IMG/VR virus record: IMGVR_UViG_3300015199_000002
Span: 1-64,000 of that record
Origin: a virus
Length of the DNA stretch: 64,000 nucleotides
Direction: 5' to 3' (one strand)
The position numbers and the translations under genes were made by a program. This document shows, one piece after another, positions 1-64,000 of this stretch. Each line of letters begins with the position of its first letter. Positions within the stretch are counted from its first letter, which is position 1. The notes under the pieces are model-generated. The model did not search any database. It saw nothing but the letters and a program-made list of their open reading frames with translations, and had not been told where the DNA came from.

Positions 1-265
1 ACACCTGAGCGTCGCCGTACACCTGAGCGTCGCCGGACACCCAAGCGTCGCCGGACACCCGAGCGTTGCCGTACACCCAAGCGTTGCCGGACACCTTAGC
101 GTAGCCGGACACCCAGCAGGAGCCGTCTTGGGAGAGGTTAGCCTCCTTCTCAATGTAGCCTCCTAGTTCGCCTGTAGGTTTGCCGTCACGTAACCTCTCG
201 ATTCTATAGAGAGTTGTACCGTAAACTTCTAACTTAATATCGGTCCGCAGCGTGTACTTACTCAT
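1..265 (-). CDS. Hexapeptide-repeat (left-handed beta-helix-like) protein, 3' end outside window
   Basis: Reading leftwards from the ATG at 265, the protein opens with about 50 residues (MSKYTLRTDIKLEV, then LYRIERLRDGKPTG). It continues into six-residue repeats of the form xVxGxA (for example WVSGDA, QVYGDA) and runs off the window. It is the third member of a paralogous set with 51576-52118 and 53249-53791 but lies on the opposite strand. Such repeats are expected to fold as a left-handed beta-helix; this is inference from the periodicity. Its start overlaps the stop of the small membrane gene at 262-375 in an ATGA arrangement, so the two are probably translated together. Function is unknown; surface or virion display is a guess. 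Confidence 0.8.
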   Translation of the reverse strand, partial: MSKYTLRTDIKLEVYGTTLYRIERLRDGKPTGELGGYIEKEANLSQDGSCWVSGYAKVSGNAWVYGNARVSGDAWVSGDAQVYGDAQV

Positions 266-375
266 AGGTTCCCCCCGGCGAGAGCTTGGACGACTCTAAC
301 TATAGTGTCTCCTATAATCAAAGCCAGAAAGAAAGTTAGCCAAGGATGCTCTGCCATAAATTGTAATTTGCTCAT
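262..375 (-). CDS. Tiny single-pass membrane protein (37 aa)
   Basis: This short reading frame starts MSKLQFMAEHPWLTFFLALI and holds one hydrophobic segment of about 15 residues (WLTFFLALIIG), followed by a short tail. Its TGA overlaps the ATG of the hexapeptide-repeat gene by four bases, the usual sign of translational coupling. No strong ribosome-binding site is visible before its ATG. The function is unknown; it could be an unrelated small membrane peptide. Confidence 0.45.
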   Translation of the reverse strand: MSKLQFMAEHPWLTFFLALIIGDTIVRVVQALAGGNL

Positions 376-411
376 AAAGACACGATACCAGACAAATTCC
401 AGCAATGCAAC

Positions 412-451
412 AAAAAAAGGACACTACTCAGAGGGCGTTGAAGTAGTGTCC
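412..451 (-). terminator. Rho-independent terminator (minus strand)
   Basis: A perfect 10-bp inverted repeat, GGACACTACT and AGTAGTGTCC, encloses a 13-base loop. Read on the minus strand it is followed at once by seven T. This is a textbook intrinsic terminator for leftward transcripts. It lies upstream of the leftward genes at 375, so those genes need either readthrough or their own promoter. Confidence 0.8.
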
Positions 452-561
452 ATAGGCAGTGTCGTATATTTGTACAGGTGTGTCAAGAGAATTCGACAGT
501 TTATTTTTTTGGGATAAACTTACCTATAGTTGTCGTATACGCATTAAAATAATTGTTGCAA

Positions 562-573
562 TGTCCCTCTAAC
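562..573 (+). promoter_or_regulatory. Recurrent intergenic motif TGTCCCTCTAAC (copy 1)
   Basis: One of five intergenic copies of a 12-base motif, TGTCCCTYNWAN. Here it points toward the early genes starting at 917. Read on the other strand (GTTAGAGGGACA) it points toward the terminator at 412-451. Whether it is a promoter, operator or neither cannot be settled from this window. Confidence 0.3.
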
Positions 574-900
574 TTAGATAAAGTCTATACCTAAGAGCGA
601 TGCGTAGCCTGTAAAGCTCTCTAAAAACCAGGCAAGTGTTAAGACCGTAAGAAGGCTTAACAAATGGATGCCTAGCGAATGTTGATGCCGAATGACACCC
701 AATACCTCGATGGGGCAGGCCGTATCGCTAGACAGACAGGTTTTGGTAATCTGAAGTCGTAACGTTTCCCGCAAGGGGCTGCATATCTCAGTAGGCAGCT
801 AGGCGCCTATAAGTCCTAGTAAACGCGTTACGTATAAGGATTAGGTCGCTGTAACGGCTGCGGTAGCATAGTATATGCAGCCTATCTCGAGGTGTAACCT
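574..900. other. Structured, apparently non-coding region
   Basis: No convincing gene lies here; a 66-codon leftward frame exists but has a TTG start and no ribosome-binding site. The stretch is rich in short inverted repeats: CTTAG/CTAAG near 573-595, TGTTAAG/CTTAACA near 637-662, CTAGCGA/TCGCTAG near 672-731, CTAGG/CCTAG near 799-818, and GGCTGC/GCAGCC near 856-882. These suggest a folded RNA or a structured regulatory or origin-like element upstream of the early operon. The evidence is pairing potential only. Confidence 0.3.
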
Positions 901-916
901 AAACAAGGAGAAGTAA

Positions 917-1534
917 GTGAGTAAAACTAGCAACGGTAAAAGGATGAAAGAAGTGAAAAGGCCTTGCAGACTGTGCGGCAAGTACTACAAGGGTCTATAT
1001 TCAAAGATGGGAGGCTGCTGCTCTAGAGAATGTGAGCGAAGATCCCCAGAGTTGCCAATTACGAATACAAACAACGTGCTGCCTAACATCCTTCCCAATG
1101 TATCCAGTCCTTTGAGGCTCAATGACACGAATGAGACTCTGAGACAGACAAGGAAAGGGAATAAGAAATCCAAGTGGCAAAGGAATAATGAGCTCAGACA
1201 ACGGAGCGCGTTCTATAAAACAGGAACATGGATGGAACTAAGATACCAAGTACTTGAGAAATATGGACGTCAGTGCATGGCTTGTGGATCCACTAAGGGG
1301 TCGATGCACGTCGATCACATAAAACCAAAGTCGAAGTACCCGCATCTGGCCATGTCTTTCAACAACCTACAAGTATTGTGCAAGGATTGCAATCTAGGTA
1401 AGTCCAATTACTTTGAAACCGATCATAGGCCTAAAGTAATGCCCTCCCCCGAAGTAAAAGTAGTCTTTGGGGTTTACTCAGAGCATCCGCATAACATTCA
1501 CGGCTCCGACACCCTATTAGTCGTGTATTCCTAA
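917..1534 (+). CDS. HNH homing endonuclease
   Basis: This 205-residue protein has an N-terminal zinc-binding segment (CRLCGKYY, then CCSREC). Its C-terminal HNH nuclease has CMACGS, the catalytic HVDHIKPKS, then LQVLCKDCN. It would nick or cut double-stranded DNA. The start is a GTG preceded by AAGGAGAAGTAA, a good ribosome-binding site. It opens the rightward early operon and is probably a mobile gene rather than a phage-function gene. A role of such HNH proteins in packaging is possible elsewhere, but the location far from terminase argues against that here. Confidence 0.85.
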   Translation: MSKTSNGKRMKEVKRPCRLCGKYYKGLYSKMGGCCSRECERRSPELPITNTNNVLPNILPNVSSPLRLNDTNETLRQTRKGNKKSKWQRNNELRQRSAFYKTGTWMELRYQVLEKYGRQCMACGSTKGSMHVDHIKPKSKYPHLAMSFNNLQVLCKDCNLGKSNYFETDHRPKVMPSPEVKVVFGVYSEHPHNIHGSDTLLVVYS

Positions 1535-1621
1535 GAGGCTCCGAATTTCGTTGCTTTCTATAACAAAACATGGCATATTTTGTCAGTGCCCTCAGAATCC
1601 GGGTAAAGAATAAAGAGAAAT

Positions 1622-2194
1622 ATGCCAACGAGCCTCAAACGACCTCTACTCACTAGCCTAATCCTCCATATGCTCTTTATAGGGCTCCTGGCTGCGAGTG
1701 TAGCGACCTATGTCCATAACCCTGACAACACCAAGAAAGACGATCCCGGGGCCTCCTCGGGCGCCTCAGGGGCGTCCGGCATCACCGCCGCGACCTCGGC
1801 GACACCTGAAAATGATCATATCGTGGAAAAGACATCCGAGACCCTTCAAGTAGAGCTTATCGAGCGCCCCAAAGACGAACTGGGAGAGCTCAAGGCTAAG
1901 GTTCACTACGAGGATCGGCCGTGCGAAGGCGATAACTGGTACGGAGGGATTGGAGTGAACATGCTGGTATTATTTAGTGACGTAGGCAGCCCTACCCTGG
2001 TCTCATACGTATGGAAAAATTATCCCGCAGAAAAAATGGGCGTAAAAATCGGAGACAAGCTACTAGACGAGAATAACGTGAGAGGGGTGCCTGGGACCAA
2101 GATTGTACTACCTCTTTTAAGAGATGGGCATAAGATCGTACTTGAGGGAGTCAGAGAAAAAATCTGCACCGAGAAGAACGAGATCAAGCCGTGA
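1622..2194 (+). CDS. Membrane-anchored PDZ-domain protein
   Basis: The 190-residue protein has an N-terminal membrane segment (about residues 8-29, LLTSLILHMLFIGLLAAS) resembling TonB or GspC anchors. A Gly/Ser/Ala-rich linker follows (about 42-62). The C-terminal domain (about 105-180) has PDZ features: YGGIGVNM, a YPAEKMGVKIGDKLL segment, and GVPGTKIVLPLLRDG. PDZ domains bind peptide tails or partner proteins, and here the domain would face the periplasm. No protease domain is attached. It overlaps the next gene by four bases (GTGA). Its role in infection is unknown. Confidence 0.65.
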   Translation: MPTSLKRPLLTSLILHMLFIGLLAASVATYVHNPDNTKKDDPGASSGASGASGITAATSATPENDHIVEKTSETLQVELIERPKDELGELKAKVHYEDRPCEGDNWYGGIGVNMLVLFSDVGSPTLVSYVWKNYPAEKMGVKIGDKLLDENNVRGVPGTKIVLPLLRDGHKIVLEGVREKICTEKNEIKP

Positions 2195-2562
2195 GCAATA
2201 TAGGAAAGCTGGATCCTAATCAGTATCGAAGGGCGTTAGACGATTTGAGAGTTCAAGTTCTTCAACATAGGGGGGACGCCATAAACAGATGTAGCGAGCT
2301 TTCTCCTGCAAACCATGTGCCAGTTGCCGCTTTACTTTGCTACGCATCTCATCTCCTGAATGACCCCTCACTGCTGGTTGCAGCCGAAAAGAACGCACGT
2401 TGGTACGGCCTCGAGCTCCTTCCCCTAATAAACCCTCCCGCGCCGTACCGGGCTCCTCTGGACCCCCAGACAGCGGCCATAGCCGATAAGTTCCTGGAGG
2501 ACAATCAGGACCTAATGAATTCACTGGCTTGCCAGGAAGAGTTGGATAAGAAGCGTGATTAA
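2191..2562 (+). CDS. Hypothetical protein (123 aa)
   Basis: I do not recognise this protein. It starts at a GTG that overlaps the stop of the PDZ gene and its end overlaps the helicase start by eight bases, so it belongs to a coupled early operon. It looks soluble and largely helical, with a proline-rich stretch around residue 85 (INPPAPYRAPLDP). Confidence 0.7.
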   Translation: MSNIGKLDPNQYRRALDDLRVQVLQHRGDAINRCSELSPANHVPVAALLCYASHLLNDPSLLVAAEKNARWYGLELLPLINPPAPYRAPLDPQTAAIADKFLEDNQDLMNSLACQEELDKKRD

Positions 2563-4087
2563 AGTAGAGATTGGCAACAGTATGTCGCAGGTCGTCGGAC
2601 TTTCCCCGGAGCAGTTCATGAAGCTCAGAGCCGCCCTTTCTATTCGCGAAGAAGGATACGGCTACTCTTATGTGTCAGCAAAGACTCAGCACAGACTGTT
2701 TGCCATGAGAGGGTACGTTTTTTGTAAAGACACAAAGGGAATTCCGTGCCCTGTTGGGAACAATCCTCTGGGGCACAAAAAGTACCGGAGGTACAAAACG
2801 GTCCGAGAAGCCAAGGACGCAATCGCCTCCAAAAAGCTAGTAATGTATCGAGGAGCCCTTATAAATACCAAAACACTCCTCTCAAAGAAAGGCGAGTTCG
2901 CCACAGGACTCTTGTATCTTGTGTACGAGTGTATTGACTCCTTTTATCAAGAGTACCAAGTTAAGGATACCCGCATAAGGCCCACAAAGCCTCAGCAGGA
3001 CATTTTCACCCTGTCTATGCCTGTTACCCCCTACCCAGAGCAGATTGAAGCCGCTAAGGCCGCTTCTCGTTGGTCTAGAGGCATTATAGCAGCCCCCACA
3101 GGGAGCGGAAAAAGTGTGGTAGCTGCACTTGTTATAAACGAACTTCAAGTTAGGACTCTTTTAGTCGTACCCACACTGGAGCTAAAAAGACAGCTGACCG
3201 AGAGTCTACAGGCTGCCTTCCCGGCGACCACAGTGGGATCCTTAGAATTTTCTCCTGACATCGCAGTGGAGAATGTTGCAGCACTGGACACAAAAAAGAA
3301 GCTTACAGGATATGACTGTGTAATCATTGACGAATTCCATCATGCCGGATCCGACACATATTTATCTCTGAATAAAAAGGCATGGGTAGACGTGTATCAC
3401 CGCGTGGCGCTTACCGCAACTCCCTACCGCAGCAGGTCGGCGGAGCGACTCTTACTTGAGAGCGTATTATCGCAGGTAATTTACAAGGTTGAATACAAGG
3501 ACGCAGTAGCTAACGGCCGGATAGTTCCGCTGGAAGCATTCTATTTCACCCTTCCTCGTACAAAAACAAAACTACCAAAGAGTTGGCCTAATGTGTACAG
3601 AGAAATGGTAGTTGAAAATGAGTACCGCAATTTTGTCATTGCCGACTTTGTCAAGACCCTGGAATATAATGGCTTCTCTACCCTGGTGCTAGTCAAAGAA
3701 GTACGGCATGGAGAGATACTTCAAGAACTTACCGGCGCTAGCTTCGCGCACGGCGACGGCGAGGACTGCGCGGAACTCATTAAACAGTTCAGTAATGGGG
3801 ATCTGAAGACTCTAATAGGCACTACGGGCGTAATTGGTGAGGGCGTAGACTCAAGGGCGGCGGAATGGGTTATTTTATGCGGAGGAGGGCGATCGCGCAA
3901 TCAGTTTGTCCAGCAGTGTGGTCGTGTCTTCCGTCGATTCAAAGAAAAAGAGATCGGGAAGATTGTTCTGTTTAACGACCCCTCAAGCGAATGGCTGAAA
4001 GAGCACTTCAGATTACAATGTACTTATTTGAAAGAAGAGTTTAATATAGAACCCTCAGAACTAGAACTACCAAAGGAGATAAAATGA
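2555..4087 (+). CDS. Superfamily 2 DNA/RNA helicase (UvsW/RadD-like)
   Basis: The 510-residue protein carries an ordered SF2 motif set. Walker A (APTGSGKS) is at about 180-187, a DExH box (DEFH) at 259-262, motif III (TATP) at 287-290, and an arginine-finger motif (QQCGRVFRR) at about 450. The first 150 residues form a phage-type N-terminal extension. Such enzymes remodel branched DNA during phage replication and recombination. The GTG start overlaps the preceding gene. It is not the replicative helicase, which lies at the right end of the window. Confidence 0.9.
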   Translation: MIKVEIGNSMSQVVGLSPEQFMKLRAALSIREEGYGYSYVSAKTQHRLFAMRGYVFCKDTKGIPCPVGNNPLGHKKYRRYKTVREAKDAIASKKLVMYRGALINTKTLLSKKGEFATGLLYLVYECIDSFYQEYQVKDTRIRPTKPQQDIFTLSMPVTPYPEQIEAAKAASRWSRGIIAAPTGSGKSVVAALVINELQVRTLLVVPTLELKRQLTESLQAAFPATTVGSLEFSPDIAVENVAALDTKKKLTGYDCVIIDEFHHAGSDTYLSLNKKAWVDVYHRVALTATPYRSRSAERLLLESVLSQVIYKVEYKDAVANGRIVPLEAFYFTLPRTKTKLPKSWPNVYREMVVENEYRNFVIADFVKTLEYNGFSTLVLVKEVRHGEILQELTGASFAHGDGEDCAELIKQFSNGDLKTLIGTTGVIGEGVDSRAAEWVILCGGGRSRNQFVQQCGRVFRRFKEKEIGKIVLFNDPSSEWLKEHFRLQCTYLKEEFNIEPSELELPKEIK

Positions 4088-4230
4088 TCTTTGATTTAAT
4101 TCTTTTCGCTGTTTTTGTTTTTGCTATAATTACGGTTATAAAAAATGAACTGGAACACGGCAACAAAATGGACCGACTATACGACAACAGAGCGCGAGTA
4201 ATGAATCACATTAGGAACAAAAGGAGATAA
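4084..4230 (+). CDS. Small single-pass membrane protein (48 aa)
   Basis: A very hydrophobic N-terminus (MIFDLILFAVFVFAIITVI) is followed by a basic cytoplasmic-type tail. The ATG overlaps the helicase stop in an ATGA arrangement, and an AGGAGATAA just before its stop serves as the ribosome-binding site of the next gene. The function is unknown. Confidence 0.6.
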   Translation: MIFDLILFAVFVFAIITVIKNELEHGNKMDRLYDNRARVMNHIRNKRR

Positions 4231-4231
4231 A

Positions 4232-4438
4232 ATGAAACCAGTCAGTAGCTCTACCATCAAGGCCATTGGGTACGATGAAAAGACAAAGATTCTAACAATC
4301 CAGTTCGCACACGGAGGCCATTATGAGTACCAAGGAGTGAGTCCGGAACAACACAAAGCTCTGATGGACGCCGAGTCTATCGGGGGCCACTTTCACGACC
4401 ATATCAAGCAGAAACACCTCTATAGAAAGAAACCATGA
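4232..4438 (+). CDS. KTSC-domain protein
   Basis: This 68-residue protein fits the small KTSC family in full: VSSSTIKAIGYDEKTKILTI, then a GGHYEYQGV turn and a SIGGHFHDHIK end. The family is common in phages and near nucleic-acid genes; its biochemical role is not established. The start has AAAAGGAGATAAA in front of it. Its stop overlaps the next start (ATGA). Confidence 0.8.
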   Translation: MKPVSSSTIKAIGYDEKTKILTIQFAHGGHYEYQGVSPEQHKALMDAESIGGHFHDHIKQKHLYRKKP

Positions 4439-4632
4439 ACTTCATAGAAGCCATTAAAACAGGGAAGCCAATCAAGAGACAAACCAAGGAACTGTGGGAC
4501 TGCCTTATTCGGGACCCCTACGCATTAGGCGGTAAAAGTCGCGGGTGGATGGACCCAGGATACTTTTTAACTTGCATTAATATCGGAGTTGAGGATATAC
4601 TGGCTGAAGACTGGGAAGTTAAGGAGGATTAA
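4435..4632 (+). CDS. Small DUF2829/Tad2-like protein, tentative
   Basis: The 65-residue protein opens with a motif like that of DUF2829 proteins (MNFIEAIKTGKPIKRQ) and ends with the typical ILAEDWEV. DUF2829 includes Tad2, a phage protein that sequesters Thoeris signalling molecules. Many phage proteins share only these two ends, so an anti-defence role is a hypothesis. It sits in a cluster of small early genes, where counter-defence genes are often found. Confidence 0.4.
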   Translation: MNFIEAIKTGKPIKRQTKELWDCLIRDPYALGGKSRGWMDPGYFLTCINIGVEDILAEDWEVKED

Positions 4633-4633
4633 G

Positions 4634-4891
4634 ATGAAGGTTATAGACAAGATGGCCGATCAATATACCTACGACGTCACTCAAGATCCGGAAGACATAA
4701 ATACATTTGAAGCTTATCTTGCCGGGTTCGACGCCGCCCGCGATATGATCGCCAAGAAGCTGGACCAATTTGCAGTCACCCAAGCCCCAGGCGGAGCTAT
4801 CTTCATACAAGAAGCCAGTCAAAGTGACAATACCAAAATGACTCTTGGAGACCTTATCCGTCAAGTCGGCGAGGATGAGGTGGCAGAATGA
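4634..4891 (+). CDS. Hypothetical protein (85 aa)
   Basis: The start is set by AAGGAGGATTAAG immediately before the ATG at 4634. The protein is acidic and not recognised. It has a segment NTFEAYLAGFDAARDMIAKK that resembles the opening of the next protein (ESLIRGYEAGFKKALELAA), so the two may be distant relatives. It ends in an ATGA overlap with that gene. Confidence 0.65.
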   Translation: MKVIDKMADQYTYDVTQDPEDINTFEAYLAGFDAARDMIAKKLDQFAVTQAPGGAIFIQEASQSDNTKMTLGDLIRQVGEDEVAE

Positions 4892-5262
4892 AACTGATAG
4901 AGGATCTGTCCTTCACTTGGGCAGACGAGAACTGTCTGCCCTGTAAAGACCCGGACCCGTTGTTCTACTGCGAGGCCGAGTCGTTAATTCGTGGGTACGA
5001 AGCTGGGTTCAAGAAGGCGCTGGAATTGGCCGCTACACACGTCAGCCAATCCATAGCCGCCGAATCCAAATATCTACTCATGCCTACGCAGGTAGCGGTA
5101 GCAGCAATATCAAATTACATTCTCACCATAGGACAAGAAGAAGTGCCACAAACAACCTGCGTCGACTGTGGAGTAAAGACCGAACCCGGCGCCGGATCTG
5201 CCCGATGCCATAAATGCTGGGACGACCGATGCGGCGGATCTGGCGGGGATGGAGAAGTATGA
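4888..5262 (+). CDS. Hypothetical protein with C-terminal zinc ribbon
   Basis: The 124-residue protein has a helical first half with an AGFKKALELAATHV segment. Its C-terminal four-cysteine cluster (CVDCG, then CHKCW) is likely to bind zinc. It overlaps both neighbours by four bases. Nucleic-acid or protein binding is plausible but not shown. Confidence 0.65.
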   Translation: MKLIEDLSFTWADENCLPCKDPDPLFYCEAESLIRGYEAGFKKALELAATHVSQSIAAESKYLLMPTQVAVAAISNYILTIGQEEVPQTTCVDCGVKTEPGAGSARCHKCWDDRCGGSGGDGEV

Positions 5263-5516
5263 AAGCTGGGTTATTCGGGATTAAACCTACCGGCTACGAA
5301 TTGTGGAAATCCACTACCTACTATATCTGCCAAACCCCAGGCAGGCAGCTCTGGGAAGGTCTGCAGAATATTTTTATTACGGACTTATACCAAAAGGACA
5401 GACAGTCGTGGCCGTTCGAGGTTAGTGTGGACTGTAAGTGCGAAGATTGCCGAGGCCCTTGGACACAACAACAGATAGACAGAACGGTTTACAGGCTATC
5501 AAAAGGAGTTATGTGA
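5259..5516 (+). CDS. Hypothetical protein (85 aa)
   Basis: I chose the ATG at 5259 because it overlaps the previous stop (ATGA). It begins MKAGLFGIKPTGYELW. A short CKCEDC cluster near residue 65 may bind metal. No family was recognised. Confidence 0.6.
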   Translation: MKAGLFGIKPTGYELWKSTTYYICQTPGRQLWEGLQNIFITDLYQKDRQSWPFEVSVDCKCEDCRGPWTQQQIDRTVYRLSKGVM

Positions 5517-5719
5517 TGAACTACGAAGAAATACCAATGGACCGAAGATACAGCGTGAACGCCCTATGCACCAACTGCGGATACCTAGGGAAAGTGGACC
5601 TGCTTAAGGGCACTATGGTTTCTGACAAGGAGTGCCATAGGTGCGAGTGCAAGTCGTTGGAGAGGCAGGATGCGCCTCAGAAGAAGATTGCGATTAAGGC
5701 TTCGTCGGGGGTTAGATGA
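5516..5719 (+). CDS. Small zinc-ribbon protein (67 aa)
   Basis: The ATG at 5516 overlaps the previous stop (TGATG) and follows AAAAGGAGTT. The protein has CTNCG and CHRCEC clusters about 25 residues apart, the pattern of a small zinc ribbon. It is the last gene of the rightward early operon and converges on the leftward structural block; no clear terminator separates them. Confidence 0.6.
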   Translation: MNYEEIPMDRRYSVNALCTNCGYLGKVDLLKGTMVSDKECHRCECKSLERQDAPQKKIAIKASSGVR

Positions 5720-5738
5720 ACTGGATAAACCCAAAAGA

Positions 5739-6074
5739 CTAAATTCTTCTCTGAAAAGGCTTCTTAGGAACGCCCGGAGAAATCTGTATAGGAGCTGCCA
5801 TTGCAGCAGAATGTACCGGTTGAGTAGATTGCACCGGGGGGCTTAACATAGCATGAAGCGAGTGAAACGGATGCATGGCTTGAGGAGCGGGAGCCGATTG
5901 AGCTGGATGTACTGCGGGGAGTTGAGCTGCCAATGGGGCCATGGGAGGAGTTGGGGCAGGAGAGTGCGGGGCCTGTAGCATCTTAGCGAGAGCGGCGTGT
6001 TGGGCTTCTGCTGCCTTGGCTTCGTCTTCAGAGTTTTGATTTGCTGTCTTGTTGAATTGAGAATTGAAAGGCAT
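5739..6074 (-). CDS. Pro/Ala/His-rich hypothetical protein
   Basis: The 111-residue protein has a charged N-terminus and a long low-complexity Ala/Pro/His segment (about 38-98), ending in a basic tail KKPFQRRI. It is the last gene of the leftward morphogenesis block, two bases after the DUF5675 gene. A disordered virion-associated or lysis-accessory role is possible. Confidence 0.55.
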   Translation of the reverse strand: MPFNSQFNKTANQNSEDEAKAAEAQHAALAKMLQAPHSPAPTPPMAPLAAQLPAVHPAQSAPAPQAMHPFHSLHAMLSPPVQSTQPVHSAAMAAPIQISPGVPKKPFQRRI

Positions 6075-6076
6075 AG

Positions 6077-6475
6077 TTACTCCGTAACTGTTAAAGTGAA
6101 GCTTGCGCAGCCGTTTGTCATGGCCATAAATTCTTCGAAGGCTTCTTTGGAATGAAGGATCATTTGATCTCCTAGAGATTTCCCTAATAAAATGCAGCCG
6201 TGGGAATCGTTTTCGTAGTTGCCTGGATGTAGCAAAATGCCCGTGCAGCCAGGCACGTCTTGAATTTCGTAGGTTTTGAATGGGATACCGTTTGAAAGCT
6301 GGTGCGTCCCCAGAACACAGTTGTGGGTGCCCGCGTTAAGTTTAGCTGTAACACTACCATCTTCTTGAGGATACCCGTGCTCGAGGGTGACGAACAAAAT
6401 ATCGCCGGCATCGTTTTGTAACTCCCCGATGACGCCCCATGGATTGTACGATTTTCTTATAAGGTTTAAGTTCAT
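6077..6475 (-). CDS. DUF5675 family protein, candidate lysis enzyme
   Basis: The 132-residue protein carries the DUF5675 hallmark LLHPGNYENDSHGCILLG, with His83, Ser91 and Cys94 in an arrangement like the HxxxxSxGC active site of L,D-transpeptidases. The family is frequent in phages. Its position behind small membrane proteins suggests a role in cell-wall processing or lysis. That role is inference; no classical lysozyme or amidase is seen nearby. Confidence 0.65.
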   Translation of the reverse strand: MNLNLIRKSYNPWGVIGELQNDAGDILFVTLEHGYPQEDGSVTAKLNAGTHNCVLGTHQLSNGIPFKTYEIQDVPGCTGILLHPGNYENDSHGCILLGKSLGDQMILHSKEAFEEFMAMTNGCASFTLTVTE

Positions 6476-6478
6476 ATA

Positions 6479-6652
6479 TTACCTCTTATCCGGCAGGAAT
6501 CCCTGAAGCCCCTTACTTCCAAAAAAAGCCGATGCGCACCACTCGACCCCTTGGACATACTCGTGAGTCAGTTTTCCAGTTAACGACAAAACTGTAAATA
6601 GAAGTATCACCGATCCTAGGGCTATAAGTTCTTCTCTTTCCAGGTAACTCAC
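6479..6652 (-). CDS. Small membrane protein, candidate holin or pinholin
   Basis: This 57-residue frame starts at a GTG overlapping the GIY-YIG stop by four bases (GTGA). It has one membrane segment (LIALGSVILLFTVLSL) followed by a short polar domain with a WCASAFFG segment. It lies directly before the DUF5675 gene, which fits a holin-endolysin pair. A single membrane span without a dual-start motif makes the assignment tentative. Confidence 0.5.
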   Translation of the reverse strand: MSYLEREELIALGSVILLFTVLSLTGKLTHEYVQGVEWCASAFFGSKGLQGFLPDKR

Positions 6653-7488
6653 GTGCCCTCGCTTTCAGCGCGCAGGTCTCTTAGGTACGCAAACCTGAGC
6701 CCTTTGACAGCCTCTTTTTTGCCTTTTACGACCTTTGTTATATCCGTAGGGTACACTCCCAGCTCCTTAGATGCGGCAAGCGCCGAGGGGTAGGTTACCC
6801 CCGTATTAAGACATACGACGGGGATACACTGGCTGACAGCTATGTTTTGTCTGTGCGAAGTAGACAGTTTAGTTCCCTTTTGCGCAGCGGCCATCATTTT
6901 CAACCTGACTATGTTATTGGCCGTCTGCTCTGGAGATTTCGGTCCCATCATTTTCAATCTAGTAGCTTCTGATTTCTTTCTGCCCTTAGTAGACTTAGAA
7001 AGCTTCTCCTTGTGCTCCTCAGAAAGAGCCCTCCCCAGGTGTATCTCTCGCAGTTTTTTCTTATGCTCCTCAGACAGCTTTTTTCCAAAAAATGGATTTT
7101 TGCTTCCTTTTCTGTTTTCGGACATCTTCAGTCTGGTTTCTTTTGAGGGGCTTCGTCCTACTCTAGATAGCGACATTTTTTTCTTGGACTCATCAGAGTA
7201 CTGCTTGCCCTCCCCTCCCGTAGTTAAATTATACCCGTCGGGAGAAAGACTTTGAAAATAGTCTATGAAATATTTTTCGGCTACATTTAGGGTGTCTAAA
7301 TCGGAACATTCGCTCAATACGTCAATAGTAAAGTTGGTAGGTCCGTGCTTAGTTATGGCCTTAGAAATATAAGTCTTAGGATTACTTCTAGGATTTAAAT
7401 GATTTCTCCATCTTCTATTAAGGGGGCCAGTTGTCTGCCCCACATAGCATTTACCGTTAATTTTATTAGTTATTTTATAAATAAGCAT
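6649..7488 (-). CDS. GIY-YIG homing endonuclease with NUMOD3 repeats
   Basis: The 279-residue protein opens with a GIY-YIG nuclease (MLIYKITNKINGKCYVGQT, then NRRWRNHL). Its middle has at least four NUMOD3-type DNA-binding repeats (SEEHKKKL, SKETRLKM and similar). A C-terminal helix-turn-helix-like segment (SALAASKELGVYPTDITKV) resembles I-TevI-type endonucleases. It is wedged in the lysis-like cluster between a holin-like gene and the next small membrane gene, overlapping the latter. It is a mobile gene. Confidence 0.9.
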   Translation of the reverse strand: MLIYKITNKINGKCYVGQTTGPLNRRWRNHLNPRSNPKTYISKAITKHGPTNFTIDVLSECSDLDTLNVAEKYFIDYFQSLSPDGYNLTTGGEGKQYSDESKKKMSLSRVGRSPSKETRLKMSENRKGSKNPFFGKKLSEEHKKKLREIHLGRALSEEHKEKLSKSTKGRKKSEATRLKMMGPKSPEQTANNIVRLKMMAAAQKGTKLSTSHRQNIAVSQCIPVVCLNTGVTYPSALAASKELGVYPTDITKVVKGKKEAVKGLRFAYLRDLRAESEGT

Positions 7489-7496
7489 AAAACTAA

Positions 7497-7790
7497 TTAC
7501 TTCTTAAAATACTCCAACACTGTGAAAATACCTTCGGCAATCGCTGCTACTACTCCCGCCAATCCGACTAGTTTCATGGCGCCCATGCGCATGTCTTTGT
7601 CTTTCTTAAGTGGTAGCACCATAGCCTCTAAATTATCCGATCTTAGGATGTGATAGTCAAGGCTTACTTGCTGTTTCCCTAGGGTGACATCAATACGTGA
7701 TACGTGCTCAATCACTTTGTCTATTTTCTGCTCTATTTTTTCTAACTTCGACTCTAATTTTGAGGTGTTGTCGTCCGAGTTCGTACCCAT
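7497..7790 (-). CDS. XhlA-like holin or membrane-associated lysis protein
   Basis: The 97-residue protein has an N-terminal coiled coil (about 10-45, SKLESKLEKIEQKIDKVIEH), a central linker, and one C-terminal membrane segment (LVGLAGVVAAIAEGIFTVL) ending in a basic tail. That architecture is typical of haemolysin XhlA-type proteins that help holins. It sits between the internal virion protein genes and the other lysis candidates. Confidence 0.55.
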   Translation of the reverse strand: MGTNSDDNTSKLESKLEKIEQKIDKVIEHVSRIDVTLGKQQVSLDYHILRSDNLEAMVLPLKKDKDMRMGAMKLVGLAGVVAAIAEGIFTVLEYFKK

Positions 7791-7796
7791 AAATCC

Positions 7797-9377
7797 CTAC
7801 TGTGCCTGATTGTTTCCGTTGTCGTTAAAAAGATTTTCCATATGCTGCCTATAATCCGAATTCGTCTGCATTAACACGTAGTTAGTGGCACCCAAGCTTG
7901 TAGCTCCACGAGACATCGCCTGCGTCAACTGCTCCGCCCACGGCCCCAGCGCCGCCGGTGTTGCTCTTAGAACATCCGCGAGTTTGTCCGCCGACACCGC
8001 GCCCATGCTGGCTAACCTAGGCCTCAAGGCCTTAGTCACTAGCCCCGCGCCCGCGCCGACTACAGTGCCCAAGGGGCCGCCGCCAATGGCATGCCCAATA
8101 CTTGCGCCTACGCCGCTAGCTCCAATGTCCAGCAGCCCCCCAATTGGACTTTGATTGAGCACGTCTGCCCGCTTCTCGGCAGCTTCCTGCGCAGGTATCA
8201 GTATGTGCTGGGTAGTCTTGGCTTCTTTAAATGCCTGTCCTGCCTCGGGACTTACGGATTTTGCGGCATCTTCGCCAGCTTCTCTATATGCGTTCGCGAC
8301 AATCTTATTGGCTTCCAACTCGTTTGAATCAGAGTTGCTGCTCCACTTAGCAGCCTTGTCAAACCCTCGCCGTATCTCTTCGGATTGACCGAGCGGTATT
8401 TCTGATCCACTGTCACCCACCGCATTGGTGATGTCTTCTAGCTTGGACTCAAGCTTAGTAGCAAGAGGGGCTTTACTGGGGTCGCCCGACATGGCACTTA
8501 TCTTATTTCTGATATAGTCATAGACGTCGTTACTGTCGACAGTCGCTTTAGACAGTTCGCCGCTCATAAGGCCAGATTTTTGTGCCTCGGCAGCGTCCAT
8601 GGCTCCTTGGGCGTTTCCGGCTATGTCTGAAGGACTGGACCCGAAGTTAACAATGTCTCGATCAAGAAGTTCTCGACCGGTATTGGGTGTGAATAAGCCC
8701 CGCTGCTTACCGGTCGCCCCGGTCGCCTTCTCGGCCATATTCTCCGCAGTGCTTTTCAATGAGGACGGATTTAGAGCATTTGAGATGCCTTCGGCTACTC
8801 CGCTGACAGCTCCGCCCACCAATGCCCCTTTTAACGCTTCTGCTGCCCCGTCATTGACACTGGACGGGTTCCCGTACCCTACCCCTGCGGCGGCGCCCAT
8901 TCCAGCGCCTACGGCCATTCTGCCAAGCGATGTGGTAGCTCCCATGCCGCCCGTAAGCAGGCCTGTACCGACCCCGCCGGCTAGGTTGGCCCCGCCGTAG
9001 ATATAGGGGTGCGCGGCTTGGGCGGCGGCATTAGATGAGGTTGCCTGGGCTTCTCTCTGATTGTAAAGATCACTTAATGATTTACCCTGGTCGTTACCAA
9101 GGACTTTGTCCATTAGGGCGTTGCCGGCACCTTCGATGCGGTTACTAAAACCCATCGTGGCGCCCTGAGCGGCACCTCGCATTGCGGATTCAGCTTCACT
9201 AGGGGCGGCTGCGGCCGGAGGCGCAACCGCGGGGTGCTCGTCCCAGTTGAAGGCCTGTGGGGAAGCTGCAGCGGCAGCAGGGACCTGTGCAGGCGCCTGA
9301 GATGGTACAGCAGGGGCGGGTTGCTGCATAGGAGCGGCTGCTGGCACTGCTTCGTAATTATCCCAATCGAATGCCAT
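7797..9377 (-). CDS. Internal virion / DNA ejection protein candidate
   Basis: The 526-residue protein begins with two copies of an F-x-W-D motif (FDWDNYE, FNWDEHP) separated by Ala/Pro-rich linker. It has a Gly/Ala-rich, glycine-zipper-like middle (about 125-200, AVGAGMGAAAGVGYG) and another near 410-445. Such segments are typical of ejected proteins that insert into membranes. It overlaps the upstream gene (TAATG). Assignment rests on composition and position, not on a named domain. Confidence 0.55.
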   Translation of the reverse strand: MAFDWDNYEAVPAAAPMQQPAPAVPSQAPAQVPAAAAASPQAFNWDEHPAVAPPAAAAPSEAESAMRGAAQGATMGFSNRIEGAGNALMDKVLGNDQGKSLSDLYNQREAQATSSNAAAQAAHPYIYGGANLAGGVGTGLLTGGMGATTSLGRMAVGAGMGAAAGVGYGNPSSVNDGAAEALKGALVGGAVSGVAEGISNALNPSSLKSTAENMAEKATGATGKQRGLFTPNTGRELLDRDIVNFGSSPSDIAGNAQGAMDAAEAQKSGLMSGELSKATVDSNDVYDYIRNKISAMSGDPSKAPLATKLESKLEDITNAVGDSGSEIPLGQSEEIRRGFDKAAKWSSNSDSNELEANKIVANAYREAGEDAAKSVSPEAGQAFKEAKTTQHILIPAQEAAEKRADVLNQSPIGGLLDIGASGVGASIGHAIGGGPLGTVVGAGAGLVTKALRPRLASMGAVSADKLADVLRATPAALGPWAEQLTQAMSRGATSLGATNYVLMQTNSDYRQHMENLFNDNGNNQAQ

Positions 9378-11395
9378 TATTGTGCCAACTTTCCGCCTGC
9401 GTCTAGGGCAGACTGAAGTTTACTTGCAGGGATCGCTCTGGTGGACCCGTCTGGAGCTATGACGTTAATAGTTCCTTCAGAACTGGGAGATCTACCAGCA
9501 GAAGGCGCAGATGGCATAGGAACGCCAGAGATCTTCTGATATGCAGAGTCAACCGGCTCCCCAGATAGCTGGGAGTATTGTTTGGCATGTCTTAGTACGA
9601 TAGCATCTCTTTCGCTAGTGGCTGAGTTCTTAAGCGCCTGCGCTACTTGTTTGAAATAGTTGTAATTATCCGCGCTGATAGTCCCGCTCGCTGCGTCTTT
9701 ACCGATCTGCTCGAGCTTCTGCATGACTCCGCCCTGATTGCCACCTAACTTCGATAATTCGGCCTGGTTGATCCTTTGACCGTTAACCATACCTCGTGCC
9801 ATTTGAATAGGCACTGCGGACCAAGCAACCGGGTTCTGCTTAGCCAGATCAAGATTAGCCAGTGCAGATTCAGCAGTCGCTACCCCTTCATTGGCTTTCT
9901 TGGCTTCGTTATTGGACTGAGTCTGGGCGTTCATTAGGTGCTGCGCCGTAGTCTTATCAATACCCACCCCAAGCCTTGCCTTCATCATCTCAAGCTGAAG
10001 CTGCTTAGAAGCTTCTGTAGCCTTTTCTTTACTGATGAACTCAAGCGGGTTCTGCGCGTATTCTTTGATTTCGCTTGCGCTCATGCCATTCAAAACTTCT
10101 GACGGTAATCCTGTTCTTTGAAATATGGGGCCGTAGACACCGCGCATTTGTTTAGAGAGAGCACTATTTGGGTCGTCAGCCTCTTGAGTCGCCTGAGCCT
10201 TCATCATCTCTTGCTGGGTCTGAAGCGACTTGGCGCCGGCGGCTTGGCTAGCGACGACATTCTCGGCAGGAACATTAGCATTTTCATCAAGTTGTTTGAA
10301 CGCACCGGCTTCGAACGGTTTGTTCGAGGCGTAAGTAGAAGAGGCTAGCATTCCGCCTGCACCAGATAGCCCGGCTATGAGTCTGTTCTTATTAGAAACC
10401 TGCTGCGCGTTTTCTAGCTCCTGGCGGTCCTGGAGGTACTTCGCAAGTACTGGATTCACCGATGTGGGGGCAGCAGGACTCTGGGCAGGGGCGGACGTGG
10501 AGTGAGCTACGGGTGTAGCCGCTTGTTTGCTGGTTACTTCGGAATCACCGGATTCCATACCCGGGGTGAGATCTTTATACTTATCGCTAACCATGTCGAA
10601 TAGGGAAGGAGAGGCTCCCAGCCCGACAGGAGGAGGCAACGAAGAGGCGTCAACTGCATCCATCTTTATGTCTCGAGACCTCTTGGTAGCAGCATCTTTC
10701 GCCTTGGACTCATCTGGATCTCCTTCTGGGGCGCCAGGAGTTGATTTTAGCATCTCATATGCAACAGTAAGGGGCAGTCCTAACTTGGACGCCAATGCGC
10801 CTGCAGCACGCATAATAGAGCCTTCGGAAGCAGCAGAGGCGGCCTCCGGAAGTACCGCTGGTAGGTTGCTTGAAGCTTCTGGGATTACCGCTGGTAGGTT
10901 GCTTGAAGCTTCTGGGATTACCGCTGGTAGGTTGCTTGAAGCTTCTGCGGCAGCCTCAGCGGTACCTTGTCCTGCTAATGGAGCCAGCCCTCGTTCTCCT
11001 ATAACCGCAGGCAGTTCTTTAGGAGCCAGGACCTCTGCGGCTTGCTCGGCGGTGCTAGGACGCGGCATAGCGTTTTGATTAACTATATCTTGAGCGTATG
11101 GCTTAGACATTAATTCGTTGTAATCAGGAAGAGTCGATGATGCGCCGGAACTCTGTGAAGGAAGTTCATAGGACATTGCTTTATAATTAGCTAACTGCTC
11201 CGGAGATAGCGCATCGGCTAAAGTCGCGTTGCCCTCAAGAGGAACAGTACCACCGTCTGCGTACCTCTTCTCATTGGGGTGTGCATTGTGTAAAGAGGCA
11301 GCAATCGCAGATGCAACAGAATGGCCAGCTTTTACCATTTCTGAGATGTTCTTCGATATAGTGCTCTGACTTGTTCCTGATTTAAGAGGAGGCAT
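9377..11395 (-). CDS. Large internal virion protein candidate
   Basis: I place the start at the ATG at 11395 (MPPLKSGTSQSTISK) because the upstream extension reads through the end of the previous gene. The protein carries a YADGGTV motif near residue 45 and three near-identical copies of ASSNLPAVIPE near 155-185. A long Ala/Gln-rich helical C-terminal half follows. The order and composition fit podovirus ejection proteins. The copies of ASSNLPAVIPE are a perfect DNA tandem repeat. Confidence 0.6.
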   Translation of the reverse strand: MPPLKSGTSQSTISKNISEMVKAGHSVASAIAASLHNAHPNEKRYADGGTVPLEGNATLADALSPEQLANYKAMSYELPSQSSGASSTLPDYNELMSKPYAQDIVNQNAMPRPSTAEQAAEVLAPKELPAVIGERGLAPLAGQGTAEAAAEASSNLPAVIPEASSNLPAVIPEASSNLPAVLPEAASAASEGSIMRAAGALASKLGLPLTVAYEMLKSTPGAPEGDPDESKAKDAATKRSRDIKMDAVDASSLPPPVGLGASPSLFDMVSDKYKDLTPGMESGDSEVTSKQAATPVAHSTSAPAQSPAAPTSVNPVLAKYLQDRQELENAQQVSNKNRLIAGLSGAGGMLASSTYASNKPFEAGAFKQLDENANVPAENVVASQAAGAKSLQTQQEMMKAQATQEADDPNSALSKQMRGVYGPIFQRTGLPSEVLNGMSASEIKEYAQNPLEFISKEKATEASKQLQLEMMKARLGVGIDKTTAQHLMNAQTQSNNEAKKANEGVATAESALANLDLAKQNPVAWSAVPIQMARGMVNGQRINQAELSKLGGNQGGVMQKLEQIGKDAASGTISADNYNYFKQVAQALKNSATSERDAIVLRHAKQYSQLSGEPVDSAYQKISGVPMPSAPSAGRSPSSEGTINVIAPDGSTRAIPASKLQSALDAGGKLAQ
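10851..10960. repeat. Tandem repeat, about 36-bp unit, three copies
   Basis: Three tandem copies of a 36-base unit containing TACCGCTGGTAGGTTGCTTG lie inside the large internal virion protein gene. They encode repeated ASSNLPAVIPE-like segments. The near identity of copies points to recent slippage or unequal exchange. Confidence 0.75.
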
Positions 11396-12521
11396 GTTTG
11401 TGCATCTTTCTGGCCAGGTGGAGGAGGGCCTCAAAGTCTGATTCTGGAGTATCTTTTTCTGCTTCTACTTCTCCGCCTTCAGCCATCAGTCCGGCGCTAG
11501 GGAGATTAGGGTCTACTGTATTTCCTGAATAATCATTGCTGGGAGTGCTTGGCTTTGCACTATTGTTGTACTGGCCGATAGCGCCTGCGCCTTTAGCTGC
11601 GGCCTGCCCAATACCAGACCACATATTCCCCGTGTTGGTGGCATTTAAATTTGCTTGCCCTGCCACTCCGTTATATGCGTTTGCTTTTCCGGCAGCCAGC
11701 TGAGCTTGGTTATTAAATTGCTGTTGCAACAATCCTTTATTATACACTTCTTGCTGGTTTTTGGTGCCAGTGTTCGCATTGGCTATGGACTGGGCATTAG
11801 CCAAATTTGCAGCTTGTGCTGAATTCTGCGCTCCGATGTTTGCGTTCGCGATATTCTGCGAGTTACTCGTGTTGAATCGGTTGATCGCATCCTGGGCCTG
11901 TTTCGCTGCTGCCGCCTGGGAATAATCCGATGCGTTCAAAGCACTACCCGCAGTGCTCGCATTACTCATAGCCTGCAACGCGCGGGCCTGGGCGTTCGCC
12001 GCCGCAGCCTGTCCGCCAGCTGCCGCCTGATTGGCGTCCCCTTGGGATGCCTGAAGTTCTGCCGCTAGCTGAGCCCCTGCTCCGCCTTCGCCGCGTGCTG
12101 CGAAGTTCTGAATAATAGCTCCGCGCTGACCCTGCTCGTTAGCGTTGGCTGCGTTGATCGCCTGCTGCGATTGCTGCAGTGCTTGAGCATCAAGGCCACC
12201 GTTCTGCGCCAGATTCTGCATTTGGGTGAGGGCGCCGACTTCCGCAGATCTGCCGGTGGACGGCAAAGCCATGTTATTAAGTCCAGTTTGACTCTGCTGA
12301 AACGCCGTCTCCATGGCAGGAGAGAGTTGCCCAGTGACTGCATAGTTCTGAAGCTCAATCTGCTGCTGCTTAGGATCGGGTACGTTCACCGACAGCCATT
12401 GATTTAATGCGTCCTGCTTTGCTTTTGCGGCAGCGTCTGCTGCGTTTGATGCCGCGATGCTGCCCGCGATCGTACTTCCTAATCCTACTACTCCTGCCGT
12501 AACAAGGCCGCCAGCGGGCAT
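11382..12521 (-). CDS. Ala/Gln/Asn-rich internal virion protein candidate
   Basis: The 379-residue protein starts with a glycine/alanine-rich hydrophobic stretch (about 4-26) and continues as a long Ala/Asn/Gln-rich helical region. It ends with a MAEGGEV motif (about residue 345) and a basic tail. It is one of three adjacent proteins sharing the EGGEV-type motif. It likely belongs to the ejected protein set; no enzyme domain is visible. Confidence 0.55.
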   Translation of the reverse strand: MPAGGLVTAGVVGLGSTIAGSIAASNAADAAAKAKQDALNQWLSVNVPDPKQQQIELQNYAVTGQLSPAMETAFQQSQTGLNNMALPSTGRSAEVGALTQMQNLAQNGGLDAQALQQSQQAINAANANEQGQRGAIIQNFAARGEGGAGAQLAAELQASQGDANQAAAGGQAAAANAQARALQAMSNASTAGSALNASDYSQAAAAKQAQDAINRFNTSNSQNIANANIGAQNSAQAANLANAQSIANANTGTKNQQEVYNKGLLQQQFNNQAQLAAGKANAYNGVAGQANLNATNTGNMWSGIGQAAAKGAGAIGQYNNSAKPSTPSNDYSGNTVDPNLPSAGLMAEGGEVEAEKDTPESDFEALLHLARKMHKHASS

Positions 12522-12523
12522 AA

Positions 12524-12982
12524 TTAACTCCTAACTTTCTTTTCAAACTTAAATGCTATTAACTTCTTGCCGTCTATTTCAAAGTCTTTTATCTTCTCGC
12601 CGTGCTTGCGATAGAACTCAATGGCGGGGGTATTCTTAGAGTACACCGCGGTATAGAACGGGGACTCAACTGAATCCTCAACTGCCGTCCAAAACTCTTT
12701 CATGAACCCACTGTTCCTAAACTCGGGCTTCACAAAGATCAGATTAACGTATTTACCGAACTCGGTACCGAAGTATCCGGCAAGCTCTGGTCCTTCGTAC
12801 ACTTCGTAGAAGTTAAATGAACTCAAGTCAAATGTAGTTTCTACGTCATTGATGGTTCTGGAAACAGCCTGCTCAAGAGAAGTGGGTGCTTCTATGTGCC
12901 ACGTAGACAATAGGGCTGAATCAGATGCAAAGCATTCCCTGATAGCGGCTTCCAGATGATTTGAGTTCTCTACAATGCGCAT
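12524..12982 (-). CDS. GNAT-family acetyltransferase
   Basis: The 152-residue protein has the GNAT core: a beta strand with NLIFVKPEFRNSGFMKEFW (about 80-98, acetyl-CoA binding region) and the C-terminal SKNTPAIEFYRKHGEKI. Short GNAT proteins beside internal virion genes are common in podoviruses. It overlaps the 912-residue gene (TAATG). Its substrate is unknown. Confidence 0.75.
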   Translation of the reverse strand: MRIVENSNHLEAAIRECFASDSALLSTWHIEAPTSLEQAVSRTINDVETTFDLSSFNFYEVYEGPELAGYFGTEFGKYVNLIFVKPEFRNSGFMKEFWTAVEDSVESPFYTAVYSKNTPAIEFYRKHGEKIKDFEIDGKKLIAFKFEKKVRS

Positions 12983-15720
12983 TATTTATTCTTTTTCTTT
13001 TCGAGTTCTTCTTTTACGAACTCTTTAGCTTTATCGGGGGCGTTAGGCGCTTGTGAAACATCTCTCGGCAAAATAATCTCGTGAGGACTAACGACGGCCC
13101 GCACCAAGTCGTTACTGTAGCTATTGGTTCCTGAAGGAGTCTTGCCCCTTCCTGGCACTTCTCCGCCGGCCAAGTAGTTCTGAATCCCGCTGAAGTTGTC
13201 CATCGCTCCGCCGTAAGCTTTTTCATTCCCTATAGAAGGATAATGCGCATGAACCTGTCTGCGTACTGTGGCTTGTTCTTCTGGCGTTCCGAATTGAGCT
13301 ACTCTAGACAACGCATTGCGAGCATGATCTATGTCATGTATCGGGTATTTGTGCTGGGCAGGCAACGCGAAGTTCTTGGGAGCGATATGGGCGCGGGCGT
13401 TGGCATCTAGAACTGTTCCGCCCTTGGCGTACTTGTTCGATCCGTCTTCATTCAAAGAAGCCTTTTCCGGTGACCCAACTGGATCTGGCTTCTCTTCTGT
13501 GTTCGTGTAAGTATTGGACAGCCCGTCTTCTGACAAGTTAGCACGAACAGGCATAGACACTGGGTTTGGTATGTCTTTAACCATATCATACATATTAGAT
13601 ACGCCATCTTTGGCCAACATTGCCTTCTCCGGCATCCCGATGACTTCGCCGCCCTCAGCGTACTTAGCTTCAGGAATCTCGGTTATTACTGCCTTAGGCT
13701 TACTAGCACCAAGGTACTTCATAAGAGAATCGAAAGAAGCCTGCTTCGCTCCCGTGTTCGAGGGAGCAGTAGTTCCGCGCTCTGTTTGATATAGATCCCC
13801 TCTTCCCTCCGGAAGCTGTACTACTTTGCTAGCATCCACGGGGTAGCCTACTTCTCCACCTTCTGCAAATCCTGGCATCTTGGGAAGTTTATAATCAGGG
13901 CGCTGAAGTTTGGGTATACGCGGTTCTTTTGGAGGTCCTGAGATCTTATCTCCTGCAACGGAGGGGAGTCCTCCATGAGCCATCATTCCACCGTAAGCCA
14001 TTTTCTTTAAAGGGTCCATATTACTTTCTACTTCTCCACCTTCGGCAAAGTTAGGCGCTAATCGCGGTGCGCGGGCAAATGCAGGCTTAGTTGGAGTCGC
14101 TGCTGGTGCCGGCATGTCAGTGCCTGAGGGTTTAATCGCTGTAACGGGCGTAGGAGGCATCACACCGTTAGGGTTTCCTTGCCCAGGATTAACTCTACCG
14201 GTAGTGGTGTTTACTCCAGGTTGCCCTATCGTGCTGTTTAATGTGTTTTGTATTCCGCTCCATTGGGAGTTTAGGTTTGACAAAAATTGCGTGTTTTCCT
14301 GATTTTTCAAGGCAGGCACGTCGGCCGAATTTAAAATATTCACAGCTTCGCCTAGGTTATCTTTATTGACAATACCACCAGGAAATTTTGACGGATCAGC
14401 TGACTGTAAGATGCCCTGCATGATCCCAAAACCACCGGTGGCAGCGCCATAGTTGTTTAAAGAATCAACCGCTGTTTGCTGTGACCCTGCAAGCTCCTTC
14501 TGCGCGGTCTGAACCCCTGTGTTAAACCCAGTTGTGTCAAATGAATACGGGTTAGCCCCTGTCCCAGCCTGAGAAAGGTAGGAAGATGGAAGATAATTAG
14601 CAGCACCTGGCCCGCCTAGTTGTGCCAGAGCGGCGGCCTCTGCGTACTGCTGGGGGGTTGCGATGTTATATAGAGTAGACCGGGCGCTAGCGGATAGGTA
14701 TTTCCCTAGATCCACTCCGTAGTTTTTCTGCCCGTTCGTAAGCCCCAAAGCAGCCAGCGTTTCCGGAGTATATAAATTATTTTTAATTTCCGCTTGAACA
14801 GCAGCAAATGCGGCGGGGTTAGAGGCCTGCATCGCGGACAGCCGAGAAGATAGATCGCCCTGAAAGGAGCTATTGGTGCCGGATAAAGCGTCTCGGGCAG
14901 CCTTAGCGGTAGCAGCATCCGTAGAAATGGCATTCTGTGCAGACTGATTCGCATTGTTAGTGGCATTACCTAGAATCTGATTAAGGCCGCTCCAATTCGA
15001 GTTGACATTAGCCAGGGATTTTTGTGCGTTAGGATTTCCTTCAACAAGTGCCTGATCAAGAGCATTCTCACCGTGGCTGTATCCTGAAGGGCTCGCGTTG
15101 CCGTACTGTTTCTGTAGGAGCAGGTCTCTGCCGGCTTCGGACTTAGTTTGATTAACGGCGTTCTGCGCGTCGCCGACCGCCTGAGATGCTGCGCCATACC
15201 CTGCCTGCGCGGTATAATCTGTTGGACCAGAGTAGGTGGCATTGGCCTGCTTCTGGAACCCAGACACTGCGTTTGGATCTATTGATTCTCCCGCCTTAAC
15301 ACCGGTAGCGGCAGAGATCCCGGAGTTCACTGCGTTAGGATCCGCGGGAATAGTGCTTTTAGCTACCTGGGAGTTGAAATCGTTTGATAGGCCGTTAACT
15401 GTGTTTGTGGCGTTTTGAGCCTGGGTGTTTGCGCCGCTTGCGAGCTGATTACCCATATCGGCGGCTTGGGAGGAGTTGGCATCAAGATACTTAGAGAGAT
15501 TAGTGAATCCGGTATTGCTCGAGTTGGCGGTTACGGGTTGCCCGCTACTCTGGGCGCCGGCAGGGGAAGCAGTGGGCGGGGCGTTACCAAATAGGCCACC
15601 ACTGCCTGCGGAAGTCTTAGGGTTGACCTCAGCAGCATTAGACTGATTCAGAGCGGCCTTCTTATCCTCTTCCGTCTGCCCAGGCGTCTGATTTTGATTT
15701 TCGTCGCTTAAATATGCCAT
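12982..15720 (-). CDS. Large virion protein with repeated EGGEV motifs
   Basis: This 912-residue protein has an N-terminal two-thirds rich in Ala/Asn/Gln helices. A C-terminal third is studded with the motif AEGGEV or its variants (FAEGGEV twice, YAEGGEV, YAKGGTV, YLAGGEV). It ends with an SPHEIILPRDV segment like the SPGEIVLP motif of many environmental phage structural proteins, and a charged tail. A segment with KYPIHDIDHARNALSRVAQF, found in other phage proteins, precedes it. It is probably an internal or ejection protein. Confidence 0.6.
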   Translation of the reverse strand: MAYLSDENQNQTPGQTEEDKKAALNQSNAAEVNPKTSAGSGGLFGNAPPTASPAGAQSSGQPVTANSSNTGFTNLSKYLDANSSQAADMGNQLASGANTQAQNATNTVNGLSNDFNSQVAKSTIPADPNAVNSGISAATGVKAGESIDPNAVSGFQKQANATYSGPTDYTAQAGYGAASQAVGDAQNAVNQTKSEAGRDLLLQKQYGNASPSGYSHGENALDQALVEGNPNAQKSLANVNSNWSGLNQILGNATNNANQSAQNAISTDAATAKAARDALSGTNSSFQGDLSSRLSAMQASNPAAFAAVQAEIKNNLYTPETLAALGLTNGQKNYGVDLGKYLSASARSTLYNIATPQQYAEAAALAQLGGPGAANYLPSSYLSQAGTGANPYSFDTTGFNTGVQTAQKELAGSQQTAVDSLNNYGAATGGFGIMQGILQSADPSKFPGGIVNKDNLGEAVNILNSADVPALKNQENTQFLSNLNSQWSGIQNTLNSTIGQPGVNTTTGRVNPGQGNPNGVMPPTPVTAIKPSGTDMPAPAATPTKPAFARAPRLAPNFAEGGEVESNMDPLKKMAYGGMMAHGGLPSVAGDKISGPPKEPRIPKLQRPDYKLPKMPGFAEGGEVGYPVDASKVVQLPEGRGDLYQTERGTTAPSNTGAKQASFDSLMKYLGASKPKAVITEIPEAKYAEGGEVIGMPEKAMLAKDGVSNMYDMVKDIPNPVSMPVRANLSEDGLSNTYTNTEEKPDPVGSPEKASLNEDGSNKYAKGGTVLDANARAHIAPKNFALPAQHKYPIHDIDHARNALSRVAQFGTPEEQATVRRQVHAHYPSIGNEKAYGGAMDNFSGIQNYLAGGEVPGRGKTPSGTNSYSNDLVRAVVSPHEIILPRDVSQAPNAPDKAKEFVKEELEKKKNK

Positions 15721-15751
15721 TGTGGAGTCTTTATAGGCGTAAGTGCCTCTC

Positions 15752-15763
15752 TTTTAAGGGACA
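15752..15763 (-). promoter_or_regulatory. Recurrent intergenic motif (copy 2)
   Basis: The motif reads TGTCCCTTAAAA on the minus strand, 32 bases before the ATG of the 912-residue gene and within the 44-base gap behind the preceding gene. It belongs to the five-copy set described in the findings. Confidence 0.3.
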
Positions 15764-15764
15764 T

Positions 15765-16163
15765 TTATCCGCCCGTTGACCAAAAGGTGGCAGTGTACGA
15801 CTTCCCTGAAGTCAACCCTGTGATGTTATTGATAGTAATTACTCCGGCGCCATAACTCCATGCCACAGTCGTGGGCGACGTTATAATGGCAGCTTGCGAG
15901 GACGCATCCAGTATGTTAATGAGAAGCACACCTACTGGTTTACTCGAATACGACCAGTTAATCGTGGTCTTGGGACTGCTGCCGCTAATTGACACCGTGT
16001 TCACCTGGGCTAGCATATTGTCTTGCAAGGTAAGCCCGTTATTCAGCGCGGCGTACACTGACCCCGCAAACAGGTTCAATACATACAAGAACTTAGTAAT
16101 CCAAGCTCCAGCACTTTGGTAATCCTCGGCTAGGAACCTTTTTAAGATGGGGAGTTTAGCCAT
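15765..16163 (-). CDS. Hypothetical virion-associated protein
   Basis: The 132-residue protein begins MAKLPILKRFLAEDYQSAG and has a beta-rich second half. It starts two bases after the nozzle gene stop and is probably co-translated with it. I do not recognise a family; the position suggests a tail-associated component. Confidence 0.6.
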   Translation of the reverse strand: MAKLPILKRFLAEDYQSAGAWITKFLYVLNLFAGSVYAALNNGLTLQDNMLAQVNTVSISGSSPKTTINWSYSSKPVGVLLINILDASSQAAIITSPTTVAWSYGAGVITINNITGLTSGKSYTATFWSTGG

Positions 16164-16165
16164 GG

Positions 16166-19100
16166 CTACCTTCCCGTCCTGGTAGAGATATACCGGAAGC
16201 TAAGCGCTATGCCCTCGACCTGAAATTGGCTCCACGCTTCTTGGCACAGGAACTGCACGCTAAGGAGATCGCACCGCTGCTTCTCTAGCGGGACATAGGT
16301 ACGAACTGGGAGCGATTTAAACACGCCGCCCCAAGGGATCATGCCCCAAGGGAAGAAGCCCCACACCCCACCAGTGTTGCCGGGGAACGGGTCCACGTCT
16401 ATGGAGCCAGATACATCGCTATAGAACGCCAAGGAGGCCGTATTGAACGAGTTCTGCTTAAGTAGTATCGCAGCCTCACTCCACTGCTTTAAATAGCCTG
16501 GCTGCCCATTGGCTGCGTTAGGGACCCATTCTACTTGGCAGGCGATGGCCTTTTCTATGAAAGTGGGGGCGCTCATGTTCCAGGTCAGCAGGTTGGACAC
16601 AGTCACCGTCAGATTTATGGGGTCAACTGCCGTTATGGTGGCGTAGACTGAACCTGATTGGAATAGCAGGTCGCCCACAGTAGCGTCAATAACTTCGTTC
16701 AAGGTTATCACGTACTGGTTTATAGCGGAGATGGTTACGCTAATAGCTTCGTCCGCGAAGTCCGTATTAAGCCCGTTCTTACGTTCTTGGTTGATATAAC
16801 TCGTTGTTGGATCGGTCACGTATAGCTTATTATCGGCCAGAAGGATCAAACCGCTGCTCTGGTCTCTCGTCCATCTAGTCCACGCTCGTGTAAAGATGTT
16901 GTACACAAAGGCCTGGTTGGAGAAGGTGTCGCCCACTTCGCTGATGGTCCAAAGGATGTACTGGCGGTCAGTTTCGTACCCCACGCCGAAGCTGAAGTAG
17001 GACGTGGCGGTTAAGGCTTCGCTGAAAAGGGGGAGGAGCTGATCTTCGATGTTTCGGCTAAGCACCTCTACGCCTGTGTCTGAGATGGACACCACGCCCT
17101 GGGACGTGAGTGCATAAATCTGGTTAGCCAAAGGAGCGGCTGATTCTGGGGCGAGGAGCACCGCAGTCGGGTCTAGTGAGTCTATATTAAATGACGACGG
17201 GCCGGCACCCGTGCATCGGAAGATACCGTCCTCTTTGAGGATCATCAGGGAATCACGAAGTGCGATAATTCTTAGGATCTTCTTAGCGGCACTCCCCACA
17301 TAAAATATATTCAAACTGGGAACAGCATCTGGTTGCTGTTGTTTAGAGTACATCAGACCGTTTAGGTTTGTCTGATTAGTTGACGAAACCTTAATCCCAG
17401 AAGCAGGGAGCGTAGGCGAATACGCAGTGCCCGTACCATTAGCGGGCTGAGGTCCGCCAGTAGTGATTGAGTAAAAGGATCCCCCTAGGAATCTTTCTTC
17501 TATTTGAATCATCCCGGGAAGCCCTGAGCCAGAGGAGACGTAGTAAGCGTAAACAGAGGTGTTGGTGCTGCTCTGGTTAATTACGCGACAAAGAGAGAGC
17601 GCGGTATCGTTAACGTTCTGCGCGGCGCTACCCGTGGTTACTAGCTGGAACTGGTTTGATCCGACAATCTCACTACTACCCGCGGTGTACGTAGTCCCAG
17701 CTATGGTAATGGTGCTGTTTAATTGAACCCCATTAGTTCCGGCTACCGCTAGGATTGAGAAGGGCAGAACCTGCTTCGTTCTGGTATTACCGAAGAACAG
17801 GCAGTTTCTGAAGGTAGCGACGTCTGCTGCGAAAGGAGGGAGTTCGTTGGCCTGTAGGATGCCTTCTTGCGTTTGATTTGTGTACAACGCTGCACCGCGT
17901 AGGCTGTCTGGAACTAGATCCAGAATGTTTATGGTAGAAACGCCGCCGGTTAACGATGATGGTCCCGCCGGAGACTGCAAGGTGCCGGAAGACACGAGCA
18001 CCAAGGACACTATAGCCGATGCGGCGGCGCTAGCGGTAACTGCATTAAAGACGTTCTGCGCAGTAGATACGCCAGATTGCACTTGAACTTTTACTTCTCC
18101 CCCAGAAAGGGAAGTAGGACCGCCCGTAACCTGGGTGTTCCCTCCGGCGCCGGATATGGCTACCGATACGATGTTAAGTGCCGGGACGCTGGCATTTATG
18201 GCCGCGAATATCTGAGCGGCAGTAGAAACGCCAGATTGAATCTGAACGACTATTTTATTTCCGGACACGGTAACTATTTCAGATCCTGCGACTACCCCCG
18301 CAGGAGAAGTATACTGAACGGATACTAAATCGCCCAGGCCGGCCAAAGCAACCGAAGTGTATGTTAGATCCTGTACTACAGCATTGCTCGGCAAAACAGC
18401 AACAACTTCTGATCCTGCGGTTCCTCCGCCGACGTAGGCTACTTTGATGTTGGTAGAAATTGTTCCCGATAGGACGGACGTGTAAGTGTTCCCTTGTAGA
18501 GTCAGTGTACTTCCGGAGGTAGTTCCTTCGAAAACAAGTTGCATGTTATCGTCAGGAGTAACCAGGGTCACTGTGCCCCCAGATAGCGTCGTTGTAGTCG
18601 TAGTTTGAGTGTTAGTTCCGGCTCCGGTTATCACTGGAGTTACTATGCTTGTTACGACTGAGTTGCCGACGAGAGCGTTGAATATAGTCTGGGCTGTGGT
18701 TACGCCTGAGTCTATCTGTACGCTTATGCTTCCACCAGTTAGGAAGGTAGGAGCGGTAGTAGTCACTGCGCTGGCGCTAGATCCTGAGATGGATATGAGA
18801 GCAAGCGCTGGAGTGCTGGCGTTGATGGCCGCCTTAACTTGATTCTGAGTGGATACGCCTGATTGGATGCCTACAGTTATGGCGTTACCGATCACAGTAA
18901 CGGTTTCTGATCCAGCTACTGCTGTATTGGCATAGGCGATGCTTATTTGATTTCCCAGGCCCCCGGCTAGGTTAGAGGTGTACACCAATGAACCCAAGGT
19001 TAGGGTACTATAGTTCACGGTCAGTACGGCCGTGTCGCCGACACCACCACCGGTGTAGATAATGTTTATGTTATTGCCCGCAGTTCCTTCGAAAGCAGGG

Positions 19101-19819
19101 GTAGCCTGATAGCTTATGTCTTCGATAGTGGCAAAGGCACTAGTAAATAAGGAGCTAGCCTGGTTACCGCGGTAGAGTTGATAGAAGTCATTTACGGTGA
19201 CACCTACAGGGACGGTGGCGCTTACATTCACGTTCTGAGGGCTACCAGATTGGTTTGCTACAATTGCTCGTTGGGAAGGGGACCCTAGGACTAAGTTACC
19301 ATTGGCGTCCGTCGTGCCCCACAGAAGCCGATAGGCGACTTGGGTCTGGTTGGCCATAAATCCTGACGGATTTACCGAGGGTGTTGCCAGGAGGTCTAGC
19401 CCCTTAAACATGCCGGCCTGGTATGGGGTAGTTGTCACTACGTCCATCTTCTGGATACCGCGAGCCGATGTGAAATAAAAGTTCTGGTTGGCTTCCGCTG
19501 ATTTGATGCGGGCTAAGTTGTTGTCTGGATTTATGTAACTGCCGCTGTATGGAACTATTCCGTTGACTGAGTCATAGCGGGCGAGCTGAGTGTTCCTATA
19601 GTGGACCAGGAGAGTGTTTTGGTACTGGAGTAGCTTGTCGGCGCGGTCACTAGTTAGTGGGAGCCTGAATTCCAGACGAGCGAGTCCGCGTCTGCATTCT
19701 GCGATGGAATCTTTCTGGATAACAATATTGTTGGCGAGTTTCATTGCGCCAACGGGAGCAGAACTTAGCTCGTTGTTATTACTGTAGATACCTTTGCAGG
19801 CGATTATCAAGCTTTCCAT
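16166..19819 (-). CDS. Tail nozzle / tubular protein B-like, with large repeat insertion
   Basis: The first about 235 residues (ACKGIYSNNNELSSAPVGA onward) and the part after about residue 632 (DLVPDSLRGAALYTNQTQEG) fit a family of podovirus tail proteins placed after the adaptor, equivalent to T7 gp12. Between them (about 240-628, bases 17935-19099) lies an insertion built from four copies of a unit containing QSGVST or a close variant. Usual homologues are much shorter than the 1217 residues here. The gene order adaptor then nozzle supports the call. Confidence 0.7.
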   Translation of the reverse strand: MESLIIACKGIYSNNNELSSAPVGAMKLANNIVIQKDSIAECRRGLARLEFRLPLTSDRADKLLQYQNTLLVHYRNTQLARYDSVNGIVPYSGSYINPDNNLARIKSAEANQNFYFTSARGIQKMDVVTTTPYQAGMFKGLDLLATPSVNPSGFMANQTQVAYRLLWGTTDANGNLVLGSPSQRAIVANQSGSPQNVNVSATVPVGVTVNDFYQLYRGNQASSLFTSAFATIEDISYQATPAFEGTAGNNINIIYTGGGVGDTAVLTVNYSTLTLGSLVYTSNLAGGLGNQISIAYANTAVAGSETVTVIGNAITVGIQSGVSTQNQVKAAINASTPALALISISGSSASAVTTTAPTFLTGGSISVQIDSGVTTAQTIFNALVGNSVVTSIVTPVITGAGTNTQTTTTTTLSGGTVTLVTPDDNMQLVFEGTTSGSTLTLQGNTYTSVLSGTISTNIKVAYVGGGTAGSEVVAVLPSNAVVQDLTYTSVALAGLGDLVSVQYTSPAGVVAGSEIVTVSGNKIVVQIQSGVSTAAQIFAAINASVPALNIVSVAISGAGGNTQVTGGPTSLSGGEVKVQVQSGVSTAQNVFNAVTASAAASAIVSLVLVSSGTLQSPAGPSSLTGGVSTINILDLVPDSLRGAALYTNQTQEGILQANELPPFAADVATFRNCLFFGNTRTKQVLPFSILAVAGTNGVQLNSTITIAGTTYTAGSSEIVGSNQFQLVTTGSAAQNVNDTALSLCRVINQSSTNTSVYAYYVSSGSGLPGMIQIEERFLGGSFYSITTGGPQPANGTGTAYSPTLPASGIKVSSTNQTNLNGLMYSKQQQPDAVPSLNIFYVGSAAKKILRIIALRDSLMILKEDGIFRCTGAGPSSFNIDSLDPTAVLLAPESAAPLANQIYALTSQGVVSISDTGVEVLSRNIEDQLLPLFSEALTATSYFSFGVGYETDRQYILWTISEVGDTFSNQAFVYNIFTRAWTRWTRDQSSGLILLADNKLYVTDPTTSYINQERKNGLNTDFADEAISVTISAINQYVITLNEVIDATVGDLLFQSGSVYATITAVDPINLTVTVSNLLTWNMSAPTFIEKAIACQVEWVPNAANGQPGYLKQWSEAAILLKQNSFNTASLAFYSDVSGSIDVDPFPGNTGGVWGFFPWGMIPWGGVFKSLPVRTYVPLEKQRCDLLSVQFLCQEAWSQFQVEGIALSFRYISTRTGR

Positions 19820-19839
19820 AGTTTACGCAAATCTCGTTA

Positions 19840-20751
19840 CTAACAAAATCTACCTATTCCGCGACTCTGCACTACCCGCTTCAGCTTCCCCTCAACGCGA
19901 GGAGCAATCAACAACATGGCGTTGTCTTCAAGTTTAGTCAGCTCCGCAATAGCCGCCTGTAATGCCTGGGCATCGCCTTGGGCAGACAGCACGCGAACTA
20001 CGACGTACTGCACCAAAAGGGGTTGGAGTTCAACCGGCACCTGCACTACGCAAGTCTGGCCGGCCAGGCAGATGTAATCCCCTACTAAGAGGTTAGTAGG
20101 CAGTGTTGCGAATGTCAGGACATTACCGGCCACTGAGGTCGGGGTCTGATCCTGCGCGGTCCAGCCGAAGTTCGGGCTAGCTTGAACGAAGTCAAGAGGC
20201 GACGACGTAGTGAACGTATCCGGCGTAGCCGTGAGAGTGACTTGATTAGTCGCGAAGTCGATAGACTGCACTAATCCACATGCGCTAACGTCAACCAGTG
20301 AGTTAGGCCGACAGATATAACTGAGCCTAAGCTTATTCAGCGTCTGCGTGGGCGTAGGGTAGATGACCACACTGTTGCTTTGCAGATAGAACCCGTTCTT
20401 ACGCACGAGGAATCTGTAGTTACCGCTGTAGGATGCGTAGAGATCTCCTGGATCAAGTCTATCCAGTCCGAATCTAGTCTGCTCATCGCTGTCTTGTACG
20501 ATCTGGACATCCCTAAGTCCTGCTGCGACTGCCCTGCTAGGTATGTCGTAGAAGGCCTGATTACGCAGAATCGGGTAATCTTTCAGTGCAACCCAGTACT
20601 CCTCCAAGTTCTTAACGACAAGAGGAGTCATCTTAGACCGAATTTCTTCGTCGCCAAACTGTAGGAAATCCACTGAGGTAAAGGTTACCTGAGAGGTAGG
20701 GACTGCGGCCCTGCGTTTGACTGCGGTTATGAAGTCGGATGTTAAGTACAT
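19840..20751 (-). CDS. Tail adaptor (tubular protein A-like)
   Basis: The 303-residue protein opens with helices (TSDFITAVKRRAAVPTSQ and a segment with LQFGDEEIRSKMTPLVVKN) and has a beta-rich middle. It closes with VQYVVVRVLSAQGDAQALQ. This is the layout of head-tail adaptors of short-tailed phages, and it directly precedes the nozzle gene. Start has no rival upstream. Confidence 0.65.
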   Translation of the reverse strand: MYLTSDFITAVKRRAAVPTSQVTFTSVDFLQFGDEEIRSKMTPLVVKNLEEYWVALKDYPILRNQAFYDIPSRAVAAGLRDVQIVQDSDEQTRFGLDRLDPGDLYASYSGNYRFLVRKNGFYLQSNSVVIYPTPTQTLNKLRLSYICRPNSLVDVSACGLVQSIDFATNQVTLTATPDTFTTSSPLDFVQASPNFGWTAQDQTPTSVAGNVLTFATLPTNLLVGDYICLAGQTCVVQVPVELQPLLVQYVVVRVLSAQGDAQALQAAIAELTKLEDNAMLLIAPRVEGKLKRVVQSRGIGRFC

Positions 20752-20790
20752 AGGTAATAGGTCAACTTTCTTTTCTGACTAACGAAGAAA

Positions 20791-21117
20791 CTATCTACGT
20801 TTCTTTTCTTCGTCTTCTTGGTCTTCTTCCTGCTCTAACAGACCAAGCAATCTAGATTCGTCGCTTTCTTCGCTGTCGTCGTCTTTGTCTGAAGCTTCCA
20901 TTCCCGGCATATCAGGAGCTTTGTCAACAACGTCGCTAGCTTTCTCGAGGCCTTCTTCCAGGCTATCTTTGTCGGGAGCGACTACTTGGGCAGCCATGGC
21001 AGGCTCAGCGGGCTTCATTCTCTTTCCAAGGGCGTCTTCGGCCATTTGAATGATCCGCTCAAGGAGCTGATCCGTCATCTTGCTTTTTTCGTCCATTCCA
21101 TCCATCTCGTCCATCAT
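20791..21117 (-). CDS. Acidic hypothetical protein (108 aa)
   Basis: The protein is strongly acidic with a Met/Asp-rich N-terminus (MMDEMDGMDEKSKM), a short helix and a C-terminal Glu/Asp-rich stretch ending in KKRR. No domain is recognised. Its place just before the adaptor gene suggests a small assembly or chaperone-like factor. Confidence 0.55.
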   Translation of the reverse strand: MMDEMDGMDEKSKMTDQLLERIIQMAEDALGKRMKPAEPAMAAQVVAPDKDSLEEGLEKASDVVDKAPDMPGMEASDKDDDSEESDESRLLGLLEQEEDQEDEEKKRR

Positions 21118-21138
21118 ATATTTCTCTTTCGTTTACGG

Positions 21139-21450
21139 TTAGTGTTTAAGTAGCAGGGCAATTATCAACAACGTCTCAATGGTTATTACTCCAAAAACCC
21201 ATTTGGGAATAACATGTATTTCCGTGCTGATAAACTTTTCAACTTCTTTTATAATCTCTATTGGTCGGTCTACGATCTTCTCGACCACCTTTATTTTCTC
21301 TTCTACGACAGTAATCTCTTTGATAACAGGCGCCGCGACCGCAGAAACAACTGCCTCTTCTTTGGTCTTGATAACTGCTTCTAACTCGGATACGCGAGTC
21401 TTGAGGGCGTGATTTTCAAGTGCTTCAAATAGGCTTCTAGTTCCTGCCAT
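21139..21450 (-). CDS. Coiled-coil protein with C-terminal membrane anchor
   Basis: I start at the ATG at 21450 (MAGTRSLFEALENHALK), which follows TGAGG and lies just after the upstream stop. A coiled coil (about 10-30) is followed by a valine/glutamate repeat segment containing VVEKIVDRPIEIIKEVEK. One membrane span lies at the end (WVFGVITIETLLIIALLL). It resembles part of the exported protein at 57405-57884. It could be a spanin-like or holin-accessory protein, but this is not established. Confidence 0.55.
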   Translation of the reverse strand: MAGTRSLFEALENHALKTRVSELEAVIKTKEEAVVSAVAAPVIKEITVVEEKIKVVEKIVDRPIEIIKEVEKFISTEIHVIPKWVFGVITIETLLIIALLLKH

Positions 21451-21452
21451 AA

Positions 21453-23420
21453 CTACCTCAGAACTCCTACGATAACCACCGCGCCCGGGCCTGGATCCGC
21501 AGACCAATAGCATGTCAGGAGATTGTTAGAATGAGTCGTGAAACCTAGAATGGGCAATACGCCGGCTCCGCCGGTCATCTGAGACACAGAAAGTATAGTG
21601 TCTGTGGCTAACAACCCGGTAACAGTCACTGCTTCCAGCGCCGCGCCGCCCACAGTAGGGGTCGAGGTAAACACGCGCACCCTGTTATCAACATAGTTCT
21701 TTGTGGCAGCATCTTGAGCAGCCGTAGGGTCAACGACGTTAGTTATTTTATGTGTGTTTACACTTAAATCTGCGCCGCTCCAATTGAGCTTAACTGTTGT
21801 TCCATCTGTTCCAAGTAGATTTCTACTAGCATAATTTAATGCGGCTATCGCGGCCTGGTCGTATAGAATTCTATTTGGTATATCAATAGCATTTATATTA
21901 GAACCGTCTGCTAGCACTGCTAGGTTTGTAATATTTAAAGCGCCGGCATTATTCCCGTTGGTCAGAACTTGAGTTAGGGTTTCTGCGGCAAATTCGGTAT
22001 CGACATACTGTTTGGTGGCCGCCATTAAGTTTGTTGTGGGGTTTCCGGGAAGAGTAATGAAACCTGCATTGTCAACAAAGGATAAAACAGTTCCTGATCC
22101 GTTTTTCCACTCAAACAAATTTGCAGATTGTGGGGCACTAAACGGCCCCAATAAGGGCGCTATTGGAGAAGAAAAATTAGACGTGTGCCGAACTGTCTTA
22201 TATACTACGATGTCCGTGATAGAGAAGTCTGAATCCGGAGTGCTTAGGTCATTGAATGTGCCAAGAAGAATATGGTCAGTTGACGTGTCTCTTGTGAGAG
22301 TGGTCGTCCCCGCAGTAACCCCAACCTGAACTCCATCTTGAAAAAGTCTAACTATTCCTGAAGTAACATCCCAATTAAATTCCCATTCGGTAGTGACCCC
22401 CGCGGTCGGAGAATAAGGAGCTGTTATCGAGAAAGAAGTGCCTCCGGCAGCATCCCACATATCTACTTCGAAATCCGTAGTTGAGGCGTGAGTAAATAGA
22501 ATCCTATTATTTGAATTTCCGTCCATAGCGCCAGTACCTGAACAAAAAGGCCGCATAACAGACGGAGGATTTCCTGTATAGTTGGGGGTGTAACGGAATC
22601 TTATGGTTCCTTGCTGAACAGCAGTAGACATGCAGGTTCCGTCGTACCGAACCCATTGACCGGTGTTTGCAGTTAAATCCAAGGCGTTAGCAGTAACTAC
22701 CGGGCTAGCGTTTGTAGCAACAGGTACAGCGCTGCCAGAAAAAACATAGGTCGCGTCTAAACTGCTGCCGTTAGTGTACGTGGCATCAAACATCAAATCT
22801 GCTGGAGCGTTAGAAAGCGCTCCCTTCACTGTGAAAGCGACGTTTGACCCCGTAGCATTGTCTACCTCAAAGTTACCGGCTTGTCTTAAACCATTGCCGG
22901 TTCCAATTAAGTCAATGCCGCCCGTACCAGGGGTGATGGTTGCTACACCAGAAGTGTTGGGCGCTTTTAATAGCCAACTATTCCTATCGGCAGAGGTCTG
23001 TATATACCCAGTTATAATTCCGTTTTCTTCTACTTCAAACCCTACATTGCTGCCACTAGCCGCCGCTCCGCCCTTATTTAAGATAACAAGTTTATCGGCT
23101 ACGTTGACGTTAGTCGTATCGATGTTGGTTGTGGTTCCATTCACCGTAAGATTGGCTATCGTAAGAGTCTGGGTGCCTGTATTGTAATTAAAATTAGCGC
23201 CATCAGAAAAGATTGGGGTTGTCCAATTTGTGGTCGTGCCGCCATCTTGCTTAATATAGATGAGTTTGGTAGAGGTGGAAATATAGACATCGCCGGCAAC
23301 CCCAGCAGTGGCCACAGAGGAAGGATCAAGTGCCCCTGATGTAATGACCGAATTCTCTCCTAGTTGAAGAGAGGATTTTAAAGCCTTTACATTATTTCCT
23401 GAAAAAATTACTGCTGGCAT
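21453..23420 (-). CDS. Tail fibre-like protein with concanavalin-like insert
   Basis: The 655-residue protein has the same N-terminal module as the 1271-residue protein at 23894 (VKALKSSLQL, then GDVYISTSTK and TTTNWT). A middle domain (about 240-440) looks like a LamG/concanavalin A-like jelly roll (QWVRYDG, FRYTPNYTG, WEFNWDVTSGIVRLFQDG). A KITNVVDPTAAQDAATKNYV fibre motif sits near 560. It probably binds host surface glycans or serves as a fibre or spike. Confidence 0.65.
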   Translation of the reverse strand: MPAVIFSGNNVKALKSSLQLGENSVITSGALDPSSVATAGVAGDVYISTSTKLIYIKQDGGTTTNWTTPIFSDGANFNYNTGTQTLTIANLTVNGTTTNIDTTNVNVADKLVILNKGGAAASGSNVGFEVEENGIITGYIQTSADRNSWLLKAPNTSGVATITPGTGGIDLIGTGNGLRQAGNFEVDNATGSNVAFTVKGALSNAPADLMFDATYTNGSSLDATYVFSGSAVPVATNASPVVTANALDLTANTGQWVRYDGTCMSTAVQQGTIRFRYTPNYTGNPPSVMRPFCSGTGAMDGNSNNRILFTHASTTDFEVDMWDAAGGTSFSITAPYSPTAGVTTEWEFNWDVTSGIVRLFQDGVQVGVTAGTTTLTRDTSTDHILLGTFNDLSTPDSDFSITDIVVYKTVRHTSNFSSPIAPLLGPFSAPQSANLFEWKNGSGTVLSFVDNAGFITLPGNPTTNLMAATKQYVDTEFAAETLTQVLTNGNNAGALNITNLAVLADGSNINAIDIPNRILYDQAAIAALNYASRNLLGTDGTTVKLNWSGADLSVNTHKITNVVDPTAAQDAATKNYVDNRVRVFTSTPTVGGAALEAVTVTGLLATDTILSVSQMTGGAGVLPILGFTTHSNNLLTCYWSADPGPGAVVIVGVLR

Positions 23421-23424
23421 TTTA

Positions 23425-23889
23425 TTACCCTAGAAAATTTATGGAAATGAATCCGGCGACTGGACCTACAGTCTCCATTGACCTAAGCGTGATCCTAGAC
23501 CCAACCGGTATAATTACAGGGACAACGCTGTCTGACCCCGGGTTAATTATCATCTTAAGCGCCTCTGCCGACGGAGCCCCCAGGTACAATCCTAGATACC
23601 TGCCGCCCGTATCCATCAAATGAACCTCAGTGACCGCGTGCGATAAGCTGGCAACTACCTGCACTAGGGCTCCGCCTGAGCCATTAATTGTGTTTGCAGG
23701 AGTTAAAGGAGTATCCAACTCATCCACGACGTCTAGCCCTGTGGCGCCTGGGCCTGCAAGTATCACAGGAAGTATTACTCCGGGAGATACTCCGCTTATA
23801 GTGGTGCGGAGCTGATCGTTCGCTTCGTCATACACTCTCTGTATGATCTGCTGTTCACCTAGTTTTGTGATTGTTGGATTTTGTGCCAT
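23425..23889 (-). CDS. Small structural protein with shared N-terminal module
   Basis: The first about 28 residues (NPTITKLGEQQIIQRVYDE then NDQLR) recur in 28392-28835 and 39874-40614. The rest is beta-rich, ends in ISINFLG, and is more loosely similar to 28392. The repeated N-terminus looks like a docking module for the particle, with swappable partners behind it. Confidence 0.6.
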   Translation of the reverse strand: MAQNPTITKLGEQQIIQRVYDEANDQLRTTISGVSPGVILPVILAGPGATGLDVVDELDTPLTPANTINGSGGALVQVVASLSHAVTEVHLMDTGGRYLGLYLGAPSAEALKMIINPGSDSVVPVIIPVGSRITLRSMETVGPVAGFISINFLG

Positions 23890-23893
23890 TGGA

Positions 23894-26800
23894 TTATCTC
23901 ATTCTTCTAGCCGAAAGCCGGCAAGTGTACTTAGGAGTCGCTACTGAGTAGCTTCCTAGAAGTTTAGCGTAAATCGTAGTTGTTCCGGACAGGCTGAAAC
24001 GTTTGGGTCCTAGGCTGGCCCCTGAGTTAGTGGCGGCAGTAGGAGGGAATAAATCTAGAGCATTATCACCAAAATCTAGTCCAGTGCTGCTATTTCCAGA
24101 AGTAACTGAAATTCCAATCTCTACATCCGAAACAGTAGCTCCACTACTGGTAGTTTGGATAGTCATACTAACATCCCAATCTCCGGCAGTTAGAGAAATT
24201 GATGTAGCGTCTCCCCATGCACCTGATGCGCCCGGGAAATTATTTGATCCAACAAGTCCAGAGCTGATAAATTCGCCAACAAACCCTGCGGCGGCGTTGT
24301 CGTTAGTATTGGTCCCATGAACAGCAACACCCGCTGCTCTTGATAGGGTTGCTATGTTAGCTTGAGTTGCTGCTGCGGTGGTCGCATTTCCAACTGAAGT
24401 GATGTCTCCAGTAAGATTCGCATTAGTTGTAACTGTTCCAGCTGTAAGTCCTGCAGCGGTTCCCGTTATATTGGTTCCAACTAAAGTTGAAGGAGTTCCT
24501 AAATTGGGAGTTACTAAAGTTGGCGAAGTCGCTAGAACTACAGATCCCGTTCCAGTTGTTGTAGCAGCTGAAATAGCTGTGCCATTTCCCTGAAGGATAC
24601 CCGTAACAGTGGTTGAAAGAGTTATCGCTGGAGTTGTTGTTGAAGTTGCGACTGTTCCAGCGAGTCCATTAGCACTTACAACAGATACGCTAGTAACTGT
24701 ACCCGATGTAGCAGGCGCCGCCCAAACAGGAAGTCCTCCCGATACAGTGAGAACATTACCAGTTGCCCCTATAGGAAGTCTAGTTGCCGAAAGAGCTACG
24801 CTTTCATACGTAATATCACCGGCTGTTGTCATCGGACTTAGCGCATTAAATGCTGCTAATGCTGTAGTTTGACCTGTTCCGCCATTAGCGATTGCTATAG
24901 TTGTGCCATTCCATGTACCAGAAGTAATAGTCCCAACAGAGGACAAATTAGATGCTGTGGTGAGGGCTGTTAAAGTAGTTAAAGTTGAATTTGAAGTTGC
25001 TGTTACATTACCAGCTAGTGCAGCATTTAGATTTGCAACTTGGGTTGTAGAAGAGACCACAAGAGGAGGGGTTCCTGTTGCTACAGTTGAAATTAATTGT
25101 CCGGTTGAGGTAATGAAAGCATTCCCGTTCCATGTTAGGGAATCAGAAGTATTTTTAGCTAAAACGACATCGCCAGTTCCTGCGAAATTTCTCCAGCCTA
25201 TTCCAGAGTCCCCAGAGGACATCCGGTACACTCCAGTTGTGGAACGGTTAGAAGAGCTAGAATAAAATCCAGCTGCCACTATTTCTCCACTAGTATTAAT
25301 GCTTGCTCCGCTAGGAAATGAAGTAATTCCAATAAAAGTAGCCCCTGATATTGTGGGACTTGTGTTCATTACAAAGGTTGACCCTGTGCCAGTTTGTGAA
25401 GTTACTAAAGTCGCGTTACCAACTGAAGTAATAGGTCCAGTTAAATTTGCGTTAGTCGTGACGGTCCCAGCAGTAAAACCAGAAGCAGTCCCAGTTATGT
25501 TCGTCCCGACTAGGATTGACGGGGTTCCAAGGCTAGGAGTAACTAGAGTAGGAGAAGTTGCAAGAACCACAGACCCGCTACCGGTTGTGGTCGCGGCGCT
25601 GATAGCAGTGCCATTACCCTGTAGGATACCTGTGATGGAAGTAGAGATGGTTATCGCCGGGGTTGAAGTTGCTGTAGCAACTGTCCCTGCGAAGCCGTTA
25701 GCAGATACGACAGAAACTGAGGTTACTGTTCCCGAGGTCGCCGGAGCAGCCCACACCGGCAGCCCCCCGGACACCGTGAGCACATTGCCTGTAGATCCTA
25801 TTGGAAGCCTGGCTGCTACTGGGGTGGAGTTTTCATAGATTATATCCCCGGCGGTGGTCATAGGAGATAATGCGTTGAAACCGGCGTTAGCTGTAGTCGC
25901 TCCAGTGCCGCCTCTACTTACAGCGATAGCTGTAGCGTTCCATGCGCCAGTAGTTATAGATCCGACCGATACCAGGTTAGTCGCCGTGGTTAGTCCCGAA
26001 AGAGTAGTCAAAGTGGAGTTGGACGTGGCGGACAATACTGTCGCGCCCTGTGTTCCGGTTACGTCCCCAGATAAGGAACCAGTGAAGCTGCCAGCTGTCG
26101 CGGCGTTAAGATTAGCGACCTGAGTCGTTGAAGCTACAACAAAAGGAGCAGTTCCTGTAGCGAGCGTCGATGTTAACTGCCCGCTCATTGATATAGTAGT
26201 TAGGTTAGCAATGCCGCCGAAAGCGTTTATCACTCCGGTTGCGTTTATTCCTCCGGAGGTAACTAAAAATCCTCCGTTAGTGCTGGCTGAAATGGTAGCA
26301 GTGCCGCTTGAGGAACCGGCTATATTAATTGTTTGTCCTGCTGCAACGTTTGTTGCTCCATTTAATTGAGTGGTCCCGCTAGAGGTAAGGGTTCCGGTAA
26401 TGGTAGGACTCGCACTCATCACAAACGTGGAGCCTGTGCCGGTCTGTGAGGCGATCGAGGTGGCGTTTCCTACAGACGTTATTGGACCAGTCAGGTTGGC
26501 GTTAGTCACCACGGTTGTCGCAAATGACCCTGTGCCGCTGCCGGTTACTCCACCGGTTAGGGTGATTGTCTGGTCACCTGTGTTGTTGCCAGAGGTAGTG
26601 CCATTTAGGATACTGCCGGCAAGAGTAATGCCGCCCGCTCCTGGAGTTATTGTGGCAATACCTGCGGTATTTGGTGCCTTGAAGATCCAACTATTTCTAT
26701 CAGAAGAAGTCTCCGCGTAGCCTGTGATTATGGCATTCTCTTCAATTTGGATACCGGAGTTCTGTCCGCTTCCAGCCGCTCCGCCGTGATTCACCGTAAT

Positions 26801-27709
26801 GAGAGGGTCGGCAACCTGAAGCAGGGGAGTGTTTTCGTATATCGTGGTGCCTTGGATATTAATCGTCGCCCCAGAGTTGCCGATATTGATAGTCGTGGCG
26901 TTAGTGGCCCCGATTGTAAGAGTTCCAGCGGTACTGCGATCGATGCCGCCGTCTAGATTTGTTAGGCTGCTGAACGTCTTTGATCCCGAGAAAGTTTGCG
27001 ATGCGGTGCTAACGCCCCCGGGATGGGTTGCGTCTGCGGGCTGTAGAGTGAGAATTTGCCCTGACAACGATGCGCCGTTAGCGTTGGGAGAGGAATCAAA
27101 CGCTGCAAGCGTCACGTCGCCGGTATTGTTACCGGATAGGTTAGTCGCGGATAATGCCCCAGAAGATGAGATGAAAGCGTTTCCGTTCCAAGTTAATGAA
27201 TCAGAAGAATTCTTAGCTAGAACTATATCTGCGGAGTTGGCTTGATTTCTCCATGCTAGAGCAATATCCAGGCTGCTAAAATTAAGAACGCCCGAGGTAG
27301 CAGAGTTGGAAGAGCTACTACTAAAAGTGAGAGAAGTGACCATCCCCGTAAATGTTTTATTTCCGGAGAAAGACTGGGTTCCCGTAGATACTCCGCCGGG
27401 GAAACTTGCGCTAGCAGGCTGAAGGGTGAGAGTGTCCCCTGAAATGGTCGCAGCATTAGCATTCGGGGAGCTATCAAAAGCTCCTAATATAAGTTGATCG
27501 GATATCCGGGTCCAATTTGTAGTTGTACCTGAGTCCTGTTTTTGGTACATTTTAAATGTACTAGTGGAAATATACACATCACCGGCTGCGCCAAGTAGCG
27601 CCACTGAGGTGGGGTCTGTATTTCCTGCGCCAATCGTAGCGCTATTGAAAAGCTGTAATTTAGCTTTCAGCGCTTTTACGTGGTCGCCATTTATTAGTAC
27701 TGCTGCCAT
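23894..27709 (-). CDS. Giant repetitive tail fibre-like protein (1271 aa)
   Basis: After the shared N-terminal module (VKALKAKLQLF), the protein is built from Gly/Thr/Ser-rich repeats such as GNNTGDQTITLTGG, TTNANLTGPITSVGNAT, LPIGSTGNVLTVSGG and GNGTAISAATTTG. Larger blocks occur twice (about residues 590-760 and 960-1110). A short C-terminal domain has few repeats and is probably the tip. Such beta-helical repeats are widespread in environmental phage fibres. It is probably a receptor-binding or decoration fibre. Confidence 0.7.
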   Translation of the reverse strand: MAAVLINGDHVKALKAKLQLFNSATIGAGNTDPTSVALLGAAGDVYISTSTFKMYQKQDSGTTTNWTRISDQLILGAFDSSPNANAATISGDTLTLQPASASFPGGVSTGTQSFSGNKTFTGMVTSLTFSSSSSNSATSGVLNFSSLDIALAWRNQANSADIVLAKNSSDSLTWNGNAFISSSGALSATNLSGNNTGDVTLAAFDSSPNANGASLSGQILTLQPADATHPGGVSTASQTFSGSKTFSSLTNLDGGIDRSTAGTLTIGATNATTINIGNSGATINIQGTTIYENTPLLQVADPLITVNHGGAAGSGQNSGIQIEENAIITGYAETSSDRNSWIFKAPNTAGIATITPGAGGITLAGSILNGTTSGNNTGDQTITLTGGVTGSGTGSFATTVVTNANLTGPITSVGNATSIASQTGTGSTFVMSASPTITGTLTSSGTTQLNGATNVAAGQTINIAGSSSGTATISASTNGGFLVTSGGINATGVINAFGGIANLTTISMSGQLTSTLATGTAPFVVASTTQVANLNAATAGSFTGSLSGDVTGTQGATVLSATSNSTLTTLSGLTTATNLVSVGSITTGAWNATAIAVSRGGTGATTANAGFNALSPMTTAGDIIYENSTPVAARLPIGSTGNVLTVSGGLPVWAAPATSGTVTSVSVVSANGFAGTVATATSTPAITISTSITGILQGNGTAISAATTTGSGSVVLATSPTLVTPSLGTPSILVGTNITGTASGFTAGTVTTNANLTGPITSVGNATLVTSQTGTGSTFVMNTSPTISGATFIGITSFPSGASINTSGEIVAAGFYSSSSNRSTTGVYRMSSGDSGIGWRNFAGTGDVVLAKNTSDSLTWNGNAFITSTGQLISTVATGTPPLVVSSTTQVANLNAALAGNVTATSNSTLTTLTALTTASNLSSVGTITSGTWNGTTIAIANGGTGQTTALAAFNALSPMTTAGDITYESVALSATRLPIGATGNVLTVSGGLPVWAAPATSGTVTSVSVVSANGLAGTVATSTTTPAITLSTTVTGILQGNGTAISAATTTGTGSVVLATSPTLVTPNLGTPSTLVGTNITGTAAGLTAGTVTTNANLTGDITSVGNATTAAATQANIATLSRAAGVAVHGTNTNDNAAAGFVGEFISSGLVGSNNFPGASGAWGDATSISLTAGDWDVSMTIQTTSSGATVSDVEIGISVTSGNSSTGLDFGDNALDLFPPTAATNSGASLGPKRFSLSGTTTIYAKLLGSYSVATPKYTCRLSARRMR

Positions 27710-28390
27710 TTAATTCCTGCCCATGACAAAAAAATTATAAATGCTAGTTATATGCTCTTTAAATTGGTCTACTGTATGCATCATTTTAGCTCGGTTGCAG
27801 TGCTTACAACAAGGGACGCAGTTAGAAAGATAGTAGCCTTCTTCGCAATTAACCCTATCTACCCCGTTGACATAATGGATAGAATCTTTATATGTGGACC
27901 GCTGCTGAGGCGTCCTATCACAATAGTTACAATTTTTTATTACCAGAGATCTAAACTCTTCCTCGGAAAGCAAAAATTCGTACCCGCGCTCTTTAGCAGA
28001 ACCCTTGTACTTCGAGTACAGGTGTCTTACTGCGTCGTATTTGGGCCTAAATTTAGTTCTTAGTTTTCTTTTTATGCTCCTGCCGTACATATCTTTCGAT
28101 GCTCTCTTGGCGATCTGATAAATTGACATGTCGGATCTTCCGTCAAGTTCTGGGTAAGTTTTAATTAGTTTTTCTGTGGACATGGAGGAGTAGTCGTCTA
28201 TAAATTTTATTTTTTTATCCGCTCCCCACCCCAAAAAATATTCCTTGGATAGGCGCAACTGTACGGCTTTATCTTTTATAGACGACACAGTGTGGGGGCT
28301 TAGCTTAATAGCTAAGTCATTAAAAGATAAATTTTTAAAGTTATCTTTCAGACTAGTTATTTCTGTGTCTGTCCATCTATTTCTTAGCAT
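27710..28390 (-). CDS. HNH homing endonuclease
   Basis: The 226-residue protein has a Myb/SANT-like N-terminus (RWTDTEITSLKDNF) followed by a basic middle. Its C-terminal HNH domain has CNYCDRTP, then NGVDRVNCEEGYYLSNCVPCCKHC in two halves. It is inserted exactly between two structural genes, one base after one stop and with its own stop abutting the next ATG, whose ribosome-binding site lies inside its end. It is a mobile gene. Confidence 0.85.
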   Translation of the reverse strand: MLRNRWTDTEITSLKDNFKNLSFNDLAIKLSPHTVSSIKDKAVQLRLSKEYFLGWGADKKIKFIDDYSSMSTEKLIKTYPELDGRSDMSIYQIAKRASKDMYGRSIKRKLRTKFRPKYDAVRHLYSKYKGSAKERGYEFLLSEEEFRSLVIKNCNYCDRTPQQRSTYKDSIHYVNGVDRVNCEEGYYLSNCVPCCKHCNRAKMMHTVDQFKEHITSIYNFFVMGRN

Positions 28391-28391
28391 A

Positions 28392-28835
28392 CTACCCTAT
28401 AAATGATAAAAATAGGCTCCCAGAAACAGGCGCCGCTGAGTCAGTAGCTCTCACTGAGATTGAGCTGCCTGCTGGGATTATTGTGTTCACTTCGTTATCT
28501 TGTCCTGGAGCCAGGATAACTAGCAGTGTTGCTCCGACGTATAACGATATAGCTACCCCGGTCTGCTCATTGGGGACTGTAAGCGCTATCTTAGCGGGAG
28601 TGGACGCCGTAACCTGATACAATGCGCCACCGCTACCGTTGATGTTGGAGAAAGGAATCTCGTAAGTAGCTACGACGGTCATGCCATTAATATCACCGTC
28701 GACGATCGTGACTGGAACTACTACTCCGCTCGATACGCCGTTGACTGTTACCCGTAGCTGATCGTTAGCTTCGTCGTAGACTCTTTGTATTACCTGCGGT
28801 TCGCCTAATTTTGTGATTACTGGATTTTGTGCCAT
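28392..28835 (-). CDS. Small structural protein with shared N-terminal module
   Basis: It opens with NPVITKLGEPQVIQRVYDE, almost identical to the 23425 gene, and is similar along its length (147 against 154 residues). Both are beta-rich and end in a short hydrophobic strand. The pair looks like a duplication either side of the giant fibre and the HNH gene. A fibre-associated or decoration role is likely. Confidence 0.6.
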   Translation of the reverse strand: MAQNPVITKLGEPQVIQRVYDEANDQLRVTVNGVSSGVVVPVTIVDGDINGMTVVATYEIPFSNINGSGGALYQVTASTPAKIALTVPNEQTGVAISLYVGATLLVILAPGQDNEVNTIIPAGSSISVRATDSAAPVSGSLFLSFIG

Positions 28836-28847
28836 AATTATTTTATT

Positions 28848-30719
28848 CTACTGGTAATATTCTTCAATCACTATGAGGCCGGATCCACCGTTTCCGGCAT
28901 TGAAACTTCCGCCGGTTCCGTGTGTTCCGCCTGCGCCAACTGAATATAAATAACTCGATGCAGGGCTTGTGATTATGCCGACAACGGCCGCGCCGGCGCC
29001 TCCGCCTCCGCCAGTCACGATCGCAGTGCTGTTATTGAAGCCGCCGCCTCCGCCCGCTCCGCTATTAGCTGCGCCGTTATTAGAAGGGCCGCCAGCGCCA
29101 CCAAAAATTCCTGCTCCGCCCATACCGCCGGCAGTAGATACTGTGGTTGTCGCCAAAAATCCGCTGGCGCCGTCGCTCCCCGTTTGAGACACTACTTTAA
29201 CTGTGGTATTTGTAGAAATTAAGCCGCCAGCTCCGCCGGCAGCCCCATTTGGTCCGCTAGCTCCGCCGCTTCCTCCGTCTGCCGAAATAACAGAGCCGAA
29301 GGTTGTTGATGCACCACTATTGCCGTTATTACCGCCGGCGCCCGACTGGCCTCCAGCTCCACCGCCGCCTATGGCCGTGATCTTAATGTAGAGGGGGGCC
29401 GGGGAAGATGGCGTCAGATATGTTTGATTCGTACCAGAGGTGAATCTTTGCACCGTAGGGGCAATAGGACTTGCTAAAGAGCTTGCCCACTTGACGCCAA
29501 GCGCCTGCGCACTATCGGCAGTCAATACTGTCCCGTTTGCTCCGACAGGGATGCGAGCGTTTACTGTGTTGTAGCCTAGTAAATCCCCTTTAGTAGTGAG
29601 AGGGCTAAGCGCATTGAGACCAGCATTTGCCGTTGTCTGCCCTGTACCGCCTCGGCTGATTGCTATGGGGGTTGCGTTCCAGGAGCCAGTTGAAATTGAC
29701 CCGACCGTAGCAAGAGACGGCGCAGATGTCAGCGCTGATAGAGTAGCAAGGGTAGAGTTAGTGGTGGCGACTAAGCTTGTAGCAGTTGCCCCAGGGCCAG
29801 TTCCCGTTACGTCCCCAGTGAGAGATGTAACAGCGAATGACGAAGCAGAAGTCCAAGTCATAGGGCTAGAAGAGCCCCCTCCGCTAGTTAAAACCTGACC
29901 TGAAGTTCCTGCCGTTGAAGGGAGGTTAAAATTATATGAGCTGACTGCGGCGAGAGATAGCAGGGAAACAGTAGCGGAGCCGTTGACAAAATTGATGCCA
30001 AATCCGCCAAAGGAACTGATTGTGCCATTTAGATTCAGTCCTCCTGATAATATGAGGTTGCCGCCGTTAGAGCTTGCAGATAAAGCCGCGGTACCGCTTG
30101 AGGATCCTGGGATGTTAATCCCGTTGAAAGCGTTGATTACGCCAGTTGCGTTCAGTCCGCCGGAGGTTACTAAAAATCCTCCGTTAGTGCTGGCTGAAAT
30201 GGTAGCAGTGCCGCTTGAGGAGCCGGCTATGCTGATTGTTTGCCCTGCTGCAACGTTTGTATGCCCATTAATTTGCGCGGTTCCGCTTATGGTAGGATTT
30301 ACTATACTTGCATTTGATATAGTACCACCTGAAATGGTCGGTGCCGAAATCACAGCATTTAATAGCGAATTGCTATTTAGGTTGATGTTTGAGCCGAACA
30401 AGAAGTTGTTGCTCGAATCAAGAGTAAGACCTATATCCGCGTTGCCTCCGGCGTTTCGAAAATTGATGAATTGCGAATTTGCGAGCCTGAGTACTCCAGC
30501 CGAAGCGGCGCCATTAGCCGAGGATACAAAGTAAGGCGAGATCAAGCCGAAGTTTGGCCCGAAGTTTGCATCTGCTGTCAATACAAACGCACCGCCGCTC
30601 TTGGCCAAGACGCCGTTAGAGAGGGCGATTAAGTACGCAGATAGACTAGGGCCCCAGGCGCTATCGCCTACGGCCGGGATGCTGTAAGTTACATTATTTA
30701 ATACAACCGAAGTTGCCAA
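28848..30719 (-). CDS. Tail fibre-like protein with glycine-rich tip
   Basis: The start is a TTG (MATSVVLNNVTYSIPAVGDS) behind an AATAGGATA ribosome-binding site. The middle shares repeat blocks with the 1271-residue fibre (TLTADANFG region, GFLVTSGG). The C-terminal about 165 residues are a glycine-rich domain (ITAIGGGGAGG and GGGGGFNNST) ending SGLIVIEEYYQ, like the polyglycine-sandwich tips of phage adhesins. It is a good candidate for a receptor-binding protein. Confidence 0.7.
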   Translation of the reverse strand: MATSVVLNNVTYSIPAVGDSAWGPSLSAYLIALSNGVLAKSGGAFVLTADANFGPNFGLISPYFVSSANGAASAGVLRLANSQFINFRNAGGNADIGLTLDSSNNFLFGSNINLNSNSLLNAVISAPTISGGTISNASIVNPTISGTAQINGHTNVAAGQTISIAGSSSGTATISASTNGGFLVTSGGLNATGVINAFNGINIPGSSSGTAALSASSNGGNLILSGGLNLNGTISSFGGFGINFVNGSATVSLLSLAAVSSYNFNLPSTAGTSGQVLTSGGGSSSPMTWTSASSFAVTSLTGDVTGTGPGATATSLVATTNSTLATLSALTSAPSLATVGSISTGSWNATPIAISRGGTGQTTANAGLNALSPLTTKGDLLGYNTVNARIPVGANGTVLTADSAQALGVKWASSLASPIAPTVQRFTSGTNQTYLTPSSPAPLYIKITAIGGGGAGGQSGAGGNNGNSGASTTFGSVISADGGSGGASGPNGAAGGAGGLISTNTTVKVVSQTGSDGASGFLATTTVSTAGGMGGAGIFGGAGGPSNNGAANSGAGGGGGFNNSTAIVTGGGGGAGAAVVGIITSPASSYLYSVGAGGTHGTGGSFNAGNGGSGLIVIEEYYQ

Positions 30720-30739
30720 GTGGGTATCCTATTCTTTTC

Positions 30740-30760
30740 TGGGCTCTATCCGTGAGCCCA
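30740..30760. promoter_or_regulatory. Hairpin upstream of fibre gene
   Basis: TGGGCTC and GAGCCCA form a perfect seven-base stem with a seven-base loop in the gap before the 28848-30719 gene. Neither strand has a T-run after it, so it is not a standard terminator. It may protect or process the leader. Confidence 0.4.
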
Positions 30761-30764
30761 CAAC

Positions 30765-30776
30765 CTAAAAGGGACA
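30765..30776 (-). promoter_or_regulatory. Recurrent intergenic motif (copy 3)
   Basis: On the minus strand it reads TGTCCCTTTTAG, about 45 bases before the start of the glycine-tip fibre gene. It belongs to the five-copy set. Confidence 0.3.
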
Positions 30777-30784
30777 GGAACCTA

Positions 30785-32347
30785 CTAGAAGCCCAAATGG
30801 TAGGTGTTTAAGGCACTGACCGTAGTTGGGGCAGCTCCGCCTGTTAACCTAGCGCCGCTGGCGCTCACTCCGCCAGTCCCTGAGATGGTGGTCATGTTCC
30901 CGTAAATACCGGGGGCTATGGCGGTTAAAGTAACCACCGAGCTTGGGCTATTCGTAGGAGTAGCCAAAGTGTCCGTATTCGTGTCAAACGTGATCGCACC
31001 GGTGCGTGCCATCGCAGCTCCTGTGATGGTCGCTCCCGTGTTGAACGTGATGCTTGCAAGGGCGACGATAATGCCCTTCATTACAGACGTGGTTCCAAGA
31101 GTCGCCGAACTGCCGACTTGCCAGAACACGTTACCTGCCTGAGCTCCGCCTGTGAGTACCACAGACGCCGCAGAGGCCGCCGTCAACGTGCTTCCGATTT
31201 GGAACACGAATGTGTCATTAGCGCCACCGTGTAGGGTGAGCGTTCCGGTCAACTGAGCAGAGGTGTTAAACGTATACACACCAGGAGCGAGTGTCATTCC
31301 GCCCAGGTTCTGTCCAGAGAGGTTCTCGTTCGAGGGAAGAGCTGCTAGGTAGTTGTAGATCGACGTTGCAGCAACCTGAGCATTAGCCGCTGCCGTATTA
31401 GCAACGTCCGATGACCCAGATACGGTAGGAGCGCCCGTTACAGAGGTTCCGGGGCTGAGTGCCAAAGAGCCCGTAATAGTTGTGCTACCGGTGTTTGTGA
31501 TCGTCGAGGAAGCAATTGCAGCGTAAGTTGCTGCAGCTCCCATAACAGGGGCAAGAGGCCCTGCACCAGGAGTTCCGCCAACCGGCTTAACTACCGAGGT
31601 AACGAACGGGTTAATGCTCGTATTGGCCGCGATAGCCGCAGACAGGTTAGCCGCCGTTTCTGCGTCTGTAAAGCCTTGCTCGTACTGAACGCTGCTTACA
31701 GCGCTTCCCGTGATCGTGTGCGTGAAGGTGAAGCTTGTCGGAGCAGATCCGTCAGCAACCGCGGTAGCGACGCCAGCAGCGTTATTGGTAACGATAACAT
31801 GACCAGAAGCTCCTGAGGTAAGCGTTACGTTGACTGTAGGTAGAGCAGCGGCAGCAGCAACCGTAGCTAGAGCAAGAGTAGCGGCAGAGGCATTAGTAGC
31901 ACCTGCAACCATGATGCCCGTTCGGCTAGCAGGAGCAGGGTCAACGCCCGCGCCGTTAATGTTGTACCAAACATAGTACTTATGCGCCGCTGATTGGTCT
32001 TGGAAAATGAAAAATTTACTGTTCAAACTGCCGGCAGTGTCTGCAGTCAGCGTAATGTTTGTCGTATCTCTGTGATCGACATCTGTCAGGGTAACTCCGT
32101 TAATGATCGCTGTGTTACCAGCTGCGCTTCCTGATAGAGTCAAAGTGCCGCTAGCGAGCACTGCGTCGCCAGAGTTAACTTGGGAGGTGAAATAGCAGTC
32201 GCGGTTGCCGATTGAGGCGGCGGAGAAGAACCTTGCTGCGTATACGGCTTCGACTCGAGGTTTCGAGGACGGGCGAAGGAGGAGATCCTTACACGTCTGA
32301 AAAGCTTCTGTTCTGTGAGTGATTACGAGAGTAGTTTGGTTAGGCAT
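30785..32347 (-). CDS. DUF3494 (ice-binding-like) domain virion protein
   Basis: The 520-residue protein has a phage-type N-terminus (about 1-60), a beta-rich middle, and a full DUF3494 domain at about 272-462. The domain is recognisable from GSTTITGSLALSPG, NLGGMTLAPGVYTF, GGANDTFVFQIGSTL, GGAQAGNVFWQVG and GASITFNT-like strands. DUF3494 proteins are beta-solenoids that include bacterial ice-binding adhesins; binding to ice is not implied for every member. It lies directly after the capsid gene and its terminator, in a structural operon, and has no signal peptide. Confidence 0.8.
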   Translation of the reverse strand: MPNQTTLVITHRTEAFQTCKDLLLRPSSKPRVEAVYAARFFSAASIGNRDCYFTSQVNSGDAVLASGTLTLSGSAAGNTAIINGVTLTDVDHRDTTNITLTADTAGSLNSKFFIFQDQSAAHKYYVWYNINGAGVDPAPASRTGIMVAGATNASAATLALATVAAAAALPTVNVTLTSGASGHVIVTNNAAGVATAVADGSAPTSFTFTHTITGSAVSSVQYEQGFTDAETAANLSAAIAANTSINPFVTSVVKPVGGTPGAGPLAPVMGAAATYAAIASSTITNTGSTTITGSLALSPGTSVTGAPTVSGSSDVANTAAANAQVAATSIYNYLAALPSNENLSGQNLGGMTLAPGVYTFNTSAQLTGTLTLHGGANDTFVFQIGSTLTAASAASVVLTGGAQAGNVFWQVGSSATLGTTSVMKGIIVALASITFNTGATITGAAMARTGAITFDTNTDTLATPTNSPSSVVTLTAIAPGIYGNMTTISGTGGVSASGARLTGGAAPTTVSALNTYHLGF

Positions 32348-32414
32348 TGTCTTATTTCCTTATGACCCCGGGATTTTTTTGAACAGCGCGTTTGGGGCAA
32401 TAGTACTGTTCGTT

Positions 32415-32459
32415 TAAAAAAGAGTCAGGGCCAGCAAGCGTTTTAAGCTTGCCAGCCCT
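32415..32459 (-). terminator. Rho-independent terminator after the capsid gene
   Basis: On the minus strand a 13-bp stem, AGGGCTGGCAAGC with GCTTGCTGGCCCT (two G-U pairs), closes a seven-base loop and is followed by CTCTTTTTT. It lies directly after the capsid stop. A partial terminator here would lower expression of the genes after the capsid. Confidence 0.9.
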
Positions 32460-32475
32460 AACTATTACCTAACAA

Positions 32476-33762
32476 TTAAGTAGGTTGGATCTGCGTGAAC
32501 TTAACAGTGTGGGCAGGAGCTTCGATCAAGATAGCTTGATCGGTATAAGCTCTGGTTACCCATCCGTTCGTGCTCTGGTTCTGGAACAGATATTCTTCTT
32601 GTCCAGTCGGCCCTTCGCCGCGGAACGAGATGTCCGTCGAACCAACGCGTTGGATGATGTCAAGAGGAAGCGCGAACGCATCGCCTGACTTCACCATCGG
32701 GTGTGGTACGAGTTCGATCACGCCATTCTGTCCGTAGAATGTAACCGTTTCAAAGCCGTTTTCAGCCTTCTTCTTGGAATAGCTGCCGTCAAACTTACGT
32801 TGAGCCGCGAGGTCAGACATAATGTTTGCGAACGAGTCTGGGTTCATGAGAAGAGCAACGTCTTCCATCAAACCACGACCGACTGCGAGAGCGAGACCCG
32901 AGAGGATTTTACCCATCGAGAATTCTGCAGTTCCGCAAGGATAGATGTTACCCTGCCAGAGATTGTAGGTCGTAGCGTTAATGTTGAACAACGTTCCGGT
33001 GTTCGTCATGATGGCGTCGATGCCCGTCATTTCGTTACCGAAGGCGCCGTAGAAGAAGAACGTAGCCGCGAGGCCTGCTCCGTCGACGGCCGTCAAGTCA
33101 GCGCTGTTTCCAGAAACGGAAATAGTGTGAAGTGAAGCGTTGACTGCAGTCACAACGATAGCAGCGTTCGTGTTCAGCTGTGAAGAGACGTTATACGCAT
33201 CGAGAGACGCGTTTTCCATCCCAGACCAGATTCCGTTTGCCCAAGTGGCAGGAGAAATCGTATAAGTACGAGTTCCGCCTGAACCAGAGGTAGAAAGAAC
33301 CTGACCGATACCGGTAGAAGATCCACCGTAAATCAGAGCAATTTCAACGCGCTTCGTTGCAGAGAGCTTCATGCGTTCCATCAAGAGACGGACAGCTTGC
33401 TCTACGCAAGTTTCGCCTTTTGACTGGGCGCGGGACACGGCGCCGTAGCTGATGCCGGACTGGAGCGTGAGCTCCGAGCCAGGAATCTGAGCATCTTGCA
33501 TTTGCATGCTGATTGCGCTGTTGAGGTTGTAGTTGAGCGCCGAGTTCCCACCGTAGGTGAAACCGTGCTCGTCTGAGACCACGACCGGGAGGTGGTACTT
33601 GTCCCCTAGGAGCGCCGCTCGAGCGAACGGAAGACGCTTCTGGAGAATACCCCAATCTGGAATTAAGTCTTTAACTTCACGGGAATAGATCTGTCTGAAG
33701 AGACCGTTTAGGGTCGCTCCGACGTTGGTATTTGTGCCCTGGTTCGAAGATGGTTGAGCCAT
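32476..33762 (-). CDS. Major capsid protein
   Basis: The 428-residue protein has features of podovirus capsid proteins: FRQIYSREVKDLIPDWGIL, LPFARAALLGDKYHLPVVV and DEHGFTYGG near the N-terminus, with no membrane segment. Its own leader and a strong terminator behind it fit a very highly expressed gene. It is separated from the scaffold gene by several repeat-protein genes, which is unusual. Confidence 0.85.
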   Translation of the reverse strand: MAQPSSNQGTNTNVGATLNGLFRQIYSREVKDLIPDWGILQKRLPFARAALLGDKYHLPVVVSDEHGFTYGGNSALNYNLNSAISMQMQDAQIPGSELTLQSGISYGAVSRAQSKGETCVEQAVRLLMERMKLSATKRVEIALIYGGSSTGIGQVLSTSGSGGTRTYTISPATWANGIWSGMENASLDAYNVSSQLNTNAAIVVTAVNASLHTISVSGNSADLTAVDGAGLAATFFFYGAFGNEMTGIDAIMTNTGTLFNINATTYNLWQGNIYPCGTAEFSMGKILSGLALAVGRGLMEDVALLMNPDSFANIMSDLAAQRKFDGSYSKKKAENGFETVTFYGQNGVIELVPHPMVKSGDAFALPLDIIQRVGSTDISFRGEGPTGQEEYLFQNQSTNGWVTRAYTDQAILIEAPAHTVKFTQIQPT

Positions 33763-33907
33763 TTTATTGAAATCCTTTGTTATTACCGAGTTGCTCAGTA
33801 AATTATTAGTTAAACTATTTATTGCTTAATTTGCTGGGTAGGACTAGCCATCCATTTGTGCAAATAAGGCCTAAGTGCTTCTCGCTCATCGCATTGCGCG
33901 GTAGAAC

Positions 33908-33924
33908 GAGGACTCAAAGTCCTC
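33908..33924. promoter_or_regulatory. Hairpin in the capsid leader
   Basis: GAGGACT and AGTCCTC form a perfect seven-base stem with a three-base loop. It lies in the 269-base gap upstream of the capsid gene, next to copy 4 of the recurrent motif. It could stabilise the capsid mRNA after initiation. Confidence 0.35.
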
Positions 33925-33927
33925 ATT

Positions 33928-33939
33928 GTACAAGGGACA
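33928..33939 (-). promoter_or_regulatory. Recurrent intergenic motif (copy 4)
   Basis: On the minus strand it reads TGTCCCTTGTAC, about 170 bases before the capsid ATG. It belongs to the five-copy set. Confidence 0.3.
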
Positions 33940-33956
33940 GGATCCCGGGGTAAATA

Positions 33957-33984
33957 TTGACACTCTACTATTTATTCGTATTAG
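33957..33984 (+). promoter_or_regulatory. Sigma70-like promoter for the 34032 HNH gene
   Basis: A perfect TTGACA at 33957-33962 is followed after 16 bases by TATTAG at 33979-33984. It points to the right, 48 bases before the HNH start, the only rightward gene in this leftward block. This fits a self-contained mobile gene with its own promoter. Confidence 0.55.
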
Positions 33985-34031
33985 CCTGTAATTAAGCGTA
34001 CTTAGGATATAAGTTTTTTCTTTTTATATTA

Positions 34032-34844
34032 ATGAAAATGTGGTATTTTGGTAAAAGCATGAAAACGTGCGTAAAGTGCAACACTAAAGAAGCCGCGCTA
34101 CGATACATAGGGAAAACTTGCTATACGTGTTACCGCAAAACCTACGTGGAAGGGCGTAAAGAAAAAATAAGAGCCCAGCGTAAAGCCAATTATGATGCAC
34201 ATAGGGGAGAAAGAAAGGCCTCCAGAATCGCCTACTACCGTGCGCACAAAGAAGAAGAGCTGGCCCGTCAAAAGAATTACCGGGATGCCCACAGAGAAGA
34301 AATAAGGGACTATGCTAGGGCACATAAAGGAGAAAGAAAGGCCTACCACAAAGCATACAATCAGGCGCATAAAGAACAAAAAAGAGCATGGCATAAAGCC
34401 AATGATCATATGCGCAAAGAAGAAAGAAAGGCCTATCGTAAGGTCTACAGGCAAGAAAATAAAGAAAAAATAAGGGAGTATAATAAGGCCTATGATCGGG
34501 ACTATACAAGAAAACGCCGCACAGTTGACATTCAATTTAAAATCAGGCTTAACCTAAGATCTCGACTTCATGCCGTGCTTAAAGGAAAAATAAAAGTCGG
34601 CTCGGCGGTCACAGACCTCGGCTGCTCCGTAGAAGATCTTAAAAAGCACCTAGAAAGCCAGTTCTCCCCAGGCATGAGCTGGGAAAATTATGGAAATAAA
34701 GAGGGTCAATGGAGTATAGATCACATCTTTCCGTTATCTAAAGCTGACTTAACTGACAAAGAACAATTCTTAAAAGTTTGTCATTACACTAATTTACAGC
34801 CCTTGTGGCACCTCGACAACATGCGCAAAGGAAACAAAGTTTAG
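34032..34844 (+). CDS. HNH endonuclease with basic repeat linker
   Basis: The protein begins with a zinc-binding segment (CVKCNTKEAA, CYTCYRK). It continues through six or more repeats of about 15 residues (AHKEERKAY-like, strongly basic) and ends in an HNH domain with WSIDHIFPLSKAD and LQPLWHLDNMRKGNK. The alternative start at 34059 gives MKTCVKCN, nearer to the zinc segment. It lies on the strand opposite to the block around it. The repeats may bind DNA; this is inference from their charge. Confidence 0.85.
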   Translation: MKMWYFGKSMKTCVKCNTKEAALRYIGKTCYTCYRKTYVEGRKEKIRAQRKANYDAHRGERKASRIAYYRAHKEEELARQKNYRDAHREEIRDYARAHKGERKAYHKAYNQAHKEQKRAWHKANDHMRKEERKAYRKVYRQENKEKIREYNKAYDRDYTRKRRTVDIQFKIRLNLRSRLHAVLKGKIKVGSAVTDLGCSVEDLKKHLESQFSPGMSWENYGNKEGQWSIDHIFPLSKADLTDKEQFLKVCHYTNLQPLWHLDNMRKGNKV

Positions 34845-34850
34845 ATTTAC

Positions 34851-34885
34851 AGTGCTTTACAATAGTTTACAGTACTTTACATACC
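34851..34885. repeat. Two direct repeats, TTTACAGTxCTTTACA
   Basis: Two copies of a 16-base unit differing at one base lie just past the HNH stop in an A/T-rich gap. They may be binding sites or remnants of an insertion; nothing more can be said. Confidence 0.5.
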
Positions 34886-34926
34886 ATAAACCATAAAACG
34901 CGTATCTACTTGATTTTATTAAACTA

Positions 34927-34966
34927 CGCGAGCAGGGCCTACGAAATAACAACTCCCCTGCCCGCG
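34927..34966 (-). terminator. Hairpin between convergent genes, possible terminator
   Basis: CGCGaGCAGGG and CCCTGCcCGCG form a stem of ten pairs with one mismatch. On the minus strand it is followed by TAGTTTAATAAAA, a weak T-rich tail. It stands between the HNH gene and the leftward gene ending at 34984, so it may end leftward transcripts. Confidence 0.45.
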
Positions 34967-34983
34967 TCTCGTGCTAGCGCTGT

Positions 34984-35127
34984 CTAAAAGTAGCCCGCCA
35001 TCTTGAGCCCTAATATAGCAAGTTGCGATAAATTGATCCCAATCGAGATCATCAGGTACTTCCGGTAAGGGATGACCTGCTTATTCTTAGGAACGTCTTT
35101 GATGTCGGTGTACATTATTGTTGCCAT
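34984..35127 (-). CDS. Small single-pass membrane protein (47 aa)
   Basis: It begins two bases after the preceding stop (TAATCATG) and has a polar N-terminus (MATIMYTDIKDVPKNKQ) with one membrane segment (YLMISIGINLSQLAILGL). Its partner gene encodes a papain-like hydrolase. It may help the hydrolase act at the envelope or be a holin-like peptide. Confidence 0.5.
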   Translation of the reverse strand: MATIMYTDIKDVPKNKQVIPYRKYLMISIGINLSQLAILGLKMAGYF

Positions 35128-35129
35128 GA

Positions 35130-35666
35130 TTAGTCTCTGGTACCGGTTAATTCGAACAGCTCGGGATGAGCTTTAAAGATATTCTGCAAGTCTTGTGGGG
35201 CTATAGAGCCCTCTCCGTACCCGGATAGGACGTTGGACAACCCGCAGGCCTTTAAATACGCCACGCAAAGCTGAGAGCAGATCATTCCCTGAGAAAACCA
35301 GTTGTTCTTCGCTTTAATGTCCTTACCGAACAATAGGCAAAGCGCTCTCCACATAAAGTAGGGGTATTGTAGGAACCCGTAAGAAATCTCAAGGTCGCTA
35401 AGAATGGAGATGATGGCTTTGTCCTTTACGGTCTGGTCTATTTTAATAGTCCATATTTCATACCCTTGCTCGGGGTTGTATATGTAACTATTATCAAATC
35501 TGGTAAAATCTACGCCGACTTCAGCGGCTTCAATGCACATCGGGACGCCTAAAATATCGGGGGTAGTGACTAGGCTGTGGCTAAATTTTGATTTTGTGAA
35601 TTTTTTAATTGCCTGAGCAACAAAGCCGGTTTTAGAACTGGCTAAAACTATATCGCCGTAGTCCAT
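35130..35666 (-). CDS. Permuted papain-like (YiiX/NlpC-P60-type) cysteine hydrolase
   Basis: The 178-residue protein has the hallmarks of this fold: GDIVLASSKTGFVAQAI then FTKSKFSHSL with His30, an acidic Glu46 in CIEAAEVG, and Cys130 in GMICSQLC. These enzymes cut amide bonds in peptidoglycan or in lipids. It has no signal peptide. Its place in the structural block suggests a virion-associated wall-degrading or lysis enzyme. Confidence 0.7.
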   Translation of the reverse strand: MDYGDIVLASSKTGFVAQAIKKFTKSKFSHSLVTTPDILGVPMCIEAAEVGVDFTRFDNSYIYNPEQGYEIWTIKIDQTVKDKAIISILSDLEISYGFLQYPYFMWRALCLLFGKDIKAKNNWFSQGMICSQLCVAYLKACGLSNVLSGYGEGSIAPQDLQNIFKAHPELFELTGTRD

Positions 35667-35669
35667 AAG

Positions 35670-36341
35670 TTAACCTTGTATAGCCCATTCAATGTTAATA
35701 AAAAGCTTACCTGTAGTTATACCATTAGCTTTTTTAGCTACAATTTTCATATAGAATCCAGAAGGAGCAAATCCGTAATAACCTATAGTTTCAGCTTTTA
35801 AAGTTCCGCGCACTGGGGGTAAATACCATCCTTGGTTTGCTAAAGGAGCGGCGTCATCGGTATAACTACCAATGACAGCATCAACTCCACCACCTAGGAT
35901 ATTGTCGTGATCAACAAACCAAACTCCCAAAATCTTATCGCCAGCTGTTGGGGCATCGAAAAATGCTTCCCCTGAATTGATAAATCTACCCTTGCCAGAT
36001 CCAGGGGTTCCTGGAACCAACATTAAAATAGTTGCGGTGCTGTCTGATTGAACATCTCCTTCACCGCAGAAAAGTTTTAATGTTTTATTTGGAATTTCAA
36101 ATTGAGTTGTTACTGAGGTTAAAGTTGGTAAAATAGGGGCGTTAGCTGTTGGTTTAAAATTAGTTTCAAAATCAGACTGGTCCGAACTTGCAGGACCGGT
36201 AATAGAAATTTGACCGCTTACTTCAGCTTGCCCATCTATCGCCCAAAGGTAATAAGTATCGGATGTTTGTACATATTGGATGCTTAAATTTCTTTCTTGA
36301 GCGAAACTCTTGAGTGTTGCCCAATCTACTCCGATTTGCAT
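35670..36341 (-). CDS. Hypothetical structural protein (223 aa)
   Basis: I do not recognise a family. The protein is beta-rich, begins MQIGVDWATLKSFAQERN, and has a likely sandwich core (YYLWAIDGQAEVSGQISITG). It lies between a repeat protein and the hydrolase, so a virion decoration role is likely. Confidence 0.55.
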   Translation of the reverse strand: MQIGVDWATLKSFAQERNLSIQYVQTSDTYYLWAIDGQAEVSGQISITGPASSDQSDFETNFKPTANAPILPTLTSVTTQFEIPNKTLKLFCGEGDVQSDSTATILMLVPGTPGSGKGRFINSGEAFFDAPTAGDKILGVWFVDHDNILGGGVDAVIGSYTDDAAPLANQGWYLPPVRGTLKAETIGYYGFAPSGFYMKIVAKKANGITTGKLFINIEWAIQG

Positions 36342-36350
36342 AAATACCTC

Positions 36351-38165
36351 TTAATACTCATATCCGCTAATTGATACTTTACCGTAACCAACGGCTGCTG
36401 CTGTTCCGGTAGCCCCGATGCCTTGGATAGTAATCCCTATTCCGGTTCCGCCGGCGAACTCTAGTCCATCCGGTATCTCTATTACCATTGCTTGAGATAT
36501 GCCTGCTGTAGCTGAAGCTGCTCCTATAGACCAAGAATCAACCAATGGAGAACCGAGAGCTACGACGCCGGATAAGTTTGCTCTCATATTTACCTGAATG
36601 GTTCCTGCTGTAGTTATCGCTACATATGTTATTGTAATTTTCTGGATACGATAAGTTTTTCCTGTAGTAACAACTGCGGGGGTAGTGGTTGCTCCAACAG
36701 CAGCACCAGACTTATATCCAGTTAAAGATTGTAGTGTTTCTGTATTAGTAGAAACTACCTGAGCTGCCATGAAAAGATTAGAAATATTTCTTCCTGTATC
36801 TTTTTGATCTTGTGTAGAAACTGCATACGTACTTTGAGTATTTTTAGCGTTAATTGGTAATTCTCTGACGTTGGTGCCGTCAGTTCCGCCTACTTGCACA
36901 GGGTTGCCGCTAATTGCCGACCCAGCTGCAGTTGTTCCCACAACCTGAGCATTTAGTGCAGATGCGGTAGCATTAAATACCTGTACTGAGGAGACCCCGG
37001 CCCCGGCGTTCCAAGCAACAGTAGCTGTGCCTGATGTGTACGTACTGCACCTAAATCTAACCTGCTGAAATCCTCCACAAGGGATCATAAAGAGACCGGG
37101 AGAATTTAGCGAAGGTAATATAATCGGGGAACTCTGTACCTGGATCGCCTCAATTGCAGTCCAGTTTGTACCGTCTGCGGTCGCTTCGGGACTTAAAACA
37201 AGAGTAAATGTTCCGGTAACTTGAAAGTTAATTGTTGAACATCCGTTTACCGTTGCGGTTACTGCTCCGTTCAGAGCATTTATTGTCCCGGAGCCACTCT
37301 TATCTAAAAAGGTGTTGATGCCGGTTTGGTCGGTAGGCAGAACTGCTCTAATAACCTGAGCAGATGTTGTTCCACTTCCAAATAGAGCAGCTCCGGTTGA
37401 GTTACCAATTTGCGCCGCAGTTCTTAGGGTTTGGCCCCCCACTGTGCCGAAATTGAAATCGGCGGCTCCTGTGGCGTTTCCTATCTCAGCTGCAGTTCTA
37501 AGAGTTTGCGCTCCAACAGTTCCGAAGTTAAAATCAGCTGCACCTGTTGCGTTACCGATTTGGGCAGCGGATCTTAGAGTATTTGCTCCAACCGCACCAT
37601 AGTTTTCATCGTACGGGAAGGGTGCTGGAGGCTCTCCGGACCCCGCATTCCAGCTAACGGTGGCCGTTCCTGACGTGTATGAAGAACAGCGGAGTCTAAC
37701 CTGTTGGAATCCTCCGCAATCAATCCGGAAGAGACCTGGAGAATTTAGCGAGGAGATTACGAAAGAGGCATACTGAACCTGTACTATAGAAATCGCAGTC
37801 CAGTTTGTACCGTCAGCTGTTCCCTCCGGACTCAAAACAAGGCTAAATGTTCCGGTAACTTGAAAATATGTTGTGGAACAACCATTGACTGTCTCAGTTA
37901 TTGTTGCGTTTAATGCTGATATTGTTCCAGATCCAGATTTGTCTAGAAAAGTGTTAATTCCGGTTTGATTAGATGATAGAGTAACTGGAAGAGAAGCTGC
38001 CATTAAACCTTGGCCTACGCTAATAGCGTTCCCCGATCCATCGTTTAAATTTGTTGGTACGTGGCCAGTTGAAGTTACTTCTAACCAGTTATCTTCAACA
38101 CCAGAAGAATTAGAGCCTACTATTTTAACGGATTGTGATGCTTGCGCCTCAGTAAGATCTGCCAT
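36351..38165 (-). CDS. Repeat-rich virion protein with duplicated domain
   Basis: A domain beginning TGINTFLDKSGSGTI and ending with GTATVSWNAGSG occurs twice (about 65-180 and 275-390). Between the copies lie four about 25-residue repeats of the type GTVGAQTLRTAAQIGNATGA, shared with 38227-39693. The C-terminus is a beta-rich domain. A fibre or decoration function is likely; the middle copies are almost identical and look recently exchanged. Confidence 0.6.
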   Translation of the reverse strand: MADLTEAQASQSVKIVGSNSSGVEDNWLEVTSTGHVPTNLNDGSGNAISVGQGLMAASLPVTLSSNQTGINTFLDKSGSGTISALNATITETVNGCSTTYFQVTGTFSLVLSPEGTADGTNWTAISIVQVQYASFVISSLNSPGLFRIDCGGFQQVRLRCSSYTSGTATVSWNAGSGEPPAPFPYDENYGAVGANTLRSAAQIGNATGAADFNFGTVGAQTLRTAAEIGNATGAADFNFGTVGGQTLRTAAQIGNSTGAALFGSGTTSAQVIRAVLPTDQTGINTFLDKSGSGTINALNGAVTATVNGCSTINFQVTGTFTLVLSPEATADGTNWTAIEAIQVQSSPIILPSLNSPGLFMIPCGGFQQVRFRCSTYTSGTATVAWNAGAGVSSVQVFNATASALNAQVVGTTAAGSAISGNPVQVGGTDGTNVRELPINAKNTQSTYAVSTQDQKDTGRNISNLFMAAQVVSTNTETLQSLTGYKSGAAVGATTTPAVVTTGKTYRIQKITITYVAITTAGTIQVNMRANLSGVVALGSPLVDSWSIGAASATAGISQAMVIEIPDGLEFAGGTGIGITIQGIGATGTAAAVGYGKVSISGYEY

Positions 38166-38180
38166 TTAAAACTCTTAGTT

Positions 38181-38216
38181 TAAAAAAATAAGGGGGAGAA
38201 GAAGATTCTTCTCCCC
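38181..38216 (-). terminator. Rho-independent terminator
   Basis: On the minus strand a perfect 11-base stem, GGGGAGAAGAA with TTCTTCTCCCC, is followed by CTTATTTTTTT. It lies between two repeat-protein genes in the same direction and would attenuate transcription of the second. Confidence 0.9.
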
Positions 38217-38226
38217 AAGTTTTATA

Positions 38227-39693
38227 TTATACTTCTTGTCCGCAAATAGTGCTGTAAACATCCTGAGATTGATTATCTCTATTTGTCACCGCAACACGAA
38301 CTCGAACACCTGCCGCAACAGAAATAGGATCTTGAAGCGTAATGCTCATATTAGGAGTAGCCGTTGAATTGAATTGCACAAACTTAGAAGTAAATACTCC
38401 GGTCGCAACTCCAGTTTCAATTTCCACTTCAATTTTAGCTTTACCAGAGCCGGTAGCTTCGATTTGTTTCAAAAGAAGAGTTTTACCGGCGGTAACAGTG
38501 TAATCGTGGTTATTAGTAGCGTTAGCGGCCAACGTAGCAACCGTTTTATAATCATCAACTGCAGTTCCCAGAGGAGCTGAAGATAAAGTAACAGGAACAG
38601 GATTAGTACTAGATACGTCAGCCCCCGCAACAGCTAAGTTAGCCGCTACGCGAAGTGTCTGAGCTCCAGTTGCCCCGTTATTGAAATCAGCTGCCCCGGT
38701 GGCATTACCAATTTGAGCGGCAGATCTTACTGTATTAGCTCCAACAGTTCCATAGTTTGTGTCTACAGTAGTAGGAAAATTAGTGGAGGTGGTTGTTAGC
38801 GTTATACTGGTGGTGATGTCAACCTTAGATTCGCCGGAAGCTGTGAAGCTTTGGCTATTGGTACCATCTGTTAGCTTAACTGGCCACGCGTTGGCTATAG
38901 TATTAGGAGCTCCTTGATTGGAGGTAGTTCTTAAAGTTTGAGCTCCGGTGGCTCCCGCGTTGAAGTCAGCAGCTCCAGTTGCGTTACCAATTTGAGAGGC
39001 TGCTCTTAGAGTTTGAGCCCCGACAGTTCCGAAATTAAAGTCTGCAGCGCCTGTGGCGTTACCGATTTGGGCAGCGGTTCGGGGAGTATTTGCTCCAACA
39101 GTTCCGTAGTTATGGTCGTCGGTTGATGTGACGGTTGCGGTAACAAGAAGTCTACCACTAGAATCTACTTGAAGAGCCGCTTGCTGTCCGTTAGTTAAAG
39201 TGGGAAGAACAGTATTAAACTGGCCTCCCGTTAGCTGAGAGAATGAAGCAACTGTTCCTGGAGCCACTGGGCCATCAGATTGATCTTTAGTAATCCAAGG
39301 AGAGGTTCCTTGAGTCGTTGTTACAGTTCCCGACACCACCCAAGGGCTGGTTGATTGAGTAACCGCTACAGTCGCGGGAAAATTGTCTACGTTTACATGA
39401 AGATTAGCTCCAGAAGGTTGAACTACAGTAACCGTGTCTGAAGATGTTAGCGCTCTAATAGTACGAGGGTCAATTTGAACCCCGGCTACGTTAATACCAA
39501 CGTCTAGAGCTCGTTGAGCTCCATTAGTTTGTGATGTTAGACCATTCCCTGCGGCGTCGTCTAGTTTTGTTGTTATCTTACCAGCAGCATCTACTGCTAG
39601 AGCTTGGGATGTAATTGTTCCGTCTACGATCTTGGCGGCTACGTCTCCGTTATTTTCTGTTCTTACTGGCAGGCTGCTATTATAATCACTCAT
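38227..39693 (-). CDS. Repeat-rich virion protein
   Basis: The 488-residue protein has an N-terminal half with TQSTSPWVVSGTVTTTQGTS, a motif common in environmental phage decoration proteins. Five repeats of GTVGANTxRTAAQIGNATGA type follow (about 200-370), then a C-terminal beta domain. It shares repeats with its downstream neighbour. Start and stop overlap or abut its neighbours. Confidence 0.6.
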   Translation of the reverse strand: MSDYNSSLPVRTENNGDVAAKIVDGTITSQALAVDAAGKITTKLDDAAGNGLTSQTNGAQRALDVGINVAGVQIDPRTIRALTSSDTVTVVQPSGANLHVNVDNFPATVAVTQSTSPWVVSGTVTTTQGTSPWITKDQSDGPVAPGTVASFSQLTGGQFNTVLPTLTNGQQAALQVDSSGRLLVTATVTSTDDHNYGTVGANTPRTAAQIGNATGAADFNFGTVGAQTLRAASQIGNATGAADFNAGATGAQTLRTTSNQGAPNTIANAWPVKLTDGTNSQSFTASGESKVDITTSITLTTTSTNFPTTVDTNYGTVGANTVRSAAQIGNATGAADFNNGATGAQTLRVAANLAVAGADVSSTNPVPVTLSSAPLGTAVDDYKTVATLAANATNNHDYTVTAGKTLLLKQIEATGSGKAKIEVEIETGVATGVFTSKFVQFNSTATPNMSITLQDPISVAAGVRVRVAVTNRDNQSQDVYSTICGQEV

Positions 39694-39694
39694 G

Positions 39695-39874
39695 CTATCT
39701 CAGGTCCCTTACTTTTTCAGTTAGTTCTTTTTCTTTGTCTTCTTGTATCTTTACGTGCTCTTTCATCCTATCGATACTTTCGGATGCTTCTTCAATCCGA
39801 ACTTCCAGGTTCAGTTTAGCGGAATGAACTGCGGCCAACTCGGCCTTAATTTTCTTTATTTCTAGGGGAGTCAT
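39695..39874 (-). CDS. Small coiled-coil protein (59 aa)
   Basis: The frame starts at an ATG overlapping the previous stop (TAATG) and has a charged heptad pattern throughout (LEIKKIKAELAAVHS, VKIQEDKEKELTEKV). It is probably a short coiled-coil partner of one of the neighbouring virion proteins. Confidence 0.6.
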   Translation of the reverse strand: MTPLEIKKIKAELAAVHSAKLNLEVRIEEASESIDRMKEHVKIQEDKEKELTEKVRDLR

Positions 39875-40614
39875 TAACTTATCTCCAATATCTGTAATCT
39901 AGCTTCAAATGTTGCGACTGTTGGTCTTGTGTGAAGAACTTGTATTTGCACATTGTCTCCGGCAACCAGCTGAGTTCCGTTGTTGTCCCAAGATAAAAAG
40001 TCAAAAATTTCATTCATGCTTCCAAAAAAAGTTCTTCGGGTGTCCACCACCACGGAATTGAACAATAACGTGAACTTAGCTATATTCTCTCCTGAGACAC
40101 TTGCTTTTTGGAAAACAGCCGTCTTACTTAGAGGGACAGTATACGTAACTACCTGAGTTGTTATGGAGGAGGCTACTCCAGTGACCTCGTTGTAGGCGTT
40201 AATGACCTTGGTATTCGAGGGGATACTGCCGCCGGGGATTGTATATAAGCTGCCGTCAGGGGCAACCTTTAGTCCTATTAGGTCGGTCCCATCGGTGCCC
40301 CCTATTAGGGTCGCCTGGACGGGCGGAGGAGCTCCCGTAGGTCCTACAGAAGGATTCACGGCAGAGATCGTGCCTGAGACCTGTACTGTACCGTCGGGAG
40401 CTACTCTGATGGCGGCCTGAGGGCCGGTTAAGGTGCCGTCTGTGGTCCCAACCACTACTATGCTGTCTTCTTGGGATGTTATGACGAGAGTCTGCTGCCC
40501 GCCGATATTGACCGACGCGTCTATAGTCGTGCGGAGCTGATCATTAGGCTCGTCGTAGACTCGCTGAAGTATCTGCTGTTCACTAAGTTTAGTGATGTTT
40601 GGGTTTTTAGCCAT
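39874..40614 (-). CDS. Structural protein with shared N-terminal module
   Basis: The 246-residue protein begins NPNITKLSEQQILQRVYDE, the third copy of the module seen at 23425 and 28392. A different beta-rich body follows (VVVGTTDGTLTGPQAAIRV, then LNAYNEVT-like strands). It is the first gene after the scaffold. The body contains one copy of the recurrent TGTCCCT motif (40127-40138). Confidence 0.6.
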   Translation of the reverse strand: MAKNPNITKLSEQQILQRVYDEPNDQLRTTIDASVNIGGQQTLVITSQEDSIVVVGTTDGTLTGPQAAIRVAPDGTVQVSGTISAVNPSVGPTGAPPPVQATLIGGTDGTDLIGLKVAPDGSLYTIPGGSIPSNTKVINAYNEVTGVASSITTQVVTYTVPLSKTAVFQKASVSGENIAKFTLLFNSVVVDTRRTFFGSMNEIFDFLSWDNNGTQLVAGDNVQIQVLHTRPTVATFEARLQILEIS

Positions 40615-40631
40615 GGCGAGTATCCTTCTAA

Positions 40632-40729
40632 ATGTCGCAATTCAACTATTGCGACAATTTATGTCGCAATTCAACTATTGCGACAATTTATGTCGCAATT
40701 CAACTATTGCGACAATTTATGTCGCAATA
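40632..40729. repeat. Tandem 29-bp palindromic repeats (3.4 copies)
   Basis: Three full units and part of a fourth, starting at 40632, 40661, 40690 and 40719, each contain TGTCGCAAT, a six-base spacer and ATTGCGACA, a perfect nine-base inverted repeat. They fill the gap between the scaffold stop and the next start on the minus strand. They may be processing or attenuation hairpins, or a cluster of operator sites. No spacer sequence is present, so this is not CRISPR. Confidence 0.9.
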
Positions 40730-41683
40730 CTACACTCCCATGTTTCTTTTGCGCTTCGTGAACTCTCTCCAGCTTCCTCGATCTTGAGCGGGAGGGGCTT
40801 CAGTCTGCGATTCAGCGGGCTTAGAGAACTTGGGGTTCGCACTCTTCAATTGCTTCACCTTGGCTTTGGTGATGGCCTTGATGATGTCTTCTCCGAATAG
40901 CGAGATCAGTTTGTCTCCGTCGAGCGCTCCGTCTGCGCCTTTGTACCCGGATACGCGTTCTTGGAACTCTTTGTCATAGTCTTCGCGAGCGATCTTAGCG
41001 AGCTGTTCGGCAGGCATTTCCCAGCCGTTCTTGTTGCTAACGCGTTGAAGTTGTGCCATTCGTGCAATTGACCATGGAGTCTTAGGAACACCGGAGTCTT
41101 CTAATGCTTTTGTGAACAGTTTGTCAAGGCGGGTAATCTGTGCACGTTCTTCAGCCGTTGCAGCTTCCCGTTTCTTGGATTCTTCTCTTACCAACTCCGC
41201 TCTCTTAGCTTCTTCTGCGCGCTCAGCTTCTTTGGCTTCATAGGAGCGAACTTTTTCTTCGAGTTCGCGTTCTTTCTTAGCCGCAGGAGATTCTTGTTCT
41301 CGTTTGATAATTTCAGTGAGAGTTTCTTCTGAGAACTTGCGGAGGTCGATACCGAGTTTCTCCATGGCGACTTTTGGGTTCTCTTTAAGCATCTTGAGAA
41401 CGGCTTCGGTTTCTTTCCGGGACATCGCAGCGTCTTGAAATCTGCGGTTAGCTACTGAAGCCTGCTGAGCTAACTTAATCACGTCTTCTTCTGGAAGTTC
41501 AATATCTGCACCCTCAAGTTTCAACTTGAGTTTGCGAATTTCTTTAGCGGTGGGAGCAGGAGCTTCTGCTGCCGCGGGCGCCGCTACCTTTTCTGTGGCT
41601 GGAGCTACCTTGGTGACGTCTGAAGCCAACGAAGGCGTACTTGCGGGCGGGGCTACTGCTGGGGTTTCTACTGATTGTGACAT
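40730..41683 (-). CDS. Scaffolding protein
   Basis: The 317-residue protein has a low-complexity Ala/Pro start, a long charged helical middle (KKERELEEKVRSYEAKEAE, RREAATAEER-like) and a basic C-terminus ending in FTKRKRNMGV. This composition and its place after the portal gene are typical of podovirus scaffolds. The ATG follows AAAAAGGAGACATCAAA inside the end of the GIY-YIG gene. Confidence 0.75.
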   Translation of the reverse strand: MSQSVETPAVAPPASTPSLASDVTKVAPATEKVAAPAAAEAPAPTAKEIRKLKLKLEGADIELPEEDVIKLAQQASVANRRFQDAAMSRKETEAVLKMLKENPKVAMEKLGIDLRKFSEETLTEIIKREQESPAAKKERELEEKVRSYEAKEAERAEEAKRAELVREESKKREAATAEERAQITRLDKLFTKALEDSGVPKTPWSIARMAQLQRVSNKNGWEMPAEQLAKIAREDYDKEFQERVSGYKGADGALDGDKLISLFGEDIIKAITKAKVKQLKSANPKFSKPAESQTEAPPAQDRGSWREFTKRKRNMGV

Positions 41684-42369
41684 TTTGATGTCTCCTTTTT
41701 AGTTATTAATTGCGCGTTGTAGTATGTCAGGGTTGAAGTGTTTTCTTGCCGCCCCAACAACATGGCGGAAAGAGTCTGCTGTGTAATTTTTATTTTTGAA
41801 GCCGCAGACTTTATAGATTCAAATATTTCTCCAGTAACAGAGTCTACTATTTTTATTCGGCTGTGCGCCGGATGACTTATGCCTTTTTTGGCAGCGCTCA
41901 TTTTTGCTCTAGTTTCTTCCGACCTTACTGCTCCTAGGGCATTCTTATTGCCCGCGAGTGCTTTAGATATTTTAATCCCGGTCGCTGCTGGCCTTTTAAG
42001 TCCTAGATGTCCGTTTGGTTTTCCAGTTTTAGATTCTGAAAGCTTTCTTCTCATTTCTTCCGATCTTACTAACCCCTTAATGCCGGTGGAGTTATCGCCA
42101 CCTTTGGCTATATTGTAGCCGTCTGGAGTTAGTGCCTGGAAGTAATCTATGAAAAAGATCTCGGAGTCATTCAACTGCTCTTGAGATGCGCACCCGCTCA
42201 CCGTGTCTACGGTGAATGACTCGGCTCCATATTTTTTAATGGCTCTAGATAGCAGCGGGCAGCCACTATTTTTAGCCTTATGTTTTGACCATCGGGCTTC
42301 TAAAGACTGAACGGTCTGCCCTATGTAGCACTTTCCGTTCACTTTATTTGTGATTTTATATATTACCAT
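41668..42369 (-). CDS. GIY-YIG homing endonuclease
   Basis: The 233-residue protein starts MVIYKITNKVNGKCYIGQT (GIY-YIG core), continues SLEARWSKH, and has NUMOD3-type repeats (SEEMRRKLSESKTG, SEETRAKMSAAKKG) and a C-terminal helix-turn-helix-like segment. It is packed between the portal and scaffold genes and overlaps the scaffold start. It resembles the gene at 6649 and is mobile. Confidence 0.9.
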   Translation of the reverse strand: MVIYKITNKVNGKCYIGQTVQSLEARWSKHKAKNSGCPLLSRAIKKYGAESFTVDTVSGCASQEQLNDSEIFFIDYFQALTPDGYNIAKGGDNSTGIKGLVRSEEMRRKLSESKTGKPNGHLGLKRPAATGIKISKALAGNKNALGAVRSEETRAKMSAAKKGISHPAHSRIKIVDSVTGEIFESIKSAASKIKITQQTLSAMLLGRQENTSTLTYYNAQLITKKETSKCHNQ

Positions 42370-42371
42370 TT

Positions 42372-44453
42372 TTATTGCCCCGTTGATGCTTTCATATTCG
42401 CATATGCTTCTTGCGCCGCCGGTGTCGCCGCCTTGGGCAAGTTCGGCAATCCGGACGGCTTAATGGACTCGGCCTGCTGCATCCCGGGAGGGGTCGGGTT
42501 CTGCGTAGCTGGCATACCTGGTCCTGGAGGGCCGACAGGCTTTGGCGGACCCCCCTGTCCTGGAGGAGGGGGCGAGGCGGCTTGGCCAGGAGCAGGAGGG
42601 GCGCCTGGAGGCGGCATAGGAGTAAGCGGAGTCTGACCGAGAAGCGTCAGAAGCTGAGGGTCGCCGTTCTTAAGGGCGTCAATGTGGTCCTGGATATGCT
42701 TGGTCACTGCGTTGACAATAGCCGGCGTACTTCTTGCTTCTGGCGAGTCCAGGCAGGTAGAATGCTCCTTGATGTGCTCAACATGCTGGTCTGTGATAAC
42801 GACCATAACATTTTTACCGTCCTGGAGATCTTCGTTCTCACTTCGGATGTTTAGGATCTGGCTGGTCTCGTGCTCATACAAGGAGTCAATAGTGCCGGTG
42901 GTGATCACTTCGAAGTAATGGGCGGGGTTCGTGATCATTTTGTTCTGGAGAAGATCCTGCGCTTCCTGCAATCTTCCAGCAGGTGTTTTTGAGATAGGGT
43001 TAACTGTCTCAACGCACACTCTGTTGATGCCGTCAAGGTCGGATCCTTTGAATGCCTGCACTCGGAACCGGTTGCTTTTTCCGGCGATGCTTGCAATTCT
43101 CGGTGTTGCTGCATAGTCCTGTAGGATCTCAATCAACCCAGTGCCGACGTCCTCTAGGAGTCGGTTATAGGATTGCTGCAGGCCACTGTTGAATTGCACC
43201 GCTTGGGCGGCAACGAGGGCTAGGGCTGCGCCAGAGTGAAGGGAACTTTCCGGGTTACCGCGGGCGACACTGTTGATACCGGAGAGGGTTTCCATCAAGT
43301 GCTGAACTCGGTCAAGCTGACTGAAGATTTCAGCCGGGGTTTGCACCAGGTTCAGGGGCTCTGGTTTTCCGATGTTCTTATCATACTCAATGGCATTCAA
43401 GCCTTGAGCAAGAGCCACTACGTTGATCTCAGCACCACGAGGAATCAGGATGTTCTGAGTCCCGTAGTTCATCTGGTTGGTGGTGATGATAGACATCAAG
43501 GAGCTATAGATCTTCTGTAGCCCCATCAGGTCATAGGCCACCGTGTATCCGAACGGGGTACCAAAGAATTCAGCGGGAGCTATGCGGTAGATAGGAATAT
43601 GTTTGAATGCTAAGGGTCCATCGTTAAGATAGACGTCAACGTCAACAAATTCCATCTGCCGGCCGTTGGGAAGAGCAGGGGTGGGTTCGTGATAGAACTT
43701 ATACACCGGGATATAGTCGCCGTTAGTGTATGCATCGAATGTCAGGAATGAGTACCGGGAAAAGTAGTCAGGCGACTTAGATATGGACAGGATGTCGTTG
43801 GATTTGTCTGGGTACTTTGCTGCCAGATCGTATTTATTCTTAAACTCGCGTACGCACTTCCACGGCGGTCCTGCATTTGATTCTGACCAGCACTCGCGGA
43901 TCACGTCTAGAGGATGGAACGTGTTGAACACTGCGTCGCCGTCGTAGATGGGCTGTCCATTTTCTCCAACATCGTAGATCTGCCCTTTTGTGGCATCCCA
44001 GTCAAGAGTTACAAACCCCTCGCCTGAGATAATCGCTAGCTCTGTTGCCCTCTTTAATTCTATCTCGAGCCTTTTCTCCATCATGTAATAATCAAGTACT
44101 GAGCGGGCCAGAATTGTCTGATTAGCAGACTTAGAGTCGGTATTTTGCGCCGTCGGCTGAAGTGCAGGCCGTTGCGATGTAGTTAAGGTGAGAAGATTCT
44201 GAAGAAGGGAGCGGTAGTGATTGGGAATGCTGACGTAAAGTTCGCCATTCATGCCGCCTTGGTTTAATTTCGAACTATCCATTCCGGCCTGGGTGATCCC
44301 ATAATATGCTAAGTAGGATCTCTTCCACTTATCCAAGAATTGGAATTTTGAGGTGAACATGTAAAAGTCCATAATTTTTTTGCTGAGGGTTCTGGTAAGG
44401 TCTTCAGGAGAAGCTGCTCCCCAATATTGGTCTGTCGTTGCGCCGATACTCAT
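42372..44453 (-). CDS. Portal protein
   Basis: The 693-residue protein has the length and content of podovirus portals: KWKRSYLAYYG then YVSIPNHYRSLLQNLLTLT near the start, and a portal core with VFNTFHPLDVIRE and PIYRIAPAEFFGTPFG. A Pro/Gly-rich C-terminal tail starts near residue 610. It follows the large terminase, the usual order. The tail is a low-complexity proline run that may be flexible inside the capsid. Confidence 0.85.
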   Translation of the reverse strand: MSIGATTDQYWGAASPEDLTRTLSKKIMDFYMFTSKFQFLDKWKRSYLAYYGITQAGMDSSKLNQGGMNGELYVSIPNHYRSLLQNLLTLTTSQRPALQPTAQNTDSKSANQTILARSVLDYYMMEKRLEIELKRATELAIISGEGFVTLDWDATKGQIYDVGENGQPIYDGDAVFNTFHPLDVIRECWSESNAGPPWKCVREFKNKYDLAAKYPDKSNDILSISKSPDYFSRYSFLTFDAYTNGDYIPVYKFYHEPTPALPNGRQMEFVDVDVYLNDGPLAFKHIPIYRIAPAEFFGTPFGYTVAYDLMGLQKIYSSLMSIITTNQMNYGTQNILIPRGAEINVVALAQGLNAIEYDKNIGKPEPLNLVQTPAEIFSQLDRVQHLMETLSGINSVARGNPESSLHSGAALALVAAQAVQFNSGLQQSYNRLLEDVGTGLIEILQDYAATPRIASIAGKSNRFRVQAFKGSDLDGINRVCVETVNPISKTPAGRLQEAQDLLQNKMITNPAHYFEVITTGTIDSLYEHETSQILNIRSENEDLQDGKNVMVVITDQHVEHIKEHSTCLDSPEARSTPAIVNAVTKHIQDHIDALKNGDPQLLTLLGQTPLTPMPPPGAPPAPGQAASPPPPGQGGPPKPVGPPGPGMPATQNPTPPGMQQAESIKPSGLPNLPKAATPAAQEAYANMKASTGQ

Positions 44454-44459
44454 TGTTAA

Positions 44460-46001
44460 TTATCTCCTGAACTTTCTATCTTTTGAATTTGAAAATACGC
44501 TGGGCATCTGTGCTGCCAAGTCTCTCTGCGCCGGCTCCTCTTTTGGAGCAAGAAGTTTCTTTAGGCCTGACATCGACGCATTGTTGTATCTGTCATCTTT
44601 TATGACCATGCCGCGAACATTTAACTTATAGTTCGGTGGGAACGGGTTGCTGTATCTGTTTATGTTCCTGACAAAGTACTGGAGCGCGGCTAAGAGGTCG
44701 AAGTGGCCATTCTCGCTGTCTCTGCAGAAGCTTGTCCTGGCCGGATTCCAGGTGGCGTCTTCTATCTGCCCGATAAGTTTCTGGCACCGGGGGTGGATAA
44801 TCAGCTTGTAGCCCTGGATGTCAAGTCGAATAGAATTCGCTTGAGCTTCTACATTGTCTTTGTTCGTAACCATCCCGATCGGGTAACGGTGGACAGTGTT
44901 TATGTCGTTGATCGTGAATGCCTGTCCGTCTGCGATGCGGTTAGTGGCTTTCATGGGCTCTTCTCCCCATAGCGCGACTTCTTTTTCTCTACAGGCTTTC
45001 ACCAGTGTTGCTGAGTTGACGCCCTTAAGTAAAAGTTCGTCTTCGATTACCACGAAGCCCTTGGGAAAGTGATAGTATCCGAATAGGACGCCGCAGAAGT
45101 CAACTAGACCTAAATCGGCAGACACCAGCGAGTGGAAGAAGTCGGGGCGAACGATGTCGTCGCGTACTAGGTGTTCTTTAAATTTTGACCATTCGGGGAT
45201 CACTGCGTTTACTTCGTCAATCAAAAAATTACACAAATATTCTCGTTGAAATGTTGAGCTATTATAGCCGCCGGTCTCTCTATACTGGTCTGCGATTCTG
45301 TCTACGTCTGCCTTGGAAAATTTCTTGACGTCAAGAATAGTCTGCTTTAAGTATAGGCCGTCTTCCTGCGCGCGCCGCGTGAATATCTTTACGAACGGGT
45401 GCCCGGGGGTCATGGGGGCGTTGGATAGCAGGATCATTGCTCCGCCCGTGGTTGTAGTCATGGGAGAAAGAACAGAGTTCACCGCGGTCTCAAGGTGATC
45501 TATGAACCCGGCTTCGTCGACCACGATCTTATGCGCCGTGAGTCCTCGTATCTTTTGAAGTCTTCCGCCATCCAACCCAGTGAGCTTAATAGTAGAGCCG
45601 TTAGTGAAAACGTACTGGTTGTACTGAGTCTTTAGCTTTGCGCGCAAATCTTCTGGGGCATCTTTAAAAATTTCTTGGTACGAAGGAAGGATCATGTCCT
45701 TGACAGCCTTCTGCGTCGCTCCTGTGTATAGAATAAAGCTACCCGGGTGAGTCAGCGCGTATTCTATGCAAATTACGGCTGCCATAAAAGTTTTTCCAGA
45801 GCGTCTGGAGGCGTTTAGAACAAATCTACTGTTAGGGATTTCGGCTGCTTTTTTTATGGCTGCGTACGCAACTTGCTGATGAGACTCTAGCTTCCAGGAA
45901 AGATCGCCCTTCCTCCACAACGAAGCGGTTATCTGACGTCTGGCGGACTCTTTCTTACCGGCTAATTCCTCGGCTGTTATTGTTTCGCTAACGTCTTGCA
46001 T
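44460..46001 (-). CDS. Large terminase subunit (TerL)
   Basis: The 513-residue packaging motor has an ATPase with Walker A SRRSGKT at 65-71 and Walker B IVVDEAGF near 159-166. A nuclease domain begins at SLVSADLG with Asp296 as a likely metal ligand and has a further acidic site in NGHFDLLAALQYF near 450. It cuts and pumps DNA into the prohead through the portal. It starts three bases after the preceding gene. Confidence 0.92.
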   Translation of the reverse strand: MQDVSETITAEELAGKKESARRQITASLWRKGDLSWKLESHQQVAYAAIKKAAEIPNSRFVLNASRRSGKTFMAAVICIEYALTHPGSFILYTGATQKAVKDMILPSYQEIFKDAPEDLRAKLKTQYNQYVFTNGSTIKLTGLDGGRLQKIRGLTAHKIVVDEAGFIDHLETAVNSVLSPMTTTTGGAMILLSNAPMTPGHPFVKIFTRRAQEDGLYLKQTILDVKKFSKADVDRIADQYRETGGYNSSTFQREYLCNFLIDEVNAVIPEWSKFKEHLVRDDIVRPDFFHSLVSADLGLVDFCGVLFGYYHFPKGFVVIEDELLLKGVNSATLVKACREKEVALWGEEPMKATNRIADGQAFTINDINTVHRYPIGMVTNKDNVEAQANSIRLDIQGYKLIIHPRCQKLIGQIEDATWNPARTSFCRDSENGHFDLLAALQYFVRNINRYSNPFPPNYKLNVRGMVIKDDRYNNASMSGLKKLLAPKEEPAQRDLAAQMPSVFSNSKDRKFRR

Positions 46002-46004
46002 TGT

Positions 46005-46223
46005 CTATTGCAGTAAAGGCAGCAACGCTTTAAGGTCGTCTGCGCTTAAGTCCTCGTACGGGTCATCTGTGCTTATATTGGCGCCCTTGGCTCTGAGTAG
46101 CATCTTCATCTTGATCAGGGTGGCGAGCTGAACGGTCTCGGCTTCGGTAAGGAGTTCCTTTTCCGACCGATTCTGCAAAAACTGGAGTTGCTGCTCTATG
46201 ATCTTAAGGGGATCTGCTGACAT
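46005..46223 (-). CDS. Small protein before TerL, possible small terminase
   Basis: The 72-residue protein has a helical N-terminus (IIEQQLQFLQNRSEKELL), an acidic patch (TDDPYEDLSADDL) and sits directly before the large terminase. Small terminase subunits usually lie there, but this one is short and no helix-turn-helix is clear, so the call rests on position. Confidence 0.45.
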   Translation of the reverse strand: MSADPLKIIEQQLQFLQNRSEKELLTEAETVQLATLIKMKMLLRAKGANISTDDPYEDLSADDLKALLPLLQ

Positions 46224-46226
46224 GGC

Positions 46227-46484
46227 CTAGGACCGCCCTCTAATGCCCGCAGCGAGCTTAATTGTGCTTATCTCGTCCTTTAGGGCTTTGAAGTCTGCTT
46301 CCATCACTGCGACCCTGCCAAGGGCCTTGGAATCGACTTTATCGACACCGAAGAAACGGTCAAGATAGTGGCCAGACAGGAACAGGGCGGTGGCTAGGAG
46401 CGGGACCATTTCCCTTGTGACGACTGTGACGGCCGCGAACAATAAGGAAGTTCCGAATAGTACGGAATCTCTATATTTCCACAT
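46227..46484 (-). CDS. Two-span membrane protein with coiled coil, holin candidate
   Basis: The 85-residue protein has two likely membrane segments (SVLFGTSLLFAAVTVV and MVPLLATALFLSGHYL). A charged coiled coil follows (about 60-78). T7 has its holin at the same place, just before the terminase genes. This supports but does not prove a holin role. Confidence 0.5.
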   Translation of the reverse strand: MWKYRDSVLFGTSLLFAAVTVVTREMVPLLATALFLSGHYLDRFFGVDKVDSKALGRVAVMEADFKALKDEISTIKLAAGIRGRS

Positions 46485-46762
46485 TAGCGCTTCTTCTTCG
46501 CGCCATTGCAGATATAGTCCTCGAGCTTAACTAACAGGAGTTCCCTGGTATCTTGCTTACTGATTACTTTAGGAACGTTTACGGATTCATCTACTGATAC
46601 TTCGATGATTTCATTGAGGTATCCAGAGATCTTGCGGATTCTGTAATACTTTTGAAGGTCTGCTGAGGAGGCTGTCTTGCTTCGCTCCGAAGGGCCTGTC
46701 GTATCGCCACTTTTTATTTCAGATTGTTCGTGGGCGGATTTGGCGGTCATTGGTGCGGGCAT
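46484..46762 (-). CDS. Hypothetical protein, first gene of the morphogenesis block
   Basis: The 92-residue protein has a polar, disordered N-terminus and a helical segment (YYRIRKISGYLNEIIEV), ending in a basic tail. It overlaps the next gene by one base and lies behind copy 5 of the recurrent motif. A small terminase is an alternative role. Confidence 0.5.
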   Translation of the reverse strand: MPAPMTAKSAHEQSEIKSGDTTGPSERSKTASSADLQKYYRIRKISGYLNEIIEVSVDESVNVPKVISKQDTRELLLVKLEDYICNGAKKKR

Positions 46763-46805
46763 TTGATTGTCTCCGGGTGCATTCGCTCATAATCGAGTAG
46801 AATGG

Positions 46806-46857
46806 TCCTGATTAAGAGGGACAATACTCTGGATATTATTTTGTTGCTAAATCAGGA
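46806..46857. promoter_or_regulatory. Divergent control region with inverted repeat and motif copy 5
   Basis: In the 132-base gap between the leftward and rightward operons, TCCTGATT (46806-46813) and AATCAGGA (46850-46857) form an eight-base inverted repeat 36 bases apart. Between them, at 46812-46823, lies copy 5 of the recurrent motif (TTAAGAGGGACA on the plus strand). Two opposed sites around a motif suggest an operator for both operons. Confidence 0.4.
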
Positions 46858-46894
46858 TAACTTTGGCATACTTGATAGACGTTAGAGGTAACTA

Positions 46895-47518
46895 TTGAAG
46901 ATTATTGCTTTAAGCGACACACACTCCCTGCACGATAGAATAAAAGTTCCTAACGGAGACGTTTTGGTTCACGCGGGGGACTTCTGTAATAGTGGATCCT
47001 GGGATGATCTTGTCCGGTTCAACGATTGGCTGGGAACTCTGCCTCACAAACATAAGCTGGTCACCGCAGGGAACCACGATAGATGCGTTCAATATGACCT
47101 AGAGCATGCTAGGTCGCTATTGAGCAATGCGACGTTGCTCATTGACGAAGAGATTACGATCGATGGTGTAAGATTCTATATGTCGCCCTGGTCCCCTACG
47201 TTCGGCTATTGGGCATGGATGGCGCACCGCGGTGAAGACATCGCTGCTAAGTGGGCGAAGATACCGCTAGGGGTTGATGTACTCGTTACGCACGGGCCGG
47301 CCTATGGGATCCTGGATTTCATTCCTGACCAGAACCGGCACGTGGGGTGCGAAGAGCTGCTCAAGAGGGTAATGGTAGTGCGGCCGAAAGTGCATATTGC
47401 AGCCCATATCCACGAAGGATACGGAAAGAAGACAATAAATTACACTAAGTTCTATAACGTGGCGTCCTGCGACGGAAACTACAATCCAGTAAATAAGCCT
47501 AAGGTGATTAATATATGA
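46895..47518 (+). CDS. Calcineurin-like metallophosphoesterase
   Basis: The 207-residue protein holds the full motif set: LSDTHSLHD, LVHAGDFCNSGSW, TAGNHDRC, VTHGPAYGILD, and AAHIHEGYG. Its N-terminal part resembles the MPPED2/UPF0046-like branch. The start is a TTG after TTAGAGGTAAC. It would hydrolyse phosphodiesters or phosphomonoesters; the substrate is unknown. Its stop overlaps the next gene by four bases. Confidence 0.85.
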   Translation: MKIIALSDTHSLHDRIKVPNGDVLVHAGDFCNSGSWDDLVRFNDWLGTLPHKHKLVTAGNHDRCVQYDLEHARSLLSNATLLIDEEITIDGVRFYMSPWSPTFGYWAWMAHRGEDIAAKWAKIPLGVDVLVTHGPAYGILDFIPDQNRHVGCEELLKRVMVVRPKVHIAAHIHEGYGKKTINYTKFYNVASCDGNYNPVNKPKVINI

Positions 47519-48096
47519 TCTGGTTTACTAGCGATCTCCATTTCGGCCACGAAGCAGTTATTGGATATTCTAAGCGCCCGTTTGACTCTCTAGAAGACAT
47601 GCACACAGAGTTAATTTTACGCTGGAACGAGTGCGTCCAACCAGAAGACACGGTTTATGTTCTAGGAGACTTGGCACTTTGTCCTTACCAGATTTTCGAG
47701 CCAATCGCCACGCGACTCAAGGGTAAAAAGGTTCTGGTAAAAGGAAATCACGACAGTTACTCCAATGGGCAGTACGAACGCGCCGGGTTCCAAGTATTTG
47801 ATGAGATTAAGATGAAGATAGCGGGGCAAGTATGCAGGCTGTCACACTTTCCGTACCGGTTGCCTTGGTATATGCGACCCTTTGCGTATAAATCGGAACT
47901 TAGATTCATGGACCGCAGGCCCCCCAGGATTCCAGGAGAGATACTTTTGCACGGGCACTCACACGTAAAGTACAAGTACGCCGACAGCAGGATACATGTG
48001 GGAGTAGATGCTTGGGATTTTTACCCAGCGTCGGTACGAGAAATAGAATCTATAATCAATAAAATGTCAAAGAAACCTACCTCAGAAACTCCCTAA
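47515..48096 (+). CDS. Calcineurin-like metallophosphoesterase (second copy, different branch)
   Basis: The 193-residue protein has FTSDLHFGHEA, DTVYVLGDLALC, VLVKGNHD and LLHGHSHVKYKY, typical of phage YfcE-like phosphoesterases. Its sequence is too far from its neighbour to be a recent duplicate. Possible substrates include cyclic nucleotides, which could matter in defence evasion, but nothing in the sequence shows this. It runs 20 bases into the serine recombinase gene that converges on it. Confidence 0.85.
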   Translation: MIWFTSDLHFGHEAVIGYSKRPFDSLEDMHTELILRWNECVQPEDTVYVLGDLALCPYQIFEPIATRLKGKKVLVKGNHDSYSNGQYERAGFQVFDEIKMKIAGQVCRLSHFPYRLPWYMRPFAYKSELRFMDRRPPRIPGEILLHGHSHVKYKYADSRIHVGVDAWDFYPASVREIESIINKMSKKPTSETP

Positions 48097-48673
48097 GAAA
48101 GTCGCTCTGAATAGGATTTCGAGACTTCTTGTTGAACAAAGACACCACGCTGCCTTTTGACATACCGGTAGCCTTTGATATTTCGTTAAAGGTGTGTCCG
48201 TCGTTCCGCATGTTCATAGCCAGCGTCAGAGTCTCCACAGAGTGCTTGCCTGGGGGGCCGAGCCTCTGCCCCTTTTCCTTCTTTGCCTGGAGCGCAGCCT
48301 TAGTCCGCTGGCTGATCAGGGACCTCTCCAGCTCTGCCACCATCACCATGGCCTGGGCGGTGAATCTGCCCGACGGGGTGCTGTAATCGACCCCCTCCCG
48401 AAGAGATACGATGTTAACCCCTCGTTTGTACAGGCCCTCAATCAGCCCAATTATGTCTAGGAGCTTCCTTCCTAGGCGATCTAAGGCGGCTATGGCTAAG
48501 GTGTCTCCAGACTGGATCTTCTTTAGGAGCTTCTCTAGCTCTGGTCGCTCCTTGACACCGCTTGCGGTCTCCCGGTACAGGAATGCCTCTGGGTAGCGCT
48601 TTAGGAGATCGTGCTCCTGCGTATCTACGACCTGCTTGTTCGAACTCACGCGACAGTATATGTAAATCGACAT
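48077..48673 (-). CDS. Serine recombinase (resolvase/invertase type)
   Basis: The start is placed at MSIYIYCRVSSNKQ because this begins the catalytic domain. Ser10 in CRVSSNKQ is the likely nucleophile and LDRLGRK holds the family arginines. A C-terminal helix-turn-helix (NEISKATGMSKGSVVSLF) binds DNA. Short members catalyse inversion or resolution; large integrases of this family are much longer. It may invert a segment of phage DNA, but no partner sites were identified. Confidence 0.85.
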   Translation of the reverse strand: MSIYIYCRVSSNKQVVDTQEHDLLKRYPEAFLYRETASGVKERPELEKLLKKIQSGDTLAIAALDRLGRKLLDIIGLIEGLYKRGVNIVSLREGVDYSTPSGRFTAQAMVMVAELERSLISQRTKAALQAKKEKGQRLGPPGKHSVETLTLAMNMRNDGHTFNEISKATGMSKGSVVSLFNKKSRNPIQSDFLREFLR

Positions 48674-48813
48674 ACTTAGAGCGTATACTGACCGGTCATT
48701 GAAAGCAAGTAAAATCTTGGTAAGGGGCGCCATTGGCTACCGGGTTCAGTTTTACCTTACCCGCTGGACGAGCGTTGCCCTTTTACTCCTGCCTACTCGG
48801 AACCTCATTCACT

Positions 48814-48963
48814 TTATCCGAAATTCTTTTGATTTTGGTTGACCATTTCTTCCAACCAATCTTCTAAATAAGACACTGCGTCCTTGAAGCTAGAACAAAC
48901 CTGCACGCCGCTCACTACAATAAGACGGTACCAGGGGTCGTAATAGAAGTCAAGCGCTATCAC
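48814..48963 (-). CDS. Small hypothetical protein (49 aa)
   Basis: The frame starts at a GTG at 48963 and reads like a globular protein (IALDFYYDPWYRLIVVSG, then SSFKDAVSYLEDWLEEM). No strong ribosome-binding site is visible. It may be a real small gene in the otherwise non-coding region behind the recombinase. Confidence 0.4.
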   Translation of the reverse strand: MIALDFYYDPWYRLIVVSGVQVCSSFKDAVSYLEDWLEEMVNQNQKNFG

Positions 48964-49009
48964 GCCAAAGATTGCGCCATTTTGGCATTATACGCCAGAG
49001 CGCATAAAA

Positions 49010-49345
49010 CACATCCTATACGGTAAAGCGTATAGCGAAAGCATACGATCGTATAGGATAGGCATACAGACCCCGAACGGGTAAGAAACTATCGAAAAGT
49101 GATAGGTACTGACATGAACGGGTACTAACTACTAGCGTAGCCGCCAATGGGCTTCGTATGAGTTGCTACTAACAGCGTCCCGATGACAAGTTACTAGGGG
49201 CGGTGCGGGTTAAATTGTCATTGGGGTGGTGTTATGCGGAGGGCTATAGGTAGCGGCTACTAGCCCCACAAACCCGTTTATAGGCCACTTGACCAAGTAA
49301 AGAGACCCTTACCCGCAGCCAGGTGGGATAAAGGCTACTACGGGC
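49010..49345 (+). ncRNA. Candidate structured RNA
   Basis: The stretch has no gene but dense pairing. An outer stem TCCTATACG with CGTATAGGA encloses a hairpin CGTATaGC, GAAA, GCATACG, a GNRA-type tetraloop with one bulged A. Next come an ACTATC/GATAGT-like hairpin, the repeat GAACGGGTA twice, GTAGC/GCTAC, and a long-range TGCGGGT/ACCCGCA pair near 49206 and 49310. The GNRA loop favours the plus strand. It flanks an HNH gene; no known family is claimed. Confidence 0.4.
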
Positions 49346-49357
49346 ATTTCTGTGCGT

Positions 49358-50233
49358 CTAATAGGACTTTAAAGTGCTCTTACCGCCAAACTCACTATAA
49401 AAGAGTTGTCGGGAAATATCAAGAAATTTATTTGACTTTTTCTCGTTTTCGGCTCCGGGGATCGCGCGCAGGTTCCAAGGGACGTGAAGACCCCAAACCT
49501 CTACTAAGTGCCCGTTAACGATCTCCAGACCCCGGATGGGTACGATATGGTCGACGTGGTGCTGTACCGATGTCTCCGAGGTTAGTCGGTCCCGCTCACG
49601 GTAGATTTTGCCCATCTCGATCCTGTGGGCTGCGGAGACCCATTTGGGTACTGCGGAGCGTTTTCTGAGTTCTTGCAAGGTTTTCCTGGCAGCGAACTTG
49701 GCTCGGTCGCGTTTACGGGCTCGTTTACGCGCAGCCTTGAGCATTTCTTGATTTCTGCACGTTCGAGCCTCAGGGAATGCGTACCCTCTCCGGGAGGCCT
49801 TTCTGTCTGCAATATCCCTAAAGTTACTTTTAATCTCAGCCAAACACCCTAGGCAGTGCGCGGACTTAGGAGGAAACAAGTACTTAAGAATCCTCTTTTT
49901 ACACCTACTGCAACTCTTGTCTTTGGGAACTGGCAGCAGTCTGCGGAGTTTCTTGCACATTTTACATCGAGTATGTAGTCTGTCTGCGGAGTTCCTGTCT
50001 TTACCGAAATCAAACGCCGATTTGGTGACTGAGCAGGCAGGGCATTTCTTGTAAGGCATATTCTTAAACTTATCTCTCAATGGTGGCTTTGGCCCCCTAT
50101 CCCTACACTCCCTGCAGTAAGGGAACTCCTTTGCCTTATCTCTATTAACTCCCCCATGAAAGAAATCTCGGTCCGGCTTAGGCTGCCCGCACCCTAGGTA
50201 ACGCCTGTTGCTGCTCCCTATGCAAATTTTCAT
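49358..50233 (-). CDS. HNH endonuclease with multiple zinc-binding clusters
   Basis: I prefer the ATG at 50233 (MKICIGSSNRRYLGCGQPKP); an upstream start adds 12 residues. Four CxxC-type clusters follow one after another (YCRECRD, KKCPACS, RCKMCK, CSRCKK), then a basic middle and an HNH core with HHVDHIVPIRG and NLRAIPGAENEKKSNK. It stands alone inside a 2.2-kb largely non-coding region. It probably recognises a nearby site and is mobile. Confidence 0.8.
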   Translation of the reverse strand: MKICIGSSNRRYLGCGQPKPDRDFFHGGVNRDKAKEFPYCRECRDRGPKPPLRDKFKNMPYKKCPACSVTKSAFDFGKDRNSADRLHTRCKMCKKLRRLLPVPKDKSCSRCKKRILKYLFPPKSAHCLGCLAEIKSNFRDIADRKASRRGYAFPEARTCRNQEMLKAARKRARKRDRAKFAARKTLQELRKRSAVPKWVSAAHRIEMGKIYRERDRLTSETSVQHHVDHIVPIRGLEIVNGHLVEVWGLHVPWNLRAIPGAENEKKSNKFLDISRQLFYSEFGGKSTLKSY

Positions 50234-50374
50234 TATTACAAGCATAATACACAGTAAAACTCGTGTCAACAGAATAAATAAGCCTTAAGTATCATATATT
50301 TGACTTGTCGGAAAATAGCCATCTCGTTTTAAACGGGCGCTGAAGGTGAGGCTGTGGGAGAAATTGCGTCCTGG

Positions 50375-50430
50375 GGGGGGGTCTACCCAGACCCAGGCCA
50401 GAAAGGAAACAGTTCCCAGTAGACCCCCCC
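50375..50430. other. Strong 12-bp inverted repeat with G and C runs
   Basis: GGGGGGGTCTAC at 50375-50386 pairs perfectly with GTAGACCCCCCC at 50419-50430, leaving a 32-base loop. The left arm extends into a run of nine G. No T-run follows on either strand, so it is not a standard terminator. Confidence 0.8.
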
Positions 50431-50604
50431 TCCGGAGAGCTCTGTACAGGCCGGCCAACTCCCATCTGAAACCAGGCTATTCCCGCGGTGTTTTGTCTCG
50501 TTTCGGTCGTCGTTGCTCATGGGGTATCAACTGGTCATTTAACGTTCGTATGCTGACTTGAAGGATTGTTAAGGCTCAGCTGCGTTATATAAGAGATGGA
50601 GATA

Positions 50605-50695
50605 TCTACTAAAGTCTTAGTAGACGATGCTTCGTCGCTTGTATCGAGCGACCCCACGCAGTAGCCGTTGCACCTTGAGTTAGTTGTTACTGCGT
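50605..50695. other. Three consecutive hairpins
   Basis: TCTACTAA with TTAGTAGA (8 bp, four-base loop, 50605-50624) is followed by GTCGCT with AGCGAC (50633-50651). ACGCAGTA with TACTGCGT then follows (8 bp, 50656-50695). The close series suggests a folded RNA. Confidence 0.6.
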
Positions 50696-50720
50696 AAAGT
50701 TCTACGCACTTAAAATCGTA

Positions 50721-50835
50721 GTAGCCGTAACACGTAGCCCGCAACGTCGACGGCGCCGGCAAGGCGACCGAACATAGAGCTCTGTCTTTGACTTAATAGC
50801 CCGGCCGGATGCCAGTAGCCTTAACACGTAGCCCG
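50721..50835. repeat. 21-bp direct repeat, two copies
   Basis: GTAGCC, one variable base, then TAACACGTAGCCCG occurs at 50721-50741 and again at 50815-50835 with one mismatch. A second pair, AGAGCTCTGT near 50436 and 50776, is followed in both places by GGCCGGC or CGGCCGG within 25 bases. The region may hold a duplicated element. Confidence 0.7.
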
Positions 50836-51235
50836 TAGCGGCACCGTCGTTGTGTCTGTGTCTCTGCCTTTGGTCTAGTGGCCGTTGCGGTCAGTCATTA
50901 CTTACTGGGTAGCTGTTCGTCTCTGCCTACCGTGATTGTCTTTGTTAGAGCTCTTAGGTCTGTTTCATTCCTGTTATATGTCTTTTTGAGACAGTTACTG
51001 GGGGTTTGATCGTCGTTAGGTGTTTTATGCGACTTGGTATGTAACTGTCTATGTCTTGAGGTTTGTCTAAAAGATCTTCAGCTTGTATTCATTTGTATTA
51101 TTTGCTTTAGGTGACGATATTTGTCAGTATGTGTCTTGGTTGACTTGATTTCGTTGGGTTTTAATTGAGATGGGTTTGGCATCTGGTATGCAATAGTATT
51201 AGATTGTATTTAGTAACAAACGAGACGGGGGTTTT

Positions 51236-51469
51236 ATGAAGGTTGCTAGGATAACTAAAGATATCAAGGCTTCGGGAGTTAAGGTTATTAGAGTCAAATC
51301 GTTTGATTCTAAGTCAATGATCGGTATTCATTTGCTCATGCCGACTCAACGTGAGCTGGAAGATGCCGTTGAGACCGCTTTAAGGGATATGTTCCCAGCG
51401 ATCTACATTCACACATTTTCGACTTGGGCAGCCGGTGCAATGAAACGCCGGGCTCCCAAGACAGTATAA
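51236..51469 (+). CDS. Hypothetical protein (77 aa)
   Basis: The first gene of the rightward accessory operon begins MKVARITKDIKASGVKVIRV after a GACGGGGGTTTT leader. It looks like a small alpha/beta protein with a basic C-terminus (MKRRAPKTV). No family was recognised. A strong terminator stands behind it. Confidence 0.6.
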   Translation: MKVARITKDIKASGVKVIRVKSFDSKSMIGIHLLMPTQRELEDAVETALRDMFPAIYIHTFSTWAAGAMKRRAPKTV

Positions 51470-51514
51470 CTTTGTCTGCAGCATTCAACTTATCCCCCTA
51501 AGTTGCTGTAGACC

Positions 51515-51554
51515 GGGACACAGGGTTTCCCCGACTCTGTGTCCCAAACTTTTT
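51515..51554 (+). terminator. Rho-independent terminator
   Basis: GGGACACAG and CTGTGTCCC form a perfect nine-base stem with a 13-base loop, followed by AAACTTTTT. It separates the first accessory gene from the hexapeptide-repeat gene. Confidence 0.7.
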
Positions 51555-51575
51555 GAACTTAACATTGGAGGCAGT

Positions 51576-52118
51576 ATGAAGAAATACAAACTACGGCTAG
51601 ATCTTAAGTTAGAAGTGTACAGTAAGACTCTCTATAGAATCGAGAGGTTACGTGACGGCAAACCTACAGGCGACGTAGGCGGTTACATTGAGAGTGAAGC
51701 TAACCTCTCCCAAGACGGCACCTGTTGGGTGTACGGCGACGCTTGGGTGTACGGCAACGCTCGGGTGTCCGGCAACGCTTGGGTGTTCGGCAACGCTTGG
51801 GTGTTCGGCAACGCTCAGGTGTACGGCGACGCTCTGGTGTACGGCGACGCTCGGGTGTCCGGCGACGCTTGGGTGTCCGGCGACGCTTGGATATCTTCAG
51901 TAAATGAAATAGTTAATTTCATAATTGCATTCAGTTTTTCTATCACTATAACTCCCGATAACATTGCAATAGGGTGTCAACTAAAAAAGCGTTCGGAATG
52001 GCTTAAGGTGTCAATCGACGACGCCGAGAAGATGGGCCTGCCTCGCGAACTATTCCCTCAGTACAGGAAGCTTGTTAAGATCGGAATGAAACTGGTCCCT
52101 AAAAGGAGTTCAAAATGA
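51576..52118 (+). CDS. Hexapeptide-repeat (beta-helix-like) protein
   Basis: The 180-residue protein has three parts. An N-terminal segment (about 1-52) is conserved in all three copies. A repeat domain (about 53-105) has WVYGDA, RVSGNA, WVFGNA, QVYGDA, LVYGDA and so on. The C-terminal domain is unlike that of 53249. In the repeats Val, Gly and Ala codons are nearly fixed (GTG, GGC, GCT), and variation sits in three codons and changes the residue. It follows ATTGGAGGCAGT, the same leader as 53249. A left-handed beta-helix fold is inferred. Confidence 0.85.
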   Translation: MKKYKLRLDLKLEVYSKTLYRIERLRDGKPTGDVGGYIESEANLSQDGTCWVYGDAWVYGNARVSGNAWVFGNAWVFGNAQVYGDALVYGDARVSGDAWVSGDAWISSVNEIVNFIIAFSFSITITPDNIAIGCQLKKRSEWLKVSIDDAEKMGLPRELFPQYRKLVKIGMKLVPKRSSK

Positions 52119-52279
52119 GAATTGGACTTGCGTACGCAGACTTAACTGAACATGGACTAGAAGTTGTGATAAAAGACGGACTGGTGATCGCTAAGTTCTT
52201 AGACGGCATGAGTATCCCAGTCGGCGAAGGTCTGGAGAGCTTGCCTGTAGGCAATGACGAAATAACAAAGGTGGCTTGA
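52115..52279 (+). CDS. Small hypothetical protein (54 aa)
   Basis: The ATG overlaps the preceding stop (ATGA). The protein reads MRIGLAYADLTEHGLEVVI and has an acidic C-terminus. It is not recognised. It has a ribosome-binding site AAAAGGAGTT inside the end of the hexapeptide gene. Confidence 0.6.
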   Translation: MRIGLAYADLTEHGLEVVIKDGLVIAKFLDGMSIPVGEGLESLPVGNDEITKVA

Positions 52280-52280
52280 T

Positions 52281-52511
52281 ATGACCAAACAAGACAGAAA
52301 ACGCAAACAAGTCAGAGAAAGTATGGCACGGATGCGCGAACGCAGGCGGCTTGCCGGTATAGATCAGGACGATAGTCCGGCAAGCTATCACGCGACAAAG
52401 GTTTGCGTGCAGTGCAAGGGTAGGCTTGAGGCATGCAAGTGGCGTGTTTGCTTGGCGTGCGCGCCTCATAGGACGGTTGAGTTCGACGATGAGTTTCTAT
52501 TTTGCGCTTAA
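52281..52511 (+). CDS. Small zinc-finger-like protein (76 aa)
   Basis: A very basic N-terminal helix (RKRKQVRESMARMRERRR) is followed by CVQCKG and CLACA clusters that could bind zinc. It is a candidate nucleic-acid-binding protein. It starts two bases after the previous stop. Confidence 0.6.
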   Translation: MTKQDRKRKQVRESMARMRERRRLAGIDQDDSPASYHATKVCVQCKGRLEACKWRVCLACAPHRTVEFDDEFLFCA

Positions 52512-52525
52512 CATAAGGAGTGTAC

Positions 52526-52894
52526 ATGTTAATAAGTGATGATATTGGCGTAGAAAAAGTGTTTAGTTTTAGTTCCGTAGGCAAAAGATTAGTGGGATAC
52601 TATCTTGGTAGTTGTTACTTGGCGCGCGGATCAGGTCGCACGTTAAGTCATCTATTCGGTACCCCCGAAGGCACGGCAGTGGTGCGCGGAATGCCTCTGC
52701 TCATTAAGTTGCTGGAGGGGGTTTCCAGTCAATACTTAATCCAGTTAAATCGCACCAAGAACTTTCAGATAGCCAAAGGGCTCACGTATTATGTTTATGA
52801 AGTTAAGTACCACGGTAGACAAGGCATGCCAAAAGATAAGTTTGACGTCTTTAAAAGAAAGATGTGCGCTAAACTAAAGACCTCAGTACGATAA
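52526..52894 (+). CDS. Hypothetical protein (122 aa)
   Basis: The ATG at 52526 follows AAGGAGTGTAC. The protein is alpha/beta with a basic C-terminus (FDVFKRKMCAKLKTSVR) and a GYYLGSCYLARGSGRTL segment. No family is recognised. Confidence 0.6.
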   Translation: MLISDDIGVEKVFSFSSVGKRLVGYYLGSCYLARGSGRTLSHLFGTPEGTAVVRGMPLLIKLLEGVSSQYLIQLNRTKNFQIAKGLTYYVYEVKYHGRQGMPKDKFDVFKRKMCAKLKTSVR

Positions 52895-52907
52895 GAAAGG
52901 AATTCAT

Positions 52908-53252
52908 ATGGCAATCGAGCATGACATCAGGAAAGCAATGATACTCGCCTCTGACATATTCCAAGACGAGCCCGGTACAGACGAAGAGATCGAGATCCTA
53001 CAGAGTATTCCTAGTCTTGGGCGCGATAGAGTTGAGTGCATAGATGCACGCATGCCTACATTGTTCGATGAGTTGTATGACGCGGAGATGAGTCTTCAGG
53101 TGAAACTTCTCGTCCTCGCGTGCGCACGGGGGATTGGGCTTCCAGTACCTTCGCTTGAGGTTGGTGTGGTGTCGGCTATGCATAGAGCTATTGGTTTGCG
53201 CGCTGAGTATTTGGCTTCGGATGAAGGTGAACTAGAATTGGAGGCAGTATGA
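52908..53252 (+). CDS. Hypothetical protein (114 aa)
   Basis: The protein is acidic and mostly helical, with LQVKLLVLACARGIGLPVPS in the middle. AAGAAAGGAATTCAT precedes the start. Its stop overlaps the next hexapeptide gene (ATGA), whose leader ATTGGAGGCAGT lies inside this gene's end. Confidence 0.6.
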   Translation: MAIEHDIRKAMILASDIFQDEPGTDEEIEILQSIPSLGRDRVECIDARMPTLFDELYDAEMSLQVKLLVLACARGIGLPVPSLEVGVVSAMHRAIGLRAEYLASDEGELELEAV

Positions 53253-53791
53253 AGAAATACAAGCTACGGTTAGACCTTAAGTTAGAAGTACACGGAACAA
53301 CTCTCTATAGAATCGAGAGGTTACGTGACGGCAAGCCTACAGGCGACGTAGGCGGTTACATTGAGAGTGAAGCTAACCTCTCCCAAGACGGCACCTGCTG
53401 GGTGTACGGCAACGCTCTGGTGTACGACAACGCTCGGGTGTACGACAACGCTCGGGTGTACGGCGACGCTTGGGTGTTCGGCAACGCCCTGGTGTACGGC
53501 AACGCTTGGGTGTTCGGCAACGCTCTGGTGTCCGGCAACGCTTGGGTGTCCGGCGACGCTCGTATTGATTCAATTGATGCGATAATAGTTTTAACCATAG
53601 CCGCGTCATATTCAGTAACCATAACAAGAACTCTTATTTTTGCTGGATGCGCTAAAATAAGCCGATCTAAGATCAACAGCATGACTGCCAAACAATTCCA
53701 AAGGATAGGGGGTAATCCCAAATACTTTAAGGCGTACAAACAAATGGTCTTGGGCGCCATGCTTATAGTCAAACCTAAGAAAGCGAAATGA
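53249..53791 (+). CDS. Hexapeptide-repeat (beta-helix-like) protein
   Basis: The 180-residue paralogue of 51576 has an almost identical first 52 residues, eleven six-residue units with a different order of variants (LVYDNA, RVYGDA, WVFGNA), and a distinct C-terminal domain. DNA identity extends into the leader. The same length but different end suggests exchange of modules between copies. Confidence 0.85.
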   Translation: MKKYKLRLDLKLEVHGTTLYRIERLRDGKPTGDVGGYIESEANLSQDGTCWVYGNALVYDNARVYDNARVYGDAWVFGNALVYGNAWVFGNALVSGNAWVSGDARIDSIDAIIVLTIAASYSVTITRTLIFAGCAKISRSKINSMTAKQFQRIGGNPKYFKAYKQMVLGAMLIVKPKKAK

Positions 53792-53792
53792 T

Positions 53793-54218
53793 ATGCGTAG
53801 TTACTCCATCTTATCTGCAATGATTTTACTCGCGTGCGCGCCTAAGCAACCGATCACCATTGATCAGAACTTGGTGCCATACTTCGAGATGTTTCAGAAT
53901 ACGATTGGAGTATCTACTGCGGACGTGTCCGGGCGAATGGATGAGCTAGTGTTGCCTACGATTGGCGTATGCACGGTGGATGAGTCGGGAAACAAGGTCG
54001 TGCATATAGACGCCACCTACTGGAATGCAAGTAACGATGATGCGCGCGAGATGTTAGTGTTCCATGAGCTCGGGCACTGCGCTATGGGTCGGGTTCACGA
54101 CGTGGCGGTTGATAAGTACGGGTGCCCATTGAGTATTATGTATCCCCATGATTTTCCAGATAAGTGTTTCGAAGTGAATAGACAGGCTTATTACGCTGAG
54201 ATGATTTCTTATAAATGA
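53793..54218 (+). CDS. Lipoprotein zinc metallopeptidase
   Basis: The 141-residue protein has a lipobox with Cys15 (MILLACAP), so it should be lipid-anchored in the envelope. It carries HELGHCAMGRVH at 91-102, with likely zinc ligands His91, His95 and His102 and catalytic Glu92, followed by a Met-turn-like SIMYP at 114-118. The layout resembles metzincins, with one extra residue before the glycine. It would cut proteins at the cell surface or periplasm; its target is unknown. It is close to the hexapeptide and pilin-like genes. Confidence 0.75.
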   Translation: MRSYSILSAMILLACAPKQPITIDQNLVPYFEMFQNTIGVSTADVSGRMDELVLPTIGVCTVDESGNKVVHIDATYWNASNDDAREMLVFHELGHCAMGRVHDVAVDKYGCPLSIMYPHDFPDKCFEVNRQAYYAEMISYK

Positions 54219-54229
54219 AAGGAGATTAT

Positions 54230-54694
54230 ATGATTTGTCATGTTTGTAAAAAGGATGCGGTTAGGAATGAAGTGCTGGGTAAAGAGTTTTTCTACTGTCG
54301 CGCATGCAAGATTGAGGTTGTTGAGTGGACTTGCGAATACTCTGGCACTGTTACAGGTAGATTTCAGTGTGTTAATCCTAATCCCTCGTCGATCCCCAAA
54401 CCGGGTGCGACTCAATCTGGCGCAGCTCTGCATAATCCCAGTTCAATCATGCCCGCTGGAGTGCGCGTACAACCGAGGGTCGCTTTCGAGCTCGACAAAC
54501 TGCGAATAGGAGACGAACTTGAAGCTCTGATTGACCATCCAATGTGCGCAGGCATCAGTAAAGGAACTATAGAGTCTGTTCTTTCGATAAGTTTCGATTC
54601 CAATACTTGGGTATCGAATAGAACATTCATGTGCCCCATGGACAATGTGGACGGTAAGGGGTCTATTTTATTCAAAAGAAAGGCAAAACCATGA
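54230..54694 (+). CDS. Protein with N-terminal zinc ribbon
   Basis: I use the ATG at 54230 because AAAGGAG lies in front of it. The protein begins MICHVCKKDA and has CRACK further on, so four cysteines probably bind zinc. A Ser/Pro linker leads to a beta-rich C-terminal domain. The function is unknown. Its stop overlaps an ATG at 54691. Confidence 0.6.
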   Translation: MICHVCKKDAVRNEVLGKEFFYCRACKIEVVEWTCEYSGTVTGRFQCVNPNPSSIPKPGATQSGAALHNPSSIMPAGVRVQPRVAFELDKLRIGDELEALIDHPMCAGISKGTIESVLSISFDSNTWVSNRTFMCPMDNVDGKGSILFKRKAKP

Positions 54695-54765
54695 TCGGTA
54701 AACCAAGACACAATTGCAACCGGCCTACAAAGAAGGCACAATATTCCATAGGGAGAACTAATATC

Positions 54766-54996
54766 ATGAAGCTGTATAAACTGAACTCAAACAGATGGGC
54801 GATGCTAAGTGGTGAGACTTATATCAAAGGAACACTAGAGGAAGTACGCAAGGTTATGGAAGGCACGCCATTCCTCGTAGACCCAGATGCGATTGACGTA
54901 GCACTTCAAGAAATGGCGGTTACGGGCGACAACATCGCTGACTTCGGGATCGCAGGATACTTCATAACGACCAGCAAAGACGCGGAAGCGGCATAA
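54766..54996 (+). CDS. Hypothetical protein (76 aa)
   Basis: The start at 54766 (MKLYKLNSNRWAMLSGETY) follows GGGAGAAC. An in-frame ATG at 54691 overlapping the previous stop, with AAAGG in front, is an equal alternative and would add 25 residues. The protein is a small alpha/beta domain (GTLEEVRKVMEGTPFLV). No family is recognised. Confidence 0.6.
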   Translation: MKLYKLNSNRWAMLSGETYIKGTLEEVRKVMEGTPFLVDPDAIDVALQEMAVTGDNIADFGIAGYFITTSKDAEAA

Positions 54997-55012
54997 GAAA
55001 AGGGAGATTACA

Positions 55013-55210
55013 ATGGAAACTACACAACAGATGAAAGACATTTTGGCGGCGATTGACTCAGTGAAGGCTAGAGCTAAGGCTTGCATCAAGTCAGGACAGA
55101 GGATGGAAGCGGAGAAGCTTGTAGGTGACTTGATTGCCCTTGACGCCTGCTTGGTTGGAGAAGTGGCGTCACAGGTAAAGACTGAAGAGTCTGGCAGAGA
55201 TGCCGCGTAA
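55013..55210 (+). CDS. Hypothetical helical protein (65 aa)
   Basis: METTQQMKDILAAIDSVKAR begins a wholly helical small protein with two cysteines. An AAAAGGGAG sequence precedes the start. It is not recognised. Confidence 0.55.
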   Translation: METTQQMKDILAAIDSVKARAKACIKSGQRMEAEKLVGDLIALDACLVGEVASQVKTEESGRDAA

Positions 55211-55220
55211 AGGAGAATTT

Positions 55221-55562
55221 ATGCGATCATGGTGGCCTATTGAAGCATCTATACTAGATAACAAGCGCCTTCTGGGCGAACATAATGAATTACTTATTAT
55301 GGCCAGAGCAATCGCCGGGATAAACAAAGGATATAGAAATCATCCTGAAACTAAACGGTGGATAGGTCATTCAAAAGCAATGAAGCGACGACACAACGAA
55401 TTAGCTGATGAAATGGAAAAAAGGGGATTTAATCACAAAAGTCCTTGGCCTGATAATGTTATGAATTCGGATGATACCGACGCTTGGCCAAATACTTTTT
55501 GGGAATCCCTTGATGTTATGAAAACAAAACTAGCTGAGAAAATGGGAAAGGAAACTCTATGA
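55221..55562 (+). CDS. Pyrimidine dimer DNA glycosylase (endonuclease V-like)
   Basis: The 113-residue protein matches the T4 endonuclease V family: LLGEHNELL, GYRNHPETKRWIGH, then HNELADEMEKRGFNHKSPWP. These proteins cut at ultraviolet-induced pyrimidine dimers. The start at 55221 follows AAAGGAGAATTT. In T4 the residue after Met is the nucleophile; here it is Arg, as in several bacterial relatives. It would repair phage DNA or host DNA after damage. Confidence 0.75.
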   Translation: MRSWWPIEASILDNKRLLGEHNELLIMARAIAGINKGYRNHPETKRWIGHSKAMKRRHNELADEMEKRGFNHKSPWPDNVMNSDDTDAWPNTFWESLDVMKTKLAEKMGKETL

Positions 55563-56182
55563 CAAACAACAAAGGTTTTACCCTAATCGAAACAATGATC
55601 GCGATGGGGCTCATGTGCCTAGGAGCCCTAGCTTTCGCGCAGATTGTCACCAACATGGGTCTGGCCCAGAATTGGAGCGACTTCAGACTTGCTACAAACT
55701 CCCTGGCGTCTTCTATGGTCGGGAGCTTGAATAACCCAGCAAGTTGCACACAGGGGTTTTCGGGTATTACTTTTGTGCCTACTGGCAATCCTGTGCCGGT
55801 TAGCTTTGGCCTACCGAACAGGGTCCTAGGTGCCGGAGTTATCGTGCCAAACTACAAGTTGAGCATCTTGTCTCTTAACTTCATTAACTACGTTCCGGTT
55901 CAGAATAATCCAGACGGAAGTGTAACGTACTTTGGGGATCTGTCCATGACAACTAAAGCCAGCAAGAAAGTGCTGGGAGGAGACACGTCTACTGTAGTTG
56001 TCGACTCTATCTACTTGACGACTATGGCAAGTTTGGTAGTGGCTTGCGGTAACGTCTCACCTCCTTCTCCGAGTCCCTCTCCGTCGCCGACTCCAGACCC
56101 TACACCGCTACCATCTCCGGTTCCGACATACACCTATACGCCGGAACACAACGATTCGCCTTGCGATCACGATAACCATTAA
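55559..56182 (+). CDS. Type IV prepilin-like protein
   Basis: The first residues are a canonical class III signal, MTNNKGFTLIETMIAMG: a short basic leader, Gly6, then Phe7 and Glu11 (position +5 of the mature protein). A 20-residue hydrophobic helix follows. The body is beta-rich, and the C-terminal 40 residues are a Ser/Pro linker (PPSPSPSPSPTPDPTPLP) and a His/Asp-rich end. Length (207 aa) suits minor pilins or pseudopilins. Its ATG overlaps the glycosylase stop (ATGA). Maturation would need the host prepilin peptidase. Confidence 0.85.
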   Translation: MTNNKGFTLIETMIAMGLMCLGALAFAQIVTNMGLAQNWSDFRLATNSLASSMVGSLNNPASCTQGFSGITFVPTGNPVPVSFGLPNRVLGAGVIVPNYKLSILSLNFINYVPVQNNPDGSVTYFGDLSMTTKASKKVLGGDTSTVVVDSIYLTTMASLVVACGNVSPPSPSPSPSPTPDPTPLPSPVPTYTYTPEHNDSPCDHDNH

Positions 56183-56200
56183 CCAGTGAAAGGATATGAT

Positions 56201-56473
56201 ATGAAATTTAAAAAGAAGTTCGTTGAATACAGAGAAGCAGAGGTTCGCACCGTAAAAGCCGGCAAGGGTTACCACTTTGCAATTCCCATAAATGACTTAG
56301 AAAGAGAGATGAGTAGAAAAGACATATTTAAACGGGCTCACTTCTTTAACGATCACGGAAGTGTATATGCGGCATTCACAACTTTATATCAAGTCTATGA
56401 AAACGGAGAGAAGTTCGACTTCTTTGTAACGAAGAAGGCCGCCATAAAGCGCGCAAAAGACTATCTTAAATAA
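56201..56473 (+). CDS. Hypothetical protein (90 aa)
   Basis: The ATG at 56201 is preceded by GAAAGGATATGAT. The protein begins MKFKKKFVEYREAEV and is highly charged throughout, with an alternating basic/acidic C-terminus. No family is recognised. Confidence 0.6.
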   Translation: MKFKKKFVEYREAEVRTVKAGKGYHFAIPINDLEREMSRKDIFKRAHFFNDHGSVYAAFTTLYQVYENGEKFDFFVTKKAAIKRAKDYLK

Positions 56474-56483
56474 AGGAGTATAT

Positions 56484-56621
56484 ATGTGGTATATTTTATA
56501 CACAAGTGCTCAAGGCACGCAGCATCAGTCAGAGTTTTACATGGACTTCTGGTCTGCGTACAAAGATGCTAAGAGACTTGTTGGGAGCCGATGCTTTGAA
56601 GTCGAACTTGTAACTACTTGA
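56484..56621 (+). CDS. Small hypothetical protein (45 aa)
   Basis: AAAGGAG lies eight bases before the ATG. The protein (MWYILYTSAQGTQHQSEFYM) is rich in aromatics and has no membrane segment. It is not recognised. Confidence 0.55.
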   Translation: MWYILYTSAQGTQHQSEFYMDFWSAYKDAKRLVGSRCFEVELVTT

Positions 56622-56633
56622 AAGGAAACTAGA

Positions 56634-57392
56634 ATGAGAATTGCATTACTTATTTGTCTTGTGGCTTTAGCCGGATGTGAGCAGCAACAGGACTTGATCT
56701 CTAATGGCACGAATGGTGCCACAGGCGGTACCGGTGCTAATGGATCGGACGGGTCGCAAGGTGCAACCGGTGCCACAGGTGCTCAAGGCGAGGCCGGAGC
56801 AGCTGGGTCCATAGGTAGGGCTGGGAGTACAGGGGTAAACGGCGCTATGGGCATTCCTGGGTCTAATGGGACAAATGGCGCTAACGGTGCGGCCTGCCAG
56901 CAGGGGGCTAAGGGTGCCTCCGGCGCTACCGGAGCTTCTGGGCTAAACGGCGTTTCAGGTAAGAACGGATCTACTGGTGCCTCTGGAGCCAACGGTTCAA
57001 CTGGACTGAATGGGTCTGCCGGGACTGGCGGCGGTAGCGGGACTAAGGGCGCTACCGGTGCAACAGGGGCGACAGGCGCTAGTGGCCTTAAAGGACCTAC
57101 TGGGAATACAGGGGCTACAGGACCCCAGGGACTTAAAGGCGACCAGGGAGGCAAGTGCGGCACCCGAGTCTCTTTCGTCCTGAAGGCATTCTCATGCCTA
57201 AAGATTACAACGGATTACCACGCTACTGTTTGCGAGAGAGGCATTACGTTGCATAAGAGTGAGAGGTGCGATGATGACTATGACAAGGTATTAGTCATTG
57301 ACAAGGACCACCATGCTCTCTATATCAACGGCGTTCTATACTTGAAAGACAGCGCCAATGACTCTATACTTGATACTATTGATTTTAACTAA
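56634..57392 (+). CDS. Collagen-like lipoprotein
   Basis: A short signal peptide ends in a lipobox (LVALAGC, Cys15). Residues 24-174 are Gly-X-Y triplets rich in Asn, Thr and Ala (GATGATGAQGEAG), with one interruption near 86-90 containing Cys. The last about 75 residues are a separate domain with four cysteines. Collagen-like triplets form trimers, so it would be a lipid-anchored triple-helical protein at the cell surface. It is in the same operon as the prepilin. A virion function is less likely because of the lipobox. Confidence 0.85.
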   Translation: MRIALLICLVALAGCEQQQDLISNGTNGATGGTGANGSDGSQGATGATGAQGEAGAAGSIGRAGSTGVNGAMGIPGSNGTNGANGAACQQGAKGASGATGASGLNGVSGKNGSTGASGANGSTGLNGSAGTGGGSGTKGATGATGATGASGLKGPTGNTGATGPQGLKGDQGGKCGTRVSFVLKAFSCLKITTDYHATVCERGITLHKSERCDDDYDKVLVIDKDHHALYINGVLYLKDSANDSILDTIDFN

Positions 57393-57404
57393 AAAGGGAA
57401 CCAT

Positions 57405-57884
57405 ATGAATAAACTAATGATGCTTTTGATTCTTTTCTCTACCTCTGCAATGTCCGATCAGTCCTGCCATAAAGAAGTGAGCTGTGTTGAAGAGAGGCAG
57501 TGCGTATACCGCAAGCCTGTCGTCCGAACGGTTGTAAAGAGAGTGGTTGTTGAGAAGGTAGTGGAGAAGATTGTCTATGTCGATCGACCGGTAGAGAAGA
57601 CCGTTGTCGTTAACCAGATCTCAATTGGCAATAAGAGTGGTTCCAACGAGAAGAGAGTCTTGGTAGATAAGAATAGTAGTAACCGTAACTCAATCAGTCT
57701 ATTGGGAATGGCTACCCCTACTGCTTTGAATGTCCAAGGAACTGCCAATAACTACAAAGCTTCTACAGAGTACCGGCCGGACCTCGGGTTAATGTACCAG
57801 CGTGACTTCGGGGACAGCGTCCGGGGATCTCTTGGTGCGACGATTAGGGGTAATGGTCTTGCTGCGCTTGGATGGAATTTTTAA
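57405..57884 (+). CDS. Exported protein with Val-rich repeats and OMP-like C-terminus
   Basis: The 159-residue protein has a Sec signal (MNKLMMLLILFSTSAM), two or more cysteines, and a valine/lysine-rich stretch (VVKRVVVEKVVEKIVYVDRP). Its C-terminal segment (LGATIRGNGLAALGWNF) ends in Phe like outer-membrane beta-barrel strands. The Val-rich segment resembles the virion-region protein at 21139. An outer-membrane-associated role is possible. Confidence 0.65.
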   Translation: MNKLMMLLILFSTSAMSDQSCHKEVSCVEERQCVYRKPVVRTVVKRVVVEKVVEKIVYVDRPVEKTVVVNQISIGNKSGSNEKRVLVDKNSSNRNSISLLGMATPTALNVQGTANNYKASTEYRPDLGLMYQRDFGDSVRGSLGATIRGNGLAALGWNF

Positions 57885-57919
57885 CCTTGACTCACAAAAT
57901 TGCGGCTTCGCAAATTAAA

Positions 57920-57963
57920 ACTAAATGCGGGCTGTCGTTGTTTTGGACAATGGCCCGTTTAGT
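57920..57963. promoter_or_regulatory. Bulged hairpin after the accessory operon
   Basis: ACTAAA plus CGGGC pair with GCCCG plus TTTAGT, with a two-base bulge and an inner TGTC/GACA pair. No T-run follows. It may be a processing or transcription-ending element between the exported protein and the next small gene. Confidence 0.4.
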
Positions 57964-58026
57964 AAATAATTGGAAACATGTGAGATGTAAGAGTTGTCTC
58001 AAGAAAAAGAGAAAGAAGAAGACAAA

Positions 58027-58209
58027 ATGAAACTCAGAGACTTCGAGCATGAATTTGACGCGAGGCAGAACTACGAAAGTACTTGCGACAACTGTGGCAA
58101 GGTTACTGTGGTCAGGACTCAGGCGGACGGTAACCCAGAGTATTACACTGGGGTCTACGTGGAGTGCGGTTGTGGGGATTGGGTGTTCTTCAACCTACCC
58201 GTTAACTAG
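58027..58209 (+). CDS. Small zinc-ribbon protein (60 aa)
   Basis: The protein starts MKLRDFEHEFDARQNYEST and has CDNCG and CGCG clusters, typical of a small zinc ribbon. An in-frame TTG at 57994 would add 11 residues. Its end overlaps the convergent gene at 58202 by eight bases. Confidence 0.55.
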   Translation: MKLRDFEHEFDARQNYESTCDNCGKVTVVRTQADGNPEYYTGVYVECGCGDWVFFNLPVN

Positions 58210-58642
58210 ACTTCTTAACTCTCTTCCTAGACTTCTTAGCTTCCAGCAACTTACGAGACCGAGCACTCTTAGCGGCCTCCCTGTTCTCTGAAGCTACCCG
58301 ACGGACTGCCCTAACACTCTCAGCGACCGCATGACTGTCTAGGATCTCGGCCATGGCAGGCTCTACTCCCCCGCTGTTCCTGTCTACGGAAACACCGTCG
58401 TTAACGAAGGTCATGGCATCTCTTTGAATCTTCTTGTTCTCACGCCAGATCTTACGCTTCTCGTCCTGGTCATCTGTTATCATACCGGGGTAACCACCCG
58501 ACCAACCTCGGTTGAAGTTGTCTAGGTAATCCTTATCTTTATCTGAGAGCTTGTTGTGGTAGTCGGCTTCGGACATCCACTTGAGTCCGGGTTTGAATGC
58601 CGCTAATTTCTTTTTAGGTTTTTTGTTTGACTGATCTGACAC
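58202..58642 (-). CDS. Basic hypothetical protein (146 aa)
   Basis: The protein is highly basic at both ends (KKPKKKLAAFKPG; KLLEAKKSRKRVKKSS) and acidic in the middle. No domain is recognised. It is the last of the leftward replication-side genes and may bind nucleic acid. Confidence 0.6.
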   Translation of the reverse strand: MSDQSNKKPKKKLAAFKPGLKWMSEADYHNKLSDKDKDYLDNFNRGWSGGYPGMITDDQDEKRKIWRENKKIQRDAMTFVNDGVSVDRNSGGVEPAMAEILDSHAVAESVRAVRRVASENREAAKSARSRKLLEAKKSRKRVKKSS

Positions 58643-58676
58643 TTTCCATATCCACTGTTCTGCCCTGCGTTGATTG

Positions 58677-58895
58677 TTATGAAGTAATCTTTTCGGCGTA
58701 GTATTCGGCCACCGTTGCCCGGGGCCAGCCGATGATCTTAATCGCCGTCTGACCTTTCATGAAGCCCACTGTGAACTCGGCGTCAGTTATCTCGACCCTA
58801 AGACTATCCGCGCCGTCCCTTGGCACGATATGCTGGGAGTTCATCCCGCTACCTGATGCGAATTTAACTACTAATGACTCGCACTTGATGATCAT
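58677..58895 (-). CDS. Hypothetical protein (72 aa)
   Basis: A small beta-rich protein (MIIKCESLVVKFASGSG) whose ATG overlaps the stop of the upstream gene by four bases. No family is recognised. Confidence 0.55.
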   Translation of the reverse strand: MIIKCESLVVKFASGSGMNSQHIVPRDGADSLRVEITDAEFTVGFMKGQTAIKIIGWPRATVAEYYAEKITS

Positions 58896-59242
58896 GCTGT
58901 GCTCTGATTAATGTAGACGACTTTAGCCGCAGTGCCTTCAAGTGCATTGAATACCGGACCTACCACAGACGCCGCGTAGAACTTACCTACGCAGAGCTTG
59001 ATCTTGGCGATGTCTTCAACTGCGATGTCGGCCGAACCGCCGCCGTAGACCTTGGCTGCCAGGTTATACCGAGCAAACTTTTCGGTGCCGGCTAGTCCTG
59101 GTTCGTCCTGAAACGACGTCAACAATGCTGCACTGCACAGTTGGGCCAGTGTGATGGGGCCAATGATCCCTGTGTCTGCGTTCTTCTCTGTGAATGGTTT
59201 ACCGTCGATACCGTTTACGCCTTGTGAAAAATCAATCTTCAT
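58892..59242 (-). CDS. Hypothetical phage protein (116 aa)
   Basis: MKIDFSQGVNGIDGKPFTEK is followed by ITLAQLCSAALLTSF and an ARYNLAAKVYGG segment. This pattern is seen in small phage proteins of unknown role that usually lie near replication genes or tail genes. No function is known to me. Confidence 0.6.
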   Translation of the reverse strand: MKIDFSQGVNGIDGKPFTEKNADTGIIGPITLAQLCSAALLTSFQDEPGLAGTEKFARYNLAAKVYGGGSADIAVEDIAKIKLCVGKFYAASVVGPVFNALEGTAAKVVYINQSTA

Positions 59243-59610
59243 TTTTTACTCTCTTTCTTTTTACTGTTTAGGGTTGGGGCTGATTTAAAAGGAATGTCAA
59301 AGGATGATCCATCGTGGGTCTTAACGACACCGTCGATCTGGACTTCAAATCCTACACGATCGCATAGGAAGTGGATGTACTTGGCCAGGTTAAATAGGTC
59401 AAACCGCACGCTGTAGGTGTTGGTCGATCTGTCTCTATCCACACTCATGGCGGTAGCAATACCTGCTGCTTCCATTGCTTCGAATGCCACTCGGTCCATG
59501 AATAGGGTACCGTAGAGTCGCTTGTTGTCTACGAGCTCTTCCCAGTTACCGAGTAACTTAAGGACGCTCGCTTCTTTTGGGGACAGTATTCGTCTTGGTG
59601 AGAAGATCAT
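59239..59610 (-). CDS. Hypothetical protein (123 aa)
   Basis: The protein begins MIFSPRRILSPKEASVLKLL and has a Lys-rich C-terminus (SKKKESKK). It overlaps both neighbours by four bases, so it is in a coupled operon. No family is recognised. Confidence 0.55.
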   Translation of the reverse strand: MIFSPRRILSPKEASVLKLLGNWEELVDNKRLYGTLFMDRVAFEAMEAAGIATAMSVDRDRSTNTYSVRFDLFNLAKYIHFLCDRVGFEVQIDGVVKTHDGSSFDIPFKSAPTLNSKKKESKK

Positions 59611-59783
59611 TTGTGCCTACGGAATGCTCCGAGAAGGAGTAGGGCAGAGGTTGCAATAGCGCAAAACGCAAACCACACGAGTACTGGGGTTATTACCTGG
59701 AGCCAGGTCCAGTCTATTTTGTGGGTGATTTTTAGCCCCGCCAGTAATAGAGTTAGTAATTCTACCGAATTGATTCTCATCAT
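59607..59783 (-). CDS. Small membrane protein (58 aa)
   Basis: The start at 59783 overlaps the preceding stop (ATGA). Two hydrophobic segments (VELLTLLLAGL and ITPVLVWFAFCAIATSALLLLG) are separated by a short polar loop. Such a pair could be a holin-like or other small membrane protein. Confidence 0.55.
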   Translation of the reverse strand: MMRINSVELLTLLLAGLKITHKIDWTWLQVITPVLVWFAFCAIATSALLLLGAFRRHK

Positions 59784-60025
59784 TTTTTGTCTCTTACCAG
59801 AATGCATTGAGCGCCGACTAGTGTGAGGGTCTGGCCTTCTTCGTTGGTCCGAGTGAGGTTGGAGCCGTCAAGCGTTGAGTCGCCGATTGGGAATGGGGCG
59901 CCGTCGTTAACTGCGGGATGAGAGCAGACGCCCTTAAGGGCAATTGGTTCTGATTTCTTTGATGCCTGGACGAAGGCGGCTACTGTAATTGCTAACATTA
60001 ATGCTGTAAATACAACTCTTTTCAT
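59780..60025 (-). CDS. Exported protein with Sec signal (81 aa)
   Basis: A signal peptide (MKRVVFTALMLAITVAAFVQA) precedes a small domain with two cysteines (GVCSHPAVND, GAQCILV) that could form one disulphide. The protein is probably periplasmic. The role is unknown. Confidence 0.65.
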   Translation of the reverse strand: MKRVVFTALMLAITVAAFVQASKKSEPIALKGVCSHPAVNDGAPFPIGDSTLDGSNLTRTNEEGQTLTLVGAQCILVRDKK

Positions 60026-60040
60026 AATGATTCCTTTTAG

Positions 60041-60310
60041 TTATCCTTTAAGTTCTGTTAGTCGCGCTAGGCAATGGGCGATCTTGGCACCCTGATACGC
60101 CTTAACTTCTTTGAGGCCGGCGCTGAGGTCGGACACCGCTAGTTTGGCGGCCTGATAGTTCTCGTTCTCATCCCGCTCCTTCTTAGCTGTAGAGATAGCC
60201 TGAGTGGAGTCGGTCACCTGCTTTTGCAGGGCCTGTTCGTCCATAGCGTCTAACTCTTCGACGACAGATTCGGGGAGCTTGTTCTTCTTAGCGGACTTTT
60301 CTTTTTTCAT
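60041..60310 (-). CDS. Coiled-coil hypothetical protein (89 aa)
   Basis: The protein is highly charged and helical throughout (SVVEELDAMDEQALQKQV, AISTAKKERDENENY). It lies directly after the polymerase. A role as a small replication-associated or structural coiled coil cannot be told apart. Confidence 0.55.
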   Translation of the reverse strand: MKKEKSAKKNKLPESVVEELDAMDEQALQKQVTDSTQAISTAKKERDENENYQAAKLAVSDLSAGLKEVKAYQGAKIAHCLARLTELKG

Positions 60311-60363
60311 AGTGCCTCTATAAAGACTGTCTCATGACTATACAGGTTTGGCAAGAGAATAAT

Positions 60364-60383
60364 TTATACAATATTGTGTATAA
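60364..60383. promoter_or_regulatory. Palindrome between polymerase and small genes
   Basis: TTATACA, six bases, then TGTATAA is a perfect seven-base inverted repeat. It lies in the 116-base gap after the polymerase stop, before the small leftward operon. It has the size of a dimeric-repressor operator; no T-run supports a terminator. Confidence 0.4.
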
Positions 60384-60426
60384 GTATCGATCCTTGCATA
60401 ATTGCCAACAGGGCGTTATTGTTGGA

Positions 60427-62526
60427 TTATTTCAGATCGGCTAGATTTTTAGCGATCCTCGGCTCGGCTACTAGGCTGACACCAGGGAGCTCTACAGCGT
60501 GCTCCATGGCCTCTTTTAATATAACTACTACGTCATCTGCGTCGGCATCTGCACACTCAACCACAATTTCGTCGTGGATTACCAGCACTGTGCGGGCCTC
60601 GATGTTTGCCTCTTTGCATAGTTCTGAGAACCGTATCGACGCTCTATTAGCTATGCTGGCGGCCGTGCTTTGAACGATATGGTTCATACCCAAATTTAAA
60701 AGTGTTCTAGCTTCGTAAGGTAGTTTATCATGAGAAACATTTCCGAAAACTTTATTGATATCCATCGCTCTGGGAATTCGGCGCTTCCTTCCGTATAAAT
60801 TTTGCACGTAACCTTGTTTCTTTACAGTATCGTGTGCTTTTACCATCATGGCCTTTACGCTAGGGAAATTTTCAAAATAATTATCTATAACTTCCTGTGC
60901 TTCTTTTACGTCTACTCCCAAACCGGGAGCCATTTTAGAAGCAGTTGTTCCGTACGTGGCCGAGAGAGCGACCACCTTAGACTTATTTCTTAGGGATTCA
61001 TATTTTTTACCGAAGAAGTCGGGGTGAGATTTAAATAGGGAGCAATCTCGCTTATTAAATAATTCAGTCCCTATTACTGAATAGAAGTCGGTTCCTGTTT
61101 TGAAGCAAGCAAGTAATCTTTCGTCGTTAGAAAAAGACGCGAATACTCTGGGTTCAAGCTGGCTATAATCGCTTCCGACGAATACTTTTCCTGGACGAGA
61201 AACTACGCAAGCTTTGAGCCTTTTATCGTCTCTGGGTAGCGTTTGAAAATTTGGGTTTTTGCAGCTAAAACGCCCAGACGTAGTTCCATTCTGTAAAAAT
61301 TGCGGATGAATTATACTAAACGTCTGCTGCCTCTCTAACGGAAGAACGTAAGTTCCAAGCAGCTTATCTACTTTCTTAAGCTGTAACAGCTTCTTTACCC
61401 AAGAATATTTATCTTCAAACGTGGCAAGTACTGCTTTGTCAACCGATAGATAGGTCCAGTAATCCTTTACTTTAGCTTCTGCTCTCTTCTTGCCTGTTTT
61501 TCTGTCTACCGTGTCCTTCTCTCTCCAAATCGCTCCTTTACAGTGTTTCACTGTCTCTATGAACTCGATCTTGGACTTATTGGTGTAGGGCCTTCTCATT
61601 TGCATAGCAGCGCACAAATCGGCGCCTGCGTCTGATACTCGAACAAATCTCTCTCCTAGCTTTTCAAATAGGAGCCACGCTAACATTTCCCTCGAATCAA
61701 TGTTGAACGTAGTACGAGGAGACGTCGCAGGGTATTTTTCTGAAATTATAGGCGTGATCTCCGCGTCGATAAAACTACATAACTCAGCAGACTCTATTTC
61801 GAGTTCTTTCTTTAGAGCCGCGAGACGCTCCATGTCTATTTTAAGTCCCGTAGTATTTAGCTCATACGTGGCGGATCTCAGAAGGGGCATCGTCTCCTCG
61901 TAGAAAAAATTGATCATTCCCTCGTCAGCTAATTCATTCAAAACATGTTCAAACAGTCTGTACGTAAGTATTGCGTCTTGGCAGCCATATTCTGCTAGCA
62001 GATGAGAATCCGCCTTGTATAATTCGTAGTTGGCCTTAGTCAACTGGCCGCCGTTTCTTATTACCGATGCCCTAACTGCAATCTGCTCGTCTCGAGAGGA
62101 TTCTCCGAATATCTCAGCAGCTAGATCTTTTAGTCCGCACTTTCTATTCTCGTTCGCCAAATGAGCTGCCAACATTGTATCCGTGTGGACAGCTTGAATC
62201 ATAGGAACTTTATAATTTTCTTCTACGCGAGCCGAATCAAATACGCCGTTATGTTCTATGAGATCCTTGGTGACTAGGACCTTCATGACTTCTGGAGCAG
62301 AGTCCTTAGTTTCTAAATACACTAGCTCCTGTTTGTCGACGTCCCAGTAGGCAGTTACAACATACCATCCCAAGTCTTCACTGGCTGCAACGCTATAGCC
62401 AATAATCTCAGCAGAAGAAGTGACGCCCGTGGTCTCGCAATCAAATGCGACGTATTGTTTATCTTCTAGGTACTTCAAAAGTTCCTGCACTCCGACGTTG
62501 TCTCGTATGATTCTTTTTTCAGTCAT
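60427..62526 (-). CDS. Family A DNA polymerase with 3'-5' exonuclease
   Basis: The 699-residue protein has an N-terminal exonuclease (Asp29 and Glu31 in VAFDCETTG) and polymerase motif A (GSDYSQLEPR, Asp453). Motif B is RNKSKVVALSATYG (Arg513, Lys517, Tyr525, Gly526) and motif C is HDE at 651-653. The residue equivalent to E. coli Pol I position 762 is Leu521 rather than Phe or Tyr. No 5'-3' exonuclease domain is present. It overlaps the primase-helicase gene by eight bases, so replication genes are coupled. This is the replicative polymerase. Confidence 0.95.
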   Translation of the reverse strand: MTEKRIIRDNVGVQELLKYLEDKQYVAFDCETTGVTSSAEIIGYSVAASEDLGWYVVTAYWDVDKQELVYLETKDSAPEVMKVLVTKDLIEHNGVFDSARVEENYKVPMIQAVHTDTMLAAHLANENRKCGLKDLAAEIFGESSRDEQIAVRASVIRNGGQLTKANYELYKADSHLLAEYGCQDAILTYRLFEHVLNELADEGMINFFYEETMPLLRSATYELNTTGLKIDMERLAALKKELEIESAELCSFIDAEITPIISEKYPATSPRTTFNIDSREMLAWLLFEKLGERFVRVSDAGADLCAAMQMRRPYTNKSKIEFIETVKHCKGAIWREKDTVDRKTGKKRAEAKVKDYWTYLSVDKAVLATFEDKYSWVKKLLQLKKVDKLLGTYVLPLERQQTFSIIHPQFLQNGTTSGRFSCKNPNFQTLPRDDKRLKACVVSRPGKVFVGSDYSQLEPRVFASFSNDERLLACFKTGTDFYSVIGTELFNKRDCSLFKSHPDFFGKKYESLRNKSKVVALSATYGTTASKMAPGLGVDVKEAQEVIDNYFENFPSVKAMMVKAHDTVKKQGYVQNLYGRKRRIPRAMDINKVFGNVSHDKLPYEARTLLNLGMNHIVQSTAASIANRASIRFSELCKEANIEARTVLVIHDEIVVECADADADDVVVILKEAMEHAVELPGVSLVAEPRIAKNLADLK

Positions 62527-64000
62527 TGCTCTGCCTTATTTTCTCGGCCAAGCTATCCCCTAGCCTTCCTTTGTTGTACGGCAAAGTTATTGCCCAAGTA
62601 GGGGCTCCCCCAAACCTTTGCTTCCTACAGTGAAACGTAGTGGTCAACGCCGCATAGTCCGGTATCGCTTCAATAGCATTATGGCAGTGATTTAAAAAAG
62701 TTCGGTCATTCTCTATGCGCTGCCCGAATGCTCCTCGATTAGTCGTCTCCTCAGAAATTTGACCAAACACCACAATTGGGATCGTGCATTCGCGAGCGTA
62801 ATTTTTAAGGCTTAATCCCAAGGATTTTGATATTTGAAAAGATTCTCGCCCGGGGTACTCTTCGCAGGTAGATACCGCTTGTAGATAGTCAAGGATAATT
62901 AGCGCTGGTTTTTCGTTCGCAGGTAACCCCTTTGCTCGATCCAGCACTTTTTCTATGTAAGTTAGATCTGTGCACCCGTCGGGGATAACCTCTAGCCGAC
63001 TTACTATAGTCTCGATCATATCAAACACTTCGGACTGCGTCTGCATGGTGGCGGACGAGTGGTTGAAGTCTGATTTCCAATCATATCCCAAAAGAAGACA
63101 GGCCACATTGCTAAGGACCTCGTGTATTGTCGCTTCGTTTGGCAAGAGTAATATTCTCTTCTCTGGATGCGTCAGTATTATGTTGGCGATTAGATTATAG
63201 CAAGTAGTGGACTTGCCTGCTCCGGTCTTTGCGCCTACAAACGTGATGCCAGTTGTAAACATAAAAACTTCTTTAAACGCATCGTCCACAAATGCTGTGG
63301 GGTTATTTATAGCATATTTCATTTCCGCGTGCTGTGCGGTAAACTCAGCGAGTATTTTGTCTTTAGCCAGAGGGGCGAATGTGTCTGGATCAGACACGCT
63401 GGACTCTTTGCGGAATACTTTCTCAAGCAGATTCGTAGCATAGCTTATCCTGTGCTCCCCTCGACGTTCTCTGGCCTTGCAAGTATTTACTAAAACTGAC
63501 GCGGCCTCCTCCTCAGTAAATCCGTTTGAGTGAAGTATGTTCGTAAGTCTCCAGTCCGCTCCAGATCTATCCTCAACTTCGCCGGAGAAGATCCTTTTGA
63601 CCTCTTTGTTCTTTTTAAAAAGAACCTCAAATTTCTTGGGTAGTTTGTCTGAGATCAAAATTTCCGGCTGATTGATGTTATTGGCAATGTTATAATGCCG
63701 CTCACAGAACTCTTCGTCCTTTGCCGTTATGGGAGGCAGCCACTTGTCGAGTTCTTCGCAAGTATAGTGAGACTCCGATGAAAATACCTCTTCGCAAAGC
63801 TTAGGGTAATCCTTGGTTTTAACGTTAGCGGTGCCTGCTACTCTCATTAATTGTTTTATTTGGCTGACTGCCGGATCTGTTTTGAACTTACGGCACAGTC
63901 TGCGGGATAGCCTCAGATAAGATTTAGCGTCAAGGTCAGAAACAAGCCAGTAAATATGAACGCCATTTCCACTGTAAACGATGCTAGTGGGGGTTAGATT
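62519..64000 (-). CDS. Primase-helicase (AEP-type primase fused to DnaB-like helicase), 5' end outside window
   Basis: The open frame runs to the window edge; the ATG at 63847 is internal. Upstream of it the frame encodes SGNGVHIYWLVSD (about 63935-63973) and the segment DPAVSQIKQLMRVAGTANVK. Both are typical of archaeo-eukaryotic-type (PrimPol) primases. A PriCT-like linker (DRSGADWRLTNILHSNGFTE) follows. The C-terminal half is a RecA/DnaB-like helicase with Walker A GAKTGAGKST (about 63206-63235) and Walker B ALIILDYLQ. It would unwind and prime DNA at the fork, like T7 gp4. Confidence 0.8.
   Translation of the reverse strand, partial: NLTPTSIVYSGNGVHIYWLVSDLDAKSYLRLSRRLCRKFKTDPAVSQIKQLMRVAGTANVKTKDYPKLCEEVFSSESHYTCEELDKWLPPITAKDEEFCERHYNIANNINQPEILISDKLPKKFEVLFKKNKEVKRIFSGEVEDRSGADWRLTNILHSNGFTEEEAASVLVNTCKARERRGEHRISYATNLLEKVFRKESSVSDPDTFAPLAKDKILAEFTAQHAEMKYAINNPTAFVDDAFKEVFMFTTGITFVGAKTGAGKSTTCYNLIANIILTHPEKRILLLPNEATIHEVLSNVACLLLGYDWKSDFNHSSATMQTQSEVFDMIETIVSRLEVIPDGCTDLTYIEKVLDRAKGLPANEKPALIILDYLQAVSTCEEYPGRESFQISKSLGLSLKNYARECTIPIVVFGQISEETTNRGAFGQRIENDRTFLNHCHNAIEAIPDYAALTTTFHCRKQRFGGAPTWAITLPYNKGRLGDSLAEKIRQSND

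Follow-up and report, generated by a model that had tools for sequence, protein, structure and literature searches.

The DUF3494 beta-solenoid, a modular domain of virion proteins in at least some phages

In at least some phages, the DUF3494 beta-solenoid is a modular domain of virion proteins, and it occurs in several unrelated families of these, including sheath, baseplate and fibre-like proteins. We analysed a 64,000-nucleotide stretch of viral DNA (hereafter the window) in which a single gene directly downstream of a major-head-like phage gene carries this domain. This gene probably encodes a virion protein in which the solenoid serves as a display domain for surface adhesion. The domain itself, its modular placement, its carriage by sheath and baseplate proteins in related contigs, and the presence of neighbouring paralogs without it were all observed directly.

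The window gene, its domain and its surroundings

An earlier note on this DNA had placed the carrier gene at the correct coordinates; its strand is here corrected to minus, the plus-strand reading having 14 stops (Table 1). The encoded protein matched the PF11999 (Ice_binding) profile over residues 278-458, far over the family cut-off (E = 1.6e-51; 175.4 bits against 28.7; profile positions 2-206 of 208). The match is far beyond chance, and the DUF3494 domain that the earlier note had recognised in this gene is real. Against the NCBIfam equivalog IBP_CFB (NF045625) the protein scored 89.3 bits, below the 400 required for membership of that family. A sequence search of solved structures returned 26 sequences, 25 of them DUF3494-type ice-binding or antifreeze proteins with E <1e-13, and the best relative was 6eio (E = 1e-39). 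The entry 6bg8 was named otherwise in this search, and its structure title gives a DUF3494 domain.

Structure prediction, as had been proposed earlier, gave a beta-solenoid that superposes on solved ice-binding proteins. The AlphaFold2 model, built on a 66-row alignment, had block-mean pLDDT values of 95-98 over residues 271-450 and 90 over residues 451-460, the flanks lying mostly below 50, and the helix that braces the solenoid was modelled at residues 318-335. Superposition on 7bwy gave Z 34.1 and rmsd 1.1 over 198 residues, and that on 6eio gave Z 33.0 and rmsd 1.5 over 207 residues at 42% identity. The window domain has the same fold as the DUF3494 ice-binding proteins 6eio, 7bwy and FfIBP (4nu2) over about 200 residues (Z 31-34), together with the same kind of repeated Thr/Ser face. 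A viral structure library yielded three matches to the domain at E <=0.001, none of them a phage protein and all of them DUF3494 proteins labelled Hyperionvirus, a giant virus.

DUF3494 occurs once in the 82,984-base virus record that includes the window, and the nearest row to it in the domain tree was that of carrier L006, at 63% identity. The N-terminal flank shares its KYYVWYN..DPAPA stretch with the proteins of four other carriers (L002, L075, L078 and L085). No annotated virion relative of the flanks was found, and a scan with the N-terminal flank gave one locus, situated on the contig of L002. A hydrophobicity heuristic stayed under its threshold for the window protein, in agreement with the earlier view that it has no signal peptide.

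Table 1. Features of the window, and viral carriers elsewhere with a virion protein family
Feature	Coordinates	Strand	Details
Carrier gene, 520 aa	30785..32347	-	ATG start; AAGGAA 8 nt upstream (32356-32361)
DUF3494 / PF11999 beta-solenoid, residues about 262-460	30968..31564	-	Profile, solved relatives, model
N-terminal flank, residues 1-261	31565..32347	-	KYYVWYN..DPAPA stretch; without confident fold
C-terminal flank, residues 461-520, and stop codon	30785..30967	-	Without relative among fetched loci
Intrinsic-terminator-like hairpin, gap between head gene and carrier gene	32423..32463	-	17 pairs, T tract; folding z -6.4
Major head protein-like gene	32476..33762	-	phrog_14242, E 6.7e-10
Portal gene	42372..44453	-	phrog_156, P22_portal; PHROG and Pfam profiles
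Terminase large subunit	44460..46001	-	phrog_2; PHROG match
L005 carrier, tail sheath			phrog_279, E 2.6e-32
L051 carrier, tail sheath			phrog_279, E 1.7e-25
L045 carrier, tail sheath			phrog_2839, E 5.5e-30
L059 carrier, 2580 aa, baseplate			phrog_6, E 5.7e-30; PF04865 (Baseplate_J), E 3.5e-16
L057 carrier, tail-fibre-like over 73 residues			phrog_1980, E 9.2e-08

Read along the minus strand, the gene order is terminase, portal, several genes without a clear name, head protein and carrier gene. Both parts of the placement given in the earlier note, directly downstream of the capsid gene and within the phage structural block, were upheld, as the neighbouring gene matches a major head family and the terminase, portal and head genes share the strand of the carrier. 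Gene order and relatives together point to a protein that is probably on the particle. Given the hairpin in the gap and its own AAGGAA, the carrier gene may be expressed apart from the head protein. Phage T7 has a terminator after its capsid gene, and the position of the window hairpin directly after the head gene recalls it.

Towards the high end of the window there are genes for a DNA polymerase and a DnaB-like helicase. At 40632-40728, in the gap separating two virion-block genes, a 29-bp palindromic unit, ATGTCGCAATTCAACTATTGCGACAATTT, is present in 3.3 perfect copies in tandem, an array that may have a regulatory or terminator role. ORFs named by eye as GIY-YIG-like or HNH-like homing endonucleases (41668-42369, 6649-7488 and 27710-28390, all on the minus strand) sit inside or beside virion genes. 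On the plus strand, 51576-52118 and 53249-53791 encode two proteins of 180 aa that resemble each other and carry YdcK-type beta-solenoid repeats (PF18836), a second solenoid type in the same phage as DUF3494. The plus strand also encodes a prepilin-like protein with an N-terminal methylation motif (55559-56182; PF07963, E 5.8e-07) and a collagen-repeat protein (56634-57392; PF01391, E 1.9e-20) whose start looks lipoprotein-like by eye.

Insertion and permutation among viral carriers

The IMG/VR collection was scanned with an alignment of three phage DUF3494 copies, which gave 99 related stretches, and the best 80 of the 99 were used. These were pooled with loci from earlier searches; once identical and contained sequences had been removed, 75 carriers remained, the window included, with near-copies still among them. 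Among the matches listed, the domain was internal in 58 of these carriers, circularly permuted in 5, near the N-terminal end in 6 and near the C-terminal end in 6. When 24 carriers including that of the window were scanned against PHROGs, five had a family at E <=0.01 (Table 1); no family reached this threshold in the remaining 19, which include the window protein. The C-terminal part of the L005 sheath has relatives in carriers L080, L081 and L084, and the relationship extends to the N-terminal end in L081 and L084; L081 itself received no PHROG name in the scan.

Across 70 viral records, some being near-copies of one another and with 7 further carrier records left out, DUF3494 was found in at least two separate ORFs in 21 (14/50 plus 7/20 new). 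Terminase phrog_2 was present in 11 of 50 carrier records, many of which are short contigs. Searches of the cultured 'phages' collection by tblastn, with the window protein, the window domain, the L002 protein and the L033 domain as queries, returned no match under a low-complexity filter that may hide matches. Homologs have been reported in Synechococcus phage S-SKS1 (PMC11515562, partial text), and these went unseen by tblastn. For both reasons, no claim is made that the domain is absent from cultured phages.

Next to each of five small carrier genes lies a paralog that lacks DUF3494 (L004, 62% identity; L070, 60%; L050, 48%; L079, 47%; L013, 36%). Their flanks form five separate clusters, and the alignments cross the insertion point. 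These pairs were obtained by BLAST of the joined flanks with composition adjustment, at E up to 1e-6 and identity of at least 30%; four L022 rows (repetitive proteins, other loci), a cross-locus L050/L015 row and a weaker L013 paralog (31%) were left out. For the window gene, no domain-free paralog was found. Run without composition adjustment, the joined-flank BLAST gave junction-spanning matches in 69 of 100 carrier ORFs (duplicates included); these were set aside because the majority resemble artefacts of sequence composition in repetitive fibre proteins.

A tail sheath from a cultured phage offers a comparison for the sheath carriers. Of 19 'phages' records matching the L005 sheath, the best was the tail sheath of Myxococcus phage Mx1 (WNM70095.1). 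Its C-terminal half aligns with L051 and L005 at 31-32% and its N-terminal end with L081 at 39% over residues 1-156, whereas its middle, where the carriers have DUF3494, does not align. PF11999 had no match in the Mx1 record, in which the control profiles were silent as well, and the same search matches all 70 carrier records. Our own DUF3494 profile, run at full sensitivity against the Mx1 sheath, gave nothing significant.

In the five permuted carriers (L005, L051, L080, L081 and L084), the C-terminal part of the profile, starting from position 31-40, comes ahead of the N-terminal part. Since a single protein accounts, in variant forms, for L080, L081 and L084, the five amount to about three cases. 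A 951-aa frame in record G053 has the permuted order too, with the second piece falling under the family cut-off. As the DUF3494 solenoid is discontinuous and has its first coil packed next to its last, the two termini of the domain come to lie near each other, and the permuted order would yield a solenoid without a break in sequence. The model of the L051 sheath had a mean pLDDT of 46; its C-part aligns with residues 48-203 of 7bwy (Z 21.0), and its permuted N-part (residues about 321-360, pLDDT about 54-62) has a short helix and strands like those of the window domain. A closed permuted solenoid is suggested by the order of the parts in sequence and by this strand pattern. The permuted copies would then represent a naturally occurring rearrangement of a solenoid for loop insertion.

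Cellular relatives and the threonine-rich face

GTDB genomes contained 288 DUF3494 relatives, of which the best 80, from many phyla, were used. Among the matches listed, a signal-peptide-like start preceded the domain in 83 of 94 cellular carriers versus 14 of 71 viral ones, by a crude hydrophobicity threshold that admits several of the 14 viral cases although they are unlike signal peptides. Unlike the cellular copies, which mostly have such a start, the window domain is internal to a phage protein. By eye, the secreted-looking viral carriers were L012, L018, L033 twice (2874-4352 and 5848-6582) and L047; here the genes may be of host type, or the viral records may contain host DNA.

A quick tree of 170 domains (73 viral, 97 cellular), with 63 of 167 forks open and with sampling biased in that both sets are top matches to phage queries, contained 12 changes between virus and cell, 5 of them forced by starred branches. 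A single viral clade was therefore rejected. Viral copies cluster nonetheless, the mean after shuffling being 55 such changes.

The b-face of the window domain has two columns, reading T-S-Q-T-T-S-A (column 2) and T-T-T-T-G-T-T (column 4) in a coil register taken from the hydrophobic pattern and not from coordinates. A flat Thr-rich face was what the earlier note had advised looking for and, as far as sequence tells, a regular face rich in small residues and Thr is present. Over 40 viral rows, the 14 face positions had a mean conservation of 0.837 against 0.64 for random positions (1 of 10,000 draws as high); over 23 cellular rows, the values were 0.851 and 0.721 (99 of 10,000 draws). Since the 23 cellular relatives conserve the face to about the same degree, it does not discriminate ice binding, and the Thr ladder may be partly structural. 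The relatives sampled include members of Thermomicrobiaceae (L101) and Streptomonospora (L116) and a Thermoplasmata archaeon (L136), none of which is, to our knowledge, known for cold adaptation.

PF11999 has been reported from many ice-free habitats, and column 2 is described as Ala or hydrophobic in sequences from polar marine environments and glacier ice and as richer in Ser/Thr in those from frozen sediment, rock and the subsurface (PMC12337378, partial text). If the columns correspond, column 2 of the window domain, being mostly polar, would resemble the type from frozen sediment, rock and subsurface. With the face shared by cellular relatives and the family found in ice-free habitats, the suggestion in the earlier note that the domain binds ice or helps particles persist in icy water is not established.

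Surface adhesion and its alternatives

A DUF3494 domain would fold by itself and, because its termini end close together, could drop into loops of unrelated proteins or permute. Present in many copies per particle, it would turn a flat Thr/Ser-rich face outwards, and the displayed faces would provide weak, multivalent adhesion to an ordered, hydroxylated surface, candidates being the host envelope, exopolysaccharide, mineral or organic particles, and ice. Such adhesion would hold phages near their hosts. The decoration or adhesion role that the earlier note had offered is plausible; the presence of the window protein on the particle, its adhesive action and the target of that action are what we infer. 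Adhesion is the best-supported action, with ice as a possible target. Speaking for this reading are the gene order, the modular placement, the sheath, baseplate and fibre-like carriers, the neighbouring paralogs without the domain, the records with repeated copies, the lower share of signal-peptide-like starts in viral than in cellular carriers, and the conserved face of the viral rows. Counting against it are the 19 of 24 scanned carriers that lack a PHROG family, the flanks of the window protein and the missing domain-free paralog of its gene, the small share of carrier records with phrog_2, the similar conservation of the face in cellular rows, and the secreted-looking viral carriers. Phage Ig-like domains (Hoc and the extra domains of sheaths) have likewise been added to several virion proteins, outside the assembly core, but have an immunoglobulin-like fold where the window protein has a DUF3494 solenoid. 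For the additional domains of sheaths, most of them Ig-like, a link with adhesion or stability has been reported (PMC9230969, partial text, in the accessible part of which DUF3494 is not named among them), and adhesion has been proposed for the Ig-like domains of Hoc (PMC10385173, partial text).

Ice itself would make a specific target, the displayed solenoid adsorbing the particle to ice crystals or inhibiting recrystallisation around it, which would protect phages through freeze-thaw or concentrate them with their hosts in brine. The closest solved relatives were deposited as ice-binding or antifreeze proteins and the window domain has a regular two-column face, but about the same face is shared by cellular relatives whose groups have no known cold adaptation. 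Moreover, if the columns correspond, column 2 of the window is mostly polar, in contrast to the Ala or hydrophobic residues of polar marine and glacier sequences (PMC12337378, partial text), and we regard ice binding by the displayed solenoid as unlikely. That virions bind ice, with DUF3494 arrays on heads, sheaths and baseplates (some permuted) adsorbing to ice/brine interfaces, we consider rather unlikely.

Stabilisation of the sheath has been suggested for extra sheath domains (PMC9230969, partial text), and the face, being about as conserved in cellular copies, may be structural; the solenoid might then be an inert spacer that merely pads or cements neighbouring virion subunits. Its recurrence in unrelated proteins with different neighbours and the conservation of its exposed face argue against this, and we find it quite improbable. 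In print, three PF11999 genes of Arctic viral contigs have been interpreted as auxiliary genes with a possible role in guarding the host against freezing, and the same paper refers to an antifreeze protein from viruses of the Southern Ocean (PMC11515562, partial text). These belong to the same family and likewise come from viral contigs, but their reading is one of host cryoprotection and assigns no virion role in the accessible text. A product made in the infected cell and protecting the host from freezing would suit the about five viral carriers that have a convincing signal peptide by eye. The window protein, however, shows no signal peptide and lies in a structural block, and the majority of related copies form part of larger proteins, among them sheath and baseplate proteins, which makes an auxiliary gene very improbable here.

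A literature search that covered neither subscription papers nor supplements found nothing joining DUF3494 with phage, and neither a virion role nor virion ice binding of the domain. The earlier statement that its function in a phage had not been described needs amending insofar as viral PF11999 genes are in print (PMC11515562, partial text), and stands for the virion role, which was not found.

If the display of DUF3494 for surface adhesion is correct, another widespread fold would join the few promiscuous display domains of virions, and some viral 'ice-binding' genes at least would move from host cryoprotection to particle biology. It also opens the direct question of whether carrier phages adhere to ice or to other surfaces via their DUF3494 domains.

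Follow-up and report, generated by a model that had tools for sequence, protein, structure and literature searches.

Accessory genes for envelope proteins are already known as a class in phages. Among them, moron and superinfection-exclusion genes encode phage proteins that act on the host envelope or pilus, and lie outside the virion genes; the reviewed cases that act on pili target assembly ATPases or pilin expression (PMC11436027). A second point of comparison is provided by the spanins (Rz/Rz1, T1 gp11), in which a lipoprotein adjoins a periplasmic partner and the linker is long enough to cross the periplasm. On the bacterial side, the nearest described proteins are HELGHC lipoprotein metallopeptidases of Bacteroidota and Bdellovibrionota (PhageMetallopep, PF18894), the orphan prepilins of Bdellovibrionota, and lipoproteins of the same phylum that carry a collagen stalk. 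Some members of the Bdellovibrio phylum use pili and surface fibres to kill other bacteria, and almost nothing on phages of this phylum was found in the open-access library searched. The MAT fibres of Bdellovibrio share with the present locus the idea of a surface fibre and the phylum; MAT proteins are beta-helical trimers, and the words "collagen" and "lipoprotein" are absent from the paper describing them (PMC10769870).

The locus considered here spans 53793-57884 of a 64,000-base window, comprising bases 1-64000 of an 82,984-base IMG/VR virus record (a phage of ~83 kb). The original prediction of four envelope-targeted genes on one strand within ~4 kb was borne out: the four named proteins are encoded by real + strand ORFs, each with an RBS-like motif, and the lipoboxes, N_methyl leader and signal peptide that they carry support export of all four products. 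The genes are mostly of host type and lie in a variable region. Compared with moron and superinfection-exclusion genes, they differ in what they specify, as judged from sequence: an entire prepilin, together with a metzincin-like and a collagen lipoprotein of host type. A phage lineage with a pilus subunit, a collagen-stalk lipoprotein and a surface metzincin offers direct candidates for control of the host surface or of lysis.

The phage and its relatives

No end repeats were found in the 82,984-base record. For both TerL and the capsid protein, the best match to an annotated phage was the Silvanigrella aquatica phage CP017838 (27% and 26%). Silvanigrella is a member of the Bdellovibrionota group in the broad sense, and TerL, capsid and cargo together suggest that the host is probably a bacterium of that phylum; no CRISPR spacer or tRNA link to a host was found, with 0 tRNAs in the 64-kb window. 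Relatives retrieved from IMG/VR with TerL profiles include G299 (82,065 bases), G302 (80,981), G301 (62,716) and G307 (67,662). Where they match, their capsid, portal, TerL and tail proteins are ~30-49% identical to those of this phage, and the polymerase 27-28%. Scans of viral contigs with single proteins (prepilin, metallopeptidase, TerL or polymerase) returned no relatives. A tblastn search of the cluster proteins against phages and plasmids gave just one weak phage match and a Bdellovibrio plasmid, the latter (Bdellovibrio sp. HM001) being the sole plasmid match of the metallopeptidase. No named counterpart of the cluster was seen around the plasmid gene, where the listed features are nearly all hypothetical proteins.

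The structural block of the phage occupies 6-46 kb on the strand opposite to the cluster, and lysis-gene candidates lie at 6.1-7.8 and 67.6 kb. An invertase/resolvase-type recombinase is encoded at 48077-48733, which would fit a reading of the pilus and fibre proteins as lysogenic-conversion genes that help a predatory host to attach to prey in a carrier or lysogenic state; predatory Bdellovibrio does use pili and surface fibres in prey entry (PMC3818213, PMC10769870). However, neither a repressor nor a clear integrase was recognised, the presence of genes for DNA polymerase, primase and repair points to a lytic lifestyle, and the predatory nature of the host is an assumption, so this reading is considered extremely doubtful.

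Metallopeptidase, prepilin and collagen lipoprotein

The gene at 53793..54218 (+) encodes a lipoprotein zinc metallopeptidase with lipobox ILLAC and the motifs HELGH...SIMYP, and matches Pfam PhageMetallopep above the cut-off (7.5e-6). The Leu at -2 of LLAC is a mild departure from the lipoprotein consensus [LVI][ASTVI][GAS]C, which follows an n/h region. A two-row profile run against genomes gave 369 confirmed loci, 80 of which were kept, mostly from Bacteroidota (Saprospiraceae) with some from Bdellovibrionota; the lipobox rule was passed by 63 of 81 cellular homologues. Across a 42-row alignment the aligned lipobox Cys is invariant, as are H91-E92-L-G-H95 of the HExxH zinc motif and S114 and M116 of the Met-turn (SIM). 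The third ligand departs from the spacing HExxHxxGxxH/D: in HELGHCAMGRVH the invariant His102 lies one residue further, without conservation of the Gly. Since HELGH-x6-H exceeds the metzincin consensus by one residue, the enzyme is more exactly called metzincin-like. No solved structure was matched by sequence. A metzincin fold is predicted from an AF2 model (pLDDT 93), for which Foldseek returned snapalysin/selecase (E 3e-3, prob 0.99) and VIA-align returned MMP and snapalysin chains with Z of 8-9.8, reaching 9.8 over 108 residues for MMPs.

The enzyme shares its lipobox, HELGHC-x5-H, SxM Met-turn and length with the bacterial HELGHC lipoproteins, differing in that it is phage-encoded and that its two phage relatives, in G299 and G302, carry no lipobox but a signal or TM anchor. 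In a tree, the three phage copies fell outside a supported Bacteroidota clade (99/91) and among Bdellovibrionota rows, their exact position being unsure because the phage branches are long. A TerL search in nine of the genomes that carry the metallopeptidase loci found no provirus. The G299 and G302 copies are flanked by the genes for primase and polymerase (the primase and the G302 polymerase were named by position and sequence, not by family search), so the metallopeptidase is a recurrent accessory of the lineage, untied to the other three proteins. Seated in the membrane, it might cut or trim envelope proteins.

The prepilin at 55559..56182 (+) has the attributes of a type IV prepilin, namely a charged leader with a G/F site (MTNNKG/FTLIE), E5 and a hydrophobic helix, and it scores above cut-off with N_methyl (5.8e-7) and TIGR02532. 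Matches are encoded in 93 of 290 Bdellovibrionota genomes. When the body was compared alone, shuffle z values of 11.5, 8.1, 7.6 and 6.4 were obtained against the proteins of loci L086, L087, L089 and L090; at the sequence level, similarity to the orphan prepilins of Bdellovibrionota is thus seen to extend past the shared N-terminal helix. Leader, N-methyl helix, a conserved single Cys region and a similar body are common to both, but the phage protein is shorter and its tail is Pro-rich and His-ended. The short loci around several of the bacterial matches showed no obvious pilus operon. Searches of 50,697 phage records and of the 13 relatives, several of which are fragments, gave no prepilin match, and comparison with solved pilins gave nothing beyond a Pro-rich chance match. 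The protein would be cut by the host prepilin peptidase and could then be built into type IV pili or the pseudopilus of type II secretion, or else poison them.

The collagen-stalk lipoprotein at 56634..57392 (+) has the lipobox ALAGC, in which LAGC fits the consensus, a Pfam Collagen match (1.9e-20), 49 GXY triplets in two runs with a three-residue break at Cys88, and a Cys-containing head of ~78 aa. With the collagen rise of ~0.29 nm per residue, its 147 GXY residues would measure ~43 nm if fully extended. Collagen domains were found in 145 of 290 Bdellovibrionota genomes as against 3 of 14 control genomes, and the lipobox, GXY stalk and small C-terminal head are those of collagen-stalk lipoproteins of this phylum. 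Of the relatives, G302 encodes a lipoprotein of collagen type, and the lipoproteins of G301 and G299 have stalks resembling coiled coils. A single small family takes in all three heads and also occurs in Bdellovibrionota lipoproteins (11 of 290 genomes, best 5e-10), several of them collagen-stalked. In contrast, the 56634 head had no match in the 290 genomes, so its host-type assignment is made by the type of stalk. The lipoprotein may form a trimer that displays its head at the outer membrane, at up to the length given above.

Collagen repeats are found in the tail fibres of many phages, and it was considered whether the cluster encodes virion proteins, with 56634 as a tail fibre or virion spike. 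The repeats do match many PHROG tail-fibre families, and a collagen ORF directly follows the tail genes in relative G308. Such repeats, however, match any collagen. The lipobox and signal peptides, together with the position of the cluster outside the structural block and on the other strand, argue for a different destination and leave this a very improbable explanation.

Linker and beta-tail proteins

The Sec-exported protein encoded at 57405..57884 (+) has the signal peptide MNKLMMLLILFSTSAMS, a CX5CX5C motif, an extended VEK linker (VEKxVYVDRPVEK) and an OMP-like tail with the C-terminus ...LAALGWNF. The beta reading of this tail is drawn from its residue pattern; a single-sequence AlphaFold2 model reached a pLDDT of 33. 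For comparison, trimeric outer-membrane anchors of the YadA/TolC type have four C-terminal beta-strands that trimerise into a barrel, and ends of the 57405 type resemble the beta-signal by pattern. Since the whole protein had no match in 290 Bdellovibrionota genomes, it was not placed among the host-derived proteins; apparent matches at loci L002 and L003 were discarded, as only a low-complexity VEKIVYVDK linker was common to them.

Three further proteins have similar architecture: 79689-80174 of this record, 43361 of G299 and 58305-58775 of G301. In all four, a Phe-terminated, alternating end resembling the OMP beta-signal follows an extended linker of 60-85 residues. G301 58305 and 57405 are related at their C-termini (z 5.6, 0 of 1000 shuffles), and G299 43361 is related to 79689 (z 5.7) and more weakly to G301 58305 (z 3.9). 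No further relatives of the beta-tail were found in the viral scan or in 280-290 Bdellovibrionota genomes. In G301 the protein follows a stalked lipoprotein (57418) with a 4-bp overlap. This lipoprotein and linker/beta-tail pair (56634 and 57405 here, 57418 and 58305 in G301) is the only sub-unit of the cluster that recurs together in relatives, and constitutes a small, testable unit worth follow-up. The linker/beta-tail protein may partner the collagen-stalk lipoprotein that precedes it.

Of the rival explanations, the most interesting gives the beta-tail family a part in lysis. The 56634 and 57405 pair, or the 79689 protein, could be an unusual spanin, crossing the periplasm and held in the outer membrane by a beta-tail or a lipid-anchored stalk; it would work in a spanin-like manner if its ends reached both membranes. 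The lipoprotein adjoins its partner in two phages, the linkers would span 20-28 nm if extended, C-termini are Phe-ended with alternating hydrophobics, and 79689, G299 43361 and G301 58305 have an N-terminal TM that looks uncleaved. There is also a weak PHROG Rz-like hint for the G299 protein (E 0.09), and no other spanin was recognised in the phage. Two-component spanins, however, pair an i-spanin having an N-terminal TMD with an o-spanin lipoprotein, the two lying within or close to a lysis cassette; here the signal of 57405 looks cleavable and leaves no inner-membrane anchor, neither holin nor endolysin adjoins the gene, and the order is reversed, with the lipoprotein before its partner. Moreover, 56634 is far larger than the 40-aa mature domain of an Rz1 example (PMC6139136), and there are two beta-tail proteins in a single genome. 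Neither 57405 nor 79689 has the N-terminal lipobox and C-terminal TMD of a unimolecular spanin. In view of these differences in gene order, size, signal type and neighbourhood, a spanin is thought quite unlikely.

A broader proposal, also rated improbable, is that Bdellovibrionota phages carry a new envelope-bridging device in 57405, 79689, G299 43361 and G301 58305: at the N-terminus an anchor in the inner membrane or a signal, then a linker as long as the periplasm, and at the C-terminus an outer-membrane beta-tail. In two phages this protein would be coupled to a stalked, trimeric lipoprotein of the host-surface kind. Such a device might serve in lysis as a beta-anchored link of spanin type, or be a surface fibre made by the phage, and would act beside a phage-supplied prepilin that subverts host pili.

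Arrangement of the accessory region

A 13-bp terminator-like hairpin at 51515..51545 (+), found by pattern scan, is the likely upstream border of the accessory unit, although such sites show no enrichment over shuffles. The transcription unit likely starts after it, that is, upstream of 53793. Small tightly packed genes separate the four envelope genes, as originally described: 54230..54694 (+; a CxxC...CxxC zinc-ribbon-like small protein), 54691..54996 (+), 55013..55210 (+), 56201..56473 (+) and 56484..56621 (+). One interleaved gene, 55221..55562 (+), belongs to the pyrimidine dimer DNA glycosylase family (Pyr_excise, Pfam 3.1e-23), which is not envelope-related, and the block is therefore not purely envelope-directed.

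Exported proteins, counted by a crude N-terminal rule and by eye, account for 4 of the 10 genes in the cluster and 16 of 119 gene calls genome-wide. The local P is 0.03 for a window picked after the fact, and in 67% of shuffled gene orders some 10-gene window holds at least 4 of the 16; because random orders are so often equally rich, the density of exported genes is by itself no evidence for a module. Both clear lipoproteins of the genome do fall inside the cluster (P 0.006, post hoc). Gene order was compared in the 13 relatives, where the parts are scattered: the metallopeptidase sits with the replication genes (G299, G302), the stalked lipoproteins are far off in separate small-gene regions (G302, G301, G299), and no prepilin was found, several of the relatives being fragments. 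The predicted host-surface module thus divides, its envelope targeting being well supported by sequence and its unity not supported; judged by its scatter in relatives, the four-gene cluster is largely coincidental, the lipoprotein/beta-tail pair excepted, and the block is better described as loose cargo in a variable region; a one-system reading is not supported.

The scan statistic, the scatter in relatives and the interleaved DNA-repair gene also favour an explanation in which the genes are individually useful or neutral and their proximity is coincidental. The co-location of both clear lipoproteins and the repeated lipoprotein/beta-tail pairing in G301 speak against it, and it is held to be unlikely, if worth keeping in mind. 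The preferred reading, to which about even confidence is given, is an accessory operon of host-derived envelope proteins that probably remodels the surface of the infected cell, together with a lineage-specific lipoprotein/beta-tail pair. The + strand operon would extend over ~51.6-58.2 kb, its host-derived genes having been gathered singly, and its products would be routed through the host Sec, Lgt/LspA/Lol and prepilin-peptidase pathways. Three of the four proteins look like surface proteins found in the phylum of the likely host, which makes a host-surface role the most natural inference. The net effect would most likely be receptor masking, superinfection exclusion or pilus interference, which lead by analogy with pilus-acting phage proteins (PMC11436027). 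Points against this reading are that the clustering is within chance and that a DNA-repair family gene and small genes are interleaved.

Several genes of the region have paralogues elsewhere. The YdcK-like beta-solenoid repeat protein at 53249..53791 (+; Pfam B_solenoid_ydck 1.4e-12) has paralogues at 51576-52118 and in two genes at 81-83 kb of the record (blastp 60-73%), so that two YdcK-like genes, 51576 and 53249, lie upstream of the cluster. The zinc-ribbon-like protein has a paralogue at 80278-80775 of the record (z 7). It was considered whether YdcK, zinc ribbon and beta-tail make up a duplicated block, in one order at both 53-58 kb and 79-83 kb; support extends to YdcK and zinc ribbon only, direct comparison of 57405 with 79689 being not significant (z 0.4). 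Gene 52526 is paralogous to 64448.

Repeated genes and a neighbouring recombinase

Four YdcK-like beta-solenoid paralogues, two in the window (51576-52118 and 53249-53791) and two elsewhere in the record (80987-81463 and 82469-82966), are 46-78% identical in their shared parts, and the repeat variation among them is in-frame. Fibre-like genes are also repeated (window 23425-30719 and 36351-40614), and because they have N-terminal or internal segments in common, at approximately 47-84% identity, their sequences suggest shuffled tail-fibre modules. The genome with these repeated YdcK-like and fibre-like genes also has a DNA invertase/serine-recombinase family gene on the minus strand (window 48077-48733; phrog_125, 3e-50), near the accessory block. 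The structural region encloses a further paralogous pair (window 6649-7488 and 41668-42369), both starting MxIYKITNKxNGKCYIGQT and presumably resembling GIY-YIG homing endonucleases.

Lipoproteins in the phage lineage

Several lipoproteins are carried across the phage lineage overall. The distant relative G299 by itself has three (71521-71820, 75360-75857 and 75888-76337, in loci L125 and L126), two of which adjoin each other.

Putative exported enzymes beyond the window

A Clp-protease-like protein is encoded on the minus strand at record 65844-66500 (L004, the record DNA beyond the window, 1844-2500; Pfam 8.5e-7), with a possible signal peptide. Proteins of G302, another distant relative (19221-20000), and of G299 (44029-44961) match or resemble it and have a Sec-type signal; a ClpP relative, if secreted, would be an odd thing for a phage to encode. 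A transglycosylase-like protein with a signal peptide (record 67649-68050), assigned to PHROG endolysin-domain families, is a candidate lysis enzyme.

Follow-up and report, generated by a model that had tools for sequence, protein, structure and literature searches.

Several phage proteins, among them D3112 Gp05, DMS3 Aqs1 and QDWS Gp21, are described as inactivating type IV pili, and superinfection exclusion is a known benefit of the changes that phages make to pili (PMC11436027). The known effects come about mostly by inhibition of the pilus assembly ATPase or of pilin expression: the three proteins target the PilB ATPase or PilA/PilB expression, and none of them is described in that work as a prepilin (PMC11436027). 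Prepilin sequences are already held in phage databases, since several PHROGs families carry a prepilin N-terminus, one of them under the name 'pilin', and small prepilins of 83-93 aa occur in T4-like contigs (L004-L011) and in the cultured cyanophage Synechococcus phage BUCT-ZZ01, whose host is S. elongatus and whose copy, UTS52068.1, is annotated as hypothetical. Phage-borne prepilins recur across unrelated tailed phages and are mostly deposited as hypothetical proteins.

The window analyzed here comprises the first 64,000 nucleotides of the IMG/VR virus record IMGVR_UViG_3300015199_000002, which has 82,984 bases, and carries an ORF with an ATG start that encodes a prepilin-like protein of 207 aa followed by a stop codon (Table 1). 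Like the small T4-like prepilins, which form a second phage prepilin family, this protein is phage-encoded and has a complete GFTLIE signal, but the small proteins possess a conserved body of their own (GVNGMTEIRCIDGY ... LDEFGKGVRC) that is unrelated to it; PHROG 13280 (phrog_13280), which represents the small T4-like family, is matched by members L005, L010 and L011 and not by the window protein. With Gp05, Aqs1 and Gp21 it can be likened by description, not by sequence, in the outcome proposed below, namely an altered pilus and the exclusion of other phages. The sequence-only reading had called a full prepilin inside a tailed-phage operon unusual. A full-length Bdellovibrionia-type prepilin carried by a phage is new, but phage prepilins as such are already known and are less unusual than that reading supposed. 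Among openly accessible papers, none was found that describes a prepilin of this type from a tailed phage, which does not prove that there is none.

The N-terminus of the product reads MTNNKG^FTLIETMIAMG, with Gly at -1, Phe at +1, Glu at +5 and a hydrophobic segment directly following, and the complete prepilin signal claimed from the letters alone was borne out by two profile searches above their curated cut-offs: Pfam PF07963 N_methyl (E 5.8e-7, 29.3 bits, cut-off 21.2) and NCBIfam TIGR02532 (IV_pilin_GFxxxE; 22.6 bits, cut-off 16.3). Gly6 and Phe7 are invariant across the 55 members of the family alignment described below (A4). The product is the sole N_methyl match of the whole phage record, and when ORFs with a minimum length of 100 aa were scanned for a strict prepilin motif, the real sequence gave one occurrence and 30 shuffled copies gave none. 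The start of the gene and the stop of the upstream gene share the sequence ATGA and a Shine-Dalgarno-like element precedes the start, so that the ORF looks like a properly translated operon gene. These results support the view that the product is a genuine prepilin-like protein within a tailed-phage genome.

Table 1. Coordinates of the prepilin gene, its features, its neighbors and the cyanophage prepilin.
Feature	Position	Strand	Basis or remark
Invertase/resolvase-like recombinase	48077-48733		Only recombinase noted
YdcK-like beta-solenoid genes	51576-52118, 53249-53791, L002:16987-17463, L002:18469-18966		Repeated
Metallopeptidase-like protein, exported lipoprotein-like start	53793-54218		PF18894 above cut-off
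T4 endonuclease V-like pyrimidine dimer glycosylase; stop overlaps prepilin start (ATGA)	55200-55562	+	PF03013, E 3.1e-23
AAGGA, Shine-Dalgarno-like, 6 bases 5' of prepilin ATG	55548-55552	+	Sequence
Prepilin-like gene, 207 aa	55559-56182	+	ORF; N_methyl above curated cut-off; body homologous to Bdellovibrionia prepilin family by profile
Class III leader MTNNKG, predicted cleavage after Gly6	55559-55576	+	Sequence; PF07963, TIGR02532
Predicted alpha-1 helix, residues 9-58	55583-55732	+	AlphaFold2, pLDDT about 90-96 here
Cys63 in NNPASCTQGFSG, family motif NPxxCxxxFsG	55745-55747	+	Invariant in alignment A4; 86% of wider set of 70
Predicted antiparallel beta-sheet, residues 101-164	55859-56050	+	AlphaFold2; DSSP strands E101-116, E122-134, E143-154, E159-164
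Cys163	56045-56047	+	Cys in 69% of the wider set of 70 (48 of 52 sequences with a residue at this site)
Pro/Ser/Thr-rich tail, residues 168-189, where many host members have long C-terminal regions	56060-56125	+	Sequence; host architectures
Small gene directly 3' of prepilin	56186-56473	+	ORF; no significant family match
Collagen-like protein with lipobox (LAGC), probable surface lipoprotein	56634-57392	+	PF01391, E 1.9e-20; lipobox by sequence
Exported protein, signal peptide-like start	57405-57884	+	Sequence
BUCT-ZZ01 prepilin UTS52068.1	L106:1995-2246		Annotated hypothetical

The record belongs to a tailed phage according to its PHROGs matches, which include terminase, portal, capsid, a family A DNA polymerase, a DnaB-like helicase, a UvsX-like recombinase and an SbcC-like subunit. 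It lacks terminal repeats and is possibly incomplete, and no tRNA genes were found within the 64-kb window. The identified virion genes occupy the minus strand between 7797 and 46001, and the prepilin gene lies away from this module in a plus-strand accessory cluster at about 51-58 kb, alongside the metallopeptidase-like gene and YdcK-like genes; in this cluster the collagen-like gene stands three genes downstream of the repair enzyme that precedes the prepilin. A chimeric assembly was also considered: YdcK-like paralogues, of which three compared copies are 60-78% identical and vary in repeat number, lie next to the prepilin cluster and recur at the far end of the record, at a distance of about 27-29 kb, an arrangement that argues against a chimera without excluding it. 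Genes for a prepilin peptidase (PF01478, peptidase A24) and a T2SSE-type ATPase (PF00437) were both absent from the record, so that any processing of the product must be carried out by the host.

The best and most extensive phage matches of the terminase (27% identity), portal (30%) and capsid (26%) were all to a phage of Silvanigrella aquatica, which belongs to the class Oligoflexia of the Bdellovibrionota (NCBI taxonomy), and a distant relative of the portal was found in two Bdellovibrionia genomes. Independently of the prepilin, and at identities of 26-30%, these virion genes suggest that the phage probably infects a member of the Bdellovibrionota. Bdellovibrio-like bacteria are often predatory. 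Portal and capsid searches yielded one related phage contig; the prepilin gene is absent from this contig and from the Silvanigrella phage and is thus not conserved in the phage lineage. Neither single-sequence nor signal-alignment scans found the window protein in other viral contigs.

Single-sequence scans of IMG/VR, INPHARED and GTDB returned no relatives of the window protein. Relatives surfaced only when the scan was conducted with an alignment of the N-terminal signal, the extra rows of which were invented variants that widened the search pattern, and the resulting matches were confirmed with the real protein. The best match came from a Bdellovibrionales MAG, with similarity extending to residue 99. 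At E≤0.01 the window protein itself was matched in 80 of 129 genomes of the Bdellovibrionia, frequently more than once and with alignments extending up to residues 2-166, as compared to 16 of 123 Gammaproteobacteria, six of which were matched on the Pro-rich tail only. We then examined the body alone with a profile built without the window protein and with the first 35 residues cut away (residues 36-175 kept). The window body scored 37.2 bits with this HMM, a value reached by none of 20,000 shuffles that preserve composition only. To limit circularity, a second HMM was built only from members that had themselves matched no further than residue 95 (41 in all), and still gave 28.8 bits (0/20,000 shuffles). 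The part beyond residue 73 alone gave a weak signal (5.0 bits, 48/20,000 shuffles). By these comparisons the body of the window protein (residues 36-175) is homologous to an unnamed, expanded prepilin family of the Bdellovibrionia. The pilin relation therefore extends past the first 30 residues and the body matches no phage structural family, the two points on which the sequence-only reading had made its pilin call depend.

The window protein and the Bdellovibrionia family have in common the signal, alpha-1, the NPxxCxxxFsG motif, a second cysteine and the domain length; Cys163 is likely the disulfide partner of Cys63. They differ in that the window copy is phage-borne and only about 16-27% identical to host members over the domain, an identity too low for the source genome of the phage copy to be identified. 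Tree building placed the window protein within the family, beside L013 (support 0.89), on a long branch of about 1.3 substitutions per site.

This host family, of which L013, L024, L040 and L041 are examples in the alignment, is large and unnamed. Its 55-row profile matched 56 of 57 Bdellovibrionia genomes at E≤1e-6, with 309 matches in total (about 5.4 per genome, maximum 15), many of which cover the whole domain; among Gammaproteobacteria, 6 of 56 genomes were matched, over the first 48-77 positions only. N_methyl is the only substantial Pfam match of the family, whose members are between about 200 and about 1,000 aa long. One member ends in an adhesin-like Peptidase_S74 domain, which also occurs on phage tail fibres. 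The analysis exposes a prepilin family in which each genome has about five copies and an adhesin-like end occurs in at least one member. In two genomes, the neighbor of a member of 196-210 aa begins with a hydrophobic GSAIVLAL-type segment and resembles PilX by eye, a likeness that Pfam did not confirm. We claim no link between this family and the MAT fibres of Bdellovibrio, as the paper on these fibres does not mention pilins.

In sequence, the family is related to solved type IV pilins beyond the signal. Searched against the PDB, the family profile found the Geobacter pilin at 8.7e-7 over positions 2-62 and, at 7.7e-4 over positions 8-77, Myxococcus PilA; the window protein alone reached the Geobacter pilin only at E 1.5, over residues 2-32. 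An AlphaFold2 model of the window protein built with the family alignment had a mean pLDDT of 82 and predicts a helix of about 50 residues, corresponding to alpha-1, the membrane and assembly helix of pilins, then an antiparallel sheet and finally a disordered C-terminal tail. This predicted succession of helix and sheet would be the order of elements expected of a pilin, and the model of a host family member, made as a control, displayed a similar layout. When the window model was compared by Foldseek with PDB and BFVD, neither a solved nor a viral structure matched at E≤0.001, and since the host-member control was likewise unmatched in the PDB, this negative result tells more about how far the family has diverged than about the window protein. 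The protein shares the N-terminal signal and helix with the named minor pilins and pseudopilins but remains far under their curated cut-offs. Among partial NCBIfam matches that go beyond the signal, PilV (TIGR02523; 21.8 bits, cut-off 52.2) was the best (residues 5-57, E 2.1e-4). ComGE (NF041013; 22.4 bits against 49), GspI (12.5 against 44.35), GspH (11.8 against 80) and the T2SS protein J family NF006453 (11.1 against 295) also scored below cut-off.

We propose, with moderate confidence, that the gene is a moron of a Bdellovibrionota phage, derived from the minor-pilin-type family of this lineage, that uses the PilD of the host and either becomes part of the host's pili or pseudopili or poisons them. 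The product would be inserted into the host inner membrane, and the prepilin peptidase of the host (PilD) would cleave and methylate it; alpha-1 and Glu+5 would bring it into the assembly of a host type IV pilus or pseudopilus, where it would act as a foreign minor pilin. The altered or blunted pili could hide the pilus or a pilus-linked receptor from other phages, or could change host adhesion, during infection or lysogeny. Whereas many Bdellovibrionia members run on into long C-terminal regions, the window protein ends in its Pro-rich tail, and because it has no large C-terminal display region, altered or blunted pili would be the most likely outcome. For this reason we favor a blunted or decoy subunit, even if some host members are no longer than the phage version, at about 200 aa (L041 and L042 for example). 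If true, the supply of a pilin-like subunit by a phage would be a route of acting on pili different from the known ones. The model member of the lineage invades its prey using pili (PMC3818213). A more specific version of the proposal, which we advance only tentatively, would have a PilD-processed decoy minor pilin, deprived of the display region of host members, cap or reprogram the pili with which these bacteria make surface contact and, where they are predators, enter prey, and thereby exclude rival phages or switch predation in the course of infection.

Other readings of the same observations have to be weighed against a foreign subunit that alters host pili. The product could be a functional extra minor pilin that aids the host in adhesion, prey contact or surface attachment during lysogeny or a long infection, with no part in phage exclusion. 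Such a role would agree with the expansion of the family in the hosts, with the Peptidase_S74 end of at least one member and with the collagen-like lipoprotein encoded in the prepilin's own cluster; it is nevertheless unlikely in our judgment, given that the phage copy lacks a display domain and that no clear lysogeny module was seen, the sole recombinase noted being invertase/resolvase-like. We give rather little credence to a captured host gene that has become a neutral passenger of the phage and affects pili slightly or not at all. Its absence from the related phages, its long tree branch and its codon usage, one of the more atypical in the record (rank 13 of 87), are what a passenger might show, but the frame is intact and overlaps the upstream gene, and the signal and both family cysteines have been retained at about 75-80% divergence, which indicates selection.

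Two further readings dispense with the pilus altogether. The presence of other probable envelope proteins in the neighborhood, namely the collagen-like, exported and metallopeptidase-like products, could point to an action within the cell envelope, for instance by a lysis or exclusion protein in which the prepilin helix is a mere membrane anchor. A simple anchor would need neither Gly-1, Phe+1 and Glu+5 nor the body with C63 and C163, all of which have been kept, and we find this explanation improbable. The least credible is a structural role in the virion, for example as fibre or decoration, which we consider very improbable, in agreement with the sequence-only reading, which had ranked a structural role below the others. 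The Pro-rich tail weakly resembles the tail-fibre profile phrog_15824 (E 0.089), a match confined to low-complexity sequence and the only structural PHROG obtained; moreover, the gene is situated outside the structural block and on the opposite strand, and its signal would direct the protein to the inner membrane and PilD.

Several other genes of the record deserve mention. The product of 1622-2194 is reminiscent of GspC in its layout, with a TonB-like membrane segment at the N-terminus and a weak match to PDZ (PF17820, E 0.0074, under the cut-off), and that of L002:1844-2536 has a ClpP-like protease domain (PF00574) after an apparent signal peptide and is possibly exported. In the tail-fibre-like region, 23425-23889 and 39874-40614 have paralogous starts (MA.NP.ITKL.EQQI.QRVYDE.NDQLRTTI), which suggests a duplication of fibre-associated genes. 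Finally, starts of the GIY-YIG homing endonuclease type (MLIYKITNKINGKCYVGQT) were recognized by eye in 6649-7488 and 41668-42369.
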